A stretch of 64,000 nucleotides of DNA from Limnanthes douglasii subsp. nivea (Eukaryota; Streptophyta; Magnoliopsida; Brassicales; Limnanthaceae). The notes below the pieces were generated by a model. That model was not told the origin of the DNA and made no database searches. It worked only from the letters and a program-made list of their open reading frames with translations. The stretch spans positions 337,131,215 through 337,195,214 of the forward strand of contig JAUPFV010000002.1 of NCBI GenBank assembly GCA_036936605.1, written 5' to 3'. The position numbers and the translations under genes are program-made. Every line of letters starts with the position of its first letter. Position 1 is the first letter of the stretch. Positions 1 through 64,000 of this stretch are shown here, piece by piece.

Positions 1-252
1 ATCTTCCCACCTATGGTGCTAGGCATCCACACCGGGGTGTCTAAACACAACCACCAGCGGTGCTAACCACGATAAACAGTTGGTACCTAATTTCTAGCAT
101 ATGATGCAGTTACCACACCGGTGACTTCGGCTTGGTTACACTACTAGTGTATAAATGAAAATGCATATTGTAATACGTAATTTTTGCACCGATGGAACAA
201 AGTGGGCGAATCGATGGTTTGGACACATAACACCGCCAGTGTAGGCTACCTT

Positions 253-1042
253 TCACCGCCGGTGTAAAAAACTAATACTAGAAAGGTGATTAGTATCAAT
301 GAAACTAAATCCAATTTCACGTCTTTTGGACATCATATGGGGTTCACCACGCAGAGATAGAAACGTTTGGCTGCAGTTGTGAGATCCTAAAAGTGACACG
401 AAATGAAGAATGCATTCGAACTTGGTTGCAATCACAATTCCCATCTCCGGCATTGTCATCCAATATTTGGTGGATGCTGGAGTTTCGTAATAGTTTATAC
501 TTTCTGCAACCTTCACGTATTCTTATTTACCGTTATATATCTTGCTATACGTTTCATAATTGTCCATTAGTTCATCGAAGATTGCCTTCCTAACACCTTG
601 CCAACCTTCTTCATGACCGTACAACCCAAACAAAACTGCTCGATATCCACTGTGACCATCTGCCCTAACATCATTTATGCCAGATATAAACGGATTGAAG
701 TGATTTGGAAACCAAATTTTTTTTTGGATCATATATCAGTTCTTTGCCTCCAACAACAGATGATTGTAAGATATTGCTAGCAAGCGAGGCAATGAAAGAA
801 CTATCAGTGCGAGGTACTCTAGGCACATCCGCACGAATCGTATTTGCACTAGCAACTGCTTTACGCGAGTTAACTTTTGGTGTTTTAAAAGAGTTCATCA
901 CTGAGTCTTCGCTAGATTTATCAGCATCTCTCACATGTTCCCATTGACGTTTATCTCGTTCAGTGGATGATGTATCGATAACAAGTTTTTGTTTCACCTG
1001 TGGACAACCGCAGTGTTTCTGCTTCTCCGATGGCTCTAGCAA
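253..1042 (-). pseudogene. OTU-like cysteine protease module of the MULE, catalytic Cys replaced
   Basis: This is the C-terminal continuation of the MULE polyprotein. A basic/hydrophilic linker (671-1042) precedes an OTU-like domain. The segment at 523-732 contains NDVRADGHSGYRAV, which corresponds to the family pattern D-x-x-A-D-G-x-C-G-Y-R. The segment at 253-516 contains KYWMTMPEMGIVIATKF and a later GFSFIDTNHLSS, matching the conserved KWM.MP.MG and C-terminal His region of these domains. The two halves share a frame and are separated by one stop at 523-525. The nucleophile Cys is Ser here (AGT at about 641-643), so even a restored frame would lack the usual catalytic residue. OTU modules are known from some plant MULE proteins; their role in transposition is not established. 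Confidence 0.75.
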
Positions 1043-1223
1043 GGAAGATGTCTCAAGATAAACAATTTCAAACCATTTCTTGTAAATGTGTTTATACGGC
1101 TTTCTTCTTTTGTCTCCATAACATTGATTACAAGTTTTTCCAAATCATCTTTGAGAATCTCCATCGTTGTACGATTTGTAAGAGGCTGTATTTCTAACTT
1201 TTTCCAATGGTCGTGAAACGTTT

Positions 1224-2811
1224 CTAACGATGCAACTTTTCCGTTTTACGCCACTCATAGATCTGGTTATAACATGGTATACTGTGTGTATATTTTATCG
1301 CGCATATGCAAACGTCATACCCTATATCGTGTTTAACATCCGACCCATCTTCAATAACGATTTTCTTGCAATCTTCAACCATCTGTAATTCGGTAAAAAA
1401 TAGTTCTAACGCCATGTGAGAAACCTTGTTTGAATTTTTTCAAATAGTTTGTCGGCAAATTTATGCAACGCTATGTAACAACTCTTTTAAAAGGAAGATC
1501 TAATGGCAGCATGTTGGATTTCAAATAGTGAATGCACCCTCCCCCAAAATAAATCAAAGTTTAATTTGCTTGTACGTAGGTAACACTTTAACTTTGAATG
1601 AGCACTCTCGACGCGGTTAGTCATGCAATGTCCCAAATGCATGTACTTGTTCGTCTCCCAAACAACGAATTTGTCCGTGTGTTTATCAAGCCACAATTTT
1701 TCAGTGTATTCAATTGCAAGAGGATAGTCTTTGTACTCCAATAACATGTCTCGTTTGGCGTGATCGAATTCAATCTCTGTTGCTGCATACACAATCTTCT
1801 TCATTGCAGAAACGAACTTCACATGATCGTTTTTCTCAGGGAAATACTTCATTGTTTGCCCCTGAACATTTTGGTTTATGTGCCAGCGGCATAACATATG
1901 CGTTGTCTCTGGGAATACCACTTCTATGGCGTTCATCAACGCTAAAGCTCTGTTGGTCAAAATAACACGCGGTTCTTTGATCTCGTGAATAGCAATCAAT
2001 GACTTCAAACAATCTAACACCCATTTGAAGTTGTTTAACTTCTTACCGGACATGAACGCAAAATCCGCACACTACGTCAAACCAGTACACGTCACACTGA
2101 CTATCTCAAGCAATTGTATACCATATCTTATGACTTTATAAGTACTATCCATGATCAACACTATTGGAAATGTCCGCAAAAGATCAACATAAATTGGATG
2201 CGCAAAAAAAATAAAATATGTAATGACTTGTCCATCATCTTCACCATATTTATGCCATTCATAATAATTATGTGTCCTAAGCTCTCCCAATATGAACTGC
2301 AGCTGTGACTTACTCGCCTTCTTCAAAACCCTGCTTTTTTATATTGTATTGTAGATAGTGCGCATACAAGAAACATTATCTTCATTTAGCTTCTTAACAC
2401 CATTCATTATATCTCTAGGTTTTGTTCCAATATAGGTCGCTTGTTCAACATATTCTATCTCCTCGTCGTTCAAACGGCCTGCGAAAGAATGACTGTCTAA
2501 CTGTTTTGAACTCTCGTGGTTGTGAATCCCACATTTCACTTCTAACTTCCATCGATCCGGCTCTACTATTAACCTGAGAAGCTCAAACGGAGAACCAATT
2601 TTTTTGGCCTGTCGACTTTCATTTATGGTTTTTTCGGCCACTTTTGGAACATACTTTCTCGACCTCTCACACTGGAAAATATCCTATGACATTTTCTACT
2701 CTGTAATTTATCGCGCAGACTTAGGTTGATAACCAAACCATGGTATTTTCCAGTCTTCGTAACCCACTCAATCAATTCTTCTTGTGTATAAAACTCGGTG
2801 GTGAAGAACAC
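1224..2811 (-). pseudogene. MULE transposase pseudogene with SWIM zinc-finger remnant
   Basis: This encodes the transposase of a plant Mutator-like element, a DNA-binding DDE enzyme acting in the nucleus. Read from 2811 downward it shows an N-terminal region (2623-2811), a Cys..HNHE segment (about 2530), the first catalytic Asp in MDSTYK (about 2160), the family hallmark FKWVLDCLKSL followed by CRWHINQNV (about 1870-2030), the third acidic residue in NRVESAHSKLK (about 1610), and a degenerate SWIM finger (CIC..IPCY, about 1280-1320). It is dead. There is a frameshift near 2640, in-frame stops at 2339-2341 and 2072-2074, and the second catalytic Asp is Asn (ILTNRALALMNA, about 1960). Reading frame is otherwise retained across 2641-1487, so decay is moderate. 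Confidence 0.88.
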
Positions 2812-3036
2812 ATGACCGTAGTCGGTAGTGAAACTTCGTCAGAGCCTTGTGGTAACATCCATTCCCTGTTTTACAACAACAAAACACAACTCGCAATTAG
2901 GTACAATAAATAAAGAGGTCAAATACTATTATTTTTTTCAACCCGTGCACGCACCACTGGTTTAGGGCCTTGTAACCGGTGGGTTTGGGCGTTAGAACCG
3001 ATGGTTATAGGCCTTAGAACCGGCCTCCACCAAGTT

Positions 3037-3075
3037 ACGCACCATCGGTTCCAAGGCCCAGAACCGATGGTGCGT
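3037..3075. repeat. Perfect 15-bp inverted repeat with 9-bp loop
   Basis: Arms ACGCACCATCGGTTC (3037-3051) and GAACCGATGGTGCGT (3061-3075) are exact reverse complements. They lie among other copies of the ACCGATGG motif at the promoter-proximal edge of the MULE. They could be paired transposase-binding sites or a hairpin. Confidence 0.85.
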
Positions 3076-3221
3076 GGCGAAATCATCTTAGTCGTTACCT
3101 TTTCCGGCGACGTCGACTTCTTATCCGACGACTTGAGCTCCTTCTCCGGCAACATTTCCTCATCTCCTCCCTTCGGCGACATAAACTCCTCCATGTTAAT
3201 CCCTAGTTCCGGGTGAGTCAT

Positions 3222-4037
3222 GATTGATTATGTGGTTTTCTTTAAAATGAGTTGTGTTTGTTTGGGTATCGATAGCCAAATAGATTATTTTGTGAATTAG
3301 GTATACTTATGATATGCTTGGTGTTTTATTTTTATTTTGTGGCAATTCGGTAATTAAATGGAACATCGAGGGTATTTTTGTCCAAAAAAAGTCAAGTAAA
3401 GTCAACAAAACTTTTTGGGTAAACTTAAACCACATTTGGGTATATATAGCCATACCTATACTAGAAACTTAGATAAAATTTAGACACCTCCATTGTCACG
3501 GTCCTGCACGAAAATGAAGGTTGTATTCGACTGTAATTTGTTTTCCTAAACGGGATTAGATATACGAAAATGGAAACGTTATATCTAAGTGATTAAAAAA
3601 ACGTTATAAAAAATTGATTTTATATATAAATAGGGAGTTTCTAACAAAAGTTAAGTGGCGGTGAAATTGACAAACTTAGTGTAGCTAATTCACCGAATTC
3701 AAGAATCAAATTTTTTTTCTCAAAGCGATAAAATAGTAAAAACAATAAAAAAGTTAATTTCTTTTAAGAATTAAAAAAATTGGAAAATATTTTAACAAAA
3801 CTTATATTTAAACAATTGTTTGGACCAATATCTTAAATACATAGTACTTCGTAGACTTATGTCCAAACAGACCCTTCACTTTCGCGTTTCTTTCCTTTTC
3901 TTCTTCTTCATCAAACTATTAGAGATCTTTACACCGTTACCTTAAAAATTATACCACTGCTCGCTCTCTCTTCGCTTTCGAGTTCCCCGTGGATATCACT
4001 ACGAGAAATCAACAAATCTCAGTTTCGTCTTCTATTG
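3222..4037 (+). promoter_or_regulatory. SEC13 upstream region and probable first (untranslated) exon
   Basis: There is no coding signal. AT-rich DNA passes at about 3870-4030 into a pyrimidine-rich stretch (CTTTCC, CTTCTTCTTC, CGCTCTCTCTTCGC) typical of plant transcription start regions and 5' UTRs of housekeeping genes. A loose TATA-like sequence, TTATACC, sits at about 3948. I infer that transcription starts around 3900-3980 and that 4037 is the last base of a non-coding exon. Confidence 0.4.
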
Positions 4038-4505
4038 GTACGCACTATTATTTTTCCACCATTTGTTTTTTCAGGGATCGTATTGATTTCTTCTGCTTTT
4101 TTCATGATTTGTGTCTCGATGTTTGATTGAATTGGAATAAATGTTATGCTTGTAAATTTTGAACACACGAGACATAAATAGAATAAGGACTGATCTGATC
4201 TAATGAATTAGGGGTACAAGTACAAGAACACTGAGTTTTGCAGAAAAATATGTGGTTGTATATAGCTTAGCTTGTAGATCAGGTGATTTTGGGTCATTTT
4301 GAAATTGGCTTTGGATCCCTAAAAATAATCATCTGGGGGCTGCCAATTACATTTTGTTTAGCATGTTAAAGTGTATACATTGTTGCTTTTATACCCATTT
4401 CGTGGGAATTCATAGTCTGCTTACGATTGTGTATCTTACATTTTGGGCATGAAACTTTTTTGCGTTTTAGTTGATGGATAAGGAGTTGTGGATATGTGTT
4501 AACAG
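4038..4505 (+). other. Probable 5'-UTR intron of SEC13
   Basis: A GT at 4038-4039 (GTACGC) after the pyrimidine-rich leader, a T-rich body, and a TGTTAACAG acceptor ending at 4505 would place the ATG 18 bases into the next exon. The donor is not a strong consensus, so the exact 5' end is uncertain. Leader introns are frequent in plant housekeeping genes. Confidence 0.45.
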
Positions 4506-4523
4506 GGAGAGGAATCAGGAAAA

Positions 4524-5575
4524 ATGCCTGCGCAAAAGATTGAAACGGGTCATGAAGACATGGTACATGATGTAGCCATGGATTACTATGGAAAGCGAGT
4601 GGCTACCGCTTCATCTGATTGTACGATCAAGATAATCAGTGTGGGCAACAACAACGCTGGATCACAACACCTTGCTACTTTGACAGGTCATAGAGGTCCT
4701 GTCTGGGAGGTTGGCTGGCCGCATCCCAAATTCGGGTCTATCCTTGCTTCGTGCTCTTACGACGGGAAAGTGATAATCTGGAAAGAAGGGAAACCGAATG
4801 AATGGACACAGGCGTATGTATTTAATGACCACAAATCATCTGTGAACTCGATTGCCTGGGCGCCTCATGAACTAGGCCTCTGCTTGGCTTGTGGCTCTTC
4901 TGATGGTGATATATCAGTCTTTACAGCTAGGGCTGATGGTGGTTGGGATACTGCTAGAATAGAGCAAGCCCATCCTGTTGGCGTAACGTCGGTTTCATGG
5001 GCTCCGTCAATGGCCCCTGGTGCTCTGGTTGGATCTGCCCTGCTTGATCCAGTTTACAAACTTGCTTCGGGTGGGTGCGATAATACTGTAAGAGTGTGGA
5101 AGCTCTATGACGGGGCATGGAAAATGGATTGCTCCCCGGCTCTTCAGAAGCACAGTGGCTGGGTGAGAGATGTAGCTTGGGCACCGAACTTGGGGCTTCC
5201 GAAATCCACAATAGCCAGTGCTTCACAAGACGGAACAGTTGTTATGTGGACTGCTGCCAAAGATGGAGCACAGTGGGAGGGAAAAGTATTGAAGGACTTC
5301 AAGACCCCAGTTTGGAGGGTATCTTGGTCTTTGACTGGCAACTTATTGGCTGTATCTGACGGGAATAACAATGTATCCGTCTGGAAAGAAGCAGTCGATG
5401 GCGATTGGCAACAAGTGAGTGTAGTTGGGAATCTAAGTTATAAACACTTGTCATTGACAGATTGACTAGTAACAAATCTGATGCTATTGTTTGGATGCAG
5501 GTTGATATAACTACTAATGAATCTGATGCTATTGAAGTAAAAGATAAGGATCTAAATGGAAAAGACAATCAGTAA
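4524..5575 (+). CDS. SEC13: SEC13 homologue, COPII outer-coat and nuclear-pore WD40 protein (exons 4524-5414 and 5501-5575)
   Basis: SEC13 pairs with SEC31 in the COPII cage on ER-exit vesicles and with NUP145/NUP96 in the nuclear-pore Y complex. The first exon encodes the entire six-blade propeller. The N-terminus is MPAQKIETGHEDMVHDV, followed by blades marked TASSDCTIKI, LTGHRGPVWEVGW, DHKSSVNSIAWAPHE, GGCDNTVRVWKL, HSGWVRDVAWAPNLG and PVWRVSWSLTGNLLAVSDG. The ATG at 4524 gives the family start. Length is about 300 aa, as usual for plant SEC13. The C-terminus is ambiguous. A GTGAGT donor at 5415 and a GATGCAG acceptor ending at 5500 would splice in a 24-residue acidic tail (321 aa). Reading through the intron gives QQVSVVGN and a stop at 5463-5465 (313 aa), which more closely resembles the QVT.VEP end common in plant SEC13. 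This is the only gene in the window that appears intact and conserved. Confidence 0.93.
5415..5500 (+). other. Alternative or retained 86-nt intron at the SEC13 3' end
   Basis: It starts GTGAGTGTAG and ends TTTGGATGCAG. A 25-bp segment inside it (5465-5489) recurs at 22/25 identity just after the acceptor (5510-5534), so an old 45-bp tandem duplication spans the intron-exon junction. Retention adds 16 codons before a stop. Confidence 0.6.
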
Positions 5576-5947
5576 AACTTGTCAGCGGCTGATGATAGTG
5601 ATGGTGATCCGACTGCTGCTTCATCAAAATCAAACGACTCTTTTCACACCCAGTGGTGTTATATTTAGATACTGCAAACGAAAAAACATTGCAAAATTTA
5701 CTGCGCAGCTCCTTTCATATGTAGGGCTATAAATATTTTAGTTATATATACTGTTATGTTGACAAATCATTGAGAATGTTGCAAAAATTTCAATTTATTG
5801 ACTTTCTTTCTTATTAAAGTTAGCCTAAACTAATAGGTAAGGTAAGGTAAGCAGTGACAAAGATGGGAATAAGGGGCAATAAACTCTTGATAATAAAAAG
5901 AAGCATGAGATGGGCTAAAAATCATGATTGGTTACCGCTATTTGACA
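5576..5947. other. SEC13 3' flank with the left breakpoint of the tandem duplication
   Basis: This holds the presumed SEC13 3' UTR (AT-rich from about 5640) and a GGTAA triplication (5837-5850). From 5867 it begins the sequence that recurs at 17214. No further gene is seen. Confidence 0.6.
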
Positions 5948-6303
5948 CGGGTCATTTTTGTTTTAAAATATGGTATATATGGTCACTGTGGAGACATATG
6001 GAATCCAAAGTTATAATGTTTTTGTTACAAATATGGTCATTAAACATTTTACACTTAAAATATCAATTTTTGATGATTAACAGAGTGTAGGTCAACACTA
6101 GCGTGACTATAAATATGGTTATTGAACATTTTAAATTCAAAGATACAAATTAGTTTTAAGGGTATTTTGGGTGGAAAATGTCTAATACATGTATTTGTAT
6201 TTGTAACAAAAAACTTATAGCTTTGAGTTCTAAATGTTTCTGTATGGTTAATTAACACGCGACAGCGACCATATATGTAATATTTTTAAACAATAATGAC
6301 TCG
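5948..6303. mobile_element. MITE with TIRs of about 40 bp
   Basis: The left end (CGGGTCATTTTTGTTTTAAA, 5948 on) and right end (reverse complement CGAGTCATTATTGTTTAAAA, ending 6303) match over about 40 bases, including TATATGGTCACTGT / CATATATGGTCGCTGT. A second inverted block follows (CAAAGTTATAATGTTTTTG / CAAAGCTATAAGTTTTTTG). The centre has a direct repeat (ATATGGTCATTAAACATTTT / ATATGGTTATTGAACATTTT). The element is about 356 bp with no coding capacity. I found no convincing target duplication. Confidence 0.75.
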
Positions 6304-7627
6304 TTTTGGGATGAAAAAACTTTAATGATAAAAATGCAACAAATGCCGAACATCGGTGACCGTGACGGTTTTTAGACAATGAGATAGTGATATGTATATG
6401 TTATATATCACACGAACCGGTGCTGTGCACTATCATATCAGGGGTTGAATATCTTTTTCTTAACGTTCAATTTATGAGTGACATATCTGATTTTTGAGCC
6501 GGCCCATTTAATTTGTAAATTTCGTAAAATAAAGTGAGATAGGCCGGTGGAATTGTTTATTTTTATAATATATGTGTACAATGTGCATATGATGTTTTTC
6601 TTTTCTAAATTAGACTTTCCCTTTTACATTTAAAAAATAATTTAAAAAATTAAATGTAATGGGCGTAGTATTTTTATATTTGATGTTCTATGAACTTTTG
6701 ATTTTGATTTTGTTTATCAATAGTCTGGGCTAATTTGGTAAGTCATGATCTCAAAACATCAATAAAAGTTCATGAATCTTTGTAATTTGGTTTATTAGTT
6801 TTTTTAATTAGTTTCAAGTTTTTAAAAAAGAGTATAAATGTGTTAAAAATACTTTACATGGTTCGCACTTTTATTTATTATAATATGTTTAAAAACGAGG
6901 TTCGTATGGTATTTTTTTTCTTGACGGCTCTCATTATTTCTTTAATACCAATAGTTTTGGTTCAATTGTTTATTGAATTACACCAATTTCGACATGGATA
7001 ACCATTTTTAATCCATACCCAAAGTCAAATAACGTTTGACTTCGTTGTTATATATAATGATAATATGTTGGGTAGATTTTCAACCCATTTGTCTTTAACT
7101 CCGTCAAAGCTTTTCTTAAGATTTTCCAAAGTTGTTATTTCTCAAATCTATATCTGCCGTTTTGGTGGTACAAACGAAAAGGAAGAAGAGATATGTTTGT
7201 TGATGCTAAAATTTAGATAATAAGGAACAATAATTCGTTATGATATTGGGTCTTGTTGTTCGAAACTGGAATCTTGGTAGGCCAAACTTATAAAAATTGT
7301 GTCAATACATAAAAGGAATAGCATTTGCTTTGTATATTCTTTTAGTTATTTGAATATCAACCCATTTTGTGAAGTAGGAAACAAGGAATAATTTGCTTTA
7401 TATATTCTTTTAGTTATTTGAATATCAACCCATTTAGTGAAGTAGGAAACTCTGATGATAAGGTATTAGGCCATCTCTAATCGTAGGTCTTTCCGGAGAC
7501 CTGGTTCAGCCCCGGAGACATCTATTTATTTACAGATCTGCCACACAGCTTCTAACCGTTACTTTACTATTCGAGAGACCTTTAATATAAACAATTCAAT
7601 CCAAACAATTCCACTATCTTTTAACTA

Positions 7628-7945
7628 TTCATCTCACTCTCTTTATTTCCCACTCTCTCTCACTCTCTTAATATTTACATTATCATCCTACATTTACTAA
7701 TTCTATAATAAATAATTTAACCTATATTGTTAATTAATAATTAATATTAATATTTAACAAGATTAATTATTTTAAATTTATGTTATAAATTTATGTGTTT
7801 AATTTTTATTTACAATAAAATAATATGTATCTTTTAACTATTCATTTGACTATCTTAATTTCTCATTCTATCTCACTCTCTCAATATTTACATTATCATC
7901 CTACATTTACTAATTCTATAATAAATAATTAAACCTATATTGTTA
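7628..7945. repeat. Direct repeat of about 105 bp inside the Harbinger-type element
   Basis: The segment running from TTCATCTCACTCTC through TATTTACATTATCATCCTAC to AACCTATATTGTTA (7628-7733) recurs almost unchanged at 7842-7945, separated by about 110 bp of AT-rich DNA. Confidence 0.8.
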
Positions 7946-8262
7946 ACTATAATATACAGTAATTATATTGAAAAGACCGAGAATACAAGATTTCATTAAA
8001 ACATTACACTTAAATCAAAAGCATTGCATAACTAGAAATACATAAGCACATAACTTAAACCAAATGATAGATAAGCTAACCCTGAGTTAGCATTTCACAC
8101 TTAGTTTTACGGAGTCGGATAGTTCATTCCATACTCAAATCTTTTCTCGAACGAATATTCCTCTTCATCACTACTTCCTTCGGGAGTTGAGTACATTTCA
8201 ACGGCGCTGGCTATTGCGTCGGCTATTTCTTGCTCCATTCAATGTATCGCATGTGACACCAT

Positions 8263-8601
8263 CTATTGCGTAATTGTAGTTTGCAATCCCATGCTGAATA
8301 CATTTCGGACTTTGGTTCGGACTTCCCAATGAAGTGACTCGATATGTATAGTCATTGTTTTAAGATAAGCTAACCTATTAGCGACTTCTTCGCGTCCGCG
8401 TGGTCGGGGCATTAAACATCCTGGACACAATGCCTCCCTACCGTGGTTGAAGAACATTCTGCACAAAACCGCATCGACGAAACCAAGAATCTCCTCTTGC
8501 ATCGTACCTCTGACGAAGTCAAATGCGCTTAGGAGGCTTGCATCTTCGTGCACATTCCAGCCTGAATCACCCATTGTTATAACTAAATTTTTTAGTTTCA
8601 T
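8263..8601 (-). CDS. Small unrecognised protein inside the Harbinger-type element
   Basis: I do not recognise this 112-aa reading frame. It has no membrane segment or signal peptide. It contains DAVLCRMFFNHGREAL, a Cys-Pro-Gly-Cys pair, GREEVANRLAYLKTM and a C-terminal HWEVRTKVRNVF helix-like stretch. The first ATG (8601) or the one at 8574 (MGDSGWN) could start it. After its stop, another frame encodes an acidic tail (AVEMYSTPEGSSDEEEYSF, about 8135-8190), suggesting the original protein was longer and has frameshifted. The pattern CR-(M/I)-(F/Y)-FN-(H/Y)-G followed by R-x-R-E-E-(V/I) resembles the small gene of the PMD elements at 23557-23934 and 24360-24749. The similarity is weak and is my inference. 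Confidence 0.4.
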   Translation of the reverse strand: MKLKNLVITMGDSGWNVHEDASLLSAFDFVRGTMQEEILGFVDAVLCRMFFNHGREALCPGCLMPRPRGREEVANRLAYLKTMTIHIESLHWEVRTKVRNVFSMGLQTTITQ

Positions 8602-9920
8602 AGAGTGAAATATGGTATTTATAGACTCAAACTCGGTTGTTCAATTCTAAAATAATACGCGAGAAAGGGTGTTTTTGTTCCCGCGTAAAACGTTTTGAGG
8701 CGGGAAACCTTCACTTCATTTGTTTCTTCCCGCCGGGTGTTTTTTTCTACCTCTATGTATTTGATTTCCGCAATTTATGAATTAAGTTTTTATTATAAAT
8801 GAATTTGTAGAGACTATTTACAAATTTAAATTTAATTTCTAAATTTAAATATTTATTATAATTTAATTATTTATTATCAATAAAATATTTACATTATAAC
8901 TTAAGTTTATTATAGTATAATTAAACTTATATTTATATTATAATTTAGTTTTCAAATTAGGTTTTGAATAATAACAAATTGCATACAATATTTAAATTTA
9001 TAACTAACGTTACCGTACAATAGTTAAATTTATAAAATAATGTTAGGAAAACGTATTTAAAATCAAATTTCAAAAATTGAATATATAATTAAATAAATTA
9101 CGATCAAAAATTAAATTTTCTATTTCTTCTTCCGTTTTCATCTCTTTCTCTCTCCTCCCTCCTGTTTTTCTTTCTTCATGTGCGACTGGAACAAACTTTG
9201 CTTTTTTCCTCTTTTCACCATTTTTCTCTCTCCTCCGGTCTCGACTTCGCGCTCGCCAGAGCCCGAGGTGGAGACCGAACAGTGAACCGGTCTCCTGTTT
9301 TGGAGACTGACACCGGCGATTAGTACCCCATTTTCGGCCCTCGATCTCGACCGAGACCGAGGGTTAGAGATGGCCTTATATTCCTTCTAGAGTAATTTTA
9401 AAAGATCCACAATGGCGATTCTTTAGAAGTCAAAATACCAAATGGATTGTTATCTAAGCGAGGATGCGGATGAGGTTTTTTTACACTTTTCATAATGTTA
9501 GACCAATTGACAAGTAGTTTTTAATAGTCTTAACCAATTGTAAAGACTTCAGGTGCGTGTGAGCAGCAAACACCTTCATGTAGTTATTTTAAGATCCCAT
9601 ATGCTTAAAAAATTATGGAATTTGGAAGTAATTGTTAGAATATAGAGATTGGTATAAAACTTAAAAAATTTGATCAAGACAAAGTTCGTCGGAGATTCGA
9701 CACAAAGACGTTAAAAAAGATGGAATCTTGAGCCACATGTAACTATAATCTTGACTTTAGTGTAAATATGAGAAATTTAAGTTGAAAAATATTGGTATTC
9801 AAAACTTTGAACCAACCTTCCAAATGACGTAGCCGACAGACATTACACTTAATATCTATTTTGACAGTATGCTCTATCCAACTTAAGAATCATAACTTGA
9901 GAGTGACTCATTCTCTTATG

Positions 9921-9938
9921 AGAGGCGGTACCGCCTCT
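9921..9938. repeat. 18-bp perfect palindrome AGAGGCGGTACCGCCTCT
   Basis: This is a perfect palindrome within the copia-remnant flank of unit A. In unit B (about 18861-18878) it carries one change (GGTACC to GGCACC). It lies in a stretch of about 600 bp (9480-10120) that may be LTR or 3' untranslated DNA of the adjoining copia remnant. Confidence 0.7.
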
Positions 9939-10119
9939 AGGTTCTCATAGGTACAATTCTTGTAGTGTTTTTCTTACTTTTGGAAACACTTATCCCACAT
10001 ACACTAAATTGTAATAAAAGTTCTGTTGAACTTATCCCTTCACGGTAGTGACCAACATATCTCACACTAATCACGAATAAAAAAATCTAATTTATTTATA
10101 TATTGAACATTTTGCAAAT

Positions 10120-11370
10120 AACTTATTGTTACTATAAGCTTCATATTGTACTAGCATATTCTAACTTAGCCAATGCTATTCCTTTACTTTTCCCACGCTT
10201 TAAACTAGGATTTAATGATGTTTGTATTTCTTTGAATTTTAGATGTTTGAACTTATCAAGTACCTTCTTAATGTCATAAGATTGACTTAGGACAAAAGCC
10301 CACTATTTTTTTATATCTTAATTCCTACAATAATGTTTATTTCATTAAGATTCTTCATATTAAAAGTGGACGATATAAGCCTATTCTTTTCATTAAACTC
10401 TTTTATTTTATTAGTTAATATAAGAAAATCACCAACATATAGACATCCAATAGCTATTACATCACCATAACCTTTAGTATATAAACATTTGTCTGCCATA
10501 TTATGTCTAAACCTATCAGATTCAATAACATGATAAAACTTTTCATGTCACTTATTAGGCACTTATGTAAGGCCATATAATGACTTAACAAGCATGCATA
10601 CCTTATAATCATTATTGTAAGTACAAAAAATTCAGACTGCTCCATATGAACCTCCTCATCGGGACCTCAATTTAGGAACACCGTTTTGACATCCGTTTAG
10701 TGAATTTTTAAATTGTATTCCGATGTATATGTGTCAAAATAATATATCCCCTCTTTTGGTCGAAAATATTTTGCTACCAACATCCGTGTGGAATTTCTTA
10801 CTAAATACCCATTTTCAACCAATTGGTCTTGAACCCGAAGGTAGATCCACCAACTCCTAAATTTGATTTGATACCATTGAATCCATTTAATTATTTATGA
10901 TATCTTTCCAAAATCTAGAATCTGAGGATGTTATTTCTTCCTTAAATGATTTAAGGTCATCTTCTAAAGAAAAAAATCGATATCACCCTCGTGATTTTTT
11001 CACAACTTCCTTATACTACGTACAAAAAAATCTTTTGAGAGTTTATCCCATCAGATCCTAAATTTTTAATTCTCTTTTAAGTTTGACTTCTAAGAGGTTC
11101 TCAGGATTATTCATCAATCCAATATGATTTTCTCAAAGTCAGTTTCTCGTTTTATAGCGCTTTGTATCATATTATCATCATATAATTTGTATTCAAAGAA
11201 CTTTGTTTCTCTTGATTCAAACAACACATTAAATGAAAAATCTAATAATCTATAAGCTTTGCTATTGGCTACATAACCAATGAACACACACCTTATAGTT
11301 TTAAGACCTAATTTTACTCTTTTTAGACCCGTGTTTTTGCAAAAAAAACTAAACAACCCGAGTTTAAAGG
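10120..11370 (-). pseudogene. Ty1/copia pol remnant, unit A (integrase end to RNase H start)
   Basis: Read right to left, 11114-11356 encodes the integrase C-terminal signature (KRVKLGLKT, CVFIGYVANSKAYR, ESRETKFFE). Then 10311-10560 encodes the reverse transcriptase region around the catalytic loop, where YVDD has become LYVGDFLI. Finally 10135-10300 encodes LSQSYDIKKVLDKF and LAKLEYAST, the stretch leading into RNase H. A large part of the RT between these blocks is frame-broken. The catalytic Asp-to-Gly change is shared with unit B, so the element was dead before the tandem duplication. Confidence 0.8.
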
Positions 11371-11565
11371 TGTCTATGTTTGATTTTATTTATTTTCATA
11401 ACTGGTTTCCTTAAGAGGAATATGATTACAAATATGACATAAAATTAAAACAGTTTCACCATATAAATTGATATATAATTTTGAATTGACTAGCATGACA
11501 TTGATAATCTCAATCAAAGTTTAAGAGTTTAAACTATGAACGACTTAATTCAATAAAATTTATTT

Positions 11566-12632
11566 TGGGCAAGGCTATTTTGAGACCCTTTTTGGCTATA
11601 ATGAGATCCTTTTATAATGAGACATCCTTTGGCTATAATGAGACCCCCAAAATGACTAATTTACCCTTGATATAAAAGCTATATATCAGCCCAAACTTCT
11701 CTTTTCTCCCTTCTCCACACAAAAAACTCTCAAAATCGGCAAAAACAAAACTCAACATTTCTCAAATCTGAACTCACAAATACCTTAAGGTACGAATCCT
11801 ATACTTATTGATGTAATTTTTATGCATTTTAGTTAGGTATTTTTAGTGATATTTAGAGTTATAAGTTTTTCCAAAAACGTCGAATGTTCATCTAAATATT
11901 GTTGTTTTTTTGGAAAGTAAGTTGTAGATAACTGTTATTCTAGTGATTGTCGATATTTTGGTATGTTTTTTTGTTGATTTTGGGTGAGTTTTTAGGGATT
12001 AGGGTTCTTAATTTTTGAATTTGCGGGGAAAAGCTTTGAGGGAGAGTTAAACATGCTTCTGCCGTTATTAGAGGAATTAAATAATCATGAAATTTGGGTT
12101 TGTGGGTGCTATAGGGTTATAATATACTGTGTAAGGCACAAACATTTAAGGTAAACTGAAAAAGTCAGTTGATTTCCTATACATGGATTACCATTACGTA
12201 ATCAGTTCTACTCTACATCTACAATAATCTATATTAACTAAACCTAAATAATTCCTGCATTATATAATAATTTACTTTATCTTCTGTGTTAGGTCTTTGC
12301 TTTAATTGCCAAAATAGAACCTACTGATGTGGAATTCAGGATGGAGTTGTTGGTCTTTCCCCGTCTGAGAAAAAGTCTTGATTTTCTTCTCAGTCCTTGT
12401 GTTAATGCCAAAGATTTGACTAATTCTCCCGTGACATTGTTTTTGGTGTTTTTAAAAAATTTAGTTTAGTTAGAGTGAGAAAAATTTAGGAAGAAGAAGA
12501 AAAAAAAGTTGGTTTTTGGTTAGAACTTTGGTTTTATATATGAAGGGTAAAATGGTCAATTCACATTAACAATTTTTTTTTGATTTTAGGGTCTCATTAT
12601 AGCCAAAAAGGGTCCCAATATAGACTTGTCCA
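11566..12632. mobile_element. Non-autonomous TIR element, deletion relative of the PMD element
   Basis: The left end reads TGGGCAAGGCTATTTTGAGA (11566 on) and continues with GGCTATAATGAGA iterations. The right end, reverse-complemented, reads TGGACAAGTCTATATTGGGA with the same GGCTATAATGAGA block, so the TIRs are about 40 bp. The first 430 bp or so (to about 12010) match the 5' leader of both PMD elements (13834-14270 and 20637-21060). The rest is unrelated to the PMD gene. Length is 1067 bp. Flanks AATTTATTT and TTTTTTTTT match at 6 of 9 positions, too weak to prove a 9-bp TSD. Confidence 0.75.
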
Positions 12633-12654
12633 TTTTTTTTTAACTTTCAATCTC

Positions 12655-13209
12655 ATAACAACACTTGCACTAGTAAATAATATCAAAATACAACAATAAT
12701 TTTAGTATTTTTAATCAACCCATAAAAATAATCAAAATCTAGTAATAAAATTATAATAACCTTATACTACATTTAAATTATAATATACCCACTATATAAT
12801 AATTTGATTATCAAACAATAACAACGCTTGTACTAGGAAATAATATCAAAATACAATAACAATTTTAGTATTTAAAATCAAACCTTAATAATAATAAAAC
12901 TATAATAACTTTATACTACATTTAAATTAGAATATACAAACTATATAACAATTTGATTCTCAAGTAATAACAACACTTGTACTAGTAACTTATATCAAAA
13001 TAATTTTAGTATTTAAAATCAAACTATAATAATAACCAAAGTCTAATAACAAAATTGTAATAACCTTATACTACATTTAAATTATAATTTTCAAACTATA
13101 CCGTAATTTGATTATCAAACAATAAAAATACTTATACTAGTAAATAATATCAAAATACATTAACAATTATAGTATTTATTGTCAAACCATAATAATAATA
13201 ATAATAATA

Positions 13210-13245
<36 letters not shown>

Positions 13246-13300
13246 GTCTAATAATAAAATTAAAATAACCTTATACTACTTTTAAATTATAATATATAAT
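12655..13300. repeat. Minisatellite, four copies of an AT-rich unit of about 160 bp
   Basis: Copies begin near 12659, 12821, 12969 and 13128, each with CTTGTACTAGTAAATAATAT-like sequence, then CAAAATACA, TTTTAGTATTT, AATCAAACC, ACCTTATACTACATTTAAAT. Units vary between about 148 and 163 bp. Unit B of the tandem duplication retains only the tail of the last copy, joined to a CAA microsatellite. Confidence 0.8.
13190..13243. repeat. AAT trinucleotide microsatellite
   Basis: About 17 AAT units with one interruption, expanded inside the last copy of the minisatellite. Confidence 0.95.
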
Positions 13301-13379
13301 TTATATAATTTTTTTAAATAGTGTTGTTTATTATAAATATAATACAAAATTGATTGGTGTGACTGTTTTTATTTTAATC

Positions 13380-13500
13380 TTAGCGTGACGTTAGCATGTA
13401 CGTGACATGCGTTTGTATGAAAAACGTGTACGTGGCGTTAGTCTCTGCGTGGCGTTAGTTTACGTGACAAACGTGCACACGACATTACCGTGTCCATGAC
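13380..13500. repeat. Short GTGACGTTAGC-type tandem repeats (unit A)
   Basis: Degenerate 15-17 bp units built on CGTGACGTTAG and CGTGTACGTG. The homologous array in unit B (20105-20260) has more regular copies of GTGTGCGTGACGTTAGC. CpG content here is locally high against an AT-rich background. Confidence 0.7.
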
Positions 13501-14314
13501 GCAACGACTGATCCACCTGAGGGCGAGGGGGGTTGCCGCCACTGCTTAAATCTGGCCGATGATTTATGAATACTTGTTCGATGGTGAAATAGAGAAAGAG
13601 GTAAATTTTGTTTTTCCTCTTACTCTTTTTTGAAACCCTTCGACTTAACAACAGTTACCTATTGAAATAGAGAAAGAGGGAAACTATTTTTTATTCTCTG
13701 TCTTAATTTTAGATAAAAGAAAGAGAAGAGTAGTCGCCATTTACAAAGAGAGATATGTAGTGTGCCTTAGAAATCAAAGGTCATTGGATTTTTATTATGG
13801 GCTTCAATAAAGATGCTTTACCTATATATATATTGGGCAAAGCTATTTTGAGACCTCTTTTGACTATAATGACACTCTTTTATAATGAGACATCTTTTGG
13901 CTATAATGAAACCTTAAGAATGGTCAAAATATCTTTGATATAAAAGCTCTATTTCAACCATAGCTTCATATTTTCTCTCTTCTCTAAACAAAAAGCTCTC
14001 AAATCGGCAAAAACAAAAGTCAAGATTTCTCAAATCCGAACTCACAAACACGTTAAGGTATGAATCCTATACTTGTTGATGTAATTTTTATGCAATTTAG
14101 TTTGATATTTTTAGTGATATTTAGAGTTATAGGTTCTCCCAAAAAAGTTAATTTTTTTTATCTAAATGTTGTTTTTTTAGAAAATAAGTTATAGATATGT
14201 GTTAGTCTAGTGATTGTCGACGTTTTGGTATGTTGATTGTTGAATTTGGGTTAGATTTAAGGGATTATGGTTCTTGGGAGTTTAGAGGCTAGAGCTGCTG
14301 TCTGGGCGCGATTT

Positions 14315-14475
14315 ACGAACAACCACCCTACTCGGGATTTGCCCTAAATTGGGCGTTGGTTGTTCGAAAATTTGCTAGCAAAATTACGAATAAGAAACTC
14401 ACAATTTTGGGCAAATTACGAACATCGAACTCGCAATTTGCCCAAAATTGGGAGTTGGTTGTTCACAATTTTTCC
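14315..14475. repeat. Nested inverted repeats upstream of the PMD gene (unit A)
   Basis: CGAACAACCA and TGGTTGTTCG arms, with internal TTTGCCC / GGGCAAA pairs, occur twice in tandem-like fashion. The homologue in unit B is at 21093-21252 (CGAACAACCACCC; GGGCGTTGGTTGTTCG; TTTTGGGCAAATTGCGAAC). The block is absent from the deletion derivative at 11566-12632, so it may be a small foldback insertion or an expanded palindrome. Confidence 0.65.
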
Positions 14476-14583
14476 TGTTTTATTTAATTTAGACTTTGTG
14501 GCCCGTATTTGACTTGCATATTCATCTCGCTAGTTTTTGTCTTACATTTAATCATATAACAATATGTTGTTTTTGATTTCAGC

Positions 14584-16395
14584 ATGCCTCGCAAAGCGCA
14601 AACTCTTGTTCGCCAGTCAGGATCAGGCAGTGATACAAAGGAACATGAGCTTGTTTCACGATCACGATCACGATCAGTTAGGCGTAGGCCTCGCACCGCC
14701 ACTCCTGGGCCTACTGTATCCCTTCTGCTTGGGAGTCTGGATCAGTAGTTCCAGAGAGTTAATCCCCATGTGCCGGATCTTTATCCGGACTACAAACAAC
14801 ATGAGGCATACAACGTGTTTATAGGAGACATAAGTTAAGATTTGTTTAACGTGCAGTGGATGATATTTTATATAATGTTTAACTTACTGAAATATTGTGT
14901 AGGTTCGTCGACTGTCGCGGTGGTACGTGATGTACAGTACCCATCGTGCATGGGATCTTACCGGGCAGGGTAGGGTGAGACAACAGTTTATGATGTCTAG
15001 CTTCGCTCCCCTCGTCGGTGTCTTGGAGCGTTGGAGTAGCAACGTGCACCTAACAGATGTGTTTATCGAGATGTGTCCTTCAGAGACCAACATCTTCCAC
15101 TTCTTGTTCGGTGAAATGATCATGACGTTAGACGAATTCCACGCTGTCACTGGTCTTCCGGTCACAAGTGATGATTTCGTTATTCAGTTTTTTCCTAGTA
15201 ATGGATAACGTTTAGCATGGTATTCCAGTTCACAAGGTATACTAGTGAATGCTCTTAGGACAAAATTAGAGAACAACAATGGGGGGTAGTTCTAGATCTG
15301 TGTGGTGACAGTTTTTACGTGAGCAGTACATCCAGCCCTATATGATGGATGACACTTTGTTTGATGCTATGGTAGAATATGTCACTGGGGGTTATTTGCT
15401 CCATATGTTAGGCTGTTATATTCTGTCGAACAAGACGGGGAACAATATATCATTAGATTACTTGTAGTTCGTAGAGCGGTGTAGGACATCTGTTAGATAT
15501 AACTGGGGCCAACATTTATTAGTTCATATGTATCACCATCTAGGGACTTCGTCCATACATAACACGTTAGGGATATCTGGTTTTGTTACCATGTTAGAGA
15601 CGTAGATATACAATCACTCCCCTCCCATTCTTGACTACGATTAACACTCTCTACGAGCCTTGTATGCCTACTATGTGCAGATACGTACCTCCACTTTATC
15701 GCGCGGATGATGAGACTCGTATCAACATCTGCCATTTACTGTCTTCATTAAGGGAGCAAAATGTAAGTTACGAGGATTTTTTTTTTTGTTTATTAGTCAT
15801 TCTTTTATTATTACTTATCGTTGATGCAATCATTTTTTTTAATTATGGTGTACGTCTGGTTCATGTTTTACCGGGATAACGAGCATTTCTCTTTCTGCGC
15901 TGTGGCTTGGATAAACCATACGTTGAAGGGGTTTGACATAGTTGAGGTGTATTATCCATTGCGGGTCGCTCGTCAGTTTGGGAATATTCAAGATATACCA
16001 CCGAGGCCGCGACCTATTTTACCAGCAGACAAGAGGATGTGTGTCAACATGCGCTATTTGTGGGATGAGGCTACATGGAGCTCATGACAGTCGCACGTCG
16101 TTGATCCGAGGATTATGGTGATACATATGTTATAAGCGGTCCTAGTACGTCCTCTTTGTATGGTGTATGGATCCAGAACCACCTATGGTACACCCTGATT
16201 GATCCTACGTGCGAGTCATCCAGTGCACATATTCTAGATACCCCGAGAGTGATCACTTTGGAGGTACGGTTGTTTGACTTGGCTGATCATGTGATTGATG
16301 GATATTCTAGAGCAGACGAGATGACTATGGAGGAAATGCATCAAAAGATGCATGAGTGTTCACTTCTGGCGCACCGGTACCGCGTGACTAATTGA
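14584..16395 (+). pseudogene. Plant mobile domain (PMD) protein pseudogene, unit A
   Basis: It encodes a protein of the PMD family (MAIN/MAIL1 and 'phosphatase 7 long form' relatives; mobile forms occur in plant transposons). It starts MPRKAQTLVRQSGSGSD and has an Arg/Ser-rich stretch. After an intron (about 14830-14902) the PMD core follows: VRRLSRWY, ERWSSNVHL, ETNIFHFLFGEMIMTLDEF, TGLPVT, LLHMLGCYILSNKTGN, then after a second intron (15763-15853) VEVYYPLRVARQFGNIQDI and PPRPRP. Defects: a TAG after GSLDQ (about 14745), also present in unit B; donor GT changed to AT at 14830; acceptor AG changed to AC at 15852-15853; a private TAA at about 15206; and further stops. Wild-type PMD proteins are nuclear and linked to silencing and transcription; the role in transposons is unknown. 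Confidence 0.85.
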
Positions 16396-16781
16396 ATGGA
16401 TTTGTATTGTATGACTACTTATGATTTTTACCACGTGGCTGATTGATGGATATACTATCTTATGTTTTGGTTTTGGTGGTTGTTTTAGTTTTTAGCTTTT
16501 ATGTTTTTGTTATTATGTAATTTCTTGTGATTGATGCTTTTATTCTCAATTTTATTTTTTAGTTTTCATTTACATTACTAATTCTAAATTATAAAATAAA
16601 ATAACAATCAAACCCACATAGTTAAAGTTTCACTTAAAAAACATGCGTACATAAAATTTCACTTAAAAACCTGCGTACATAGTAGGATGGTTAAACGCAA
16701 ACAGCTTAAGACCCAAACAATAATAGAAAATAACTTATGAAAGCATGCAACCTCAAAACAGAAGGGAATAAATCAGGATGC

Positions 16782-17159
16782 TCAATCGTCGAAGTCGTAT
16801 CCCATGTTGTCTTTATAGTTATCCCCCTCCTCCATTTCCGCAATCCTATCCTTAAGATACGCTACCATATCCCTAGTGATGTATTACACCACCATCATGT
16901 TCTAAATGGTAGCCACTTCTTGCTTAATTTTAAATGGCAAATACAACAAACACTGGAGCGATTCGGCAGAAAAGTACCAGCTTCTTATTTCGTCATGGTT
17001 GCGCACAACAAGATCTCATGTTCCTTCACGGTCGTAGTTGAAATATATCATACACAGAACACGCTCGAAAAACACATTGCTGGTATTTTTCCCCATCTCT
17101 CTTCTGGCAACCTTCACAGCCTAAAGCATATGGTAGTCTTCATCGGACGTAAACTCCAT
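16782..17159 (-). pseudogene. Convergent small gene of the PMD element, unit A (broken)
   Basis: I do not recognise this family. Read from 17159 the frame is continuous over 126 codons but interrupted by four or five stops. Recognisable segments are MEFTSDEDYHML, FFERVLCMIYFNYDREG, RNHDEIRSWYFS, CLLYLPFKIKQEVAT and a C-terminal YLKDRIAEMEEG followed by an acidic MGYDFDD end. It is convergent with the PMD pseudogene, with about 390 bp between stops. Two of the stops (codon 13 and after KQEVAT) are shared with unit B. No membrane segment, signal or zinc-binding pattern is seen. Confidence 0.6.
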
Positions 17160-19109
17160 GTGTAAAAGTATTTATGTTTTTTTTTGTTTTTTAATGTTTG
17201 ATGGTTGTCATAAGAATAAGCGGCAATAAACTCTAGATGATAAAAAGATGCATGAGATGTGATATTGTATATGTTACTAGGCAAAAAATGTTTCGCACAC
17301 GAACTGGTGCTGTGCACTATCATATCAGGGGTTGATTTTTTTTGTTAACGTTCAATTAATGAGTGGCATATCTGATTTTTGAGCCGGCCCATTTAATTTG
17401 TAAATTTCGTAAAATTAAGTGAGATAGGCCGGTGGAAATGTTTATTTTTATAATATATGTGCACAGTGTGTATATGATGTTTTTCTTTTCTAAATTGGAC
17501 TCTTTTTTTACATTTAAAAAATAATTTAAAAAGTTAAATGTAGGCGAAGTATTTTTATATTTGATGTTCTATGAACGTTTGCTTTTGTTTATCAATAGTC
17601 TTGGCTAGTTTGATAAGTCATGATTGCAAAACATCCATCAAAGTTCATGAACTTTGTAATTTGGTTTATTAGTTTTTTTTAATTAGTTTAAAGTTTTAAA
17701 AAAGAATATAAATGTGTTAAAAATACTTTACGGGGTTCACACTTCTATAATATGTTTAACAACGAGGTTCATATAATGTTTTTTTTCTTGTCGACTATCG
17801 TTATTTCTTTACATATGAATAGTTTTGGTTCCATCGTTTATCGAGTTATTGTAGTAATCTATCGTATCATATGCAAAGTTACACCAATTTCGATATGGAT
17901 AATCATTTTTAATCCATACCTAAAGTCGAATAACGTTTGACATATTTTGTTTAACTTCGTTGTTATATATAAGCATAATATGTTGGGTAGATTTTCAACC
18001 CATTTGTCTTTAACTCTATCAAGCCTTTTCTTAAGACTTTCCAAAGTTGTTATTTCTCAAATCTATGTCTACCATCCTTTGGTGGTACAAAAGAAAAAGA
18101 AGATGAGACATGTTTGTTGAGAATAAAGTTTAGATAATAAGGAGCAATGATTCGTTATGATATTGAGTCGTGTTGTTCGAAACTGGAATCCTGGTAGGCC
18201 AAACTTGTAAACATTGTGTCGATACATAAAAGGAAATAACATTTGCTTTATATATTCTTTTAGTTACTCGAATATCAACCCATTTAGTGAAGTCGGAAAT
18301 TATGATGATAAGGTATTATATTTCTTCTAGAATAATTTTAAAGGACCCATATTGGTGATTCCTTAGAAGTCAAAATACCAAATGGATTGTTATCCTAGCA
18401 ACGATGTGGATGAGGTTTTTTACACTTTTCGTAATGTTGGACCAATTGGCAAGTATCTTTTAATAGTCTTAACCAGTTGTAAAGACCTCATGTGCGTGTG
18501 AGCCACAAACACCTTCATGTAGTTATTTTAAGATCTCATATACTTCATCAATTATGGAATATTGAAGTAATTGTTAGAATATAGATATTGGTAAAAAACT
18601 TACAAAATTTGATCAAGACAAAGTTCGTCGGAGATTCGACACAAAGACGTTAAAAAAGATGGAATCTTGAGCCACGTATAACCATAATCTTGACAGTAAT
18701 GTAAATATGAGAAAGTTAAGTCGAAAAATATTGGTATTCAAAAGTTTGAACCAACCTTCCAAATGACGTAGCTGACAAACATTATACTTAATATCTATTT
18801 TGGCAGTGTGCTCTATCCAACTTAAGAATAATAACTTGAGAGTGACTCATTCTCTTATGAGAGGCGGCACCGCCTCTAGGTTCTCATAGGTACAATTCTT
18901 GTAGTGTTTTTCTTACTTTTGGAAACACTTATCCCACATACACTAAATTGTAATAAAAGTTCTGTTGAACTTATCCCTTCACGGTAGTGACCAACATATC
19001 TCACACTAATCACGAATAAAAAAATCTAATTTATTTATATATTGAACATTTTGCAAATAACTTATTGTTACTATAAGCTTCATATTGTACTAGCATATTC
19101 TAACTTAGC

Positions 19110-19985
19110 CAATGCTATTCCTTTACTTTTCCCACGCTTTAAACTAGGATTTAATGATGTTTGTATTTCTTTGAATTTTAGATGTTTGAACTTATCAAGT
19201 ACCTTCTTAATGTCATAAGATTGACTTAGGACAAAAGCCCACTATTTTTTTATATCTTAATTCCTACAATAATGTTTATTTCATTAAGATTCTTCATATT
19301 AAAAGTGGACGATATAAGCCTATTCTTTTCATTAAACTCTTTTATTTTATTAGTTAATATAAGAAAATCACCAACATATAGACATCCAATAGCTATTACA
19401 TCACCATAAACTTTGGTATATAAATATTTTTCCGCCATATTATGTCTAAACCTATCAGATATAATAACATGATAAAAAATTTCATGCCACTTATTAGATG
19501 CTTATTTAAGGCCATATAATGAGTTAACAAGCATGCATACCTTATAATCATTATTGTAAGTAAAAAAAAATTCAGACTGCTCCATATGGACCTCCTCATC
19601 GGGACCTCAATTTAGGAATACAGTTCCATTTAGTGAATTTTCAAATTGTATTCCGATGTATATGTGTCAAAATAATATATTCCCTCTTTTTGTCGACAAT
19701 CTTTTGCTACAAATCTCGCTTTGAATGCTTGAATGGTTCCATCCGTGTGGCATTTCTTACTAAATACCAATTTTCAACCAATTGGTCTTGAACCCGAAGG
19801 TAAATCCACCAACTCCTAAATTTGATTTGATACTATTGAATACATTTAATTATTTATGGCCTCTTGCCAAAATGTAGAATCTCAGGATGTTATTTTTTCC
19901 TTAGATGATTTAAGGTCGTCTTCTAAAGAAAAAAAAATCTGTATCACCCTGGTGATTTTTTCACATCTTCCTTATACTGCGTAAC
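19110..19985 (-). pseudogene. Ty1/copia pol remnant, unit B
   Basis: This is the homologue of the unit A remnant, with the same LYVGDFLI loop at about 19370-19395 and the NIIVGIKI end at about 19250. The integrase portion is absent, because unit B breaks off at CCTTATACTGCGTAA (about 19982) into a CAA microsatellite. Confidence 0.78.
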
Positions 19986-20008
19986 AACAACAACAACAAC
20001 AACAACAA
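19983..20008. repeat. CAA microsatellite at a deletion junction
   Basis: About eight CAA units lie exactly where unit B passes from the copia remnant to the end of the minisatellite. Unit A has 2.2 kb of extra sequence at this position. Confidence 0.9.
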
Positions 20009-20104
20009 TTCTAGTAATAAAATTAAAATAACCTTATACTATTTCTAAATTATAATATATAATTTATATAATATTCTTTTTGTAAAATAATGTTGTTTAT
20101 TTTA

Positions 20105-20260
20105 GTCTTAGCATGACGTTAGCATGACGTTAGCATGTGCGTGACATGCGTTTGTATGACAAACGTGTACGTGACGTTAACGTGTGCGTGACGTTAGCGT
20201 GTGCGTAACGTTAGTGTGCGCGTGACAGGTATTTACATGACACACATGCACGTGACATTA
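20105..20260. repeat. GTGACGTTAGC-type tandem repeats (unit B)
   Basis: Six or more degenerate 15-17 bp units; see the homologous array in unit A at 13380-13500. Confidence 0.75.
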
Positions 20261-20456
20261 CTGTGTCCATGACGCAACGACTGACCCACCTGAAGGCGAC
20301 GGGGGCTGCCGCCCCTGCTTAAATCTGGCAGACGATTTATGAATATTGGTTCGATGGTGAAATAGAGAAAGAGGTAAATGTTGTTTTTCCTCTTAATATT
20401 TTTTTGCAACCCTTCGACTTAGAACCAACAGTTACCAATTGAAATATAGTATTGAA

Positions 20457-20480
20457 ATATATATATATATATATATATAT
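20457..20480. repeat. AT microsatellite
   Basis: Twelve AT units, absent from the corresponding place in unit A. Confidence 0.95.
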
Positions 20481-21365
20481 GGAAAAGGTTTTCTGATTCT
20501 CTGTCTTGATTTTAGATAAAAGAAATAGAAGAGTAGTCACCATTGACAAAGAGAGATATTTCGTATGCCTTAGAAATCGAAGGCCATGGGCTTTTTATTA
20601 TGAGCTTCAATAAAGATGCTTTACCTATATATATATTGGACAAAGCTATTTTAAGACGGCTATAATGAGACCTCCTTTGGCTATAATGAGACACTAAGAA
20701 TGAACGAAATACCCTTGATATAAAAGCTCTATTTCAGTCATAACTTCATCTTTTCTCTCTTCTCTACACGAAAAGCTCTCGAAATCAGCAAAAACAAAAG
20801 TCAAGATTTCTCAAATCCGAACTCACAAACACATTAAGGTATGAATCATATACTTGTTGATGTAATTTTTATGTAATTTAGTTAGGTATTTTTAGTGATA
20901 TTTAGAGTTATAGGTTTTGCCCAAAAAGTCGAATTTTCATCTAAATGTTGTTATTTTTTTGGAAAGTAAATTATAGATATGTTTTAGTCTAGTGATTGTC
21001 GACGTTTTGGTATGTTGATTGTTGAATTTGCGTTAGATTTGAGGGATTATGGTTCTTGGGAGTTTGGAGGCTAGAGCTGCTGTCTGGGCACGATTTACGA
21101 ACAACCACCCCACTCGCGATTTGCCCAAAATCGGGCGTTGGTTGTTCGCAAATTTGCTAGAAAAATTACAAATAGCCAACTCGCAATTTTGGGCAAATTG
21201 CGAACATCGAACTCGCAATTTTCCCAAAATGGGAGTTGGTTGTTCACAATTTTCCCTGTTTTATTTAATTTAGACTTTGTGACCCCTATTTGACTTGTAC
21301 ATTCATCTAGCTAGTTTCAGTCTTACATTTAAACATATAACAATGTATTTTTTTTTAATTTCAGC

Positions 21366-23185
21366 ATGCCTCGCAAAGCGCAAACTCATATTCGCCAGTC
21401 AGGATCAAACATTGATACGAAGGAACATGAGCTTGTTTCACGGTCACGATCACGGTCAGTTAGGCGTAGGCCTCGCACCGCCACTCCTGGGCCTACTGTA
21501 TCCCTTCTGCTTGGGATTCTGGATCAGTAGTTCCGGAGAGTTAATCCCCACGTGCCGATTCTTTATCCAGACTACAAACAGCATGAGGCATACAACGTGT
21601 TTATGGGAGATGTAAGTTATGATTTGTTTAACGTGCAGTGGATGATATTTTATATAATGTTTAACTTACTGAAATATTGTGTAGGTTCGTCGACCGTCGC
21701 AGTGTTACGCGATGTATGGTACCTATCGTGCATGGGATCTTACTAGGCAGGACATGGTGAGATAACAGTTTATGATGTCTTGCTTCGCTCCCCTCGTTGG
21801 TGTCTTGGAGCGTTGGAGTACCAACGTGCACCTGGTAGATGTGTTTATCGAGAGGTGGCATTCGGAGACCAACAACTTCCACTTCTCGTTCGGTGAGATG
21901 ACCATGACATTAGACGACTTCCATGCTATCACTGGTCTTCCGGTCACAGGTGATGATTTCGTGATTCAGTCTTTTCCTAGTGATGGACAACGTTTAGCAT
22001 AGTATTCCAGTTCACTAGATATACCCGTGGATGCTTATAGGAAGAAGTTAGCGAATAACAAGGGGGGAGAGGGGATAGTTCTAGATCTGTGCGGTTATAG
22101 TTTTTACGTGAGTAGTACATCCAGCCCTATACGATGGATGGCACTTTGTCTGATGCTATGGTAAAATGTGTCACTAGGGGTTATTTGCTCCACATGTTAG
22201 GCCGTTGTATTCTGTCGAACAAGACAGGGAACAATATATCATTAAATTACTTGTACTTCGTAAAGCGGTATAGGACATCTGTTAGATATAACTGGAGCCA
22301 ACATTTATTAGTTTAGATGTATCACCATCTAGGGAAATCGTCCATACACAACGCGTTAGGGATAGCAGGTTTTGTTGTCATGTTGGAGACGTAGATATAC
22401 AATCACTCCCCTTCCCCTTCTTGACTACGGTCAACACTCTCTACGAGCCTTGTATGCCTACTATGTGAAGATACATACCTCCACCTTATCGCACGGATGA
22501 TGAGACTAGTATCAACATCCGCCATTTAGTGTCTTCATTCAAGGAGCAGAATGTAAGTTATGATGATTTTTTATTTATTTATTAGTCATTCTTTTATTAT
22601 TACTTATCGTTGATGCAATCATTTTTAAATTATTCTGTAGGTCTGGTTCATGTTTTACAAGGATATACGCGAGAATTTCCCTTTCTGCGTTGTGGCCTGG
22701 ATAGACCATACGCTGAAGGAGTTTGACATAGTTGAGGTGTATTATTTATTGCAGGTCACTCGTCAGTTTGGGCATATTCAAGATATACCACCGTGACCGC
22801 GACCTATTTTATCAGCAGACATGAGGAGGCGTGTCAACATGCGCTATTTGTGGGATGAGGCTACATGGAGCTCATGATAGTCACACGTCGTTGATTCGAG
22901 GATTCTGGTGACATATATGTTATAGGCGGTCCTAGTACGTCCTCTTTGTATGATGTATCGATCAAGAACCACCTATGGTACACCCTGATTGATCCTACGT
23001 GCGATTCATCCAATGCACATATTCCAGATACCTCGAGAGTGATTAATTTGGAGGCACGGTTGTTTGACTTGGCTGATCATGTCATTGATGGATATTCCAG
23101 AGCAGACGAGATGACTATGAAGGAGATGTGTTGAGAGATGCACGAGTGTTCGCTTCTGGCGCATCGGTACCGCATGACTGATTGA
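21366..23185 (+). pseudogene. Plant mobile domain (PMD) protein pseudogene, unit B
   Basis: Same protein and architecture as the unit A copy: MPRKAQTHIRQSGSN start, intron 1 at 21612-21684 with intact GTAAGT and TGTGTAG sites, PMD core (FVSEER-like region replaced here by ETNNFHFSFGEMTMTLDDF, ITGLPVTG), and intron 2 with the TCTGTAG acceptor at 22639-22640. The C-terminal part reads SSLYDVSIKNHLWYTLID and DLADHVIDGYSRADEMT. It still carries the stop after GILDQ shared with unit A, plus private stops (after GQRLA, at about 22001, and after MTMKEMC). Because splice sites are intact here but lost in unit A, this copy is the better guide to the gene model. Confidence 0.85.
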
Positions 23186-23556
23186 CTGGATTTGTATTGT
23201 ATGACTACTGATTTTTACCACGTGACTGATTGATGGATATACTATTCTATGTTTTGGTTTTGGTGGTTGTTTTAGTTTTTAGCTTTTATTTATTTGTTAG
23301 TTATTCTGAATTTTTTGTGATTGATGCTTTTATTCTCAATTTTAGTTTTTAGTTTTCATTTACAATAATAATTCTCTATTATAAAATAAAATAACAATCA
23401 AACCCACATAGTTAAAATTTCACTTAAAAAACATGCGTACATAAAATTTCACTTAAAAACCTGCGTACATAGTAGAATAGTTTAACGCAAACAACAATAA
23501 AAAAACGACTTATGAGAGCATGCAAACTCAAAATAGAAGAGAATAAATCAGGATTC

Positions 23557-23934
23557 TCAATCGTCGAAGTCATATCCCATGTTGTCTACATAATTACCCC
23601 CATTCTCCTTTTCTGCAATCCTATCCTCAAGATACGCTACCATATCCATAATGATGTAGTACACCACCGTCATGTTCTAGACGGTAGCCACTTCTTGTTT
23701 AATTCTAAATGACAAATACAACAAACGGTGGAGCGATTTGACAGAAAGGTACCAGCGTCTGATTTCGTCACGGTTGCGCATAGCAAGATTTCTTGTTCCT
23801 TCACGTCCGTAGTTGAAATATATCATACACATAACACGCTCAAAAAATGCATCTTTGGTATCTTCCCCCATCTTTCGGCTGTCAACCTTCACTGTCTAAA
23901 GCATATGGTAGTCTTCATCGGGCGTAAACTCAAT
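23557..23934 (-). pseudogene. Convergent small gene of the PMD element, unit B (broken)
   Basis: This is the better-preserved homologue of 16782-17159. Segments in order: DEDYHML, a stop at codon 13, KMGEDTKDAFFERVMCMIY, FNYGREGTRNLAMRNRDEI, WYLSVKSLHRLLYLSFRIK, a second stop, then NMTVVYYIIMDMVAYLEDR and an acidic DNMGYDFDD terminus. The start codon is ATT where unit A has ATG. Only two internal stops remain, both shared with unit A, so they arose before the duplication. The function is unknown. Confidence 0.65.
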
Positions 23935-24359
23935 GTGTAAAAGTATTTATGTTTATTTTTGTTTTTTAATGTTTGATGGTTGTCATGTTGCATGATATTA
24001 CATGTTTTTTTATAGGTGGTTGCCAATTTAGGTGGGACTTGATTTTCGCGGGAGCATCATTTGACGGGAATCCCATTTGGCGGAAGTTGATATTAGGTCT
24101 CGTTATAGTGAGACCCCTAAATATAGAACCTCCGCTATAATGAGACCCATAATAATGGTGGATGAGATGTTTGTACGTTTGTAAGTATTAGGTGTCACAC
24201 AATTATTGGACTACTTGGTTTCTGTTATCCTTATCTTAAAAGTGTCGTTTATTGATTGGTATAGTAGGATTACGTTATCTGAAGTCAATAAATAAAACTT
24301 CCGCCATAATCACTCGCCGTATACCCAACTTTGCGCCAACAAACATTTGGAAACTATTG

Positions 24360-24749
24360 ATGGATTTTAGTGTGGCTGAAGACTACCATTTGGTTCAACC
24401 GGTGAAGGTTGTCGTTCGAGAGATGTTTGAAGACTCAAGCGATGCTTTCTTCGAATGTTTCTTTTGTAGGATATATTTCAATTACGGCATAGCTGGGGAA
24501 ACTAGTTACATAGCGCGAAACCGTGAGGAAGTGAAAACCAGGTATTTATATGTCCAACCACTCGAACGTTTGATGTTCCTCTCGTTTAAAATTATAAAAG
24601 AATCAAAACGTGCGTGGAACATGACGGTGGACGATTTCATTACTACGAAAATGATACTATATCTGGAGGATAGCATTGCATGTAGAGATGATGATATTTC
24701 CAACGACGTTGATATTGAAGACAACACCAGTTACGATTCCGACTTCTAG
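24360..24749 (+). CDS. Intact small protein of the PMD-element companion family
   Basis: This 129-aa open frame aligns along its whole length with the broken small genes at 16782-17159 and 23557-23934. It begins MDFSVAEDYHLVQPVKVV and continues DAFFECFFCRIYFNYG, RNREEVKTRYLYVQPLERL, MFLSFKIIKES, NMTVDDFITTKMILYLED and an acidic tail ending NTSYDSDF. Where the others have stops it has sense codons. An upstream in-frame ATG at 24252 would add 36 residues, but homology starts at 24360. It is divergent with the unit B small gene and sits 225 bp beyond the proposed right end of the PMD element, so it probably belongs to a second element in the opposite orientation. No known domain is recognised. 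The acidic tail and conserved Tyr/Phe core suggest a small nuclear or interaction protein, which is only a guess. Confidence 0.6.
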   Translation: MDFSVAEDYHLVQPVKVVVREMFEDSSDAFFECFFCRIYFNYGIAGETSYIARNREEVKTRYLYVQPLERLMFLSFKIIKESKRAWNMTVDDFITTKMILYLEDSIACRDDDISNDVDIEDNTSYDSDF

Positions 24750-25285
24750 ATTCTATGTTGGTGTTGTTTTATGTTTTATTTTTGTGTGTCGTTAATTGAG
24801 TGTTATTGTGGTTGTTTTTATGGTTTCCCATGTTTTTGTTTTTATGCTTTAATGTTGGCTAAGTTGGTCGTGTTATTGACAAACATCATATGGTATTGTT
24901 GTTTTGTTTATGTTTTCTTTTGATTATATCTTATGTTATTAGAACAAAACAAAAACAAAAATAATTTTTTTAATTCAAATAGGTATGTACAACATACCAT
25001 CCAACATACTGAGAAAAACAGAAAAACAAAAAAACAAAAACATAATGCATAATGCAGTAGCAAAAATTCCTCGAGGAGGAATACAAAAGTTGAAATACAC
25101 TTTGATAGCTTCAAACACATCATATTTAATAATTGGTCAACATTCTAAGTATAACCTAGAGTTGAATCCATAACTCCAAAGACACTGCAGGGATTGAGGT
25201 CAGTTATTAGTAATTTAATTTTTTCCATGGAAGGAGTACAAGTGAGTGCCTTGTTTTCTAGGTCTGTAATAATTTTAGGAATGAG

Positions 25286-26106
25286 TTATTTTATTAAGTT
25301 TACATTAAGATTATTATCAATAGTGTTCTGTTGACAATTAATGAGAGATTTGAAATATTGAATAGCAGAATCTCCAATTAGGGATTTTTTTTCAGTCCAA
25401 GTTCCATTTATAGTGATTCCATTCATCCTATTAAGCTTCCTTATTTTTTTAACATAATTCTGGAAAGTTTGAGTATTCTTGTCACCATGATTCAGCCAGA
25501 TGGTGGCACTCTTTTGCTTCCAAGAAGTTTCTTCTTTGGCAAACAAGAATAAATGAATTGCTCTAACTTTATTAAGACATTGATTATTTTCAGAATTAGA
25601 ATGATCTTGAAGGGTTCTCTCACAAAGTTTGACATCTTCTGCTTTGGCAATATTGTAAAAAATATTGCCAAATACCCCTTTGTGAAAATTGTTGAATATG
25701 TTAATTGCTCAGTAGCTTTTGTAATAATTTTGAAGTCTCCTACTGTAATCCAAGGTAAGTTACTTTCAGAAATAAGTCTTAGGTTATCCCAAAGAGTCAA
25801 TCTTTGGGATCTGGTGTATTTGGCATAGACAAATGTGACCATCACTTCAATACTTGAAGGATAAGTCACAATTGTGTTCATACATTGCTTATTATTCATT
25901 TTAACTTGAATTTTATAATTGTTTCTCCATATTAACCAAATTTTATTATTAATCTTTGCTAAGTTGGAATCAAAACCTAGGTATTTAGTGATATTATCAA
26001 TTTTAGATCTTGATATCATTGGCTTCTGAAGAGCAATGAGATCCATTTTTTCAGATTTCACTATAGACTTAATTCTTCTAATCCAGCTAAGAAATTTAAT
26101 AGTCAT
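25286..26106 (-). pseudogene. LINE ORF2 N-terminus: APE-type endonuclease
   Basis: The endonuclease nicks target DNA for target-primed reverse transcription. Visible motifs: MDLIALQKPMI (catalytic Glu of LQE is Lys), NKIWLIWRN, MVTFVYAKY, LPWITVGDFKII (catalytic Asn of GDFN is Lys). A frameshift at about 25550 leads to ETSWKQKSATIWLNHGDKN, which normally precedes the RT. Two catalytic residues are changed, so it is inactive independent of truncation. Confidence 0.75.
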
Positions 26107-27244
26107 ATGGTTTTAGATGAAGATGATCTAAAAGATCCTTTGATAATCAAAGTTTTGTTAATGAGGTTGCACTTAAGACTTTTGGTTTTAGTTCTGATTG
26201 TTTTCTTATTAATTGTTTTATTAAGCTTTTTATCTGTAACTAATTCTTTACTTGGTGAGGCAGGGAGACTGAGAGTTTGTCTACATTCTAGAGATTCAGG
26301 TTCTTTATCTAATGTATCTTCATTAAGTGGATTGAAAAAATTACTAATATTGATGAATTGAATTGCTTCAATCACATCAGTATTGGTGATATCAGGTGGT
26401 TCTTTATCTTGATTCATAATTAATTCAGATTGAGTTTTTAATTGATGTTGAGGTGTTATATTGGTTATCTCTTTACTTTTATGAGATAAATTTAAAGAAT
26501 TATCTAAATTGGTTAAATAAATTACAGGCTTATCAGTAACTTTATCAATAATTTTTTTAATAATGTGAGTTTCTGAATTGGTAGATTTAACCTTCTTAGT
26601 CCAGATTTCTTTAGTTTTATTAGGTTGAAAATGTTGATTATTCATCAATTCATTCTGATTTAAGTTCGTAAAGAATTCCTTTTGACAATTTGAATTAGAC
26701 CAATATGTTTGCAAGTTTTACGGTATGGAGGAATATCACGATATGTGATATCCTGCCATAAATCATCTCCCTCACCAAAGCTTATCCATAGGTTTTTGGG
26801 GAGAGATTTCGATATGTCCACTAAATTCCATGCTTTGCACATATTATAACTGATTCGATTATTATTTGGAACCCATATTTATGGCAATTTGGTGATTGTT
26901 ATCCAGACAAGTGAAATTGGTGATTCAATTTTAGGATGAAATTTGGGCGACCATTTTAATATCCTATAAGAAAGATTACCTATAGTCATAATATATCTTT
27001 TCCAGAAGATTTTAACATCTTCAATTGAATCAAACTCAATGAAGAAGTGTCTATAGTCCAAGATAACTACGGTATAAGGGATAACAAAAGATTTCTCGAG
27101 CTTGAAATCTTGATCTCCTTCCCTTGGCCATCTAGGTGTGACTTCAAATACCGGATTGTTGATTACTTGAGGTCTTGCTTCTGGGTTTGATTTCTGAAGC
27201 AAAGGAAAAATATTAGGGTTTGAGATGTCTGGCTTCTCAATCAA
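26103..27244 (-). pseudogene. LINE ORF1 (DUF4283, gag-like RNA-binding protein)
   Basis: It starts MIEKPDISNPNIFPLLQKS (27244). It has the DUF4283 pattern YRHFFIEFDSIEDVKIFW, then GNLSYRILKWSPKFHPKIE (26930-27060), and a short knuckle-like segment PPYRKTCKHIG (about 26720). A long Asn/Lys/Thr-rich tail (26103-26714) follows. The frame is broken near 26880 and 26715. The product would package LINE RNA. Confidence 0.7.
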
Positions 27245-27250
27245 TCATTG

Positions 27251-27845
27251 TTGGGATGTTCACTGTATTTTGTGAAGTAATTGATTCGTTGTGGGGATTG
27301 GTCAGATTATGGGCAAAAAAAGGATGTGAATCAAGAATACGCTTTTAGTTTCTTAGAGGGTATCATCCTCTTAACGATCTACCATGCATTATACTAATTA
27401 TATAGATGAAAGTTTTTACGGACGATAATTAATCGGATGGAGGGAGGTATTATTAAATTCGTAATTTAATTTATTTTTATTTTTTAAAATATGTTGGATT
27501 TAGATATTTTCGGATAATATATTGTTTTTTTTCAAACAAATCTGTTGTGTTTGGATATCCGTCCGAAGTTCGAGCACCCATTAATTATTTATTTATGTAT
27601 AATGTTTTTTCTAAATTAACTACTTATTGAAAAATATTAAAAAATATAAAAATAATATATCAAAATAATAACAATATACCCAATATAAATTTTAAACTTA
27701 ATAACAATTCTATAAAACAAATTTATTGTTTACTTTTCATATTTATTTAAATTTTTAATAATATTTTTAAATACATGAATTTATTAAATAATTTATTTAT
27801 TTATTAAATATAAATTAGTTTAAAATAATTTTAAATAATAATTTC
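27251..27845. other. AT-rich spacer, no gene seen
   Basis: This separates the LINE 5' end from the HOS15-like pseudogene. It contains only A/T runs and no repeat that I could assign. Confidence 0.6.
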
Positions 27846-28696
27846 TTTAGATCAAATCTTAAGTCTAACATACATTCAGCGTTGTTAGCGAAGCTGGCAC
27901 CGATTTTGTCACCTTCTTTATTCCAACAAACTTCAAATATGCCTTCAAATATACCTCCACTGCCGGAATATGTTTTAATAACTTTTCCTTGCTTCAATGT
28001 CTTAGATGTGCATGGATTTGTCTAGAGATCCACTGGCTAGATATTCTCCTTTTGGTCTAAATGCTACCGAGTACACGCCATATTTTTGTCCATGGACGAT
28101 CCACAACCAAAATTAAGTATGCCAAAAATAACATAAACCATATTAACAAAAAATAAATATTTACATATTATATTATAAAAATATATCAATATTTCACTTA
28201 ACAAAAAAATAGAAGTAGGTTCTTCGGATAGCCTTTCAGTTGATCCATTTCCGATAATAGATCATACTCCGAAATTTTAGAGGTAGACGTAAAAGCTTTG
28301 AGTGTAAGAGTAAGAATTCTTACCATTATACTCAATATTTATTTTGAATTTAGAGCATATTTGGTTACCCTCTAAATCCGTCCATGTCTGCCCATTGAAG
28401 CTGTGGAGAAGCTTCCTTTATTCTGCATCCCGTAGTTTCACTTGTTTGAATCAAATGGTGAATTGAGTTATTTGTTCCAAATCTATAGGACTCCATCTGA
28501 TAGTATATATCTCCTTAGTGTGCTCATTCAGGTCATGGACATACTTGTCCTGCTTTATACTCCATATCTTTGTTGCGATATCATTAGAGCACGATGCCGG
28601 TAATGAACCTGTTGGATCCAATTTAACACAATTAACCTCACCCTGATACCTAGAAAAAAACTTTGATATGAAGGGTTTCTCCAATTTTACACACAT
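27846..28696 (-). pseudogene. HOS15/TBL1-like WD40 pseudogene (C-terminal blades)
   Basis: HOS15 is the plant TBL1-type WD40 corepressor subunit that works with histone deacetylases. From 28696: YQGEVNCVKLDPTGSLPASC, then SNDIATKIW, QDKYVHDLNEHTKEIYTIRW (28480-28640). Then 28010-28107: [22 protein letters not shown]. Then 27850-27997: [39 protein letters not shown]. These correspond to the last WD repeats in order. The gap between 28440 and 28110 is partly non-homologous and may hold an old intron. Defects are a frameshift after SMHI, missing segments and an in-frame GIFE duplication. Only the C-terminal part is present. It is a dispersed fragment of a host gene rather than a working copy. 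Confidence 0.82.
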
Positions 28697-28821
28697 AAAT
28701 CATGTTGGTTGCTTGTAGCAAACGGTAAACTTGTCCGCTAGTCAACATCCAGTGTTAGGCTTGTATGAAATTCAAACTGCTGCCTCTACTCTTTTGTTTA
28801 TTAGATTTATTTTGAATTCTT

Positions 28822-29059
28822 TGTCACAAGTTAGTGCACTCTTTACTCTTGTAATATAATTTACAAGTAGACATACAGTTCCAACTAGTTTCCAAACTAT
28901 AGTGGAATAGTGGGAATTATACTAGAAGTTAAAGAGTTCCCAACTATTAAATGATGTTAGTGGAGTACTGAAGAAATTATATTTTCTATAAGTGTTGAAC
29001 TTATGTTTTTAATTTTTTAAGTAATAAAATCAAACTTCTTATCTGTTCAAATTGTTTCG
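28822..29059 (+). repeat. Copia 5' LTR
   Basis: It aligns with 33997-34253. The terminus here is TTTCG where the 3' LTR has TTTA, both presumably decayed from a CA end. Confidence 0.88.
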
Positions 29060-29179
29060 TGGTATGAGAGCAAGGTCTCTGCGTATCAAGTGTTTGATTC
29101 TATTATCCAGTGAAATAAAAATCTTCTCAATTGTTATTACTTTTAAATCAATATGAAAGGAAGTAATTAAGATTCTCTT

Positions 29180-29940
29180 ATGTCTACAAAGAAGTTTGTT
29201 GGAACCAATTACCAATATCAACGGTTGTGTATGGAGGATTTCTTTCAAGAAAAAAGATTTATGGGATCTTGTTTCCGGTACCGAGATACTTCCCAGCGAT
29301 ACTCCAGAAAATGCTGAGTTAAGGAGGAAATGGAAAGTAAGGTGCGAAAAGGCTTTATTCGTGTTGAGAACTTCAATCACTAAAGATTTGATTAATCATG
29401 TTCATGCATGGATTCTCCAAAGGATATATGGGATACTCTTGACAGGTTATTTACCAAGAAAAATACTATGCATCTTCAATACATAGAGAATGAGCTTGCT
29501 TCTTTAACGCATGATAATATGTCAATCTCCGATTACTTTCTTAAAGTCCAGAATTTTTGTTCAGAAATTTCAGGTTTGGATAGTGATGAACCTATTAGTG
29601 ATGCAAGGCTAAGACGTTATTTGATTTGTGGATTACGACTCGACTTCATGCCGTTTATATCATCAATACAAGGTTGGGTTAACCAACCATCAATTGTTGG
29701 GTTAGAGAACCTACTCTCTAACCATGAAGCATTGGTTAAACAAATGCTTGGTAAGTATTCAACTGATGTTGAAGACACACTCTTTACTAAAGACAAGTCA
29801 AGATGGAAAAACAAACAAAGTTATTTTTAAAATGGTGGTAAGCAGAAAATGAATGAGGGGTAGTCATCAAACCACTCTAAACTGACATGTTTCAAATGCG
29901 GAAGGACTCGACATATGAAGTTAAATTTTCGTGCAAAGTT
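29180..29940 (+). pseudogene. Copia gag (UBN2 type) with zinc knuckle
   Basis: It starts MSTKKFVGTNYQYQRLCMED, shifts frame near 29250 into KKDLWDLVSGTE, and shifts again near 29408 into DSPKDIWDTLDRLFTKKN, IENELASL and the LRRYLICGLRL pattern of UBN2 capsid domains. A CCHC knuckle, CFKCGRTRHM, occurs at about 29889. The product would form the virus-like particle in the cytoplasm. At least two frameshifts plus a stop at about 29828 disable it. Confidence 0.82.
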
Positions 29941-30360
29941 TGTTTATAAGAAGTGTGATAACCAAATTATTATTCGAAAATCGTCAAATCAGATGCAAAT
30001 GTTGCACATGAGAGTGAAGATAAAAATGAGCTACATTGGGAAAATTGTTTCTCAATTGAGGTTATTAATCAACCGAACACCATTGCTTCTGATACACATC
30101 GATCTAAAAATAAATCGGAGGTTAATACTAGTTGTATTAACTACAAATATGAGTGGATCATTGATTCAGGTTGCTCACATCATATTATCTGTAATCTTCT
30201 ATACTTTCTGATATTCGTTCTCATTTGAGCAAACGAGTAATTGTGACAATAGACTACTCATTACATCTAGCAGTGAAAGAAGGTGATTTCAATGTAGAGG
30301 CTACCAATTTAGATGATAAAAGTCCTACACTTGAAAACATATACCAAGTATCGAGTTTAA

Positions 30361-30627
30361 GGCTAAGAACCTTGGTTAGTCACTGGACTTTGTCATGTGT
30401 ATCAAAAATGCCACTGATGTCTTTTTTGTATCAAAAGAGTCATTTTTGTTGGTTTCATTTTGCATATTTGGTCACTTTTGTTTGTCTTGATTTGCATATT
30501 TGGTCACCCGTGAGTGACCACGGATGTAACAAAAAGCCAACAAAAGTGACCGTTTTGATACAAAAAAACATCAATGGCATATTTGATACACATGACAAAC
30601 TCTGGTGACTAACCAAGATTCTTAGCC
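30361..30627. mobile_element. MULE-type MITE, 267 bp, 9-bp TSD, inside copia pol
   Basis: The TIRs are about 93 bp with roughly 90% identity. The left starts GGCTAAGAACCTTGGTTAGT; the right, reverse-complemented, starts GGCTAAGAATCTTGGTTAGT. They leave a central loop of about 80 bp. Target duplications CGAGTTTAA at 30352-30360 and 30628-30636 are exact. A 9-bp TSD and long TIRs are diagnostic of Mutator-derived MITEs. It has no coding capacity. Confidence 0.95.
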
Positions 30628-30899
30628 CGAGTTTAAAGAAGAATCTTACCTCTATTTCTCAAATCACAAATTCCGGTAAGTATGTTTTATTCGGACCAAA
30701 TGATATTCAGATTCTTGATGATTATAAAGTGTTGATGCTAATGTCTTATTCACCGGAAGAAAGGAAAACTCTTTACATATTTTATTTGCAAGTGAGGTGT
30801 ATGTAGAAAAGACAAGTCAAAATACAATAATTTCACTTTGGAATGCTCGACTCGGACATGTTGGTAATTCAACTATTGCAATAAATATCAACTAATAGA

Positions 30900-31625
30900 T
30901 TACTTGAAATAGTTCCATTCTTCAAATCAACACATCAGGATATCATTTGTGCTGACTGTCAATATGGCAAATCACATCGATTTCCTTTTCAAAAATCCTT
31001 GAACCGTGCATCGTCGATGTTTGAGCTTGTACATTATGATCTCATGGGGCCTACGAGAATATCAAGCTTTAGTGGTTTCCGCTATATGATGGTTATTATT
31101 GATGATTTCTCTCACTATAGTTGGGTGTATCTCTTGAAGTCGAAGCTTTCACACACTTTGTTCAATTCAAACAAATGGTAGAGAAGCAATTCAGGTCTGT
31201 TTTGAAGTGTTTGCAAACTGATAATGGGGGTGAATTCTAGTCACACAAATTTTCCGAATTCTTTCGCAGACATGGTATTCATCGACAACTAATATGCATG
31301 GATACCCCACAACAAAATAGAGTCTCCGAACGTAAGTTAGCACATCTTACAACAATGACTTTGTCTTGGCTGCACAATAAAATCTTTCCTCAAGAGTTGT
31401 GGGCAACAACTATGCAATGTGCTTGTCATGTGATAAACCGATTGCCTCCATGGCATCAAAATCTCCATTTAAGATGTTATATACTATCAAACCTAATAAG
31501 AGCTACTTTAGAGTCTTTGGGTCTTTTTGCTATGTTCATATACTCAAGAAAAATCGAACTAAGCTTAGTGAGAAAGCAAGGAAGTGTGTGCTTATTGGTT
31601 ATGAAGTGAACAAGAAAGGATGAAG
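30900..31625 (+). pseudogene. Copia integrase region
   Basis: It contains CADCQYGKSHRFPF (zinc-binding end of GAG-pre-integrase), YMMVIIDDFSHYSWVYLL (first catalytic Asp), LQTDNGGEF followed at once by a stop (second Asp, about 31215), and TPQQNRVSERKLAHL (catalytic Glu, about 31310). The C-terminal part LRVFGSFCYVH, RKCVLIGYEVNKKG is at 31500-31620. All three DDE residues survive although the frame is broken at least three times. Confidence 0.85.
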
Positions 31626-31903
31626 ATGTATGGATCCTATCACTAAGAAGATTGTGACTTTTCATGATGTTGTTTTCAACGAGGTTTCTAATTTTTACCA
31701 AACTGCTGGTCCGAAAGAAAATTCTGTATTTATATCATTTGTTGAAACTGATTCTGAGCCAATCTCTACTCAAGAATACTCCGAAGAAATCACACTGCGA
31801 AGAACTACAAGACCTAGGAAGCCACCTATTTATTTAAAAGATTACGAAGTTCAAGAAAACCAATGTACTATCACTTCTAACTTTTTTTGTATATAAGTAA
31901 GAA

Positions 31904-32528
31904 TACTCCGATCTCCACAATAGTGTGATATTGTCCGTTTTAGGCCCACTGGCCCGCACAGATTTTATTTTGGTCCACTTCCAAAAGGCCTCACACTAAT
32001 GGAGATGTATTCTTAACTTATATACTGATCTTGCTTCCCATGTTTAACCGATGTGGGATGTATTTCTTCCCATGTTTAACCGATGTGGGATGTAGGACTT
32101 TGGTCGCACCTAACAATCCTCCTCTCGAACAAAGTACCACTCTAGCCTCCTCTCAATTGACTTCCATCCACCTACTCTAGTCAGGTGGAGAGAAACCTGA
32201 ACTCTAGAGCTTTAGGGTGGATCTATCTGCTCACATCATTCACCTTGAGTATGGATCTTCACTGCATCTGAGAATTTCACCCACATCACAACCCACCACA
32301 TCGCGTTCCGTCTGGGCCTGGTGCTCTAATACCATTTGTAGGGAATATTGGGTCAGTATATTATATAGTGTAATATTGTCTGCTTTGGGCCCACTCGCCT
32401 ACACAGTTTTGCTTTTGGTCCACTTCCAAAAGGCCTCACACTAATGGAGATGTATTCTTAACTTATATACTGATCTTGCTTCCCATGTTTAACCGATGTG
32501 GGATGTGGGACTTTGGTCGCACCTAACA
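31904..32528 (-). mobile_element. TRIM retrotransposon (about 625 bp) in - orientation
   Basis: Two direct terminal repeats, 31904 to about 32126 and about 32338-32528, share GGCCCACT, GGTCCACTTCCAAAAGGCCT, TTAACCGATGTGGGATG and ACTTTGGTCGCACCTAACA. On the - strand the repeat starts TGTTAGGTGCGACC. After the 5' repeat comes TGGTATTAGAGCACC (32324-32338), a tRNA-Met-type PBS, and before the other repeat a purine tract, GAGAGGAGGAT. AAGAA flanks both ends. It has no coding sequence, which defines a TRIM. One LTR has an internal 31-bp tandem duplication (CCCATGTTTAACCGATGTGG, 32037-32090). Confidence 0.88.
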
Positions 32529-32579
32529 AGAAGACATGCTGGAAAATGAGCCTTCATCCCACATTAACGCTCAAGGGAA

Positions 32580-33190
32580 GTTATAATGGGAGAATGCAAT
32601 GAAAGATGAAATTGCAGCATTGGACAAAAATTCTAATTGGGTTCTTGTACCGAGACTGAAATATGTTGAACTTGTTACATGAAAATGGGTTTATAAGTTA
32701 AGAATGCAACTGGTGAAAGCGTTTCTAGACACAAAACTCGTCTAGATGCTCGTGGTTTCTCTCAACAACATGGTTTTGATTATGAAGAAACTTTTAGCCA
32801 AGTTGCAAAGATGGCAACAATTTATACCATTATTTTTTTGGCAGTAAACATGGGTTGGACTCTTTGGCAATTCGATGTAAATAATGCTTTCCTCTACAAA
32901 GAATTGGATTGCGATATACATATATATAATAAGCACTTGGTTTTATTTCAGAAGAATTTCCAGAATATGTCTGCAAACTTAAGAAAGCACTCTGCGGTCT
33001 CAAACAAGCACCTCGTACGTGGTATGGTAAGATTGCTGAATACTTCTTATTTTGTGGTTATTATCCATCCGATTCAGATCCAAACCTTTTTGTGACAATT
33101 GATGGAATTTTAAATACTATGATTTTTCTTTATGTTGATGATATGATTATCACTGAAAATAATTCAACTGAAATTTATTTCTTGGTTTAG
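32580..33190 (+). pseudogene. Copia reverse transcriptase
   Basis: Domain pieces: WENAMKDEIAALDKN (about 32590), FSQVAKMATIYTIIF then LWQFDVNNAFLYKELD (about 32860, the first catalytic Asp in FDVNNAFL), and IFLYVDDMIITENN (about 33127, intact YVDD). Several stops and frameshifts, plus a probable short deletion near 33170, separate the pieces. Confidence 0.85.
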
Positions 33191-33261
33191 AAATTGAAGA
33201 AGCAGAAGGCTATTTTCTGTTACAAAGAAGTTATGCTACTAAGCTTTTAGCACAATTTGGT

Positions 33262-34009
33262 ATGAAAAATGCAAACTATACAACCACTCCAATGGATCCA
33301 TGTCTAAAATTACACAAGAATGAAGGTGAATTATTAGATGATGTGACCGAGTATCGCAAACTTGTGGGTAGTCTTCTATACTTAACGAGTACTCGTCCGG
33401 ACATTATTTTTTCTGTTGGAATAATATCTCAATTTATGAATCAACCTTGGGTTGGTCATATGGCTGCTGCAAAGCGAATTCTTTGATATGTGAAAGGAAC
33501 TTTAGAGTATGAGTTGATGTATCAAAAGAATACAAAGTTCCGCTTACGTGGGTTTGTTGATGCTGATTGGGCAGGCAATGTGAATGACAGACGGTCTACT
33601 TCAGGCTATTGTTTCAATACTGGTTCAGCAACTATGGTGCAGCAAGAGGCAAGACACAGTGACATTATCAACTGCTGCAGCTGAATATGTTGCAACCACA
33701 TTAGCTTCTCAGGAGTGTATTTGGCTTATAATACTTCTGAATATGTTCATCTTTTGGGACAATGAAAGTGTTATTAAAGTTGCTGGAAATCACGTGCTTC
33801 ATGGTGGCACAAAACACATTGATACTCGCCATCATTTTATTCGAGATAAAGTACTTAATCAAGTGATTGAGTTGAAACCTATCCAAACAAATGCACAGGT
33901 TGCTGATGGCCTCACTAAGGCTCTCCCCAAATCGAAGTTTGAAGAGTTCAGAGGAGCTCTCGGTCTAGTTAATCGAAATAATGCACTAAGGGGGAATGTC
34001 ACAAGTTAG
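33262..34009 (+). pseudogene. Copia RNase H and pol C-terminus
   Basis: YRKLVGSLLYLTSTRPDI, GFVDADWAGNVNDRRSTSGY (catalytic Asp in DADWAG), then after a frameshift near 33650 TLSTAAAEYVATT (Glu), HIDTRHHFIRDKV and QVADGLTKALPKSKF. Gene end and PPT directly precede the 3' LTR, as usual. Confidence 0.87.
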
Positions 34010-34253
34010 TGCACTCTTTACTCCTGTAATCTCATTTACAAGAAAACAGACAGTTCCAACTAGTTCCCAAATAGTTCACAAACTACTAAACGATGTTAGT
34101 GGAGTAGTGAGAATTATACTAGAAGTCAGACAGTTCCCAACTATTAAATGATGTTAGTAGAGTAGTGAGAATTATATTTTTCTATAAGTATTGAACTCAT
34201 GTTTTTCATTTTAAAATAATAAAATCAAACTTCTTATATGTTCAAATTGTTTA
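33997..34253 (+). repeat. Copia 3' LTR
   Basis: It begins TGTCACAAGTTAGTGCACTC after the purine tract and contains an ATGATGTTAGT duplication that makes it about 20 bp longer than the 5' LTR. It is followed by the TTCTT target duplication. Confidence 0.88.
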
Positions 34254-34788
34254 TTCTTTTAGTATGAAATTTTTTTTAATTCATAATTTACAAATCACAT
34301 ATAAAATAAAATGTTTTAATATTGTAACCTATTGGATTGATATCTACGTATTTAAATTTTATTTATCATTACTCTATAAAATCAAAATTTTGGAGAAAAA
34401 GAAACAAAATCTCTTAACTATATTCAAAATTTTAACTACAAGATATTTTTAAATTTCGATCGACAAAAATTGTTTACGTTTAAATATATTTTATACTTGG
34501 AAACTGAATTTTTTATTATATTTAAATTTTTATTTGTTACCATTTTGCATTTGTGTATTTTTTATTTTTTACTTTCATAATATTTATTTTATAAGTTAAA
34601 CACATTCTCTTTTATTGGTATTACATCCAGAAAAAGTTGATTGCTATGAGAAAATAAAATGGTGGTGATATTATAATAAAATACAAACTAATCTCAAAAA
34701 GTTTCCGTAAGCAATTGTTATAGCATTCTTTAACTTTTCTTTTAGTTTTAAGAATACCGAGCTGAATAATATTTATATATACACACAC

Positions 34789-34816
34789 GTAAATCACATG
34801 TTTACATGTGATTTAC
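34789..34816. repeat. 13-bp perfect inverted repeat with 2-bp loop
   Basis: GTAAATCACATGT and ACATGTGATTTAC are separated by TT, so a strong cruciform or hairpin is possible. Confidence 0.85.
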
Positions 34817-34899
34817 TTTTCTGTCGTTTTAATTTATATAAGTAACCTTTCTAACTTATTCATTTAGTCCGGCATTATTCTATTTTATAGTTATGTATT

Positions 34900-35150
34900 A
34901 TTTAATTTTTAGTATTAAATATAATTATTCAGTATCCATAATGGTAAATTAAATATTATTAAGTTTATATTTAAATATTAATATATTTTTTATATTATTT
35001 AATTTTTAATATTGAATATAATTATGCGGTATCCGGTAAATTAAATATTATTAAGTTTATATTTAAATATTATTTTTATTATTATTTAATTTTAATATTA
35101 AATATTATTATCCGGTATTTATAAGGTATTTATAATGGTAAATTAAATAT
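34900..35150. repeat. Three degenerate copies of an AT-rich unit of about 90-115 bp
   Basis: Each unit has TATTATTTAATTTTTA, TATAATTAT, a CGGTATCC/CAGTATCC core, GGTAAATTAAATATTATTAA and GTTTATATTTAAATATTA. Confidence 0.7.
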
Positions 35151-35164
35151 AACCAACGCCAAAA

Positions 35165-35290
35165 GATAAACCACACAAGGTGTCAAGCTCAACCGAGAAA
35201 GCATATGTAAAAAGATTCGAACTCATGATCTTTGGTCACGTACATGCGAACTCGACTACCCTTAGAAGTAATATTAATATAAGTATTGTT
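35165..35290 (-). mobile_element. Possible tRNA-derived SINE fragment
   Basis: On the - strand, TAGTCGAGTTCG resembles a pol III A box and, about 35-40 bases on, GAGTTCGAATCT resembles a B box. The stretch is less AT-rich than its surroundings. No poly-A/T tail or target duplication was identified. Confidence 0.35.
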
Positions 35291-35370
35291 TTGTTTTTAC
35301 ACGTCAAAAACTTAAGCAGCCTATAAATAAATTAAATAGAATATATTTCATAAATTGTATTTTAGTGTGG

Positions 35371-35422
35371 CAATGTATTTTCTTGCCATGTGTATATGAC
35401 AATGTATTTTCTTGCCACGTGT
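35371..35422. repeat. 29-bp tandem duplication
   Basis: CAATGTATTTTCTTGCCATG at 35371 is repeated at 35400 with one change, which creates a CACGTG G-box (35416-35421). Confidence 0.85.
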
Positions 35423-36713
35423 TATATTTTCTCTCATTTTTTAGAAAACCTTCTGTTATTTCTCTTTCTAATTTTAATTTCCGTTCTTAGGTCTCATTAG
35501 AACCGAATGTCTTTCACTAAATCCTCTAATTTTCTCATTCTACAAATTTTGTTTTAGATTAAAAAAAACTTATGTTTGTAGCATGTGCAAGGTAATTTTT
35601 CAAACAATTTAGTTTTTATTCTGATTTTTTTTGTTCATCTTCGAAAGCATAATAATAAAGTTATTATATCTATAATCGTGATTGTTATATACTCCAAAAG
35701 TAATGTATGAATCTGCAAGAGATGTTTCCGAATCATTTTCAAAACTAACCAAAACTAAAAAAAGATATTATCCATAAATTTGAAGGAAAAAAGGAAAGGT
35801 AGAAGTTTTGGACTATAGTTTTCTTATTGTATGTTTCTTTTAAGTGATGGTAACTATTAATTTTGAGTTTTAATTTCTTTTATCTCATGATTATAATCAT
35901 TTTTTTTCTTTTCATCTCTAGGTTGAGATTTCATTTTATAGGGTTTTGATTGAGTTTTAATTTTATGTGGTTTTGATTAAGTTTTTTAATTGGGATTTTG
36001 TTTTTGCAGTGATTGAAGATTTGCGATAATGAAAAATGAAAATTAGTTTTTCGGGAATTTAAGTTAGATAGAGATGAATGGACTGGATACCAAAATTTAT
36101 TTTGGTGCTCATAAACAACAAAATTGGACCAGAGGTATATTTTTTTTTTTAAATCTCTCTTTCTTTCTTTTATGGAGAAATTGTTTTTGGATACTATATT
36201 TATTTTATGAGTTATAACTCTTTGTTGTTATGAGCCGTAAATAAGCTTTCTTGATGTTGGAACTTGAGAAATAAACTCAAATTTCTAAAGTAAATTTTGA
36301 ATATTTATATCGAATATGCTTTTTTTATATTAATATTATTTTATTTTAAATGTTAGAGTTTTTTTTTAAATTTCAATTTAATCTAATTTTTAATGTTTAT
36401 ATTGACCAATTTTTTAAGTGACAAACTTTCGCACGGACTCTAAATTATGAAGTATTTTAAAATAAAACAATTTATTGTATCATTTTGTTAAAATAATTCT
36501 ATTCGTAAAAAAATAATTATGAATTTTTTTTTTATCGTTAATTGTTTTTTATTTATTAATACTCTAAAAGAAAATTAAGCATTAATTCAATTGGAAAGAG
36601 AAAATTAATATGTAATTAATGTTTATAATATTTTATGTACAAATAAATATAAAAGTTAATTTTGCAATATAAAAAATAAAATTCCTGGTGAGATGATATT
36701 CTAAACTTCTACA

Positions 36714-36716
<3 letters not shown>

Positions 36717-36765
<49 letters not shown>
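36717..36765. repeat. AT microsatellite
   Basis: About 24 uninterrupted AT units. Confidence 0.97.
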
Positions 36766-36770
<5 letters not shown>

Positions 36771-37369
36771 TATTTTTGTTAAGATAACTCTTTTTTGGAA
36801 ATTGGAACATAAATTATTTTTTATTTTTGAAAACCTAATTTACAACTAATATTTTTATTATTAGTAGTATATATTTGAAACTTTATTTTAAACTAGAAAA
36901 TCTTAGTTTTTATATATACTAAACTAAGTGCAGGTTTACGGTAATTCTAAACGCTTCTACTACCATTTTAATACGTTATCATTTTATATAATTATTTTAT
37001 TTATTCATGATTAAATTAAATTTGAATACTTCCTAGATATATAAAAAAATATCTGAACATTAATTCATATTAATTTTTATAATATAAAAAATTAATTTTA
37101 AAATGTAAAAAGAAATTTATGGTTATATAATATTCTAATACTTTTTAAATTTATTATAAAAAAGTTAAAAAGAACAAGTACCTCTTATAAATATATTAAT
37201 AATTATATATTAATATATTAGTGGTTTGTCAATAATTATATATTAAATACTAATCGTTTTTATTATTGATGTTATACGTAATGTTTTAATATAATTTTAA
37301 TTTTAATTTTTTTCATGTTGTAAATATTACAACAATAGTCTTTGCTTCAAAAAATCTATTTTTGGACTA

Positions 37370-37372
<3 letters not shown>

Positions 37373-37403
<31 letters not shown>
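37373..37403. repeat. AT microsatellite
   Basis: About 15 AT units. Confidence 0.97.
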
Positions 37404-37405
<2 letters not shown>

Positions 37406-39689
37406 TTGATGGTTCAGTATTACGTTTTTTCTATGTTCAGATTTTTAAGATAATAAAAATATGAATTCTTACCGCCTTTGGAGAAACGAGTTTCAAGATT
37501 ATGAAAATCTCAGCTAGCATGACCACATAACCGATGCTCTTGCTGTTTCGATTTGATATCTTTACTTCATCCTATGTTTTCGAAGTTGAGTACTGTTAGA
37601 TATTTGTCCAATCGTATGCGCAGGATTACTATATTCTAATCATATTGAGTGTATATCTCTATTGAATATGGTGATTTCTGATTCGGCTATTGTATATTGA
37701 TGTTTGGTCTATGAGGATTATTTGTAATGAATCTCAGAGTTGATGACTATTTGACGAATAATAGGTTGTTTTAGGTTATGAAATCGAGTATTTTTGAATC
37801 ATTGGTTAAATTTATTCAATGATAGGCACATAGCTATGTATGTCATTTTGTTAGACTTAATGATTAACATCCTTTAAGCTCTATTGTGGCACAAGCTATA
37901 TGTGATTTAGTACTGAAATTGTATAGCCTAAAATTAGTTTTTGAATTCAAGTGATAACATTTAAATTGACTATGCACCTCAGGTAATTCCATTGATTTGT
38001 AGTATGTTTTATGATGCTTAGAAACTATAGGTGATGGCAAAAGAGCCTTTTTTGTAGTCTAGCAAAATGTATTTCCCCAACTTAATCTTCAAAAATTGTT
38101 TGTAAAAGTTGGTGGAACTTGAAATTGGTTTTTGAATTGATGTCGTTGAAAATTGTCGTTAAAGGCATATAAAATAATTTTGTAATCCAGAGTTGAGTTT
38201 CATTGAATGGTTGAAGTACTCAAAGAAGTTTTGAGTCAATCCCAGTCGGGTGCTCTTAAAACTATTGCAAAATGTGTCAGTGAATCATCCCGCCCATCAG
38301 GTAAATCAGTCAGGTAGATCAGTCAACTGATGTGGCAACAATTGTCTCTACTCACTGTATGACAATGACTACCCATAAAACAAAACGAAGAGAATACAAA
38401 TATGAAATTCCTGCAAACTCCACATCTCTAGGAGAACAAAAATATATTATTCTTTCAGAAGTAAACTCATATGTATTCTTTGAAAATAAAATAAAAGCTA
38501 CTGTATTTAATATTGTGTATTTATATATTGTATTTATTATTTAATAACTTTTTTATAATTATTATATTGTATTTAATATTTAATATTGTATATTTATTTT
38601 ATACTTTATTCACTATTTAATAACTTTTTTTAAGATCCTTAAAGACACGTAGTTGTTTACCTTCTAAATATCGCATTCATATTATTTTATTCGTCTTTAA
38701 ATCTTTCTACTCGTGTTCCATCTTATAATATCAATGGTTTATTTGGTTGTGCAATTTTACCGAATAATATATGTATCCAATTTAATTTATATTAAGCATA
38801 TATCAAACACTTTATAAAATTGATCCATTATATATATGAATTATGTATTTGAGGTTTTGTGGACACTTAATTTATTTTGACTCTCTGTGATATAATCACT
38901 TAATAACAGGGTTGAACAATATTTCAGAGTGATAATCAATAAACAATTATATTTTTTTGTCATTCTTGAGATGTTTAGGCTATACACTCATTTTCTTTAT
39001 CTTTCACGAAGAATGTTTTTGTCAAATTTGGTGTCGTTTGTAGGAAACTTTGTAAAATATTTTTGTTAACCAATGTTGATAACTCGTTCATGAGTCAATA
39101 TAAGAGTTTTTTAAGATCAGTCAATACGTAGAACTCTAGTGGTGGTACCATAAACATCCAAAATTATATTTCTATAATTTGAAAACATCATTATTCAAGG
39201 TATACCTTCAATTATAACTCCTAATCCACTAGTAGTCTTGTTACCAACTCGGGAGGAAGTAGTTTATCTCATGTAATTTCAACAACTACTAGCAAGAAAC
39301 GAAGGCAATTTTATTGGAACAATCTTTTGTTATTTAGAATTTCAAATGAATGAATTGGGAAAGTGGTGCTAACTTGTTGCAAAATCAATTAGATAAGAAA
39401 TGATGTAATAGGTTCGACCAAATAACTAAAACGTTAAAGGTAAACTGAAAATATTTTAAAAGAACAAGAACTCTATGATAATGATAAACGATGAATTAAT
39501 GAAGTAACTTTAAAAGCAAAGGTAAGTAAATGAAATCTTGAACTAATAAATTTTGGTACCTAAACCAGTTTTTTATACTTTAGGTCAATCTTCATTAACT
39601 CAAATGATTCTTGAAGATGAATTACTTACAAAGTTTGATCAATATCAGATGAAAAATATGATGGAACTGGATATTCCAAATATCATATA

Positions 39690-40020
39690 GAAAATTTCTT
39701 AATATAATGTTTGAACTTAGTCCAGGTGTTATTTTGTGGAATAAAAAGCTTTTATGACATTTGGTGGAAATGTTCTAACATAGTTTAACAATCTTCCATC
39801 ATGATTTGTTGATATTTTTGAAGATCTATGTGATTCGTTCAAAATTCAATTCATTAAAAATAAATAAATTAAGCGAGATAAAGATTACATCATGCTAAAT
39901 TATTGAGAAAATAAGTGCAAAGATTCATTCAAAAAATGAATACTTTAAAATGTTGTGAAAAATATGTGGCTTTGACAACGTGTAAAAGATGACTTCTTAT
40001 TGGGAGTAAAGTATTGGAAT
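39690..40020 (+). pseudogene. Degenerate Ty3/gypsy gag fragment
   Basis: One frame at about 39745-39850 reads KAFMTFGGNVLT, a stop where Trp is expected, FNNLPS, a stop, then FVDIFEDLCDSFKIQFI. This matches the A..F..L.G.A..W...L...SI.SF.DL...F..QF pattern of gypsy gag capsid domains. Flanking sequence is too worn to follow. It lies just 5' of a LINE fragment and is separate from the large gypsy element further right. Confidence 0.6.
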
Positions 40021-40227
40021 ATTTTGTTAAATCTCCAATTTATAAGATAAGAAACTAATTGAGATGGTTAGAAATGTTTTCAAAGTTGAATAAGCAAAAT
40101 GAGTCGGAGTCGTGCAAGGAAAATTATCAGAACAAAGACATAATACTTTTGACACGAAGTAAGATGAAGGACAAAGAGTTCTTGATATCTCCGAAAAGGG
40201 AAGAAAAAAATAACATGATACATGCAT

Positions 40228-41800
40228 TATAATAGATGACTTATGGATTGAAGAACAAATCACCTTAGGAAATTCTGTTGTTGATCATTTTAAGGCTTTG
40301 TTATCTTACCAGCCTAATTCAATGAACTCTGATAACATTGAAAATATTATCCCTAAACTTATAACTGATCAAGATAATATAAGTCTAATCAATTTCCCAA
40401 CCACTGAAGAAATTCACAATGCAATCAAGATAGTGAGCCCTAGTAGTGTGATTGGTGTTGATGGCTTTAATTCTAAATTTTGTCTATCATGTTGGCCTAT
40501 CATATCAAAGGACTTGTGTGAAGCTGTTGTTGCTCACTATAATGGACAAGCTGCTCTTCAAGGTATGTATGCCACTACATTATGTCTTATACCTAAAGAG
40601 AGTTCACCTAAAACATGGCATAATTATAGGTCTGTCAACCTATGTATTGTTTTTAACAGAATTCTATCAAAAATTCTTAATGAGATATTAGCCACCATAC
40701 TCTTTAAGATCATATATGAGGATCAATCTGGCTTTGTATAAGATATAAGCATTCATGAGAATATATTAATTACTCATGAACTATCTCATGATTTAAGTAA
40801 GAAAATTACATGAGGTAATGTTATCCTGAAAATAAATACGCCGAAACCTTCAATATAATATCTTTTAGCTTTGTTATTCAAATCATGGCATCCTTTGGAT
40901 TCAATAGTCAATTTAAGACTTGATAAAAAAAGGGACATAAACTCAGTTAACTTCTATCTTATATTAAATGAAGATCTATATGGATATTTTAAATCCTACA
41001 ATGGTGCAAGGCAAGGAGATCGAGTGTTTTCTAGCCTTTTCATCATTACAAAAGAATACCTTCTTCGAGGTACACAAAAGCTTGTTCATAACAACAATGA
41101 AAATGAAATGAGATTTAATCATATTTGTGAATGGATCTTCTAATAATATAAATAAACTCTGTGTGTTTTTGAACCATTATCAAGATATTTTTTGTTAGTC
41201 TTAAACAAGAAGAAAATCACTTTTATCTCACCATTGAGAATGCATAAAACTATAATAAATTTAATAGAGTCTCAACGATTCAAACACAGTTTCTTTCCCC
41301 TTAAAGATCTATGTACAATCATTGATTCTAGTAATAAGGCTAGTTATTATGATAAATTAGTTACTAAAATAAGAAACAAAATCTTAGAATAGGACAATAA
41401 ACTATTGTCCTTTGGTGGAAGACTAATTTAGATTCAATCAATGCATGATGTCTATACCAAAATATCATGTCTAGATTAATATATTACCTATATCTATCAT
41501 AGCAAGAATTATTAGATTGCTAAACAAATTTATTTAGGGAAGTACAGAAAAAAAAACTATGATATGGTCCAAATGGTCTACTATATGCAAACCATTTCAG
41601 GAAAGGGGATTAAATATAAGAAAATTTGAAGATTTACAAAACACTTTATCATGTAAGCTATGGTTCATACTTAGAGATAAAAAAACATCGTGGTCTAAAT
41701 ATATGTCCTCAATATACTGTCAAACTAAACACCCACTTCAAATTAAAATTAAAATAAACGACTCAAAATTTTGGAAATATTTCTAAGAATTAAACCTTGA
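40228..41800 (+). pseudogene. LINE reverse transcriptase lacking its catalytic loop
   Basis: Motifs: GVDGFNSKF (RT motif 1 region), WPIISKDLCEAVVAHYN, LIPKESSPKTWHNYRSVNLC, NRILSKILNEILA, EDQSGFV (40298-40741), NGARQGD (about 41005), then RFNHI joined directly to VNGSSNNINKLCVFLNHYQD (41120-41175). The conserved block that should stand between them (CxxFADDxxIF) is missing. Downstream, LNKKKITF, KASYYDKLVTKIRNKIL, LSFGGRL and SKWSTICKPFQERGLNIRKF continue the ORF2 connector with several frameshifts. Confidence 0.8.
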
Positions 41801-42599
41801 TTTGTTCCCACTAGAAAACTATATTTTTTTGTACAATTGGAAAATGTGAAATTAACTTTTTTCTTAAGAGATGAAATCATACATATCATATCATCATACT
41901 ATCAGATAACTCAAACAATAATTGGTACAAAATGGATAAAATATAAAACTATTTGCAGAATGGTAACTAGAATTAAATTAAATTAAGTCGTTATTCCCTC
42001 TTTATCAAAAGAATCAGAAAAATAGTTTTACATGAATATATAAAGGATTCAATGAAATGGGAATTGTCTCATAATGGTTATATTAACACTACAAGTTATA
42101 TGGAATAATATTAGAAAAATACCAGTCTTCTAATATTTTCAAAAAGATCTGGAATGATATTACTTCAAAGAAGTGTTCATTCACTCTTTGGAGGATACTA
42201 AAAGGTCTCAATTCAGTGGATAAAATTCTTAAAAAAAATCTTTTGTATTATTGCCAAATGTCAATTCTTTAATAACACAGTATCTATCAATCATCTATTT
42301 GTCAATTGCAACATTACATGGAAAGTTTAAAAATACGTTGTAGGTCTATTTTTAATCATAATTAACATTCATATGACTATTCAACATTTAATCAGACGTT
42401 AGTTCTGGTCTACAAACAAATCTACCCACATTAGAACTATAGTCCACCAATAATTTGTTGGGTTATCTAATTAACTTGGAACAAATCAAGGTTTAATGAT
42501 AAAAAATAATCAATTAACAACATGGTGGACCATATATTCTATATAATATCTAAACTTGATTGTGCCCTAAGACTACTGGTATAGTGATATAAAGTCAAC

Positions 42600-42940
42600 G
42601 TATAAACTAAGTTGTTTTCATCACTTAAATAAAAACAATAAAGCAACTGCCCTTAAATGGATACCTCAAACAAATAATATACTCAAACTTAACTATGATG
42701 GCTCATGTCTACTTAATGAAGAATATAGTGGCTGCTGCATTATCAGATATAATAAAAGAGACATGATTGCTGCAATTTGCAGACTTTATAGAAAACAATC
42801 ACCAATTATAGCTGAAATTAGAGCTCTATTAGATGGTCTCTTATTATGTAAAGAAAGACATTTTATGCATTTTAATATTGAAATTTATTCAATCCTTCTA
42901 TTTGAAATGTTAACTTATATGAGAGCTCCCTTGTACCTAC
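42600..42940 (+). pseudogene. LINE C-terminal RNase H domain
   Basis: LKLNYDGSCLLNEEYSGCCI (catalytic Asp in DGS), IAAICRLYRKQSPIIAEIRA (Glu in AEI.AL), LLDGLLLCKERHFMHFNIEI. This is the plant-type RNase H found at the end of many plant LINE ORF2 proteins. It is broken near 42745 by a frameshift or stop. Confidence 0.75.
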
Positions 42941-43480
42941 CCAACCATTAGTTGTTGTAGAAAGCTAATATTTTCCTATATAAACCTAATACACATGTAT
43001 ATCGAACAAAATTATGCTGGAGATTTGATCACCAAATGGACATTAAAGTGTAAGATGAAATTTGACATCAGGACCAGGCACCTGCCCAACCAAGGGCAAT
43101 TGTTTTAGTGGAAAGGTTAGCAGTGGCCTACCTGAGAATTGATAATTTAAAGTTTATCTAATCATGTCGATTCTTACTGCATATTCAAATAAAATAAAGA
43201 TATAAACATATAACCCAACATTCTGTAAAGATTCATCTTTGCTACTAGTATCCACTATCTAAAGTAGAGAGAAATTCATGATTTTCTTTAATTTTTCTAA
43301 TCCTTAGTATTCTGTAGATAATGATAAGGAAATATAACTTTGGGGATCAAAATGTACATAAATAAAACCTTGTATGTTAAATTGCATAGTTAGAGAAGAG
43401 ATTTAGAGCTTTATGAATAGGTAAGGGACTTAAGTGCAATTATACCATTTATGTAACTGATTCTGTTATGTTTAAGTCAT

Positions 43481-43483
<3 letters not shown>

Positions 43484-43519
<36 letters not shown>
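43484..43519. repeat. AT microsatellite
   Basis: About 18 AT units. Confidence 0.97.
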
Positions 43520-44178
43520 TGGTTAGGGCTGAACTGAGAAAGAATTTTGACTTGTAAGATAATTTACTTTCACTTCTTGATTTTCTCTCTCTAGAAACTA
43601 GTTTTCCGAATATCTCTCTACTTCTCTTTACTTACTCGATTATACTTTGCAAACCATAAATAATACTCACAAGATAATATAAAATATCATTCAATAATTC
43701 GCAAAGGACCTCAAGGGTTCATGTCTGACAAATCTTGCTCTAAAGATATCCATAATATTGAAAAGTGAAGATTTCAGAATTAAATAAAAATATTCTACCA
43801 TCTATAGAAATTTGAGCTCCAAGAAAGAGATTACTTTATAGATTACATGATCTTCAAAGGGTTTTACTTTTTCAAATGCTTTATAAGTGAATCAAAAAAA
43901 CTAAACCAAAATCGATAATAAAGAAGAACAAGTTTTTATGCTCCTCTATTCAGACACTCGATGAAGAAAGAGTGCATAAAAACCCACATAAAGTATGAAA
44001 CTCTATAATTTCACTCAGCAAAATTAGAGAAGAAAAGGGACTTCGAAAAGAAAGGCTTCGGGTTTTGAAATTTGAAATTTTGGAAAATAAATTAATTCAT
44101 ATGATTTAAGAGGCAACCAGAAATAAGACGATATGTCAAATTATCTTTTTAGGCTGCCGATGAATTAACTAATCTTAA

Positions 44179-44354
44179 GCTCAAACGTAACTTTGTTAAC
44201 CCAAAGCTTATTTGGGTTTATACTTTTACATCAATTAGTTTTCATTTAAAAAAATATATTTTATATGCTCAAACGTAACTTTGTTAACCCAAAGCTTATT
44301 TGAGTTTATACTTTTACATCAATTAGTTTTCATTTAAAAAAATATATTTTATAT
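44179..44354. repeat. 88-bp tandem duplication, nearly identical
   Basis: GCTCAAACGTAACTTTGTTA at 44179 recurs at 44267, and the two 88-bp copies differ by about one base (TTTGGG versus TTTGAG). This implies a recent event. Confidence 0.92.
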
Positions 44355-45529
44355 CGGTTTTATTTATTTATAACATCAATACATTTAATTTGGTGAATTA
44401 ATATTTGGATTTACTAAGTAAAATTGAGAGAAGTAAAGAAAGTAGAGAGAGAAGTAAATTTTAGAGAGAGAAAGTCAAATAACAAAAGTGATTTATCACA
44501 AAAGTCTCAGAGCTTTATTTGATCAACCATGGTCTTTATATAGAGGCGCAAAGACTTAGTTTAAATTAAAACAGGTATAAATATAGTTAATTACGCCTTA
44601 GCCCCTGGCTAAAACATAAAGCTCTAATTGACTCATCTGATTATACAATATGTCATAACAAGTTTTATTCATTAACATTTCAGTCTTTTAAAGTTCTGTT
44701 TTGTTATCATAATTTAAAAAAAACTAAAAGTAATATATAATTATTTAGAGAATGTGTTGCACCTACACACCCAAAAATATCATATTGAAGTAATAAATAT
44801 TAAAATAAAAAGTATTATATATCTTAGTGATGAAAGTTAAATAACGTTGGATGAATAATCCACATACACCAAACCAATATTTCAACACATAAAATTATAT
44901 TTTAATCTCTCATTTTGTAGTTTTATTGTAAAGTTTTTTTAATGGCGAGAAGAGATTATGTTTTAATCTATCCATTACTAATTCTACTTTAAGGTTTTTT
45001 AAATAATAAAAGTGGATAGAGATAATCTGAAGTTATTTCATCATTATTGAAACATTTTTTTAATTATTGATGAAACTTGTATATGTTTTTTCTATATTTT
45101 GTTTAAAAATAAATTTATTTTGTTAAATTTTGCTTTTGACCTCTTTTAAAAGAAAGTTAAATAGCATTTCATATTTTTTTATAAAAACATAATTTTAGTG
45201 ATTTATAATGTTTATTTGTTGGTCGAATAATTATAATTTTTTTCCGTAATTATATTTAAAAATAGATAAGCTCGAGAACAATCAAATAACTTATTATTAG
45301 GGTTTGATTTTCTTAGAGGACTCTAAAAAGCGACGTTGGTCTCTTTTTTAGATCTCCTTTTATAGTGGTTTATTCACTTTATTTTGTTTATACTTCTTGT
45401 TTGGGTTATAACATAGTTTTAGAGCTCAACTATGTTCTTTGCAACAACTTTTTGGAATGTCATGACTCATTTTGGAGGTCACTTTTAAGAAGTTCATACT
45501 CCATTTGTTCAGTTTTGATAGATCCAATT

Positions 45530-45883
45530 TGGTGTGGATTATTTCTGATTGAGGGAAATTTTGTAAAGTGTTTTGGGATTTTAAGTTTTAAGGTGAAATG
45601 TAGAGAGATAATTAAGGTGTGTGCTTGTATTAAATTTTGATCACCCTCATTAATGAAAGTAGTTGAGGTATTTATACTTAATTAATGACCCATGAGCCTT
45701 TCAGTAGGATTATGGGCTCGGGTCAAGTTTAAGAACCCATTAGCCCAAGAGATGAAAAAACCAGCACCTAGTTGAGTCATATTTCACTAACTTACTCAGT
45801 TCGATTGGTCATGGTTTTGGTTTTGTCCAAAGTTCCCTTCGAATATGTGATATATCTGATGTCAATTTTATCCGACCTCATCA
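45530..45883 (-). repeat. Gypsy 3' LTR
   Basis: This is the counterpart of 54468-54822; on the - strand it follows the purine tract at about 45884-45894. Confidence 0.85.
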
Positions 45884-46258
45884 GTAGCCCCTTTAGGACT
45901 TGCAAAGAATCTTTGGAAGAGCTAACCCCAAAAAATAAAACTCAACGCACTTTCAACGTGACCCTCCGATCTATCTCTGTATTCGAACCGAAGGGATTAA
46001 CTTTTACTATAAAGAGTTTCAAGAGTCAGCCCGATCAGAATTTGGTGAGACTAACTTTACCGTTAAGAATTTCAAGAGTTATTTTTCGACGTAGGACACG
46101 TGTCAAGTTTTGGTTTGATCTCTCAACCGTGTTTTCTTAGATTCATGTACCTACTAGGCTAAAAAGTTACTTAGGGTGTAACCCCCATACTTTATAGCCC
46201 TTAATCATCACTTTGATCGGTTTGTCTTCTCCTTGGTAAACTCTCATATTTTCATTGT

Positions 46259-46267
46259 TATATAAAT
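46259..46267 (+). promoter_or_regulatory. Candidate TATA box of the antisense ORF
   Basis: TATATAAAT lies about 130 bp upstream of the first codons of the antisense ORF and is followed by a CT/A-rich leader with an AGAGAGAG run. It is the only strong TATA consensus in this interval. The inference rests on position alone. Confidence 0.4.
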
Positions 46268-46396
46268 CGATTTTACTGTTCTATTGTCTAAAATAACACA
46301 AATACTTCTAGAGAGAGAAAAATTGGTCATCTTATTAAATTATGTCTCGGTACATTTATGTTCACAGCCATAAACACATTGGTAAAAGGAGGTTGA

Positions 46397-48425
46397 TTGA
46401 ATTTGTCTGATTTGGAGAAAGCAAGAAAAGTTGCAAGAGACGCAAGAATTGCAGCTGGTCTTCCTGCCTCTCTTGGCGAAGAAATTGATCGGAGAAAAAC
46501 AAACACAGACCAAGGCTCATCATTGTCAAAGACATCAAAGGTCAGAAAATTACCTTTTGTCCCAAATCTATCTTCTCTTCAGTCAGGGTCTTCTATTCAA
46601 GAGTCCCAAAACCCTTACCTAAAGAGAATGCAGTTTCTAGTGTTAGAAAACCTCCGCCTTTCGTAGCATTGGGTTTGGATGCTGAGAAGTCTACTAAGAA
46701 AAACACCCCTCGCCGAATAAGTCGTCAATCTAAAGCTAAAACTACTCATAGTTCTTCGAAACCTGCTAGTTCGGAAACGATAAAGCCCATGGCAGAAACT
46801 AAGCCATCCGAACAGTAGTCAAGCATGATGGAAGAAACCATGGAGGATATTATAAAATATACTCCTTTTGAGACGTCCGGACATACATAAGATACTATAG
46901 CAGATCGGAAGGGTAAAGTTAAAGTGGGTCTGCCAAACAATGAGTCACTTCTAGAGCGTCTGGAAGGGAAAATGGGGCCAAACTTTCAGAAGGTCAGCGT
47001 GAAGTACTTGATAGCCCTCCAGAATATTGCTTATGTGCATACGCATACTGATGAGTTGGGTCGTATCCAAACAAGGTGGGGCTTCCCTGATTCTGTTAAG
47101 GTGAGACTCTCAGTCACTCTAGAGACTCCGATGGACTGCAAGTCTCACGAGCTAGTAATATACACCGAGGTGCTGAATTGGGGACTTCGGTTTCCTTTGG
47201 ATCCAGAGATAGTCAGATACGTTCACTTGATAAAGTTATGCCCGAGCCAGCTGAGTCCGAACGTATGGTACACTATGATGGCTTGCATAATGGCTTCAAG
47301 GTTGTCAAAAATCCCACTACTGATGGAGCAATTTGCTGCTGTAGTAGGTCTATACAAGAACCACCATATCCTATTTTACCCCTACAATATGGGGAACAAG
47401 TATAAGGTGGTAAATGACTTGTTGGAGTCCGAAAAACCATTGAGGACCCAATTCATGTTTATCTGTGGAGCATGGAAGAACGGGAAAAAGATAAAAACTG
47501 ACTCGAATCCAAGCCAATTGATCAGTCGCTGGAAGAGTATAGGTAGCCTTTATTTAGGTTTCCCTTGGTTTTTTAAATACTAAGTTGTCATTCCTTTTAA
47601 TTTTTTTGAAGAATTTTACAGAGCATCTAAAGGCAGGCTAAAGCACATGTGCTAAGTTAAATGCCCGAGCATTGGAGAAATGGGAGTATAGTTTCCACAA
47701 ATTCTTCACTTCAGAGAACTTCGTGAGGTCTCACCTGTGGAACCCATAACGGTGAGACCTATGTGATATCAAGCGAACAAGACACTCTGAGTCATGCCCT
47801 CTTCGGTTACATCCGTTCGGTAGTTGACCTGGAAATGAAAGTGAAGGAACAAACAACTACCATAACTTCCCTGAATACAGAAAACCAAGGCTTGACAAAT
47901 AGTCTTTATGCCGCTTAGCAAAGCACAAAATCCTTGAAGAAGGAAAAAGAGGATTTAACTACTAAACTTCGCAAGTTAGAAGATGCACAGAAAGATCTCC
48001 AGACTGATTATTCTGAATTGGAAACTTCTTCCTCTAACGAGATCAAAACCCTGAAGGAGTAACTAAAAGCTAGAGATAATACTGTCAAGACTTTATCCAA
48101 AGACAAAGTCAACTTGGAGAATCTTCTTAAAAAGAAGACAGATGAGAATACATCTTTAGTAACCAAGCAAGCCAAAGAGATAGCTGCAGGAATAGAGAAG
48201 TATGATTCTGGAGTGGTGGACTCTTTGGAGAAAAGAGATGATGGGAATAAGTCCGACATGGTCTTATTATTTCATGAGACCTTTCCGAAGAGGAACCTTG
48301 GTCCTCTATGGAAATTTGTGGAATATGAAGACTTTCCTTTTCATACAATGGCTGATGGTGACAAACACAACTATGCAAGGGGAGAAGACTTCGAAGATGA
48401 TGAAGGAATTGGTTGCATTTCTTGA
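46397..48425 (+). pseudogene. Antisense additional ORF of the Tat-lineage element
   Basis: This gene is encoded on the strand opposite to gag-pol, between integrase and the 3' LTR, as in Grande-type elements ('gene 23'-like aORF). Its function is unknown. Parts: 46397-46666 (LSDLEKARKVARDARIAAGL), continuing in the next frame to 46924-47583 (ESLLERLEGKMGPNFQKVSV, NWGLRFPLDPEIVRYVHLIK, SPNVWYTMMACIMA, CGAWKNGKK, PSQLISRWKS). A probable intron ends in TTTTACAG near 47616. The end is a coiled coil (47820-48200: KEQTTTITSLNTENQGL, KEKEDLTTKLRKLEDAQKDL) with an acidic terminus. The WGL.FPL.P motif is typical of plant transposon proteins of this type. Frameshifts and stops are present. Confidence 0.72.
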
Positions 48426-48954
48426 ATTTTTATCTTATGAAACCAAAGTCCTTGAAATGTTAAGGCATTTTTAAACTATGGATCAGGTCTTTTCCGATCA
48501 AACTTTAATATCATATTTTTCTTTGTACGAATCTTGTTTGTCTTTTTATAGCCAATATTTAAATAACTTTTAATGTTTCTGATTCGTTAAATAAACGTTC
48601 AATAACCACTAAATAAATCTAATCACAAATGTTAATTGATTGTGATCAAGTGTTTAACAAATCCGTACAACTCAAACACTTCATTTCAGAGTCGGGGTGT
48701 TTAATAAGTATTTAATATTCGAGCACCTCACATATATGGTTAAGTCAAGAAGAATTTTGCACCAGACTTTTGAAGAAGGCATAAGATATTATTGAAAAAT
48801 CGGGACACCTTGTTAAAACCTTCACGTGCCACCAAGGTAGGAAAGAGTATGCCCCATAATATTTACATTGATACTTAAAAAGTAAATATTTACAAAAAAG
48901 TTTTACTTTAAGGATAACCTGAGATGTTCAATGTTCCATGAGTGCTTTAGTATT

Positions 48955-50174
48955 CTACCCTCTTTGTCTTGATTCTATATGTTCCTGGTTTGATTTTCTC
49001 ACATACCATATAGGGACCTTCCTAATTCGGAGCCAGTTTTCCGAATTGTTTCTCATTGGTGTGCGAAAAGACCTTCTTAAGACTTTGTCCCCCAATTGAA
49101 AATGTTTTCTTTTAACTTTGGAAGCAAATCTTCTCCTCATCGAAACCTGGTACTGTGCTTTCCTTAGGTGTGCTTTAACTCTTATTTCTTCAATTAGATC
49201 CAAATGATTCCTAATTGCCATATCATTTTCCTGTTCGGAATAGTTTTGGATTCTGTAAGATGGTAAAGTGGTTTCTATGGGTGTGATTGCATCCATCCCA
49301 TAAACGAGAGTAGAAGGAGATTCATGTGCAGCAATCTGAAGAGTAGTTCGGTAAGCCCACAATACTTCTTGTAGATAACTTGGCCACTTTCTTGCAGCTC
49401 CCTCCAGATTTTTCTTCAGCCCAGACAAGATTGTCCGATTAGCAACTTCAATTTGCCCATTTTTTTGAAGGTATAAATGAGAAGAAAAATAGTGTTGAAT
49501 TCTTATGGAGGTGAAAAACATTTCCATGTCTTTATTATCAAATTGTGGCCCATTATCTGTGGTGATCTTCCGAGGAACCCCAAATCTGTAACATATGTTA
49601 GATAATATGAATTTAACAATTTCCTTAGAAATGGTTCCATCTAGGGGAGCTTCCTCTATCCACTTAGAGAAATAGTTAATAGCACTTATGATCGTTCGAC
49701 ATCCACATGATGCCATGGGAAAAGGCCCAACCAGTCCAACCCCCATCTATCAAAAGATATCGGTTCAGATATGGACTCCATAGGAACTGCTGACACATGA
49801 ATTTCATTTCCATATCTCTGGAAAGGATCACACTTCTTTACCATATCTCTAACATCTGCCATTATGGTTGGCCAATAATATCCTGCTATTAAGATTCTTC
49901 TGGTTAGGGCTTTGCAGCCACAATATGCAGAATATTCTCCGTCGTGCAGTTCAGATAGCACAATTTGGGATTCTTTAAACCCTAAACAACACAAAAGAGG
50001 TTTACTGAAAGATTTCTTAGCCATGGTTTTATCTGGAGGCAAAATTCCATCGGACATAAACTGAAAAACATCATACCTCCAGTCTTTGGGTTGAATGACA
50101 AATATGCTCATACTTTCCTCTTTACCTTTTTTTGGCCCACTTGTATCAATGGACACTCTAACATCAGAATCCAA
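48955..50174 (-). pseudogene. Gypsy integrase, first catalytic Asp changed to Asn
   Basis: HHCC-type region CDPFQRYGNEIH (about 49830), then the DDE core: IISAINYFSKWIEEAPLDG, where family members have AIDYF; ITTDNGPQFDNKDMEMFF (second Asp intact); and NGQIEVANRTILSGLKKNL (Glu intact). The C-terminal stretch is PSYLQEVLWAYRTT, SPSTLVYGMDA, FQLGDKVLRR. A stop and frameshift lie near 49690-49745. No chromodomain is seen, which fits a non-chromovirus. Confidence 0.88.
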
Positions 50175-50900
50175 GGGAAAGATTCAGAATAAGCTATTGT
50201 TTCCAAAGAGTCTGCCATAATATTCTCTGATCTAAGGATGTGTTCATAGTGGGCACTCTTGAAGTTTGCAGTAACTTCTCTCAGCATAAGCAAGTATTTT
50301 ATCAATTGTTCTTTCTTTGCTTCAGATTGTCCTTGAGCATGGTGAATAATTAGTTGGGAGTCACTCATTAATTAGACTCTTTTGGCCCTACATATAAGGG
50401 CTAGCTTAAGACCATCTATAGTTGCTTCGTATTCAGATTCATTGTTAGAAGCTCTGAAACCAAAACATATAGCCTGGTACATAATATCACCATAGGGAGA
50501 AGTTAAACAAATTCTAGCCTCACATCCCATAGTACTAGATCCGCCATCTGTTCCAACTACCCATTCTTTCTTAAGCTTGTTTTCTTGCATCTGTCCGGAG
50601 GACCTATCAACATGGAATTCTACTAAAACATCAGCCACTGACTGAGCTTGAATTGCCATTCGGGGCACTAAATCAATATCATAATCATCAAGCTCAACTG
50701 ACCAATTGGTCATTCTACTTGATACATCAGCTTTCTGAAAAATATTCTTCAAGGGGAAGGATGTTCGAACGACAACCGAGTGAGTTTGGAAGTATGGTCT
50801 CATTTTTCTTGCCGCAATTACCAAAGCCAACGCCAGTTTTTATAACTTCAAATATCTTCTTTCAGCATCCAACAAACTTTTGCTAATATAATAAACCGGA
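50108..50900 (-). pseudogene. Gypsy RNase H plus additional archaeal-type RNase H
   Basis: The retroviral-type RNase H end (MALVIAARKMRPYFQTHSVV, KNIFQKADVSSRMTNWSVEL) is followed by a second domain. This begins WVVGTDGGSSTMGCEARI (catalytic Asp) and contains ASNNESEYEATIDGLKLA (Glu), then, after a stop at 50370, DSQLIIHHAQGQSEAKKEQL, RSENIMADSLETIAYSE. The second RNase H is a known marker of the Tat lineage. Confidence 0.85.
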
Positions 50901-50989
50901 CGAGGGTAATTATCCACTTCTCTTACTAGCACAACACTTATATCATATTATGATACAACCAAGTATATGTAGAGCTTTTCCTCCTGAAC

Positions 50990-52121
50990 AGGTTTAAATA
51001 GGGTATTGGGTGAAGAAAAATGTTGATTCAAGAAATGCCTGATCACACTGTGGAGACAAATTAAAGTCTTTGACATTCCTTAACACTTGGAAAAACGGAG
51101 CACATTTGTCTAATGATGTTGAAATAAACTTGTTCAATGCAGCCAATCGTCCGGTTAATCTTTGAACTTCTTTGATACTCCGAGGAGGATCCATATTTAA
51201 CAAAGCATTGAGCTGATCCGGATCAGGTTGAATTCCTTTTTCACTTATTATATAACCCAAAATTTTCCAGATTGGACCCCAAAAACACAATTTTAGGGTT
51301 TAATTTCTAGTTCATAGCCTCTAAGTTGGAAAACATCTCTTGAAGGTCAGATATGTGCACATCTTCTTCAATGCTCTTCACCATCGTATTGTCTATATAA
51401 ACTTCTATATTCCTGCCAATCTGACTGGCAAAGACTTTACTTACTAACGTTTGATAGGCGGCCCGACATTTTTCAATCTGAACGGCATCACTTTATAACA
51501 ATGAAGACCTCTGTCTGTAATAAAAGTAGTGTGATCTTGATCCTTCGGATCTACTTGTATTTGGTTGTACCCTGAAAAGGCATCCATGAAAGGCAACAAC
51601 CTATTTCCAGAAATAAAGTCCACCAACTGATCTATCCGAGGAACATGATAAAGATCCTTAGGACATGCCCTATTAAGATCTATGGAGTCGATACACATGC
51701 ACCATTTTCCATTATTTTTCTTGACAAGAACAAGTTTGGCAGTCCATAAAAGCTACTAAGACTCTTTTATATGGCCCATCTTGTTCAAACGATCAACTTC
51801 TTGAACAATCACATATGGCTTTTCTTTAGAGAAATACCTTCTTCTTTGTATAACCAGCGCAACATCAGTTCGTATGGACAACTTATGAAAAATTATATCA
51901 GCTGGCACTCCGGTAACATCATCATTGCACCATGCAAATACATGTAGATTATTCATTAAAAAAGATAACAACTTGTGTTTCGAATTTTGTGTCAATTTGG
52001 TACCAATTTTAATACTTTTGCCCTCTGTTAGGGAATGAATTTCAACATCTTCTACAAGTATTACGACATTGGGAGCCTCCATAGGTTCGTCAATGTGATT
52101 ATCATTGGTGGAAGGCTCCAA
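50990..52121 (-). pseudogene. Gypsy reverse transcriptase with YVDD changed to YIDN
   Basis: A pre-RT segment (51756-52121) includes HVFAWCNDDVTGVPADI. RT core: MCIDSIDLNRACPKDLYHVP, LPFMDAFSGYNQIQVDPKDQ (catalytic Asp in MDAFSGYNQI, about 51590), TTFITDRGLHCYKVMPFRLK (51444-51560). The catalytic loop near 51390 reads EVYIDNTMVKS, so its second Asp is Asn. Then ILGYIISEKGIQPDPDQL and EVQRLTGRLAALNKF (50994-51290). Frameshifts occur near 51700 and 51300. Confidence 0.87.
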
Positions 52122-52373
52122 TAACTGCTAATCTTTGCCAATCTTGACTGCCTCTATATATTTAGAGGCAAAAGTTGTTGCATAAAACTCTCTGGCAACC
52201 TTCTGACTGCTCCAGACAATACCTACTTGTCCCTAGACAACATATTTTAAACATTGATGGACCTTAGATGCCACAACATGCATTCTAGAGAACCAAGATC
52301 TCCAAAATATTTCATTATAAGATGTTGGAAAATCCACTACAACAAACAATACCCTCACTGTTTTCTTAAAAGG

Positions 52374-52787
52374 TCATTTTCCCAGCAATACTTCCTCTTC
52401 GAATTCTCCAATCATATCTGCAGAACTCCCTGTGAAGCCCATAATGGTTCTGTTCGAACGTTGTATAACTGAAGGGTTTCTCATTTGTTTGTAGGAGCTT
52501 AAAATTAAAATGTTTGCCGAACTACCTGTGTCAATTAGGATTCGACTTATATTGTTTCCCCCTATTATTGCCCCTATCACCACAACGTCTTCATGAGGCC
52601 CTGTAATGTTTGTTAGGTCATCCTTATCGAAAACTATGAAAGAAACTGGAGTTTGATACATGTGTGTGGACATTCTTCCATCCATATGGATTGTTAAACT
52701 CTGGACATGCCTTTTCCTTGAAAAAGTAGAAGGCGCAGTCACAGTGTCTCCTCCAAAGATGGTTAACGATTCAAAGTATTTAACCAA
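52374..52787 (-). pseudogene. Gypsy aspartic protease
   Basis: This is a retropepsin that would cleave the polyprotein. It shows VVVIGAIIGGNNISRILIDT followed by GSSANILILSSY, with the catalytic Asp-Thr-Gly intact (about 52530), and downstream SNRTIMGFTGS. The segment stays open for 137 codons and is the best-preserved piece of this pol. Confidence 0.85.
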
Positions 52788-52990
52788 ACTAGAGATATTA
52801 GTAATATTGTTTTATATTACCCCCACCCGATTTCGACTCGGGTGCGGATCAAGGTACTCAGAGTCTATATCAAATCTTTCAGTAATAACCATAGCATCTT
52901 CCTCTGTAGACCTTCCAGGATTGCTTGAAGGAGTAGTTCGGGGAGTGTTGGCATTGGATTGTGTATTATCCGGTATGATCCTCCCTTATT

Positions 52991-54366
52991 TTATGATATA
53001 GGCCCCAACTTACCCCTCTCAATTAGGTTCTGGACGTCTTGCTTCAAAGCTATACAATCATGAGTATCATGTCCTATGTCATTATGGTACTTGCAGAAAC
53101 GGGTACTCCGGTTTTTCCCGGGAGACTGCAACAGTGCTGGTTTTCTAAAATGTACTTCATTTTTAGTTTTGTCATTAATTATGGCCACACTTTCCCCCAA
53201 TTCAGCAAACCATTCAGGTTGTTCATTTTTAGTTTTGTTATATATTATGGCCAAACTGCTTAGCAGCTTGAGGTGTTGATGCTGTAGTAGTGGATCTAAT
53301 ATTGCGAGGCACTCTGGATTCTTTGTTTCCTCAACATTAATCTGTTTTTCAACCTGATTCAACACACCCCTAGGTCATTGCCTTCTTCCGAGTTACTGAA
53401 TCTGCTAAGTTGCTCGAATTCAAACCTTGTCTAAGGGAAGAAATTGCAACCTGTTCAAAGCAGTCTCTTAAACCATTCTTAGTATTCACAAACCGGCTGA
53501 TGTGCTCTTTAAGAGACTCATTTGGTTCCTAAGCGCATGAATGATGGCATGTCCGTTTCCCTTAAGCTCCTTACTTCCAATGAATTGCCTCTGAAAGGCA
53601 ACCGAGAATATGTAAAAAAAATTATAAATATCTGAGGAGGACTATTATACCACTTGAGGGCACTTCCTGTAGAGGTTTGAGAGAATGCCATACATAATAA
53701 TATGTCATCATCATCAAAGTTCATCATAAAATTCTTAAATTATTCCAGATGGTTGTCCGGATCTTTACTCCCATCACATTTCTCCATCTTAGAGCTGTCA
53801 AACCTCTTTGAAAGATGTCCGGAGAGTATTTTTACAGATAATGGTCATTTCTTCCAATTCTTGTTACGGCTAAACACAATGTCCTAATTTGGAGTAGCAA
53901 AAATACCTCGTTCGGACTAGAAAGCAAAATGATCAATCATCAAGCGATCAATATGTTGATCAACTGAACCCTTTATCTTCCCATGGTGTTTCTTGAGCCT
54001 GTTGTGTCTATCTTTTTTTCTTGAATGCTTTTTAGTAAGCCTTATTTTCTTTTTTGACCGTCATTCATCACTGCTGGAGGAAACTGATTCTTCAAGCTCT
54101 GCATCATTAGATGAACTGCTTGAGTATTCCGAAGTGGAGCTCTCCACATGTTTAGATCGATGCATTTTCTTGGAGCTAAGATGAGTATTTTGGGACTGTT
54201 CATTCTCTCCAGGATTGTCAGTATGGTGAAACACCGACGCATTGGATTTTTCTCTAACCTCTTTCTCTGTTTGTTTTAGCGTTCTCAATGCTTCTATCTC
54301 AGCCCTCAACTGATCGCGCTCCTCAACAGTGTATTCATTGTTTTCTTTTGCTATTTCCACCTCCAA
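52991..54366 (-). pseudogene. Gypsy gag
   Basis: An N-terminal coiled, Glu/Ser-rich stretch (54061-54366: EERDQLRAEIEALRTLKQTE, later SSSSSNDAELEESVSSSS) is followed by capsid-like sequence with the DDDILLCMAFSQTSTGSALK pattern and WYNSPP (53590-53727), and then a zinc-knuckle-like CKYHNDIGHDTHDCIALK near 53080 ahead of NLIERGKL. Frames are broken at about 53990, 53515 and 53370. Confidence 0.82.
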
Positions 54367-54467
54367 GGTGGAACCTTATTTGCATACAGATCCATCTGAA
54401 CTACCTTGTTAGCTGGTTTTGAATATGAAATTTAGACACAATCGTGCCCCCACTGTGGTCGCCAATT

Positions 54468-54822
54468 TGGTGTGGATTATTTTTGATTGAGGGAAATTTT
54501 GTAAAGTGTTTTGGGATTTTAAAGTTTAAGGTGAAATGTAGAGAGATAATTAAGGTGTGTGCCTGTATTAAAATATGATCACCCTCATTAATGAAAGTAG
54601 TTGGGGTATTTATACTTAATTAATAATTCATTGGCCTTTCGGGTCGGATTATGGGCTTGTGTCAACTTTAAGAACCCATTAGCCCAAGAGATAAAAAGAC
54701 CAACACCTAGCTAAGTCATATTCCACTAACTTACTCAGTTCAATTGGTTATGGTTTTGGTTTTGTCCGAAATGCCCTTCGGATAGGTTATATATCTGGTA
54801 TCAATTTTATTTGACCTCATCA
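54468..54822 (-). repeat. Gypsy 5' LTR
   Basis: On the - strand it begins TGATGAGGTCAAATAAAATT and ends near CCACACCA, followed at once by the PBS. Confidence 0.85.
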
Positions 54823-56572
54823 CTTTTGGCTACACACTAAAGTCAAATTGTATGAGTTTTTTTGTCACAATCATCCTTCACATTTATAATAATTTTTCTA
54901 CAAAGCATTTGCCTATTGCATTCTAGTTTTTAGTTTCTCTTTGATTTTACATATGTGTTTGTTTTCTTCGCGGTTTTGGATTCCAACCGATTCAGGTGTT
55001 TTGGTGTTTGTTTTTACAAAACCGATTCTTGCGGTTTTAAGTATATGTGGTTGACCTTTCCAATTTTGTGGTGGTTCTCTGTCGTTTTGGTCTAGATCCC
55101 GACGTGATCAATATTCGCCTTTTTTGATTAGAAGATCAATTTTTTTTGGTATCATCTCTTTAATATATTTGTTGGTTGATGGTGACTTGACTAGGTATAA
55201 TGAATGTATTTGTGGTTTTATGTGTCTTGGATATAGTCTCTATAATGTGGTCAGCGAGGTTTTTTTTACTTATTTAAATATGGGTGCGCATCCTTTCTTC
55301 GTGGTTGGTATCAGTTTCGTGTCGTTAGAGTATATGTAATTTGGGAGTTCTTATCATACTTGTGATGCCATTGTGTGTCCGGTTTTCCTTCACGTGCTTT
55401 TGGAATCTGGATTTTTTGTACTAGATTTAATCTTGGGTTTTCTGTGCTAATTTAAGGGTGCTAATTTAAGGGTTCTACGTCTAATTCCCGAATTGTTTTA
55501 TATATTTCAATGCTAGTTGTAATAGAAGTAGCCACACTATGTTTCTATATTGAATGTATTTGGATAGTCAATTACGTTCATTCGCCTAAGGTTCATATGG
55601 TTTTCGGGTAAACGTTGTTATCACAGTACAATTTTTCGTATTTTGTTTGGATCTTTTTCAAGTGTATTTAGATACTTCCAAACTATGTTCTACAACTTTT
55701 TTTATTATATATTAATTGTTTTTAAAAATTTAAAAAAACTTTTTATTTTTTTGCCACCAAAAATTAGTGTGGTCATACGCAAGTTAGGGGTGTTTGATAG
55801 TTTCAATACGATTCAAATTTAATTGCGAGATTTTCTATTTTAGGTTAAAATAGTGTTACATTTGAAAAAGAAAATAGTTTTTTTTTTTATATTTTAAAAT
55901 ATATGGTGAGAGCTTTTAACTTTAACTATGAAGATTTTTATAAATTTAATCTTTGATGTATAAGGAATTGATGATTAAATTTATCAAAATTGTTATAGTC
56001 AAGAGACGCTCACCGGACATTTTGTTGTTGAGAAACATTCGTCAGAAATTTTGAGATAAAAAATTAAATTTATCGAAATCGACAAATCAATTTTTTTTTT
56101 ACCAAATATCTAAAAAGTATTATAAATAATTGTTATAGTTAAAATGTAAATAACGAATTTGAACAAGACAAGTAGTTATATTTAATACTTATAAAACTCA
56201 ATTGTATAGCATTACAAGTTTCAATTTTATTTATTAGTTTTAAAAAAAAGAACATTGTACATCAAGCTAGTTCCAAAAATATTAGATTAATTACACAAAC
56301 GAAAACCTCCCGATGGTAGGGTTAAGCTTTAACCTATTTCATCTTTAATTTTAAAAAAGTTTTTCAATATTGAATGTTCGTCGGATAAGATTTTTCTCTT
56401 TCACGATTGTATTAGTTGTGTTCAGATGTGCGACACGTTCAACCTATTAATATTATTGTTTTATTAATAATTATTTTAATTAACTATTTAATAAAAAATT
56501 AAAAAAATAAAACAATATATTAAAATGAAGTTCAAATTTTAATAACAAAACTATTAAACATATATTTTTTTG

Positions 56573-56597
56573 ATATATATATATATATATATATATA
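56573..56597. repeat. AT microsatellite
   Basis: Twelve AT units. Confidence 0.95.
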
Positions 56598-56999
56598 ATT
56601 TTTAATAGTATACGTATTTCTCAAACATATAAATTTATTAAAAAGTTATAATTTTTTTAAAATTTTATTTAACTCAATTTTTTATATATGTTGTATATAA
56701 TTTAATTTTAAATAATTTTAAATTTAATAAAATTTAGATAATAATAAAACTATAAAAACAAAATAATAAATTTAATATATTAAATTTGAATATTAAAATA
56801 ACCAATAAATTAACGAATAAATATGTGATAGATAAGTAAATTTTTTATCCATTTTTCTTAATCATAACGCCAAATTGTATGCGTAAAAAATTTAAAATTT
56901 GCTGGAGGTCAGTGGTATTAACCCAAAAACATTTTTGAAATTTCGATGGAAAGACTTTTTCTCTTTTCTAGTTTACTTTCTTTAATAAATAGTAAATCT

Positions 57000-57460
57000 A
57001 TTACACGTTAAAATATATTCTAAATTTTTATTCCGATATTTTCTTTTCTTTGAGTTTCATAATATTTATTTTATAAGTCAAGCATTTTCATATATATAGA
57101 CTACACATGACAGGAAACCAAAACAATTGCATTATTAAAAAGTTAAAGCACAAAACCTAAGAAGAAAGTAAATGATTATAAAATAAGTACAAAAGGTCAA
57201 TACAAAAATTTAGTTAACTAAAATCATGTGTATAGACTACCCATATAGTTATGAATTATATTTTTTCTTTTATTGATATTACATCTAGAAAAAGTTGATT
57301 GCAATAAAAAAGAAATTGGTGATGAAGTTAATTATAAAATACAAACTAATCTTAAAAGTCTATCTCAACTTCTCATACCGAAATTAATAAACGGTGGCAG
57401 ATTTCGAATCCGAGGTAAATCCAAATGTAAGTAATTGTCAAAGCATTCTTTATTTTTTTA
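57000..57460. repeat. Dispersed repeat, related to 34460-34740
   Basis: TTTCATAATATTTATTTTAT, TATTGATATTACATCTAGAA, AAAAGTTGATTGCAAT and AAAATACAAACTAATCT recur in the same order at 34575-34700. About 180 bp of extra sequence is present here between the first two blocks. The family is not identified. Confidence 0.65.
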
Positions 57461-58462
57461 AAGTAAAGAATATGCAGCTGACAAATAATAATATTCATCA
57501 ACTAATTATGTATAAGTTTCTCAAAGTAAAAGATAACGTGTACTTTTTCAGTGAGTGAAAGTGAACAAGTGTCACAAAGCCTCAAACAAATAATATTTTA
57601 AAATTGTTAATAAAAAAGGTTTTATTTAGATCCAATATTAACATGGTTAGGATAATTGAACAAAAAGAATTTATGGGAAGCTGATAATTTTAAAATTTGC
57701 ATTGTCCAATCACTCCAAAAGAGCCAGTGCATCACAGACAACATCGTCTCTGTCAACAGTCGACTCTCTATTCTAGTCGACGAAACAAAAATTAAAAATA
57801 ATGATCATATTGTTAAGCTTGACATGTTTGATTTGAAATTAATATTAGTTTTAAATAATAATATATCACATTCAAGTTTTGAACAAAGATATGATTTCAA
57901 GTTAAAATTCAATATTGATCCTTATGATTTGAAAATACTTTGTCTAACCAAATTTGATTTAATTTAGAATGGACTTTTTTATAAAAAAAAATTAATATAA
58001 ATTTTACAGATAAATAAACATGAAAATACTTTTAAAAAGAATTTAAGAGTTATGAACCTTCCAAACTTGCAAAATTAGATCTGAGATTTTTGTGTTAAAG
58101 TTAAGGAGCTGGCGCCTATATACATACAGAGTAGTAGGATGTTATATAAAAATTAATGTAATTAATTTAAATATCTAATCATATTTTTTCATGTATTAAT
58201 TAATTTAATATTATTATATAGTAAATTCATTTTATTAATTAATTAATACTATATTTAAAAAAGAAAAGTTTTAAAAGATAGTAATATGAAATGCGTAGAA
58301 TTTAATTGTTATTGAATTATGTATGTTTTTATTGTTATTAACTTAACCTCGAGAAGTATTGGGAGATTACCTTCTTCACACATTACAAAATTTTATTAAA
58401 TGAAATATTGTTACAAATTCAGAATATAGTAGAGTAATATAGTAAGACACTAACATCAAAAA

Positions 58463-58488
58463 ATTATTATTATTATTATTATTATTAT
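58463..58488. repeat. ATT microsatellite
   Basis: About nine ATT units. Confidence 0.95.
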
Positions 58489-59309
58489 CTAATCTACCAT
58501 TTTCTCCATTTTATAAAAGATAAAGTTCAATGCTATATTGAAAAATTAAAATTAAATAATGTGATTAGTGAAATTAGTAATTTTTCTTTGTTTATAAGAT
58601 TAACAATTTATATATTTAGTTAAACATGGTATTCGAGAAAACAAAATATTTATATATAATTTTGTATTAGAATACTGAGACGTTACTAAACATAAAATGA
58701 AAATTTTCTTCTACTTCTCAATGAGGTGTGTATTTGATTCTGTTGTGTTGGCATAATTCATAGGTTATGAGTAAACGCACAAAGAAGTCGACTATGAAAG
58801 TGACGGGGGAAGTGGGTTGCTGAGATATAGCACATTTTGATGTTATAATATAATAAGAAATATTTCATATTTTTTATAAGATCGATTAGAAGATCTACCA
58901 CCTTTTCTTAAATATTTAGTTTTGTTAAAAAAATACAAATAAAGACAATAAAAACAACAGTTAAGCATACAACTATCTTAATATAAACCAAATTTAACAT
59001 TCAATACGCAACATTATCACATCTATATTCAAGATGCCCATAATTTTTTTTGACATTTTTTAGTAAAAAAAGGTAAATATTTATTTTAAAGAGATGTTCT
59101 ACCTTCTTTTTTTTCGATTCCAAAAAATAAAAATGGAAAATTTTAACGATTTTTTTTATAACTCGAGCTGCATTTTTCCAGTTTGCTGCTATTTCTACCC
59201 TGAAGCTTATTCGTCTTGAAGATTAGAATATCTTCCTCCTAATAAATTTTAGGTCTCATTTCTTATCGATTATCAGTTTATCAAAATTTTTAAAGATCGG
59301 AAGATCCAT

Positions 59310-60510
59310 GATATCTACTGAAGAACCCCCATTTCAAAGCTCGGTCGGATCATTAAATCAATCTCAACTTGAGATTGATTTTGAATGTTACCAAAGAAAA
59401 TTTCAAAAATCAAGCAATAAATATTAGGAGACCATGAAACAAGAATTCGATTCATGATATCCCCAATATGGTTAATAACCTCACATTTGAACTCGAATAT
59501 TTTCCAAAAGAAGATTTAACATTAACCAAACTCAATGGTGTAAAGACTAAATCGTATACTGAAGTCACTGGAGCTCAACCAAGATCGTATGGAGTTGTTT
59601 TTGATACCATCGAGAAGAACTTCTCCCACTCGAATGTTATCTACAAGAAACAAGATGAATTTAGAGCTGTTGAATTCTAAAAATTAGGTAAGTCTTCTCT
59701 TATTTCTTCTGCTAAAATTATATTAATAGCAAAAATTAGTTTCGATAAACCTAAAGAATTCTTAAAATATCTAAACTTCAATGATATATATAATATCTAT
59801 ACCTATGATTATAGTCATATCTTTATTGAATTTGAAAACATAGTTGATGTTAATAAATTATGGATGAGAAATATGTGGTCATTAGGTCAGTTTAGTTTTA
59901 GAATTCTTCATTGGTCTCCTATTTTCAATCCCAAACTTGAGTCTCATTTGACTCTAGTTTGAATTTCCTTCCGAAGAATCCCTTCATACCTTTACAATCC
60001 TGATTTTGTTAACCATCTTGCTAAGGTTATTGGTTTACCCTTAGCAACATGGATTCCCTTCAAAAATCGAGGAAGCTATAACCGTGACAAAGCTTGATTA
60101 TTTTTATGCTTCTGCTCCTCATCCCCAAAAAATCTGGATTAGTTTTGTAGACAATGATGGCTTTTGGCTGGATATCACACTGAAACAATTGTCAAAATTA
60201 ATGAATGTTCCAAACTTGTTAAATACCAAATCAATATTTCATCTGAAAGAATAGAAAATGATAAAACTGAAGCCATAAATATAATTAATCTTAGTAATTC
60301 ATTTAACTCATTAAGATATTCTGGCATTTTAAACCCCGAGCCCACCCCTCTTCAATCTGGTAGTGCCCCAACATCCCCCCTTTGAAATCGGTCACCATTA
60401 GATCTGCATTTTCCAAAAACTTGGCCAAAAATCCTTGTAACATCTCCAAGAAAAATAAAGGACCCTAAAGCAACAAAACTAATAACATTAAAGGATCTTT
60501 AAGATCCTCT
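59310..60510 (+). pseudogene. LINE ORF1 (DUF4283 type)
   Basis: An open part, 59468-59680, contains LTLTKLNGVKTKSYTEVTGA. A DUF4283 domain follows at 59690-60090: FIEFENIVDVNKLWMRNMWS, GQFSFRILHWSPIFNPKLES, VIGLPLATWIPF. The tail (60164-60385) is Asn/Ser/Pro-rich. Stops at about 59678, 59960 and 60097 break the frame. Confidence 0.75.
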
Positions 60511-60535
60511 AATTCAACGTCAAAATGATATTAAA

Positions 60536-61200
60536 CATGCTTAATTAGAATACTAGAGGGGTTGGCAACAAGGAAACCCTTAGAATAATTAAATCTATTA
60601 TCAAGTCTCATAATATTGATTTAGTTGCTCTTCAAGAGCATATAGTTTATTCCTCAAATCTTAACAAAATTGCTAAGAAAATAAGCTTCAATTCTGCTTT
60701 TGACAACATAAACAATAAAATATGGGTTTTTAGTAAAGATCACTTTAACCCTCAAATCATGTCTAACAATGACCAGTCCTTTCTCATGATGGTAAACTAC
60801 ATTTCAACAAATTTTGAAGTGTTACTCACCATTATTTATGCCAAGTGTATTAGATCTGAAAGAACTGCCCTTTGGGACCATCTTAGATCTATCTCTTCAA
60901 CTATTCACCCATGGTTGATAATATGAGATTTCAATGAATAACCAATACTTTTGAACAACTCTCTTGTTTTATCCTTAAATTACGTAAATTGATGAATTTA
61001 ATCAAATGATCACTGACTGCAATCTGGAGGATCCCAGTTTTACAGGATCCCATATATTTTGGTCCAACAATTATAAATGGAAGCGTCTCGACAGACAATA
61101 CTAAGTGGAGAGAAACGTTTGATATTACCAAGGTAAGTCATCTAGCCAGAACTGGCTCAGATCACTCACCCAATTGCATAACTCTCTCTTCCTTCACAAA
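60536..61200 (+). pseudogene. LINE ORF2 endonuclease
   Basis: After an early stop it reads NTRGVGNKETLRIIKSIIKS, NIDLVALQEHIV (catalytic Glu retained), KIWVFSKDHF, IIYAKCIRSERTALWDHLRS, then PWLII with a stop in place of Gly and DFNE, and later ARTGSDHSPN (the conserved Asp-His pair). Catalytic residues survive better than in the LINE at 25190-27250, but the frame is broken at least four times. Confidence 0.8.
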
Positions 61201-61379
61201 TACTCTTAAAGCTCATTTCAAGTTTCAAACTCTACCCTGATTTCCTCAATGTTGTTGAGAAAAACTAGATAAAACCTTAAATGAAGATCCTATCTACATA
61301 TTATGGTCTCAATTAAAAAGATTAAAAATGAGACTTAAGACCTGAAATAAAATTACCTTTGGCAATATATTTGACGATA

Positions 61380-63030
61380 TTGCCAAAATGGAAGAAGATG
61401 TCCAATTCGCTAAAAATTATCTTATAGAATCCAACAATCCTATCAACATAGCTAACCTTAATAAGCTCAAAGCTAAACACCTTAACCTCTTGACCATAGA
61501 AGAAGTCTATTATCAACAAAAAAGTGTTACCCTCTGGTTTAGAGATGGTGACAAAAATACCAAGTGTTACCATAATCATTTTAAAAAGAGACAAAAAAGA
61601 ATATGATTCATGGTATCCTCATAAATGATTCTTGGACTAAAGATATTAAATGGTTACCAACTCAGCTGTTGAATACTTCAAATCTATATTAAATCATAAC
61701 TCAAATATTTCTAATATAGATAACCTTGTTGATGTTATTCCCTAACTCTCATAAATGATCATGGTAACAATATGCTCACTGCCTTCCCTACCTCTAATTA
61801 AATATTTAATGTATTATAAACCCTTAATATAAACAGTATCTCTGGAGCTGATGGATTCAACTCCAGAGTCTTTCAAAGTTGTTGGTCCATTATTAAAGAT
61901 GGTATGTGTGATGTTATAAGTGCTTATTTCAATGCTACTAATTCCCCAAAGGAAATTTTGCCACTGGAATATGCCTTATAGCTAAAAACAACTCCTCTAA
62001 ATCTTGGCATGATTATAGACCTATAGAAATTTGCACAGTATTCAACAAAATACTGTCCAAGCTTATTAATAATAGAATTGTCAATTTTTTTATCCAAAAT
62101 CATCTCTGATATTTGTTGAATCTAAAAGCATCCATGAGAATATCCTTATTACCCAAGAATTAACTTATGACATTAATCTAGAAACCAGAGGTAATAATAC
62201 TATTTTAAATCTTGATATGACTAAGGCCTTTAATAAACTTTCTTTCAACTTTTTACACTCTATCCTCAAAGTTTTTAGTTTTAGTGATATATTCATCAAC
62301 TTAATCAAAAATAGTAGTGAGCACTTAACTATTCTATTATTATCAATAGTGCTACCGATGGCTTTTTCCCTCAAGAAATGGTGTAAGGCAGGGTGATCCA
62401 TTATCACCCAATTTTTTCATCATTGCTGAAAAATACCTTTGACAAGGTATTAAACACTTGTTTTTCAATAAATCTCTTATGCAATACAAGCACAGAGAAT
62501 ATACCAGTATTCTATGTCTTGCCTTTACAGATGATACCATAATCTTCATGAATGGAGCTATTACTAACGTTAAGAAAGTTCGTAACTTTCTTGACCACTA
62601 TCAACTTGTATCTGGTCAGTAGATTAATAAACAAAAAACCAATTTCATTCACTCTAATAAAACGGGCAGATCTACAGCCAGATCTATTTCCAATTTAACT
62701 TGTTTTAAATAAGCTAATTTATCTTTTAAATATTTGGGTATCTCAATCCATATTAATAATCATGCCAGAAACTATGATGAATTAGTTTTCAAAATCAAGA
62801 AGAAAATCCTTAATTTGGACAATAAAAATCTGTCAACTAGTGGCAGATTAATTACGTCACAATCTATCATCCTCTATATTCTTTTGTACCATATTCAAAA
62901 TATTCTTCTTCCCAAATCTGTCATTTTAAGAGTCAACAACCTAATAAAAAATCATCTGGGTAATAAATATTTTAATAAATCAATCATTTGGACTAAATGG
63001 TCTAACATTTGTTATTCTTTGAAGAAATAA
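61380..63030 (+). pseudogene. LINE reverse transcriptase
   Basis: Upstream linker EEVYYQQKSVTLWFRDGDKN (61510-61560). RT motifs: ISGADGFNSRVFQSCWSIIK (about 61840), SWHDYRPIEICTVFNKILSK (about 62005), NGVRQGDPLSP-like sequence across a frameshift (about 62380), and LAFTDDTIIFMNG (62520-62555), where FADD has become FTDD but both Asp remain. Then FKYLGISIHINNHARNYDEL and LSTSGRLITSQSI (62725-62870). Multiple frameshifts. Confidence 0.83.
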
Positions 63031-63559
63031 CCTCAAACTTAGAAGTCTTAGGGAAATACAAACTATTTTCTCCTTTAAGCTCTGGATGAACTTTAGAGAA
63101 CATGAATCTTTATTGTCCATCATAATGCACTCAATTTATTGCCCAAATCACCATCATCTCCAAACCAACTAACTCTAGAGTCTGGAGAAGACTTTTAAAA
63201 TAAGGGACCTTGTTGAAATTCACATATACTAGAAATTAGTTATTGACAACAATATTGATTTCTCGTTGGATAAGTGAAATAACTCCCACCCATTCATAAC
63301 TCTTCATTCCAATATTGACAATTATTGGTATAATCCTACTAAAGTTTCTTAGGTCTGGAATAATAACTACTGGAATATTGACAAATTATATAAAAATATT
63401 CTAAAATCTAATATCGACAAAATCATTAAACTAAAAATAACTAATACCTTAGATGACACAATCTTATGAAACTTATTTTCTGATGGTAAATTCTCTGTAA
63501 AAAACACATGCAATATTATCAGACAAAAAAATACAAACTCTCTAGTCCTCAAAAAGTTT

Positions 63560-63730
63560 TAGAATGGAATCACTCCAAAGAAGTATTCATTCACTCTTTG
63601 GAGGATTCTTAATGGTTTTAATTCCACTGACTCTATTATTCAAAATAGAAACTTTAACTTAGCTTCCAAATGTCAGCATTGTAATAACATTGAAAATATT
63701 TTTTGTATGCTTGTTAATTGTAACATTTTT
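63560..63730 (+). pseudogene. LINE zinc-binding RT connector (zf-RVT)
   Basis: WNHSKEVFIHSLWRIL-type sequence across small shifts, then FNLASKCQHCNNIENIFCML and NCNIFG give the C..C...H...C pattern of the zf-RVT domain found in plant LINE ORF2. Confidence 0.7.
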
Positions 63731-64000
63731 GGGATATCTAGCAATATTTTGCTAGTCTCTTTGGTATTATTCTCCATAGATATATGAACATCAATCACTT
63801 AATCAAATACTTGGTTTATGTCTACTTCTAAGCAAACTCACATTAGGGTCATTATTCCTTCTATTATTTTCTAGGCCATTTGGGCTGCCATAAATAATCT
63901 CAAGCACACTAATATCATTTCCTCTTCCAACAGTTTAATAAACCACACAATTACATTATTTCAAATATTGATATGTATGGTTTACTTAAAAATAAGCATT

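Follow-up and report, generated by a model that had tools for sequence, protein, structure and literature searches.

Repeated blocks in a 64,000-nucleotide stretch of the Limnanthes douglasii subsp. nivea genome (the window) very probably belong, as old copies, to a family of multi-gene Mutator-like elements (MULEs), with a plant mobile domain (PMD) gene driven by a terminal inverted repeat (TIR), in fuller relatives a FAR1-MULE-(OTU-like) transposase on the opposite strand, and paralogous small companion genes that would, like the PMD gene, have accessory roles. The superfamily, the target site duplication (TSD), the gene content and the recent spread of a sister family are established from the copies described below. 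An earlier note on this DNA had proposed a TIR family with a PMD gene and a companion but with no transposase and no recognisable class; the TIRs, the PMD gene and the companion stand, whilst the class is MULE and relatives do carry a transposase.

Element copies in the window

The exact sequence TGGRCAARGCTATTTT is found at three window positions, 11566, 13834 and 20637, the first base of the TIR being the G at 11567, and GGCTATAATGAGA, allowing up to two mismatches, has 11 matches in the window against 1.66 expected, a number reached in none of 100 shuffles; three related left ends with subterminal iterations had indeed been described. The first belongs to copy 1 (11567..12631, +), a short non-autonomous MULE derivative of 1065 bp whose full length matches a 1091-bp element of locus L027 at 91.7% identity. 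Its left TIR carries iterated TATAATGAGACC half-sites followed by a TATA-like promoter (11567..11700, +) and its right TIR lies at 12586..12631 (-), the inverted arms (11566-11610 and 12588-12632) being 45 nt long and 89% complementary, in agreement with the derivative with TIRs at both ends noted earlier. End-to-end similarity extends beyond this core, with 1 of 1000 shuffles equalling it; the leaders of the two PMD units match the right end of copy 1 more weakly (30% of 500 shuffles equal the match for unit A and 2.6% that for unit B). On either side of copy 1 are the 9-bp target duplications ATTTATTTT (11558..11566) and ATTTTTTTT (12632..12640), which agree at 8/9 positions.

Copy 1 retains the left leader and, at its right end, sequence reaching roughly to the transposase start codon; no PMD coding sequence was found in it, so its source looks to be a transposase-bearing element rather than the two-gene PMD units; it would be an internal deletion product that moved in trans. 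A short stretch at about 12423-12461 on the minus strand matches the transposase start with KTPKTM; this match is weak for copy 1 alone (E=0.36), and the reading is carried by the 72% DNA match of the last 197 bp to the right end of locus L021. Reading the frame 12296-12481 as a captured mTERF-like exon was rejected, as it has no Pfam or PDB match and the KTPKTM match lies nearby on the minus strand.

PMD unit A (13835..17211, +) contains a left TIR, leader, PMD gene and small gene, its right side being cut by a tandem-duplication junction. Unit B (20638..24824, +, an extent taken from homology with locus L012) contains a left TIR, leader, PMD gene, small1 (-), an internal promoter and small2 (+); its right end is missing, and neither unit has a visible one. 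Both PMD genes (14584..16395, +, in unit A; 21366..23185, +, with GT..AG introns, in unit B) are broken by several in-frame stops, that of unit A additionally lacking two splice signals; its intron 1 (14058-14582, GT..AG) lies within the 5' leader. When its pieces are joined across introns and frame breaks and stops are written as X, the unit A gene matches PF10536 at E=2e-25, single open pieces giving E=3e-7 and 2e-4, which bears out the PMD assignment made for both units. A PDB search with PMD returned no matches, and protein database searches with small2 and PMD returned nothing significant, perhaps owing to their sparse coverage of plants. Convergent with the PMD gene in each unit, as had been reported, is small1, broken in unit A (16785..17159, -) and with two in-frame stops in unit B (23560..23934, -).

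Of the two PMD-carrying copies that had been proposed, two units exist, but they belong to one tandem-duplicated locus. A segmental duplication has its first copy at 6409..17211 and its second at 17296-23986, with 13220-17211 and 19982-23986 matching at 86%. Since the homology continues 615 bp upstream of the TIR and also into a copia relic, units A and B are one duplicated locus and not two insertions; a single insertion would later have been duplicated together with its surroundings.

The end of the block had been placed at 24135. Locus L012, elsewhere in the genome, matches unit B at 84.5% over 4245 bp and keeps its order across this point (PMD +, small -, motif, small +), and so the motif there is internal and the element extends beyond it to small2 (24360..24749, +), which is intact with 129 codons. 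Two readings were dropped on account of this internal arrangement in L012, namely that the motif at 24100-24161 is the right TIR of unit B and that the small gene at 24360 belongs to an inverted element of its own.

Relatives in the genome and superfamily

A 16-mer of the TIR end occurs 51 times genome-wide, compared with once for the reversed control. Among the 48 matches outside the window, 20 were fetched at 10 kb and 28 were not, and 17 of the 20 proved to be real element ends; L013, L024 and L025 have no element end at the match and are excluded from later counts, and the end model was built from 15 of the 17 (L014 and L020 were not used). A candidate right end is present in 13 relatives (10 first tested, with L011, L016 and L022 added later) and was not seen in four. 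The TSD of these 13 is 9/9 in three and 8/9 in six, agreement at 8/9 or above having a background of 0.0005, and is poor in four (L016 3/9, L022 5/9, L023 4/9, L028 7/9). L014 and L027 each had two alternatives: L014 is counted at the better 8/9, the other giving 3/9, and both left ends of L027 lie inside a local duplication and have one flank in common. For L026 the right end is a weak model match (E=0.16) extended by 3 bases. Given 9-bp target duplications in 9 of 13 relatives, the window family is a MULE, a superfamily that the earlier note had been unable to name, although it had suggested defining the TSD length from genome-wide copies; a PIF/Harbinger assignment of the PMD element is rejected as the TSD is 9 bp. 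Inverted repeats at the ends, which in MULEs are often long and promoter-bearing, are seen in copy 1 and in L030 of the sister family below.

The transposase that had been thought absent is found in relatives. L021 has the leader and PMD gene as in the window, with FAR1 and MULE-transposase domains on the opposite strand (PF10551, 2.5e-11; PF03101, 3.3e-5, the latter below the curated cut-off), and is flanked by TIRs with a TSD of 8/9. TIRs from a MULE family that encodes a transposase had been named beforehand as grounds for giving up the undescribed-element view, and as to superfamily this is the case. Eight of the 17 relatives, counting L021 as source of the query, contain the 5' part of the transposase gene, and one has domains beyond it, with stops; no intact transposase of the window's own TIR family was seen among the 17 real ends, from the 20 of 48 outside matches fetched. 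PMD sequence lies inside the element in four of the 17 and a small gene in three. Within the window, 88 frames of 85 aa or longer were scanned against Pfam; the sole MULE domain detected lies at 1490-2071, away from the PMD/TIR blocks, and the MULE at 526-2826 was discarded as the missing transposase of the PMD units, being related (31-43% aa identity) but a distant element.

A young sister family

A search with the small gene led to a sister family with three full copies of 8.6-10.6 kb, in which long aligned stretches are 98.2-99.9% identical (L029 and L030, 99.9% over 4271 bp); this family is young and has recently spread. Its TSD is 9/9 in all three full copies and in all four further copies fetched with both ends, eight having been requested and four having one end outside the fetched pieces. 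The full copies have long open frames for PMD, transposase and one to three small genes. In L030 all matches are above the cut-off (PF10551, 1.9e-28; PF03101, 3e-8; PMD, 5.4e-41), and its TIRs align over 43 bp with one mismatch; a DDE transposase search in relatives had been proposed earlier, and PF10551 is found in both L021 and L030. The PMD gene is opposite in strand to the transposase in L021, L029, L030 and L031, and the transposases of the two families are separated by a dS of ~0.9. The OTU-like C-terminal part of the transposase has no Pfam hit and five weak PDB hits (E 0.08-0.6), three of them to named OTU proteins and a fourth to a polymerase entry over the same stretch; it contains DGNCGFRA, which we take to be the OTU motif. 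L030 has one companion only and an internal repeat in its transposase frame, and on account of this repeat it may have moved in trans.

From these copies we propose that the left TIR would drive the PMD gene on one strand and the right TIR, in fuller relatives, the transposase on the other, with one to three paralogous companions between them, and that the transposase would act on the TIRs to give the 9-bp duplications.

The companion genes

Between close copies constraint is not visible, the dN/dS being 0.81 for small1 of unit A against unit B, 0.72 for small1 of unit B against L012 and 0.50-1.04 for the PMD exons against L012. Small1 (B) against small2 gives 0.41 (bootstrap 0.23-0.68). Across families the companions give 0.25-0.48 (small-a of the sister family against window small2, 0.25, and against window small1, 0.28), close to the 0.28 and 0.27 of the sister transposases against L021, so purifying selection has acted on both the transposase and the companions across families.

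Profile searches of the two proteins had been suggested, and only PMD was recognised, Pfam searches with the companions giving no significant family match. The Myb/SANT profile PF00249 was matched only by small-a, one of six members, and not significantly (E=0.076 and 0.16), the companion structure model (pLDDT 48.9) was not good enough to be searched for similar folds and PDB searches with companion profiles gave nothing credible; a Myb/SANT fold is therefore unsupported. The family is abundant, 150 of 150 scored places being significant, out of 9840 loose first-look candidates, and as it has no Pfam model its members are probably annotated "hypothetical protein" where present.

Shared motifs at ends and promoters

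In the window 12 of 16 half-sites are inside elements, compared with one in 29 kb of flanks. Between the divergent small genes lies the palindrome GTCTCGTTATAGTGAGAC (24097..24114), made of two TIR half-sites in inverted orientation; it is the only window match to GTCTCRYTATARYGAGAC with up to two mismatches, and upstream of unit B small1 are two E2F-like sites, TTTCGCGG and TTTGGCGG (24044..24083, +). There are five TTTSSCGS sites in the whole window. Among the element copies studied, an E2F-like cluster reaches six in 100 bp, which none of 300 shuffles does; both the palindrome and the E2F-like patterns were defined only after inspecting these same sequences. No E2F-like cluster was found for small-b, the H-gene palindrome is degenerate, and a palindrome-like match in the flanks, with two mismatches, falls within another element end of L011. 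The TIR motif is common to element ends and internal promoters.

The half-site TATARYGAGACC, iterated at the TIRs, is a likely recognition site of the transposase. Tentatively, and with somewhat less than even confidence, we suggest that the half-site at the ends and the palindrome at companion promoters are bound by an element protein, either the transposase through its FAR1 domain or one of the small proteins, that the companions are coupled to S phase in their expression through the E2F-like sites, and that PMD and companions aid escape from silencing or self-regulation. A rather doubtful extension is that the companions are a new DNA-binding family, binding TATARYGAGACC as dimers at their own promoter palindromes and as an array at the TIRs, induced by E2F in S phase and, with PMD, unsilencing the element so that transposition follows replication, making a self-regulating module gated by the cell cycle.

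Accessory genes or cargo

It is possible, although we would not favour it, that the companions are required cofactors of transposition rather than regulators or silencing antagonists. In maize MuDR, mudrB is located opposite the transposase gene, as PMD is here, and the cross-family constraint on the companions about equals that on the transposase; against such a mudrB-like role the companions lack a significant Pfam match, L030 has spread with a single companion, though perhaps in trans, and the promoter motifs suggest a regulated dosage.

It would seem unlikely that the PMD and small genes are Pack-MULE cargo, carried along neutrally and playing no part in the life cycle. Gene capture is frequent in MULEs (PMC8616336, PMC13317346), the window copies are decayed and show no clear constraint against close copies, and the low numbers of relatives with PMD or a small gene mean that short copies move without either. 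However, the same genes recur in two families whose transposases have diverged this far, the companions under a cross-family constraint near that of the transposase, with an element-specific palindrome at companion promoters and companion and PMD frames still open in young copies.

That this is a TIR element of no known superfamily, lacking a transposase of its own, is suggested by the window Pfam scan and is highly improbable, being refuted as to superfamily by sibling copies with 9-bp TSDs, TIRs starting with G and a FAR1/MULE transposase. Units A and B do form a tandem duplication, but the idea that the repeats arose only by local duplication of immobile elements is refuted by the 51 end matches with 17 of 20 real, the TSDs at many sites and the TIRs and near-TSD that bound copy 1.

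Comparison with known elements and significance

A multi-gene MULE with accessory genes remains our reading, and parts of it are familiar. MULEs with PMD antisense to the transposase have been published before, for the MUDR, MDR, MUDRAVI2 and MULE-Solanaceae_1 groups (Table 1 of PMC6446971), the last entered as "unknown ORF and PMD (antisens)" with no TIR. As tabulated there, these share with the Limnanthes family a transposase gene, a PMD often on the opposite strand, TIRs in most and a 9-bp TSD where given. The plant rows, compared by table description, have SWIM or CCHC transposases without FAR1, whereas the Limnanthes family combines FAR1 with OTU-like parts and has as many as three paralogous companions as well as promoter modules with the motif and E2F-like sites. 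The Jittery and Hop groups share the FAR1 DNA-binding and MULE domains, but PMD or companions are not listed for them in that table. PMD-C/MULE fusions of grasses and Amborella (Ikeda et al. 2017, PMC5418596) likewise combine a MULE with PMD; there PMD is joined to the transposase, whereas the Limnanthes PMD gene stands apart from it, has introns of its own and lies on the opposite strand. The anti-silencing VANDAL21/VANC elements (PMC5735166) are also multi-gene MULEs, and a short motif recurs in their non-coding parts, where VANC21 binds YAGTATTAY; the motif here differs and no VANC-like protein was recognised. The combination of a FAR1/OTU-like transposase, PMD and a constrained small-gene family outside Pfam with a TIR-motif promoter palindrome was not found in a limited literature search.

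An anti-silencing role has been suggested for PMD and other accessory transposon genes (PMC5418596, PMC8616336). What was an orphan repeat is now a datable MULE lineage, and as this lineage has young copies the role of PMD and accessory genes in the transposon becomes testable in one system, with the promoter palindrome common to the companions as a concrete DNA target for binding tests.

Genome-wide distribution and classification of the family

A search of the 1.78-Gb genome with the 16-mer of the window family's TIR gave 51 exact matches, three of them in the window, with a single match for the reversed control. Twenty of the 48 matches outside the window were fetched at 10 kb, and 17 proved to be real ends. 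A candidate right end was found in 13 of these 17 relatives, and nine of the 13 have a 9-bp target duplication at 9/9 (L010, L020 and L026) or 8/9 (L011, L014, L015, L019, L021 and L027), the background rate of 8/9 or better being 0.0005; those not fitting are L028 (7/9), L022 (5/9), L023 (4/9) and L016 (3/9). Such duplications are a MULE signature, thus elements that an earlier note had matched to no family it could name can be placed among the MULEs.

Nor is the family without a visible transposase, as had been supposed; L021 (6114 bp) contains a partly deleted plant-mobile-domain (PMD) gene and, on the opposite strand, a MULE domain and a FAR1 domain that falls under the cut-off, with stops in these transposase domains. 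The 5' part of the transposase gene is present in eight of the 17 relatives and additional transposase domains in one, PMD sequence lies inside the element in four (L012, L017, L020 and L021; that of L014 sits outside it) and the small gene is found in three (L012, L017 and L022). L020, one of the loci with a 9/9 duplication, is an internal deletion, its TIRs enclosing the first transposase exon along with a remnant of the first PMD coding exon.

PMD within MULEs is already known. Ikeda et al. 2017 describe two captures of PMD-C by MULEs, as transposase fusions (PMC5418596), where an anti-silencing role is offered as speculation, an idea repeated in PMC8616336. Table 1 of PMC6446971 lists several plant MULE groups with antisense PMD, one with an unknown ORF besides, assigns FAR1 to other groups than these, and gives "Ovarian Tumour Gene" for a cnidarian MULE. 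In VANDAL21 a repeated short motif is bound by VANC21 (PMC5735166). Nothing closer to the present gene combination was found in the open PMC literature, a scope that most subscription papers and Repbase lie outside.

A young sister family

A genome search with small2, a companion gene of the window, yielded 9840 first-look candidates. The 150 that were scored were all significant and fall roughly into diverged copies, many with stops, and near-identical intact ones spread over the five large contigs. At least 20 of the matches listed share an identical E value (1.5e-36), are 53% identical and lack stops, a pattern suggestive of a young amplification. Of the 20, L029, L030 and L031 were fetched whole and represent a sister family with TIR GGGCTAGGCTAAAATGAGACCC, lengths of 10400, 10609 and 8572 bp, perfect target duplications (AATATTTAA, GGAATTGTT and TTAATATTA) and aligned stretches of >2 kb that are 98.2-99.9% identical. 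For eight further copies of the 20 only the presumed ends were fetched; one end was missing in four, and all four with both ends have a 9/9 duplication.

In the three whole copies PMD (PF10536, 5.4e-41) and the companion small-a lie in long open frames of one strand and the transposase (PF10551, 1.9e-28; PF03101, 3e-8) in long open frames of the other, with L029 and L031 also having open frames for an H-type small gene and for small-b. The transposase is split over two long frames and a 5' exon with predicted splicing, and the L030 frame has an internal repeat (417 versus 483 aa), therefore no single sister copy is claimed to be functional. The C-terminal transposase frame gave five PDB matches (E 0.08-0.59), three to named OTU proteins, a fourth to a polymerase entry over the same stretch and a fifth that is unrelated; as a Pfam search of this frame gave no match, its likeness to OTU proteases is treated as a resemblance only.

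Organisation of the window

The two PMD-bearing units (left TIRs at 13835 in unit A and 20638 in unit B), previously read as separate elements, are contained in a tandem segmental duplication (6409-17211 and 17296-23986; pieces 84.8-93.6% identical in a window self-comparison) that includes copia sequence (RVT_2 at 19250-19501, 3.7e-9). As the duplication spans both the copia sequence and the units, the two units are a single insertion copied once and not two insertions. Two stretches are present in duplication copy A and absent from copy B. The first, 7469-9375, has a TTA duplication and a clean empty site in copy B; the second, about 11022-13220, contains the short element copy 1 and opens with further copia sequence (11114-11389), and was therefore probably lost from copy B. 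The 7469-9375 stretch is a 1.9-kb PIF/Harbinger-type insertion with TIR GGCCATCTCTAA, within which a broken gene (8107-8574, -) and its promoter align with the sister MULE over 697 bp at 75%, a gene apparently taken up by one transposon superfamily from another. Another local segmental duplication bearing a window-family element is seen in L027 (1-7102), where two left ends 4510 bp apart have identical flanking sequence.

Both the iterated motif and the three left ends described in the earlier note are indeed present in the window, beyond chance. The two ends of copy 1 (11567-12631) are TIRs, from which a weaker similarity extends on each side into a TATA-bearing region, and the flanks of the copy, ATTTATTTT and ATTTTTTTT, are 8/9 identical, a match that is weak by itself because the insertion site is T-rich. 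Copy 1 looks to be an internal-deletion derivative of the L020 kind, as its identity to L021 is 88% over the left 443 bp and 72% at the right end, and its identity to a 1091-bp element of L027 is 91.7%.

The PMD genes of both units and both small1 (-) genes are broken, with some stops common to the two copies, and the third small gene, small2 (24360-24749, +), is intact. L012 repeats the window order of PMD (+), small1 (-), motif and small2 (+), therefore unit B reaches to about 24824. At the expected place of the right part of unit B there is non-LTR-retrotransposon-like sequence by eye (25289-27244, -), the sole Pfam match within it being DUF4283 (26882-27244).

Directly left of the duplication an open 320-aa WD40-repeat frame (4503-5462, +; PF00400, 1.1e-31), for which the THOC3 model is best yet under its cut-off, is probably a host gene or retrocopy. 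Further left, 526-2826 (-) holds remnants of a second, distant FAR1-MULE-OTU-like transposase with 31-43% amino acid identity to that of L021; no bracketing inverted repeats for it were found in 1-6400, and the element may start before the window.

Selection on the element genes

The dN/dS between small1 of unit B and small2 is 0.41 (0.23-0.68) versus 0.81 (0.44-2.03) between small1 of units A and B, thus selection on the small-gene family preceded the decay of the local copies. Across families dN/dS is 0.25 (0.14-0.45) for small-a against small2, 0.28 (0.14-0.49) for small-a against small1, 0.48 (0.28-0.81) for sister H against the window's H gene, and 0.28 and 0.27 for the sister transposase against that of L021; for PMD silent sites are saturated between the families. 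Within the window family small2 gave 0.40, 0.30 and 0.33 against L012, L022 and L017, and comparison of the window units' PMD with that of L017 gave 0.31-0.33 in exon 2, 0.46 and 0.68 in exon 3 and 0.87-0.89 in exon 1. Against the closer L012 the values are 0.50-1.04 for PMD exons and 0.72 for small1, with intervals that include 1, constraint between close copies being hidden by recent decay. Constraint over long spans, as expected of element genes, has thus acted on the companions and on at least the second exon of PMD.

Putative regulatory sites

The half-site TATARYGAGAC occurs as direct repeats in the left TIR, ahead of the PMD promoter, with fewer copies in the right TIR, ahead of the transposase. 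Allowing one mismatch, the window has 16 half-sites, of which 12 lie inside the elements, and the flanks of the 20 loci (29 kb) have one. An inverted pair, GTCTCRYTATARYGAGAC, stands ahead of companion genes; this palindrome, defined post hoc after inspecting these same sequences, is found with no mismatch at 24097 in the window and ahead of small-b in L029 (7141), with one mismatch ahead of small-a in L029 (4878), and in degenerate form in L012 and L017, each with two mismatches, and ahead of H, where L031 has two and L029 has more. The one palindrome-like match in the flanks of the 20 loci (L011, two mismatches) is inside another element end.

The leader before the PMD start codon is predicted to comprise a promoter (TTGATATAAAAG) followed by a 5' exon and then by a GT..AG intron. 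Short palindromic repeats within this intron (14316-14474 and 21098-21260) resemble, also in translation, repeats of the transposase N-terminal exon at the opposite end of the element (right part of L021), and might serve as additional binding sites.

The L029 element has 14 matches to TTSSCGS, which we take to be an E2F-like site and which was likewise chosen post hoc, where 300 shuffles gave a mean of 7.6. Nine of the 14 are in two clusters, ahead of small-a and H, with no such cluster ahead of small-b; six sites within 100 bp were reached in none of the 300 shuffles. Judged from the arrangement of these sites, a protein of the element would regulate its own element via the half-sites and palindromes, and the E2F-like sites may tie the companions to S phase.
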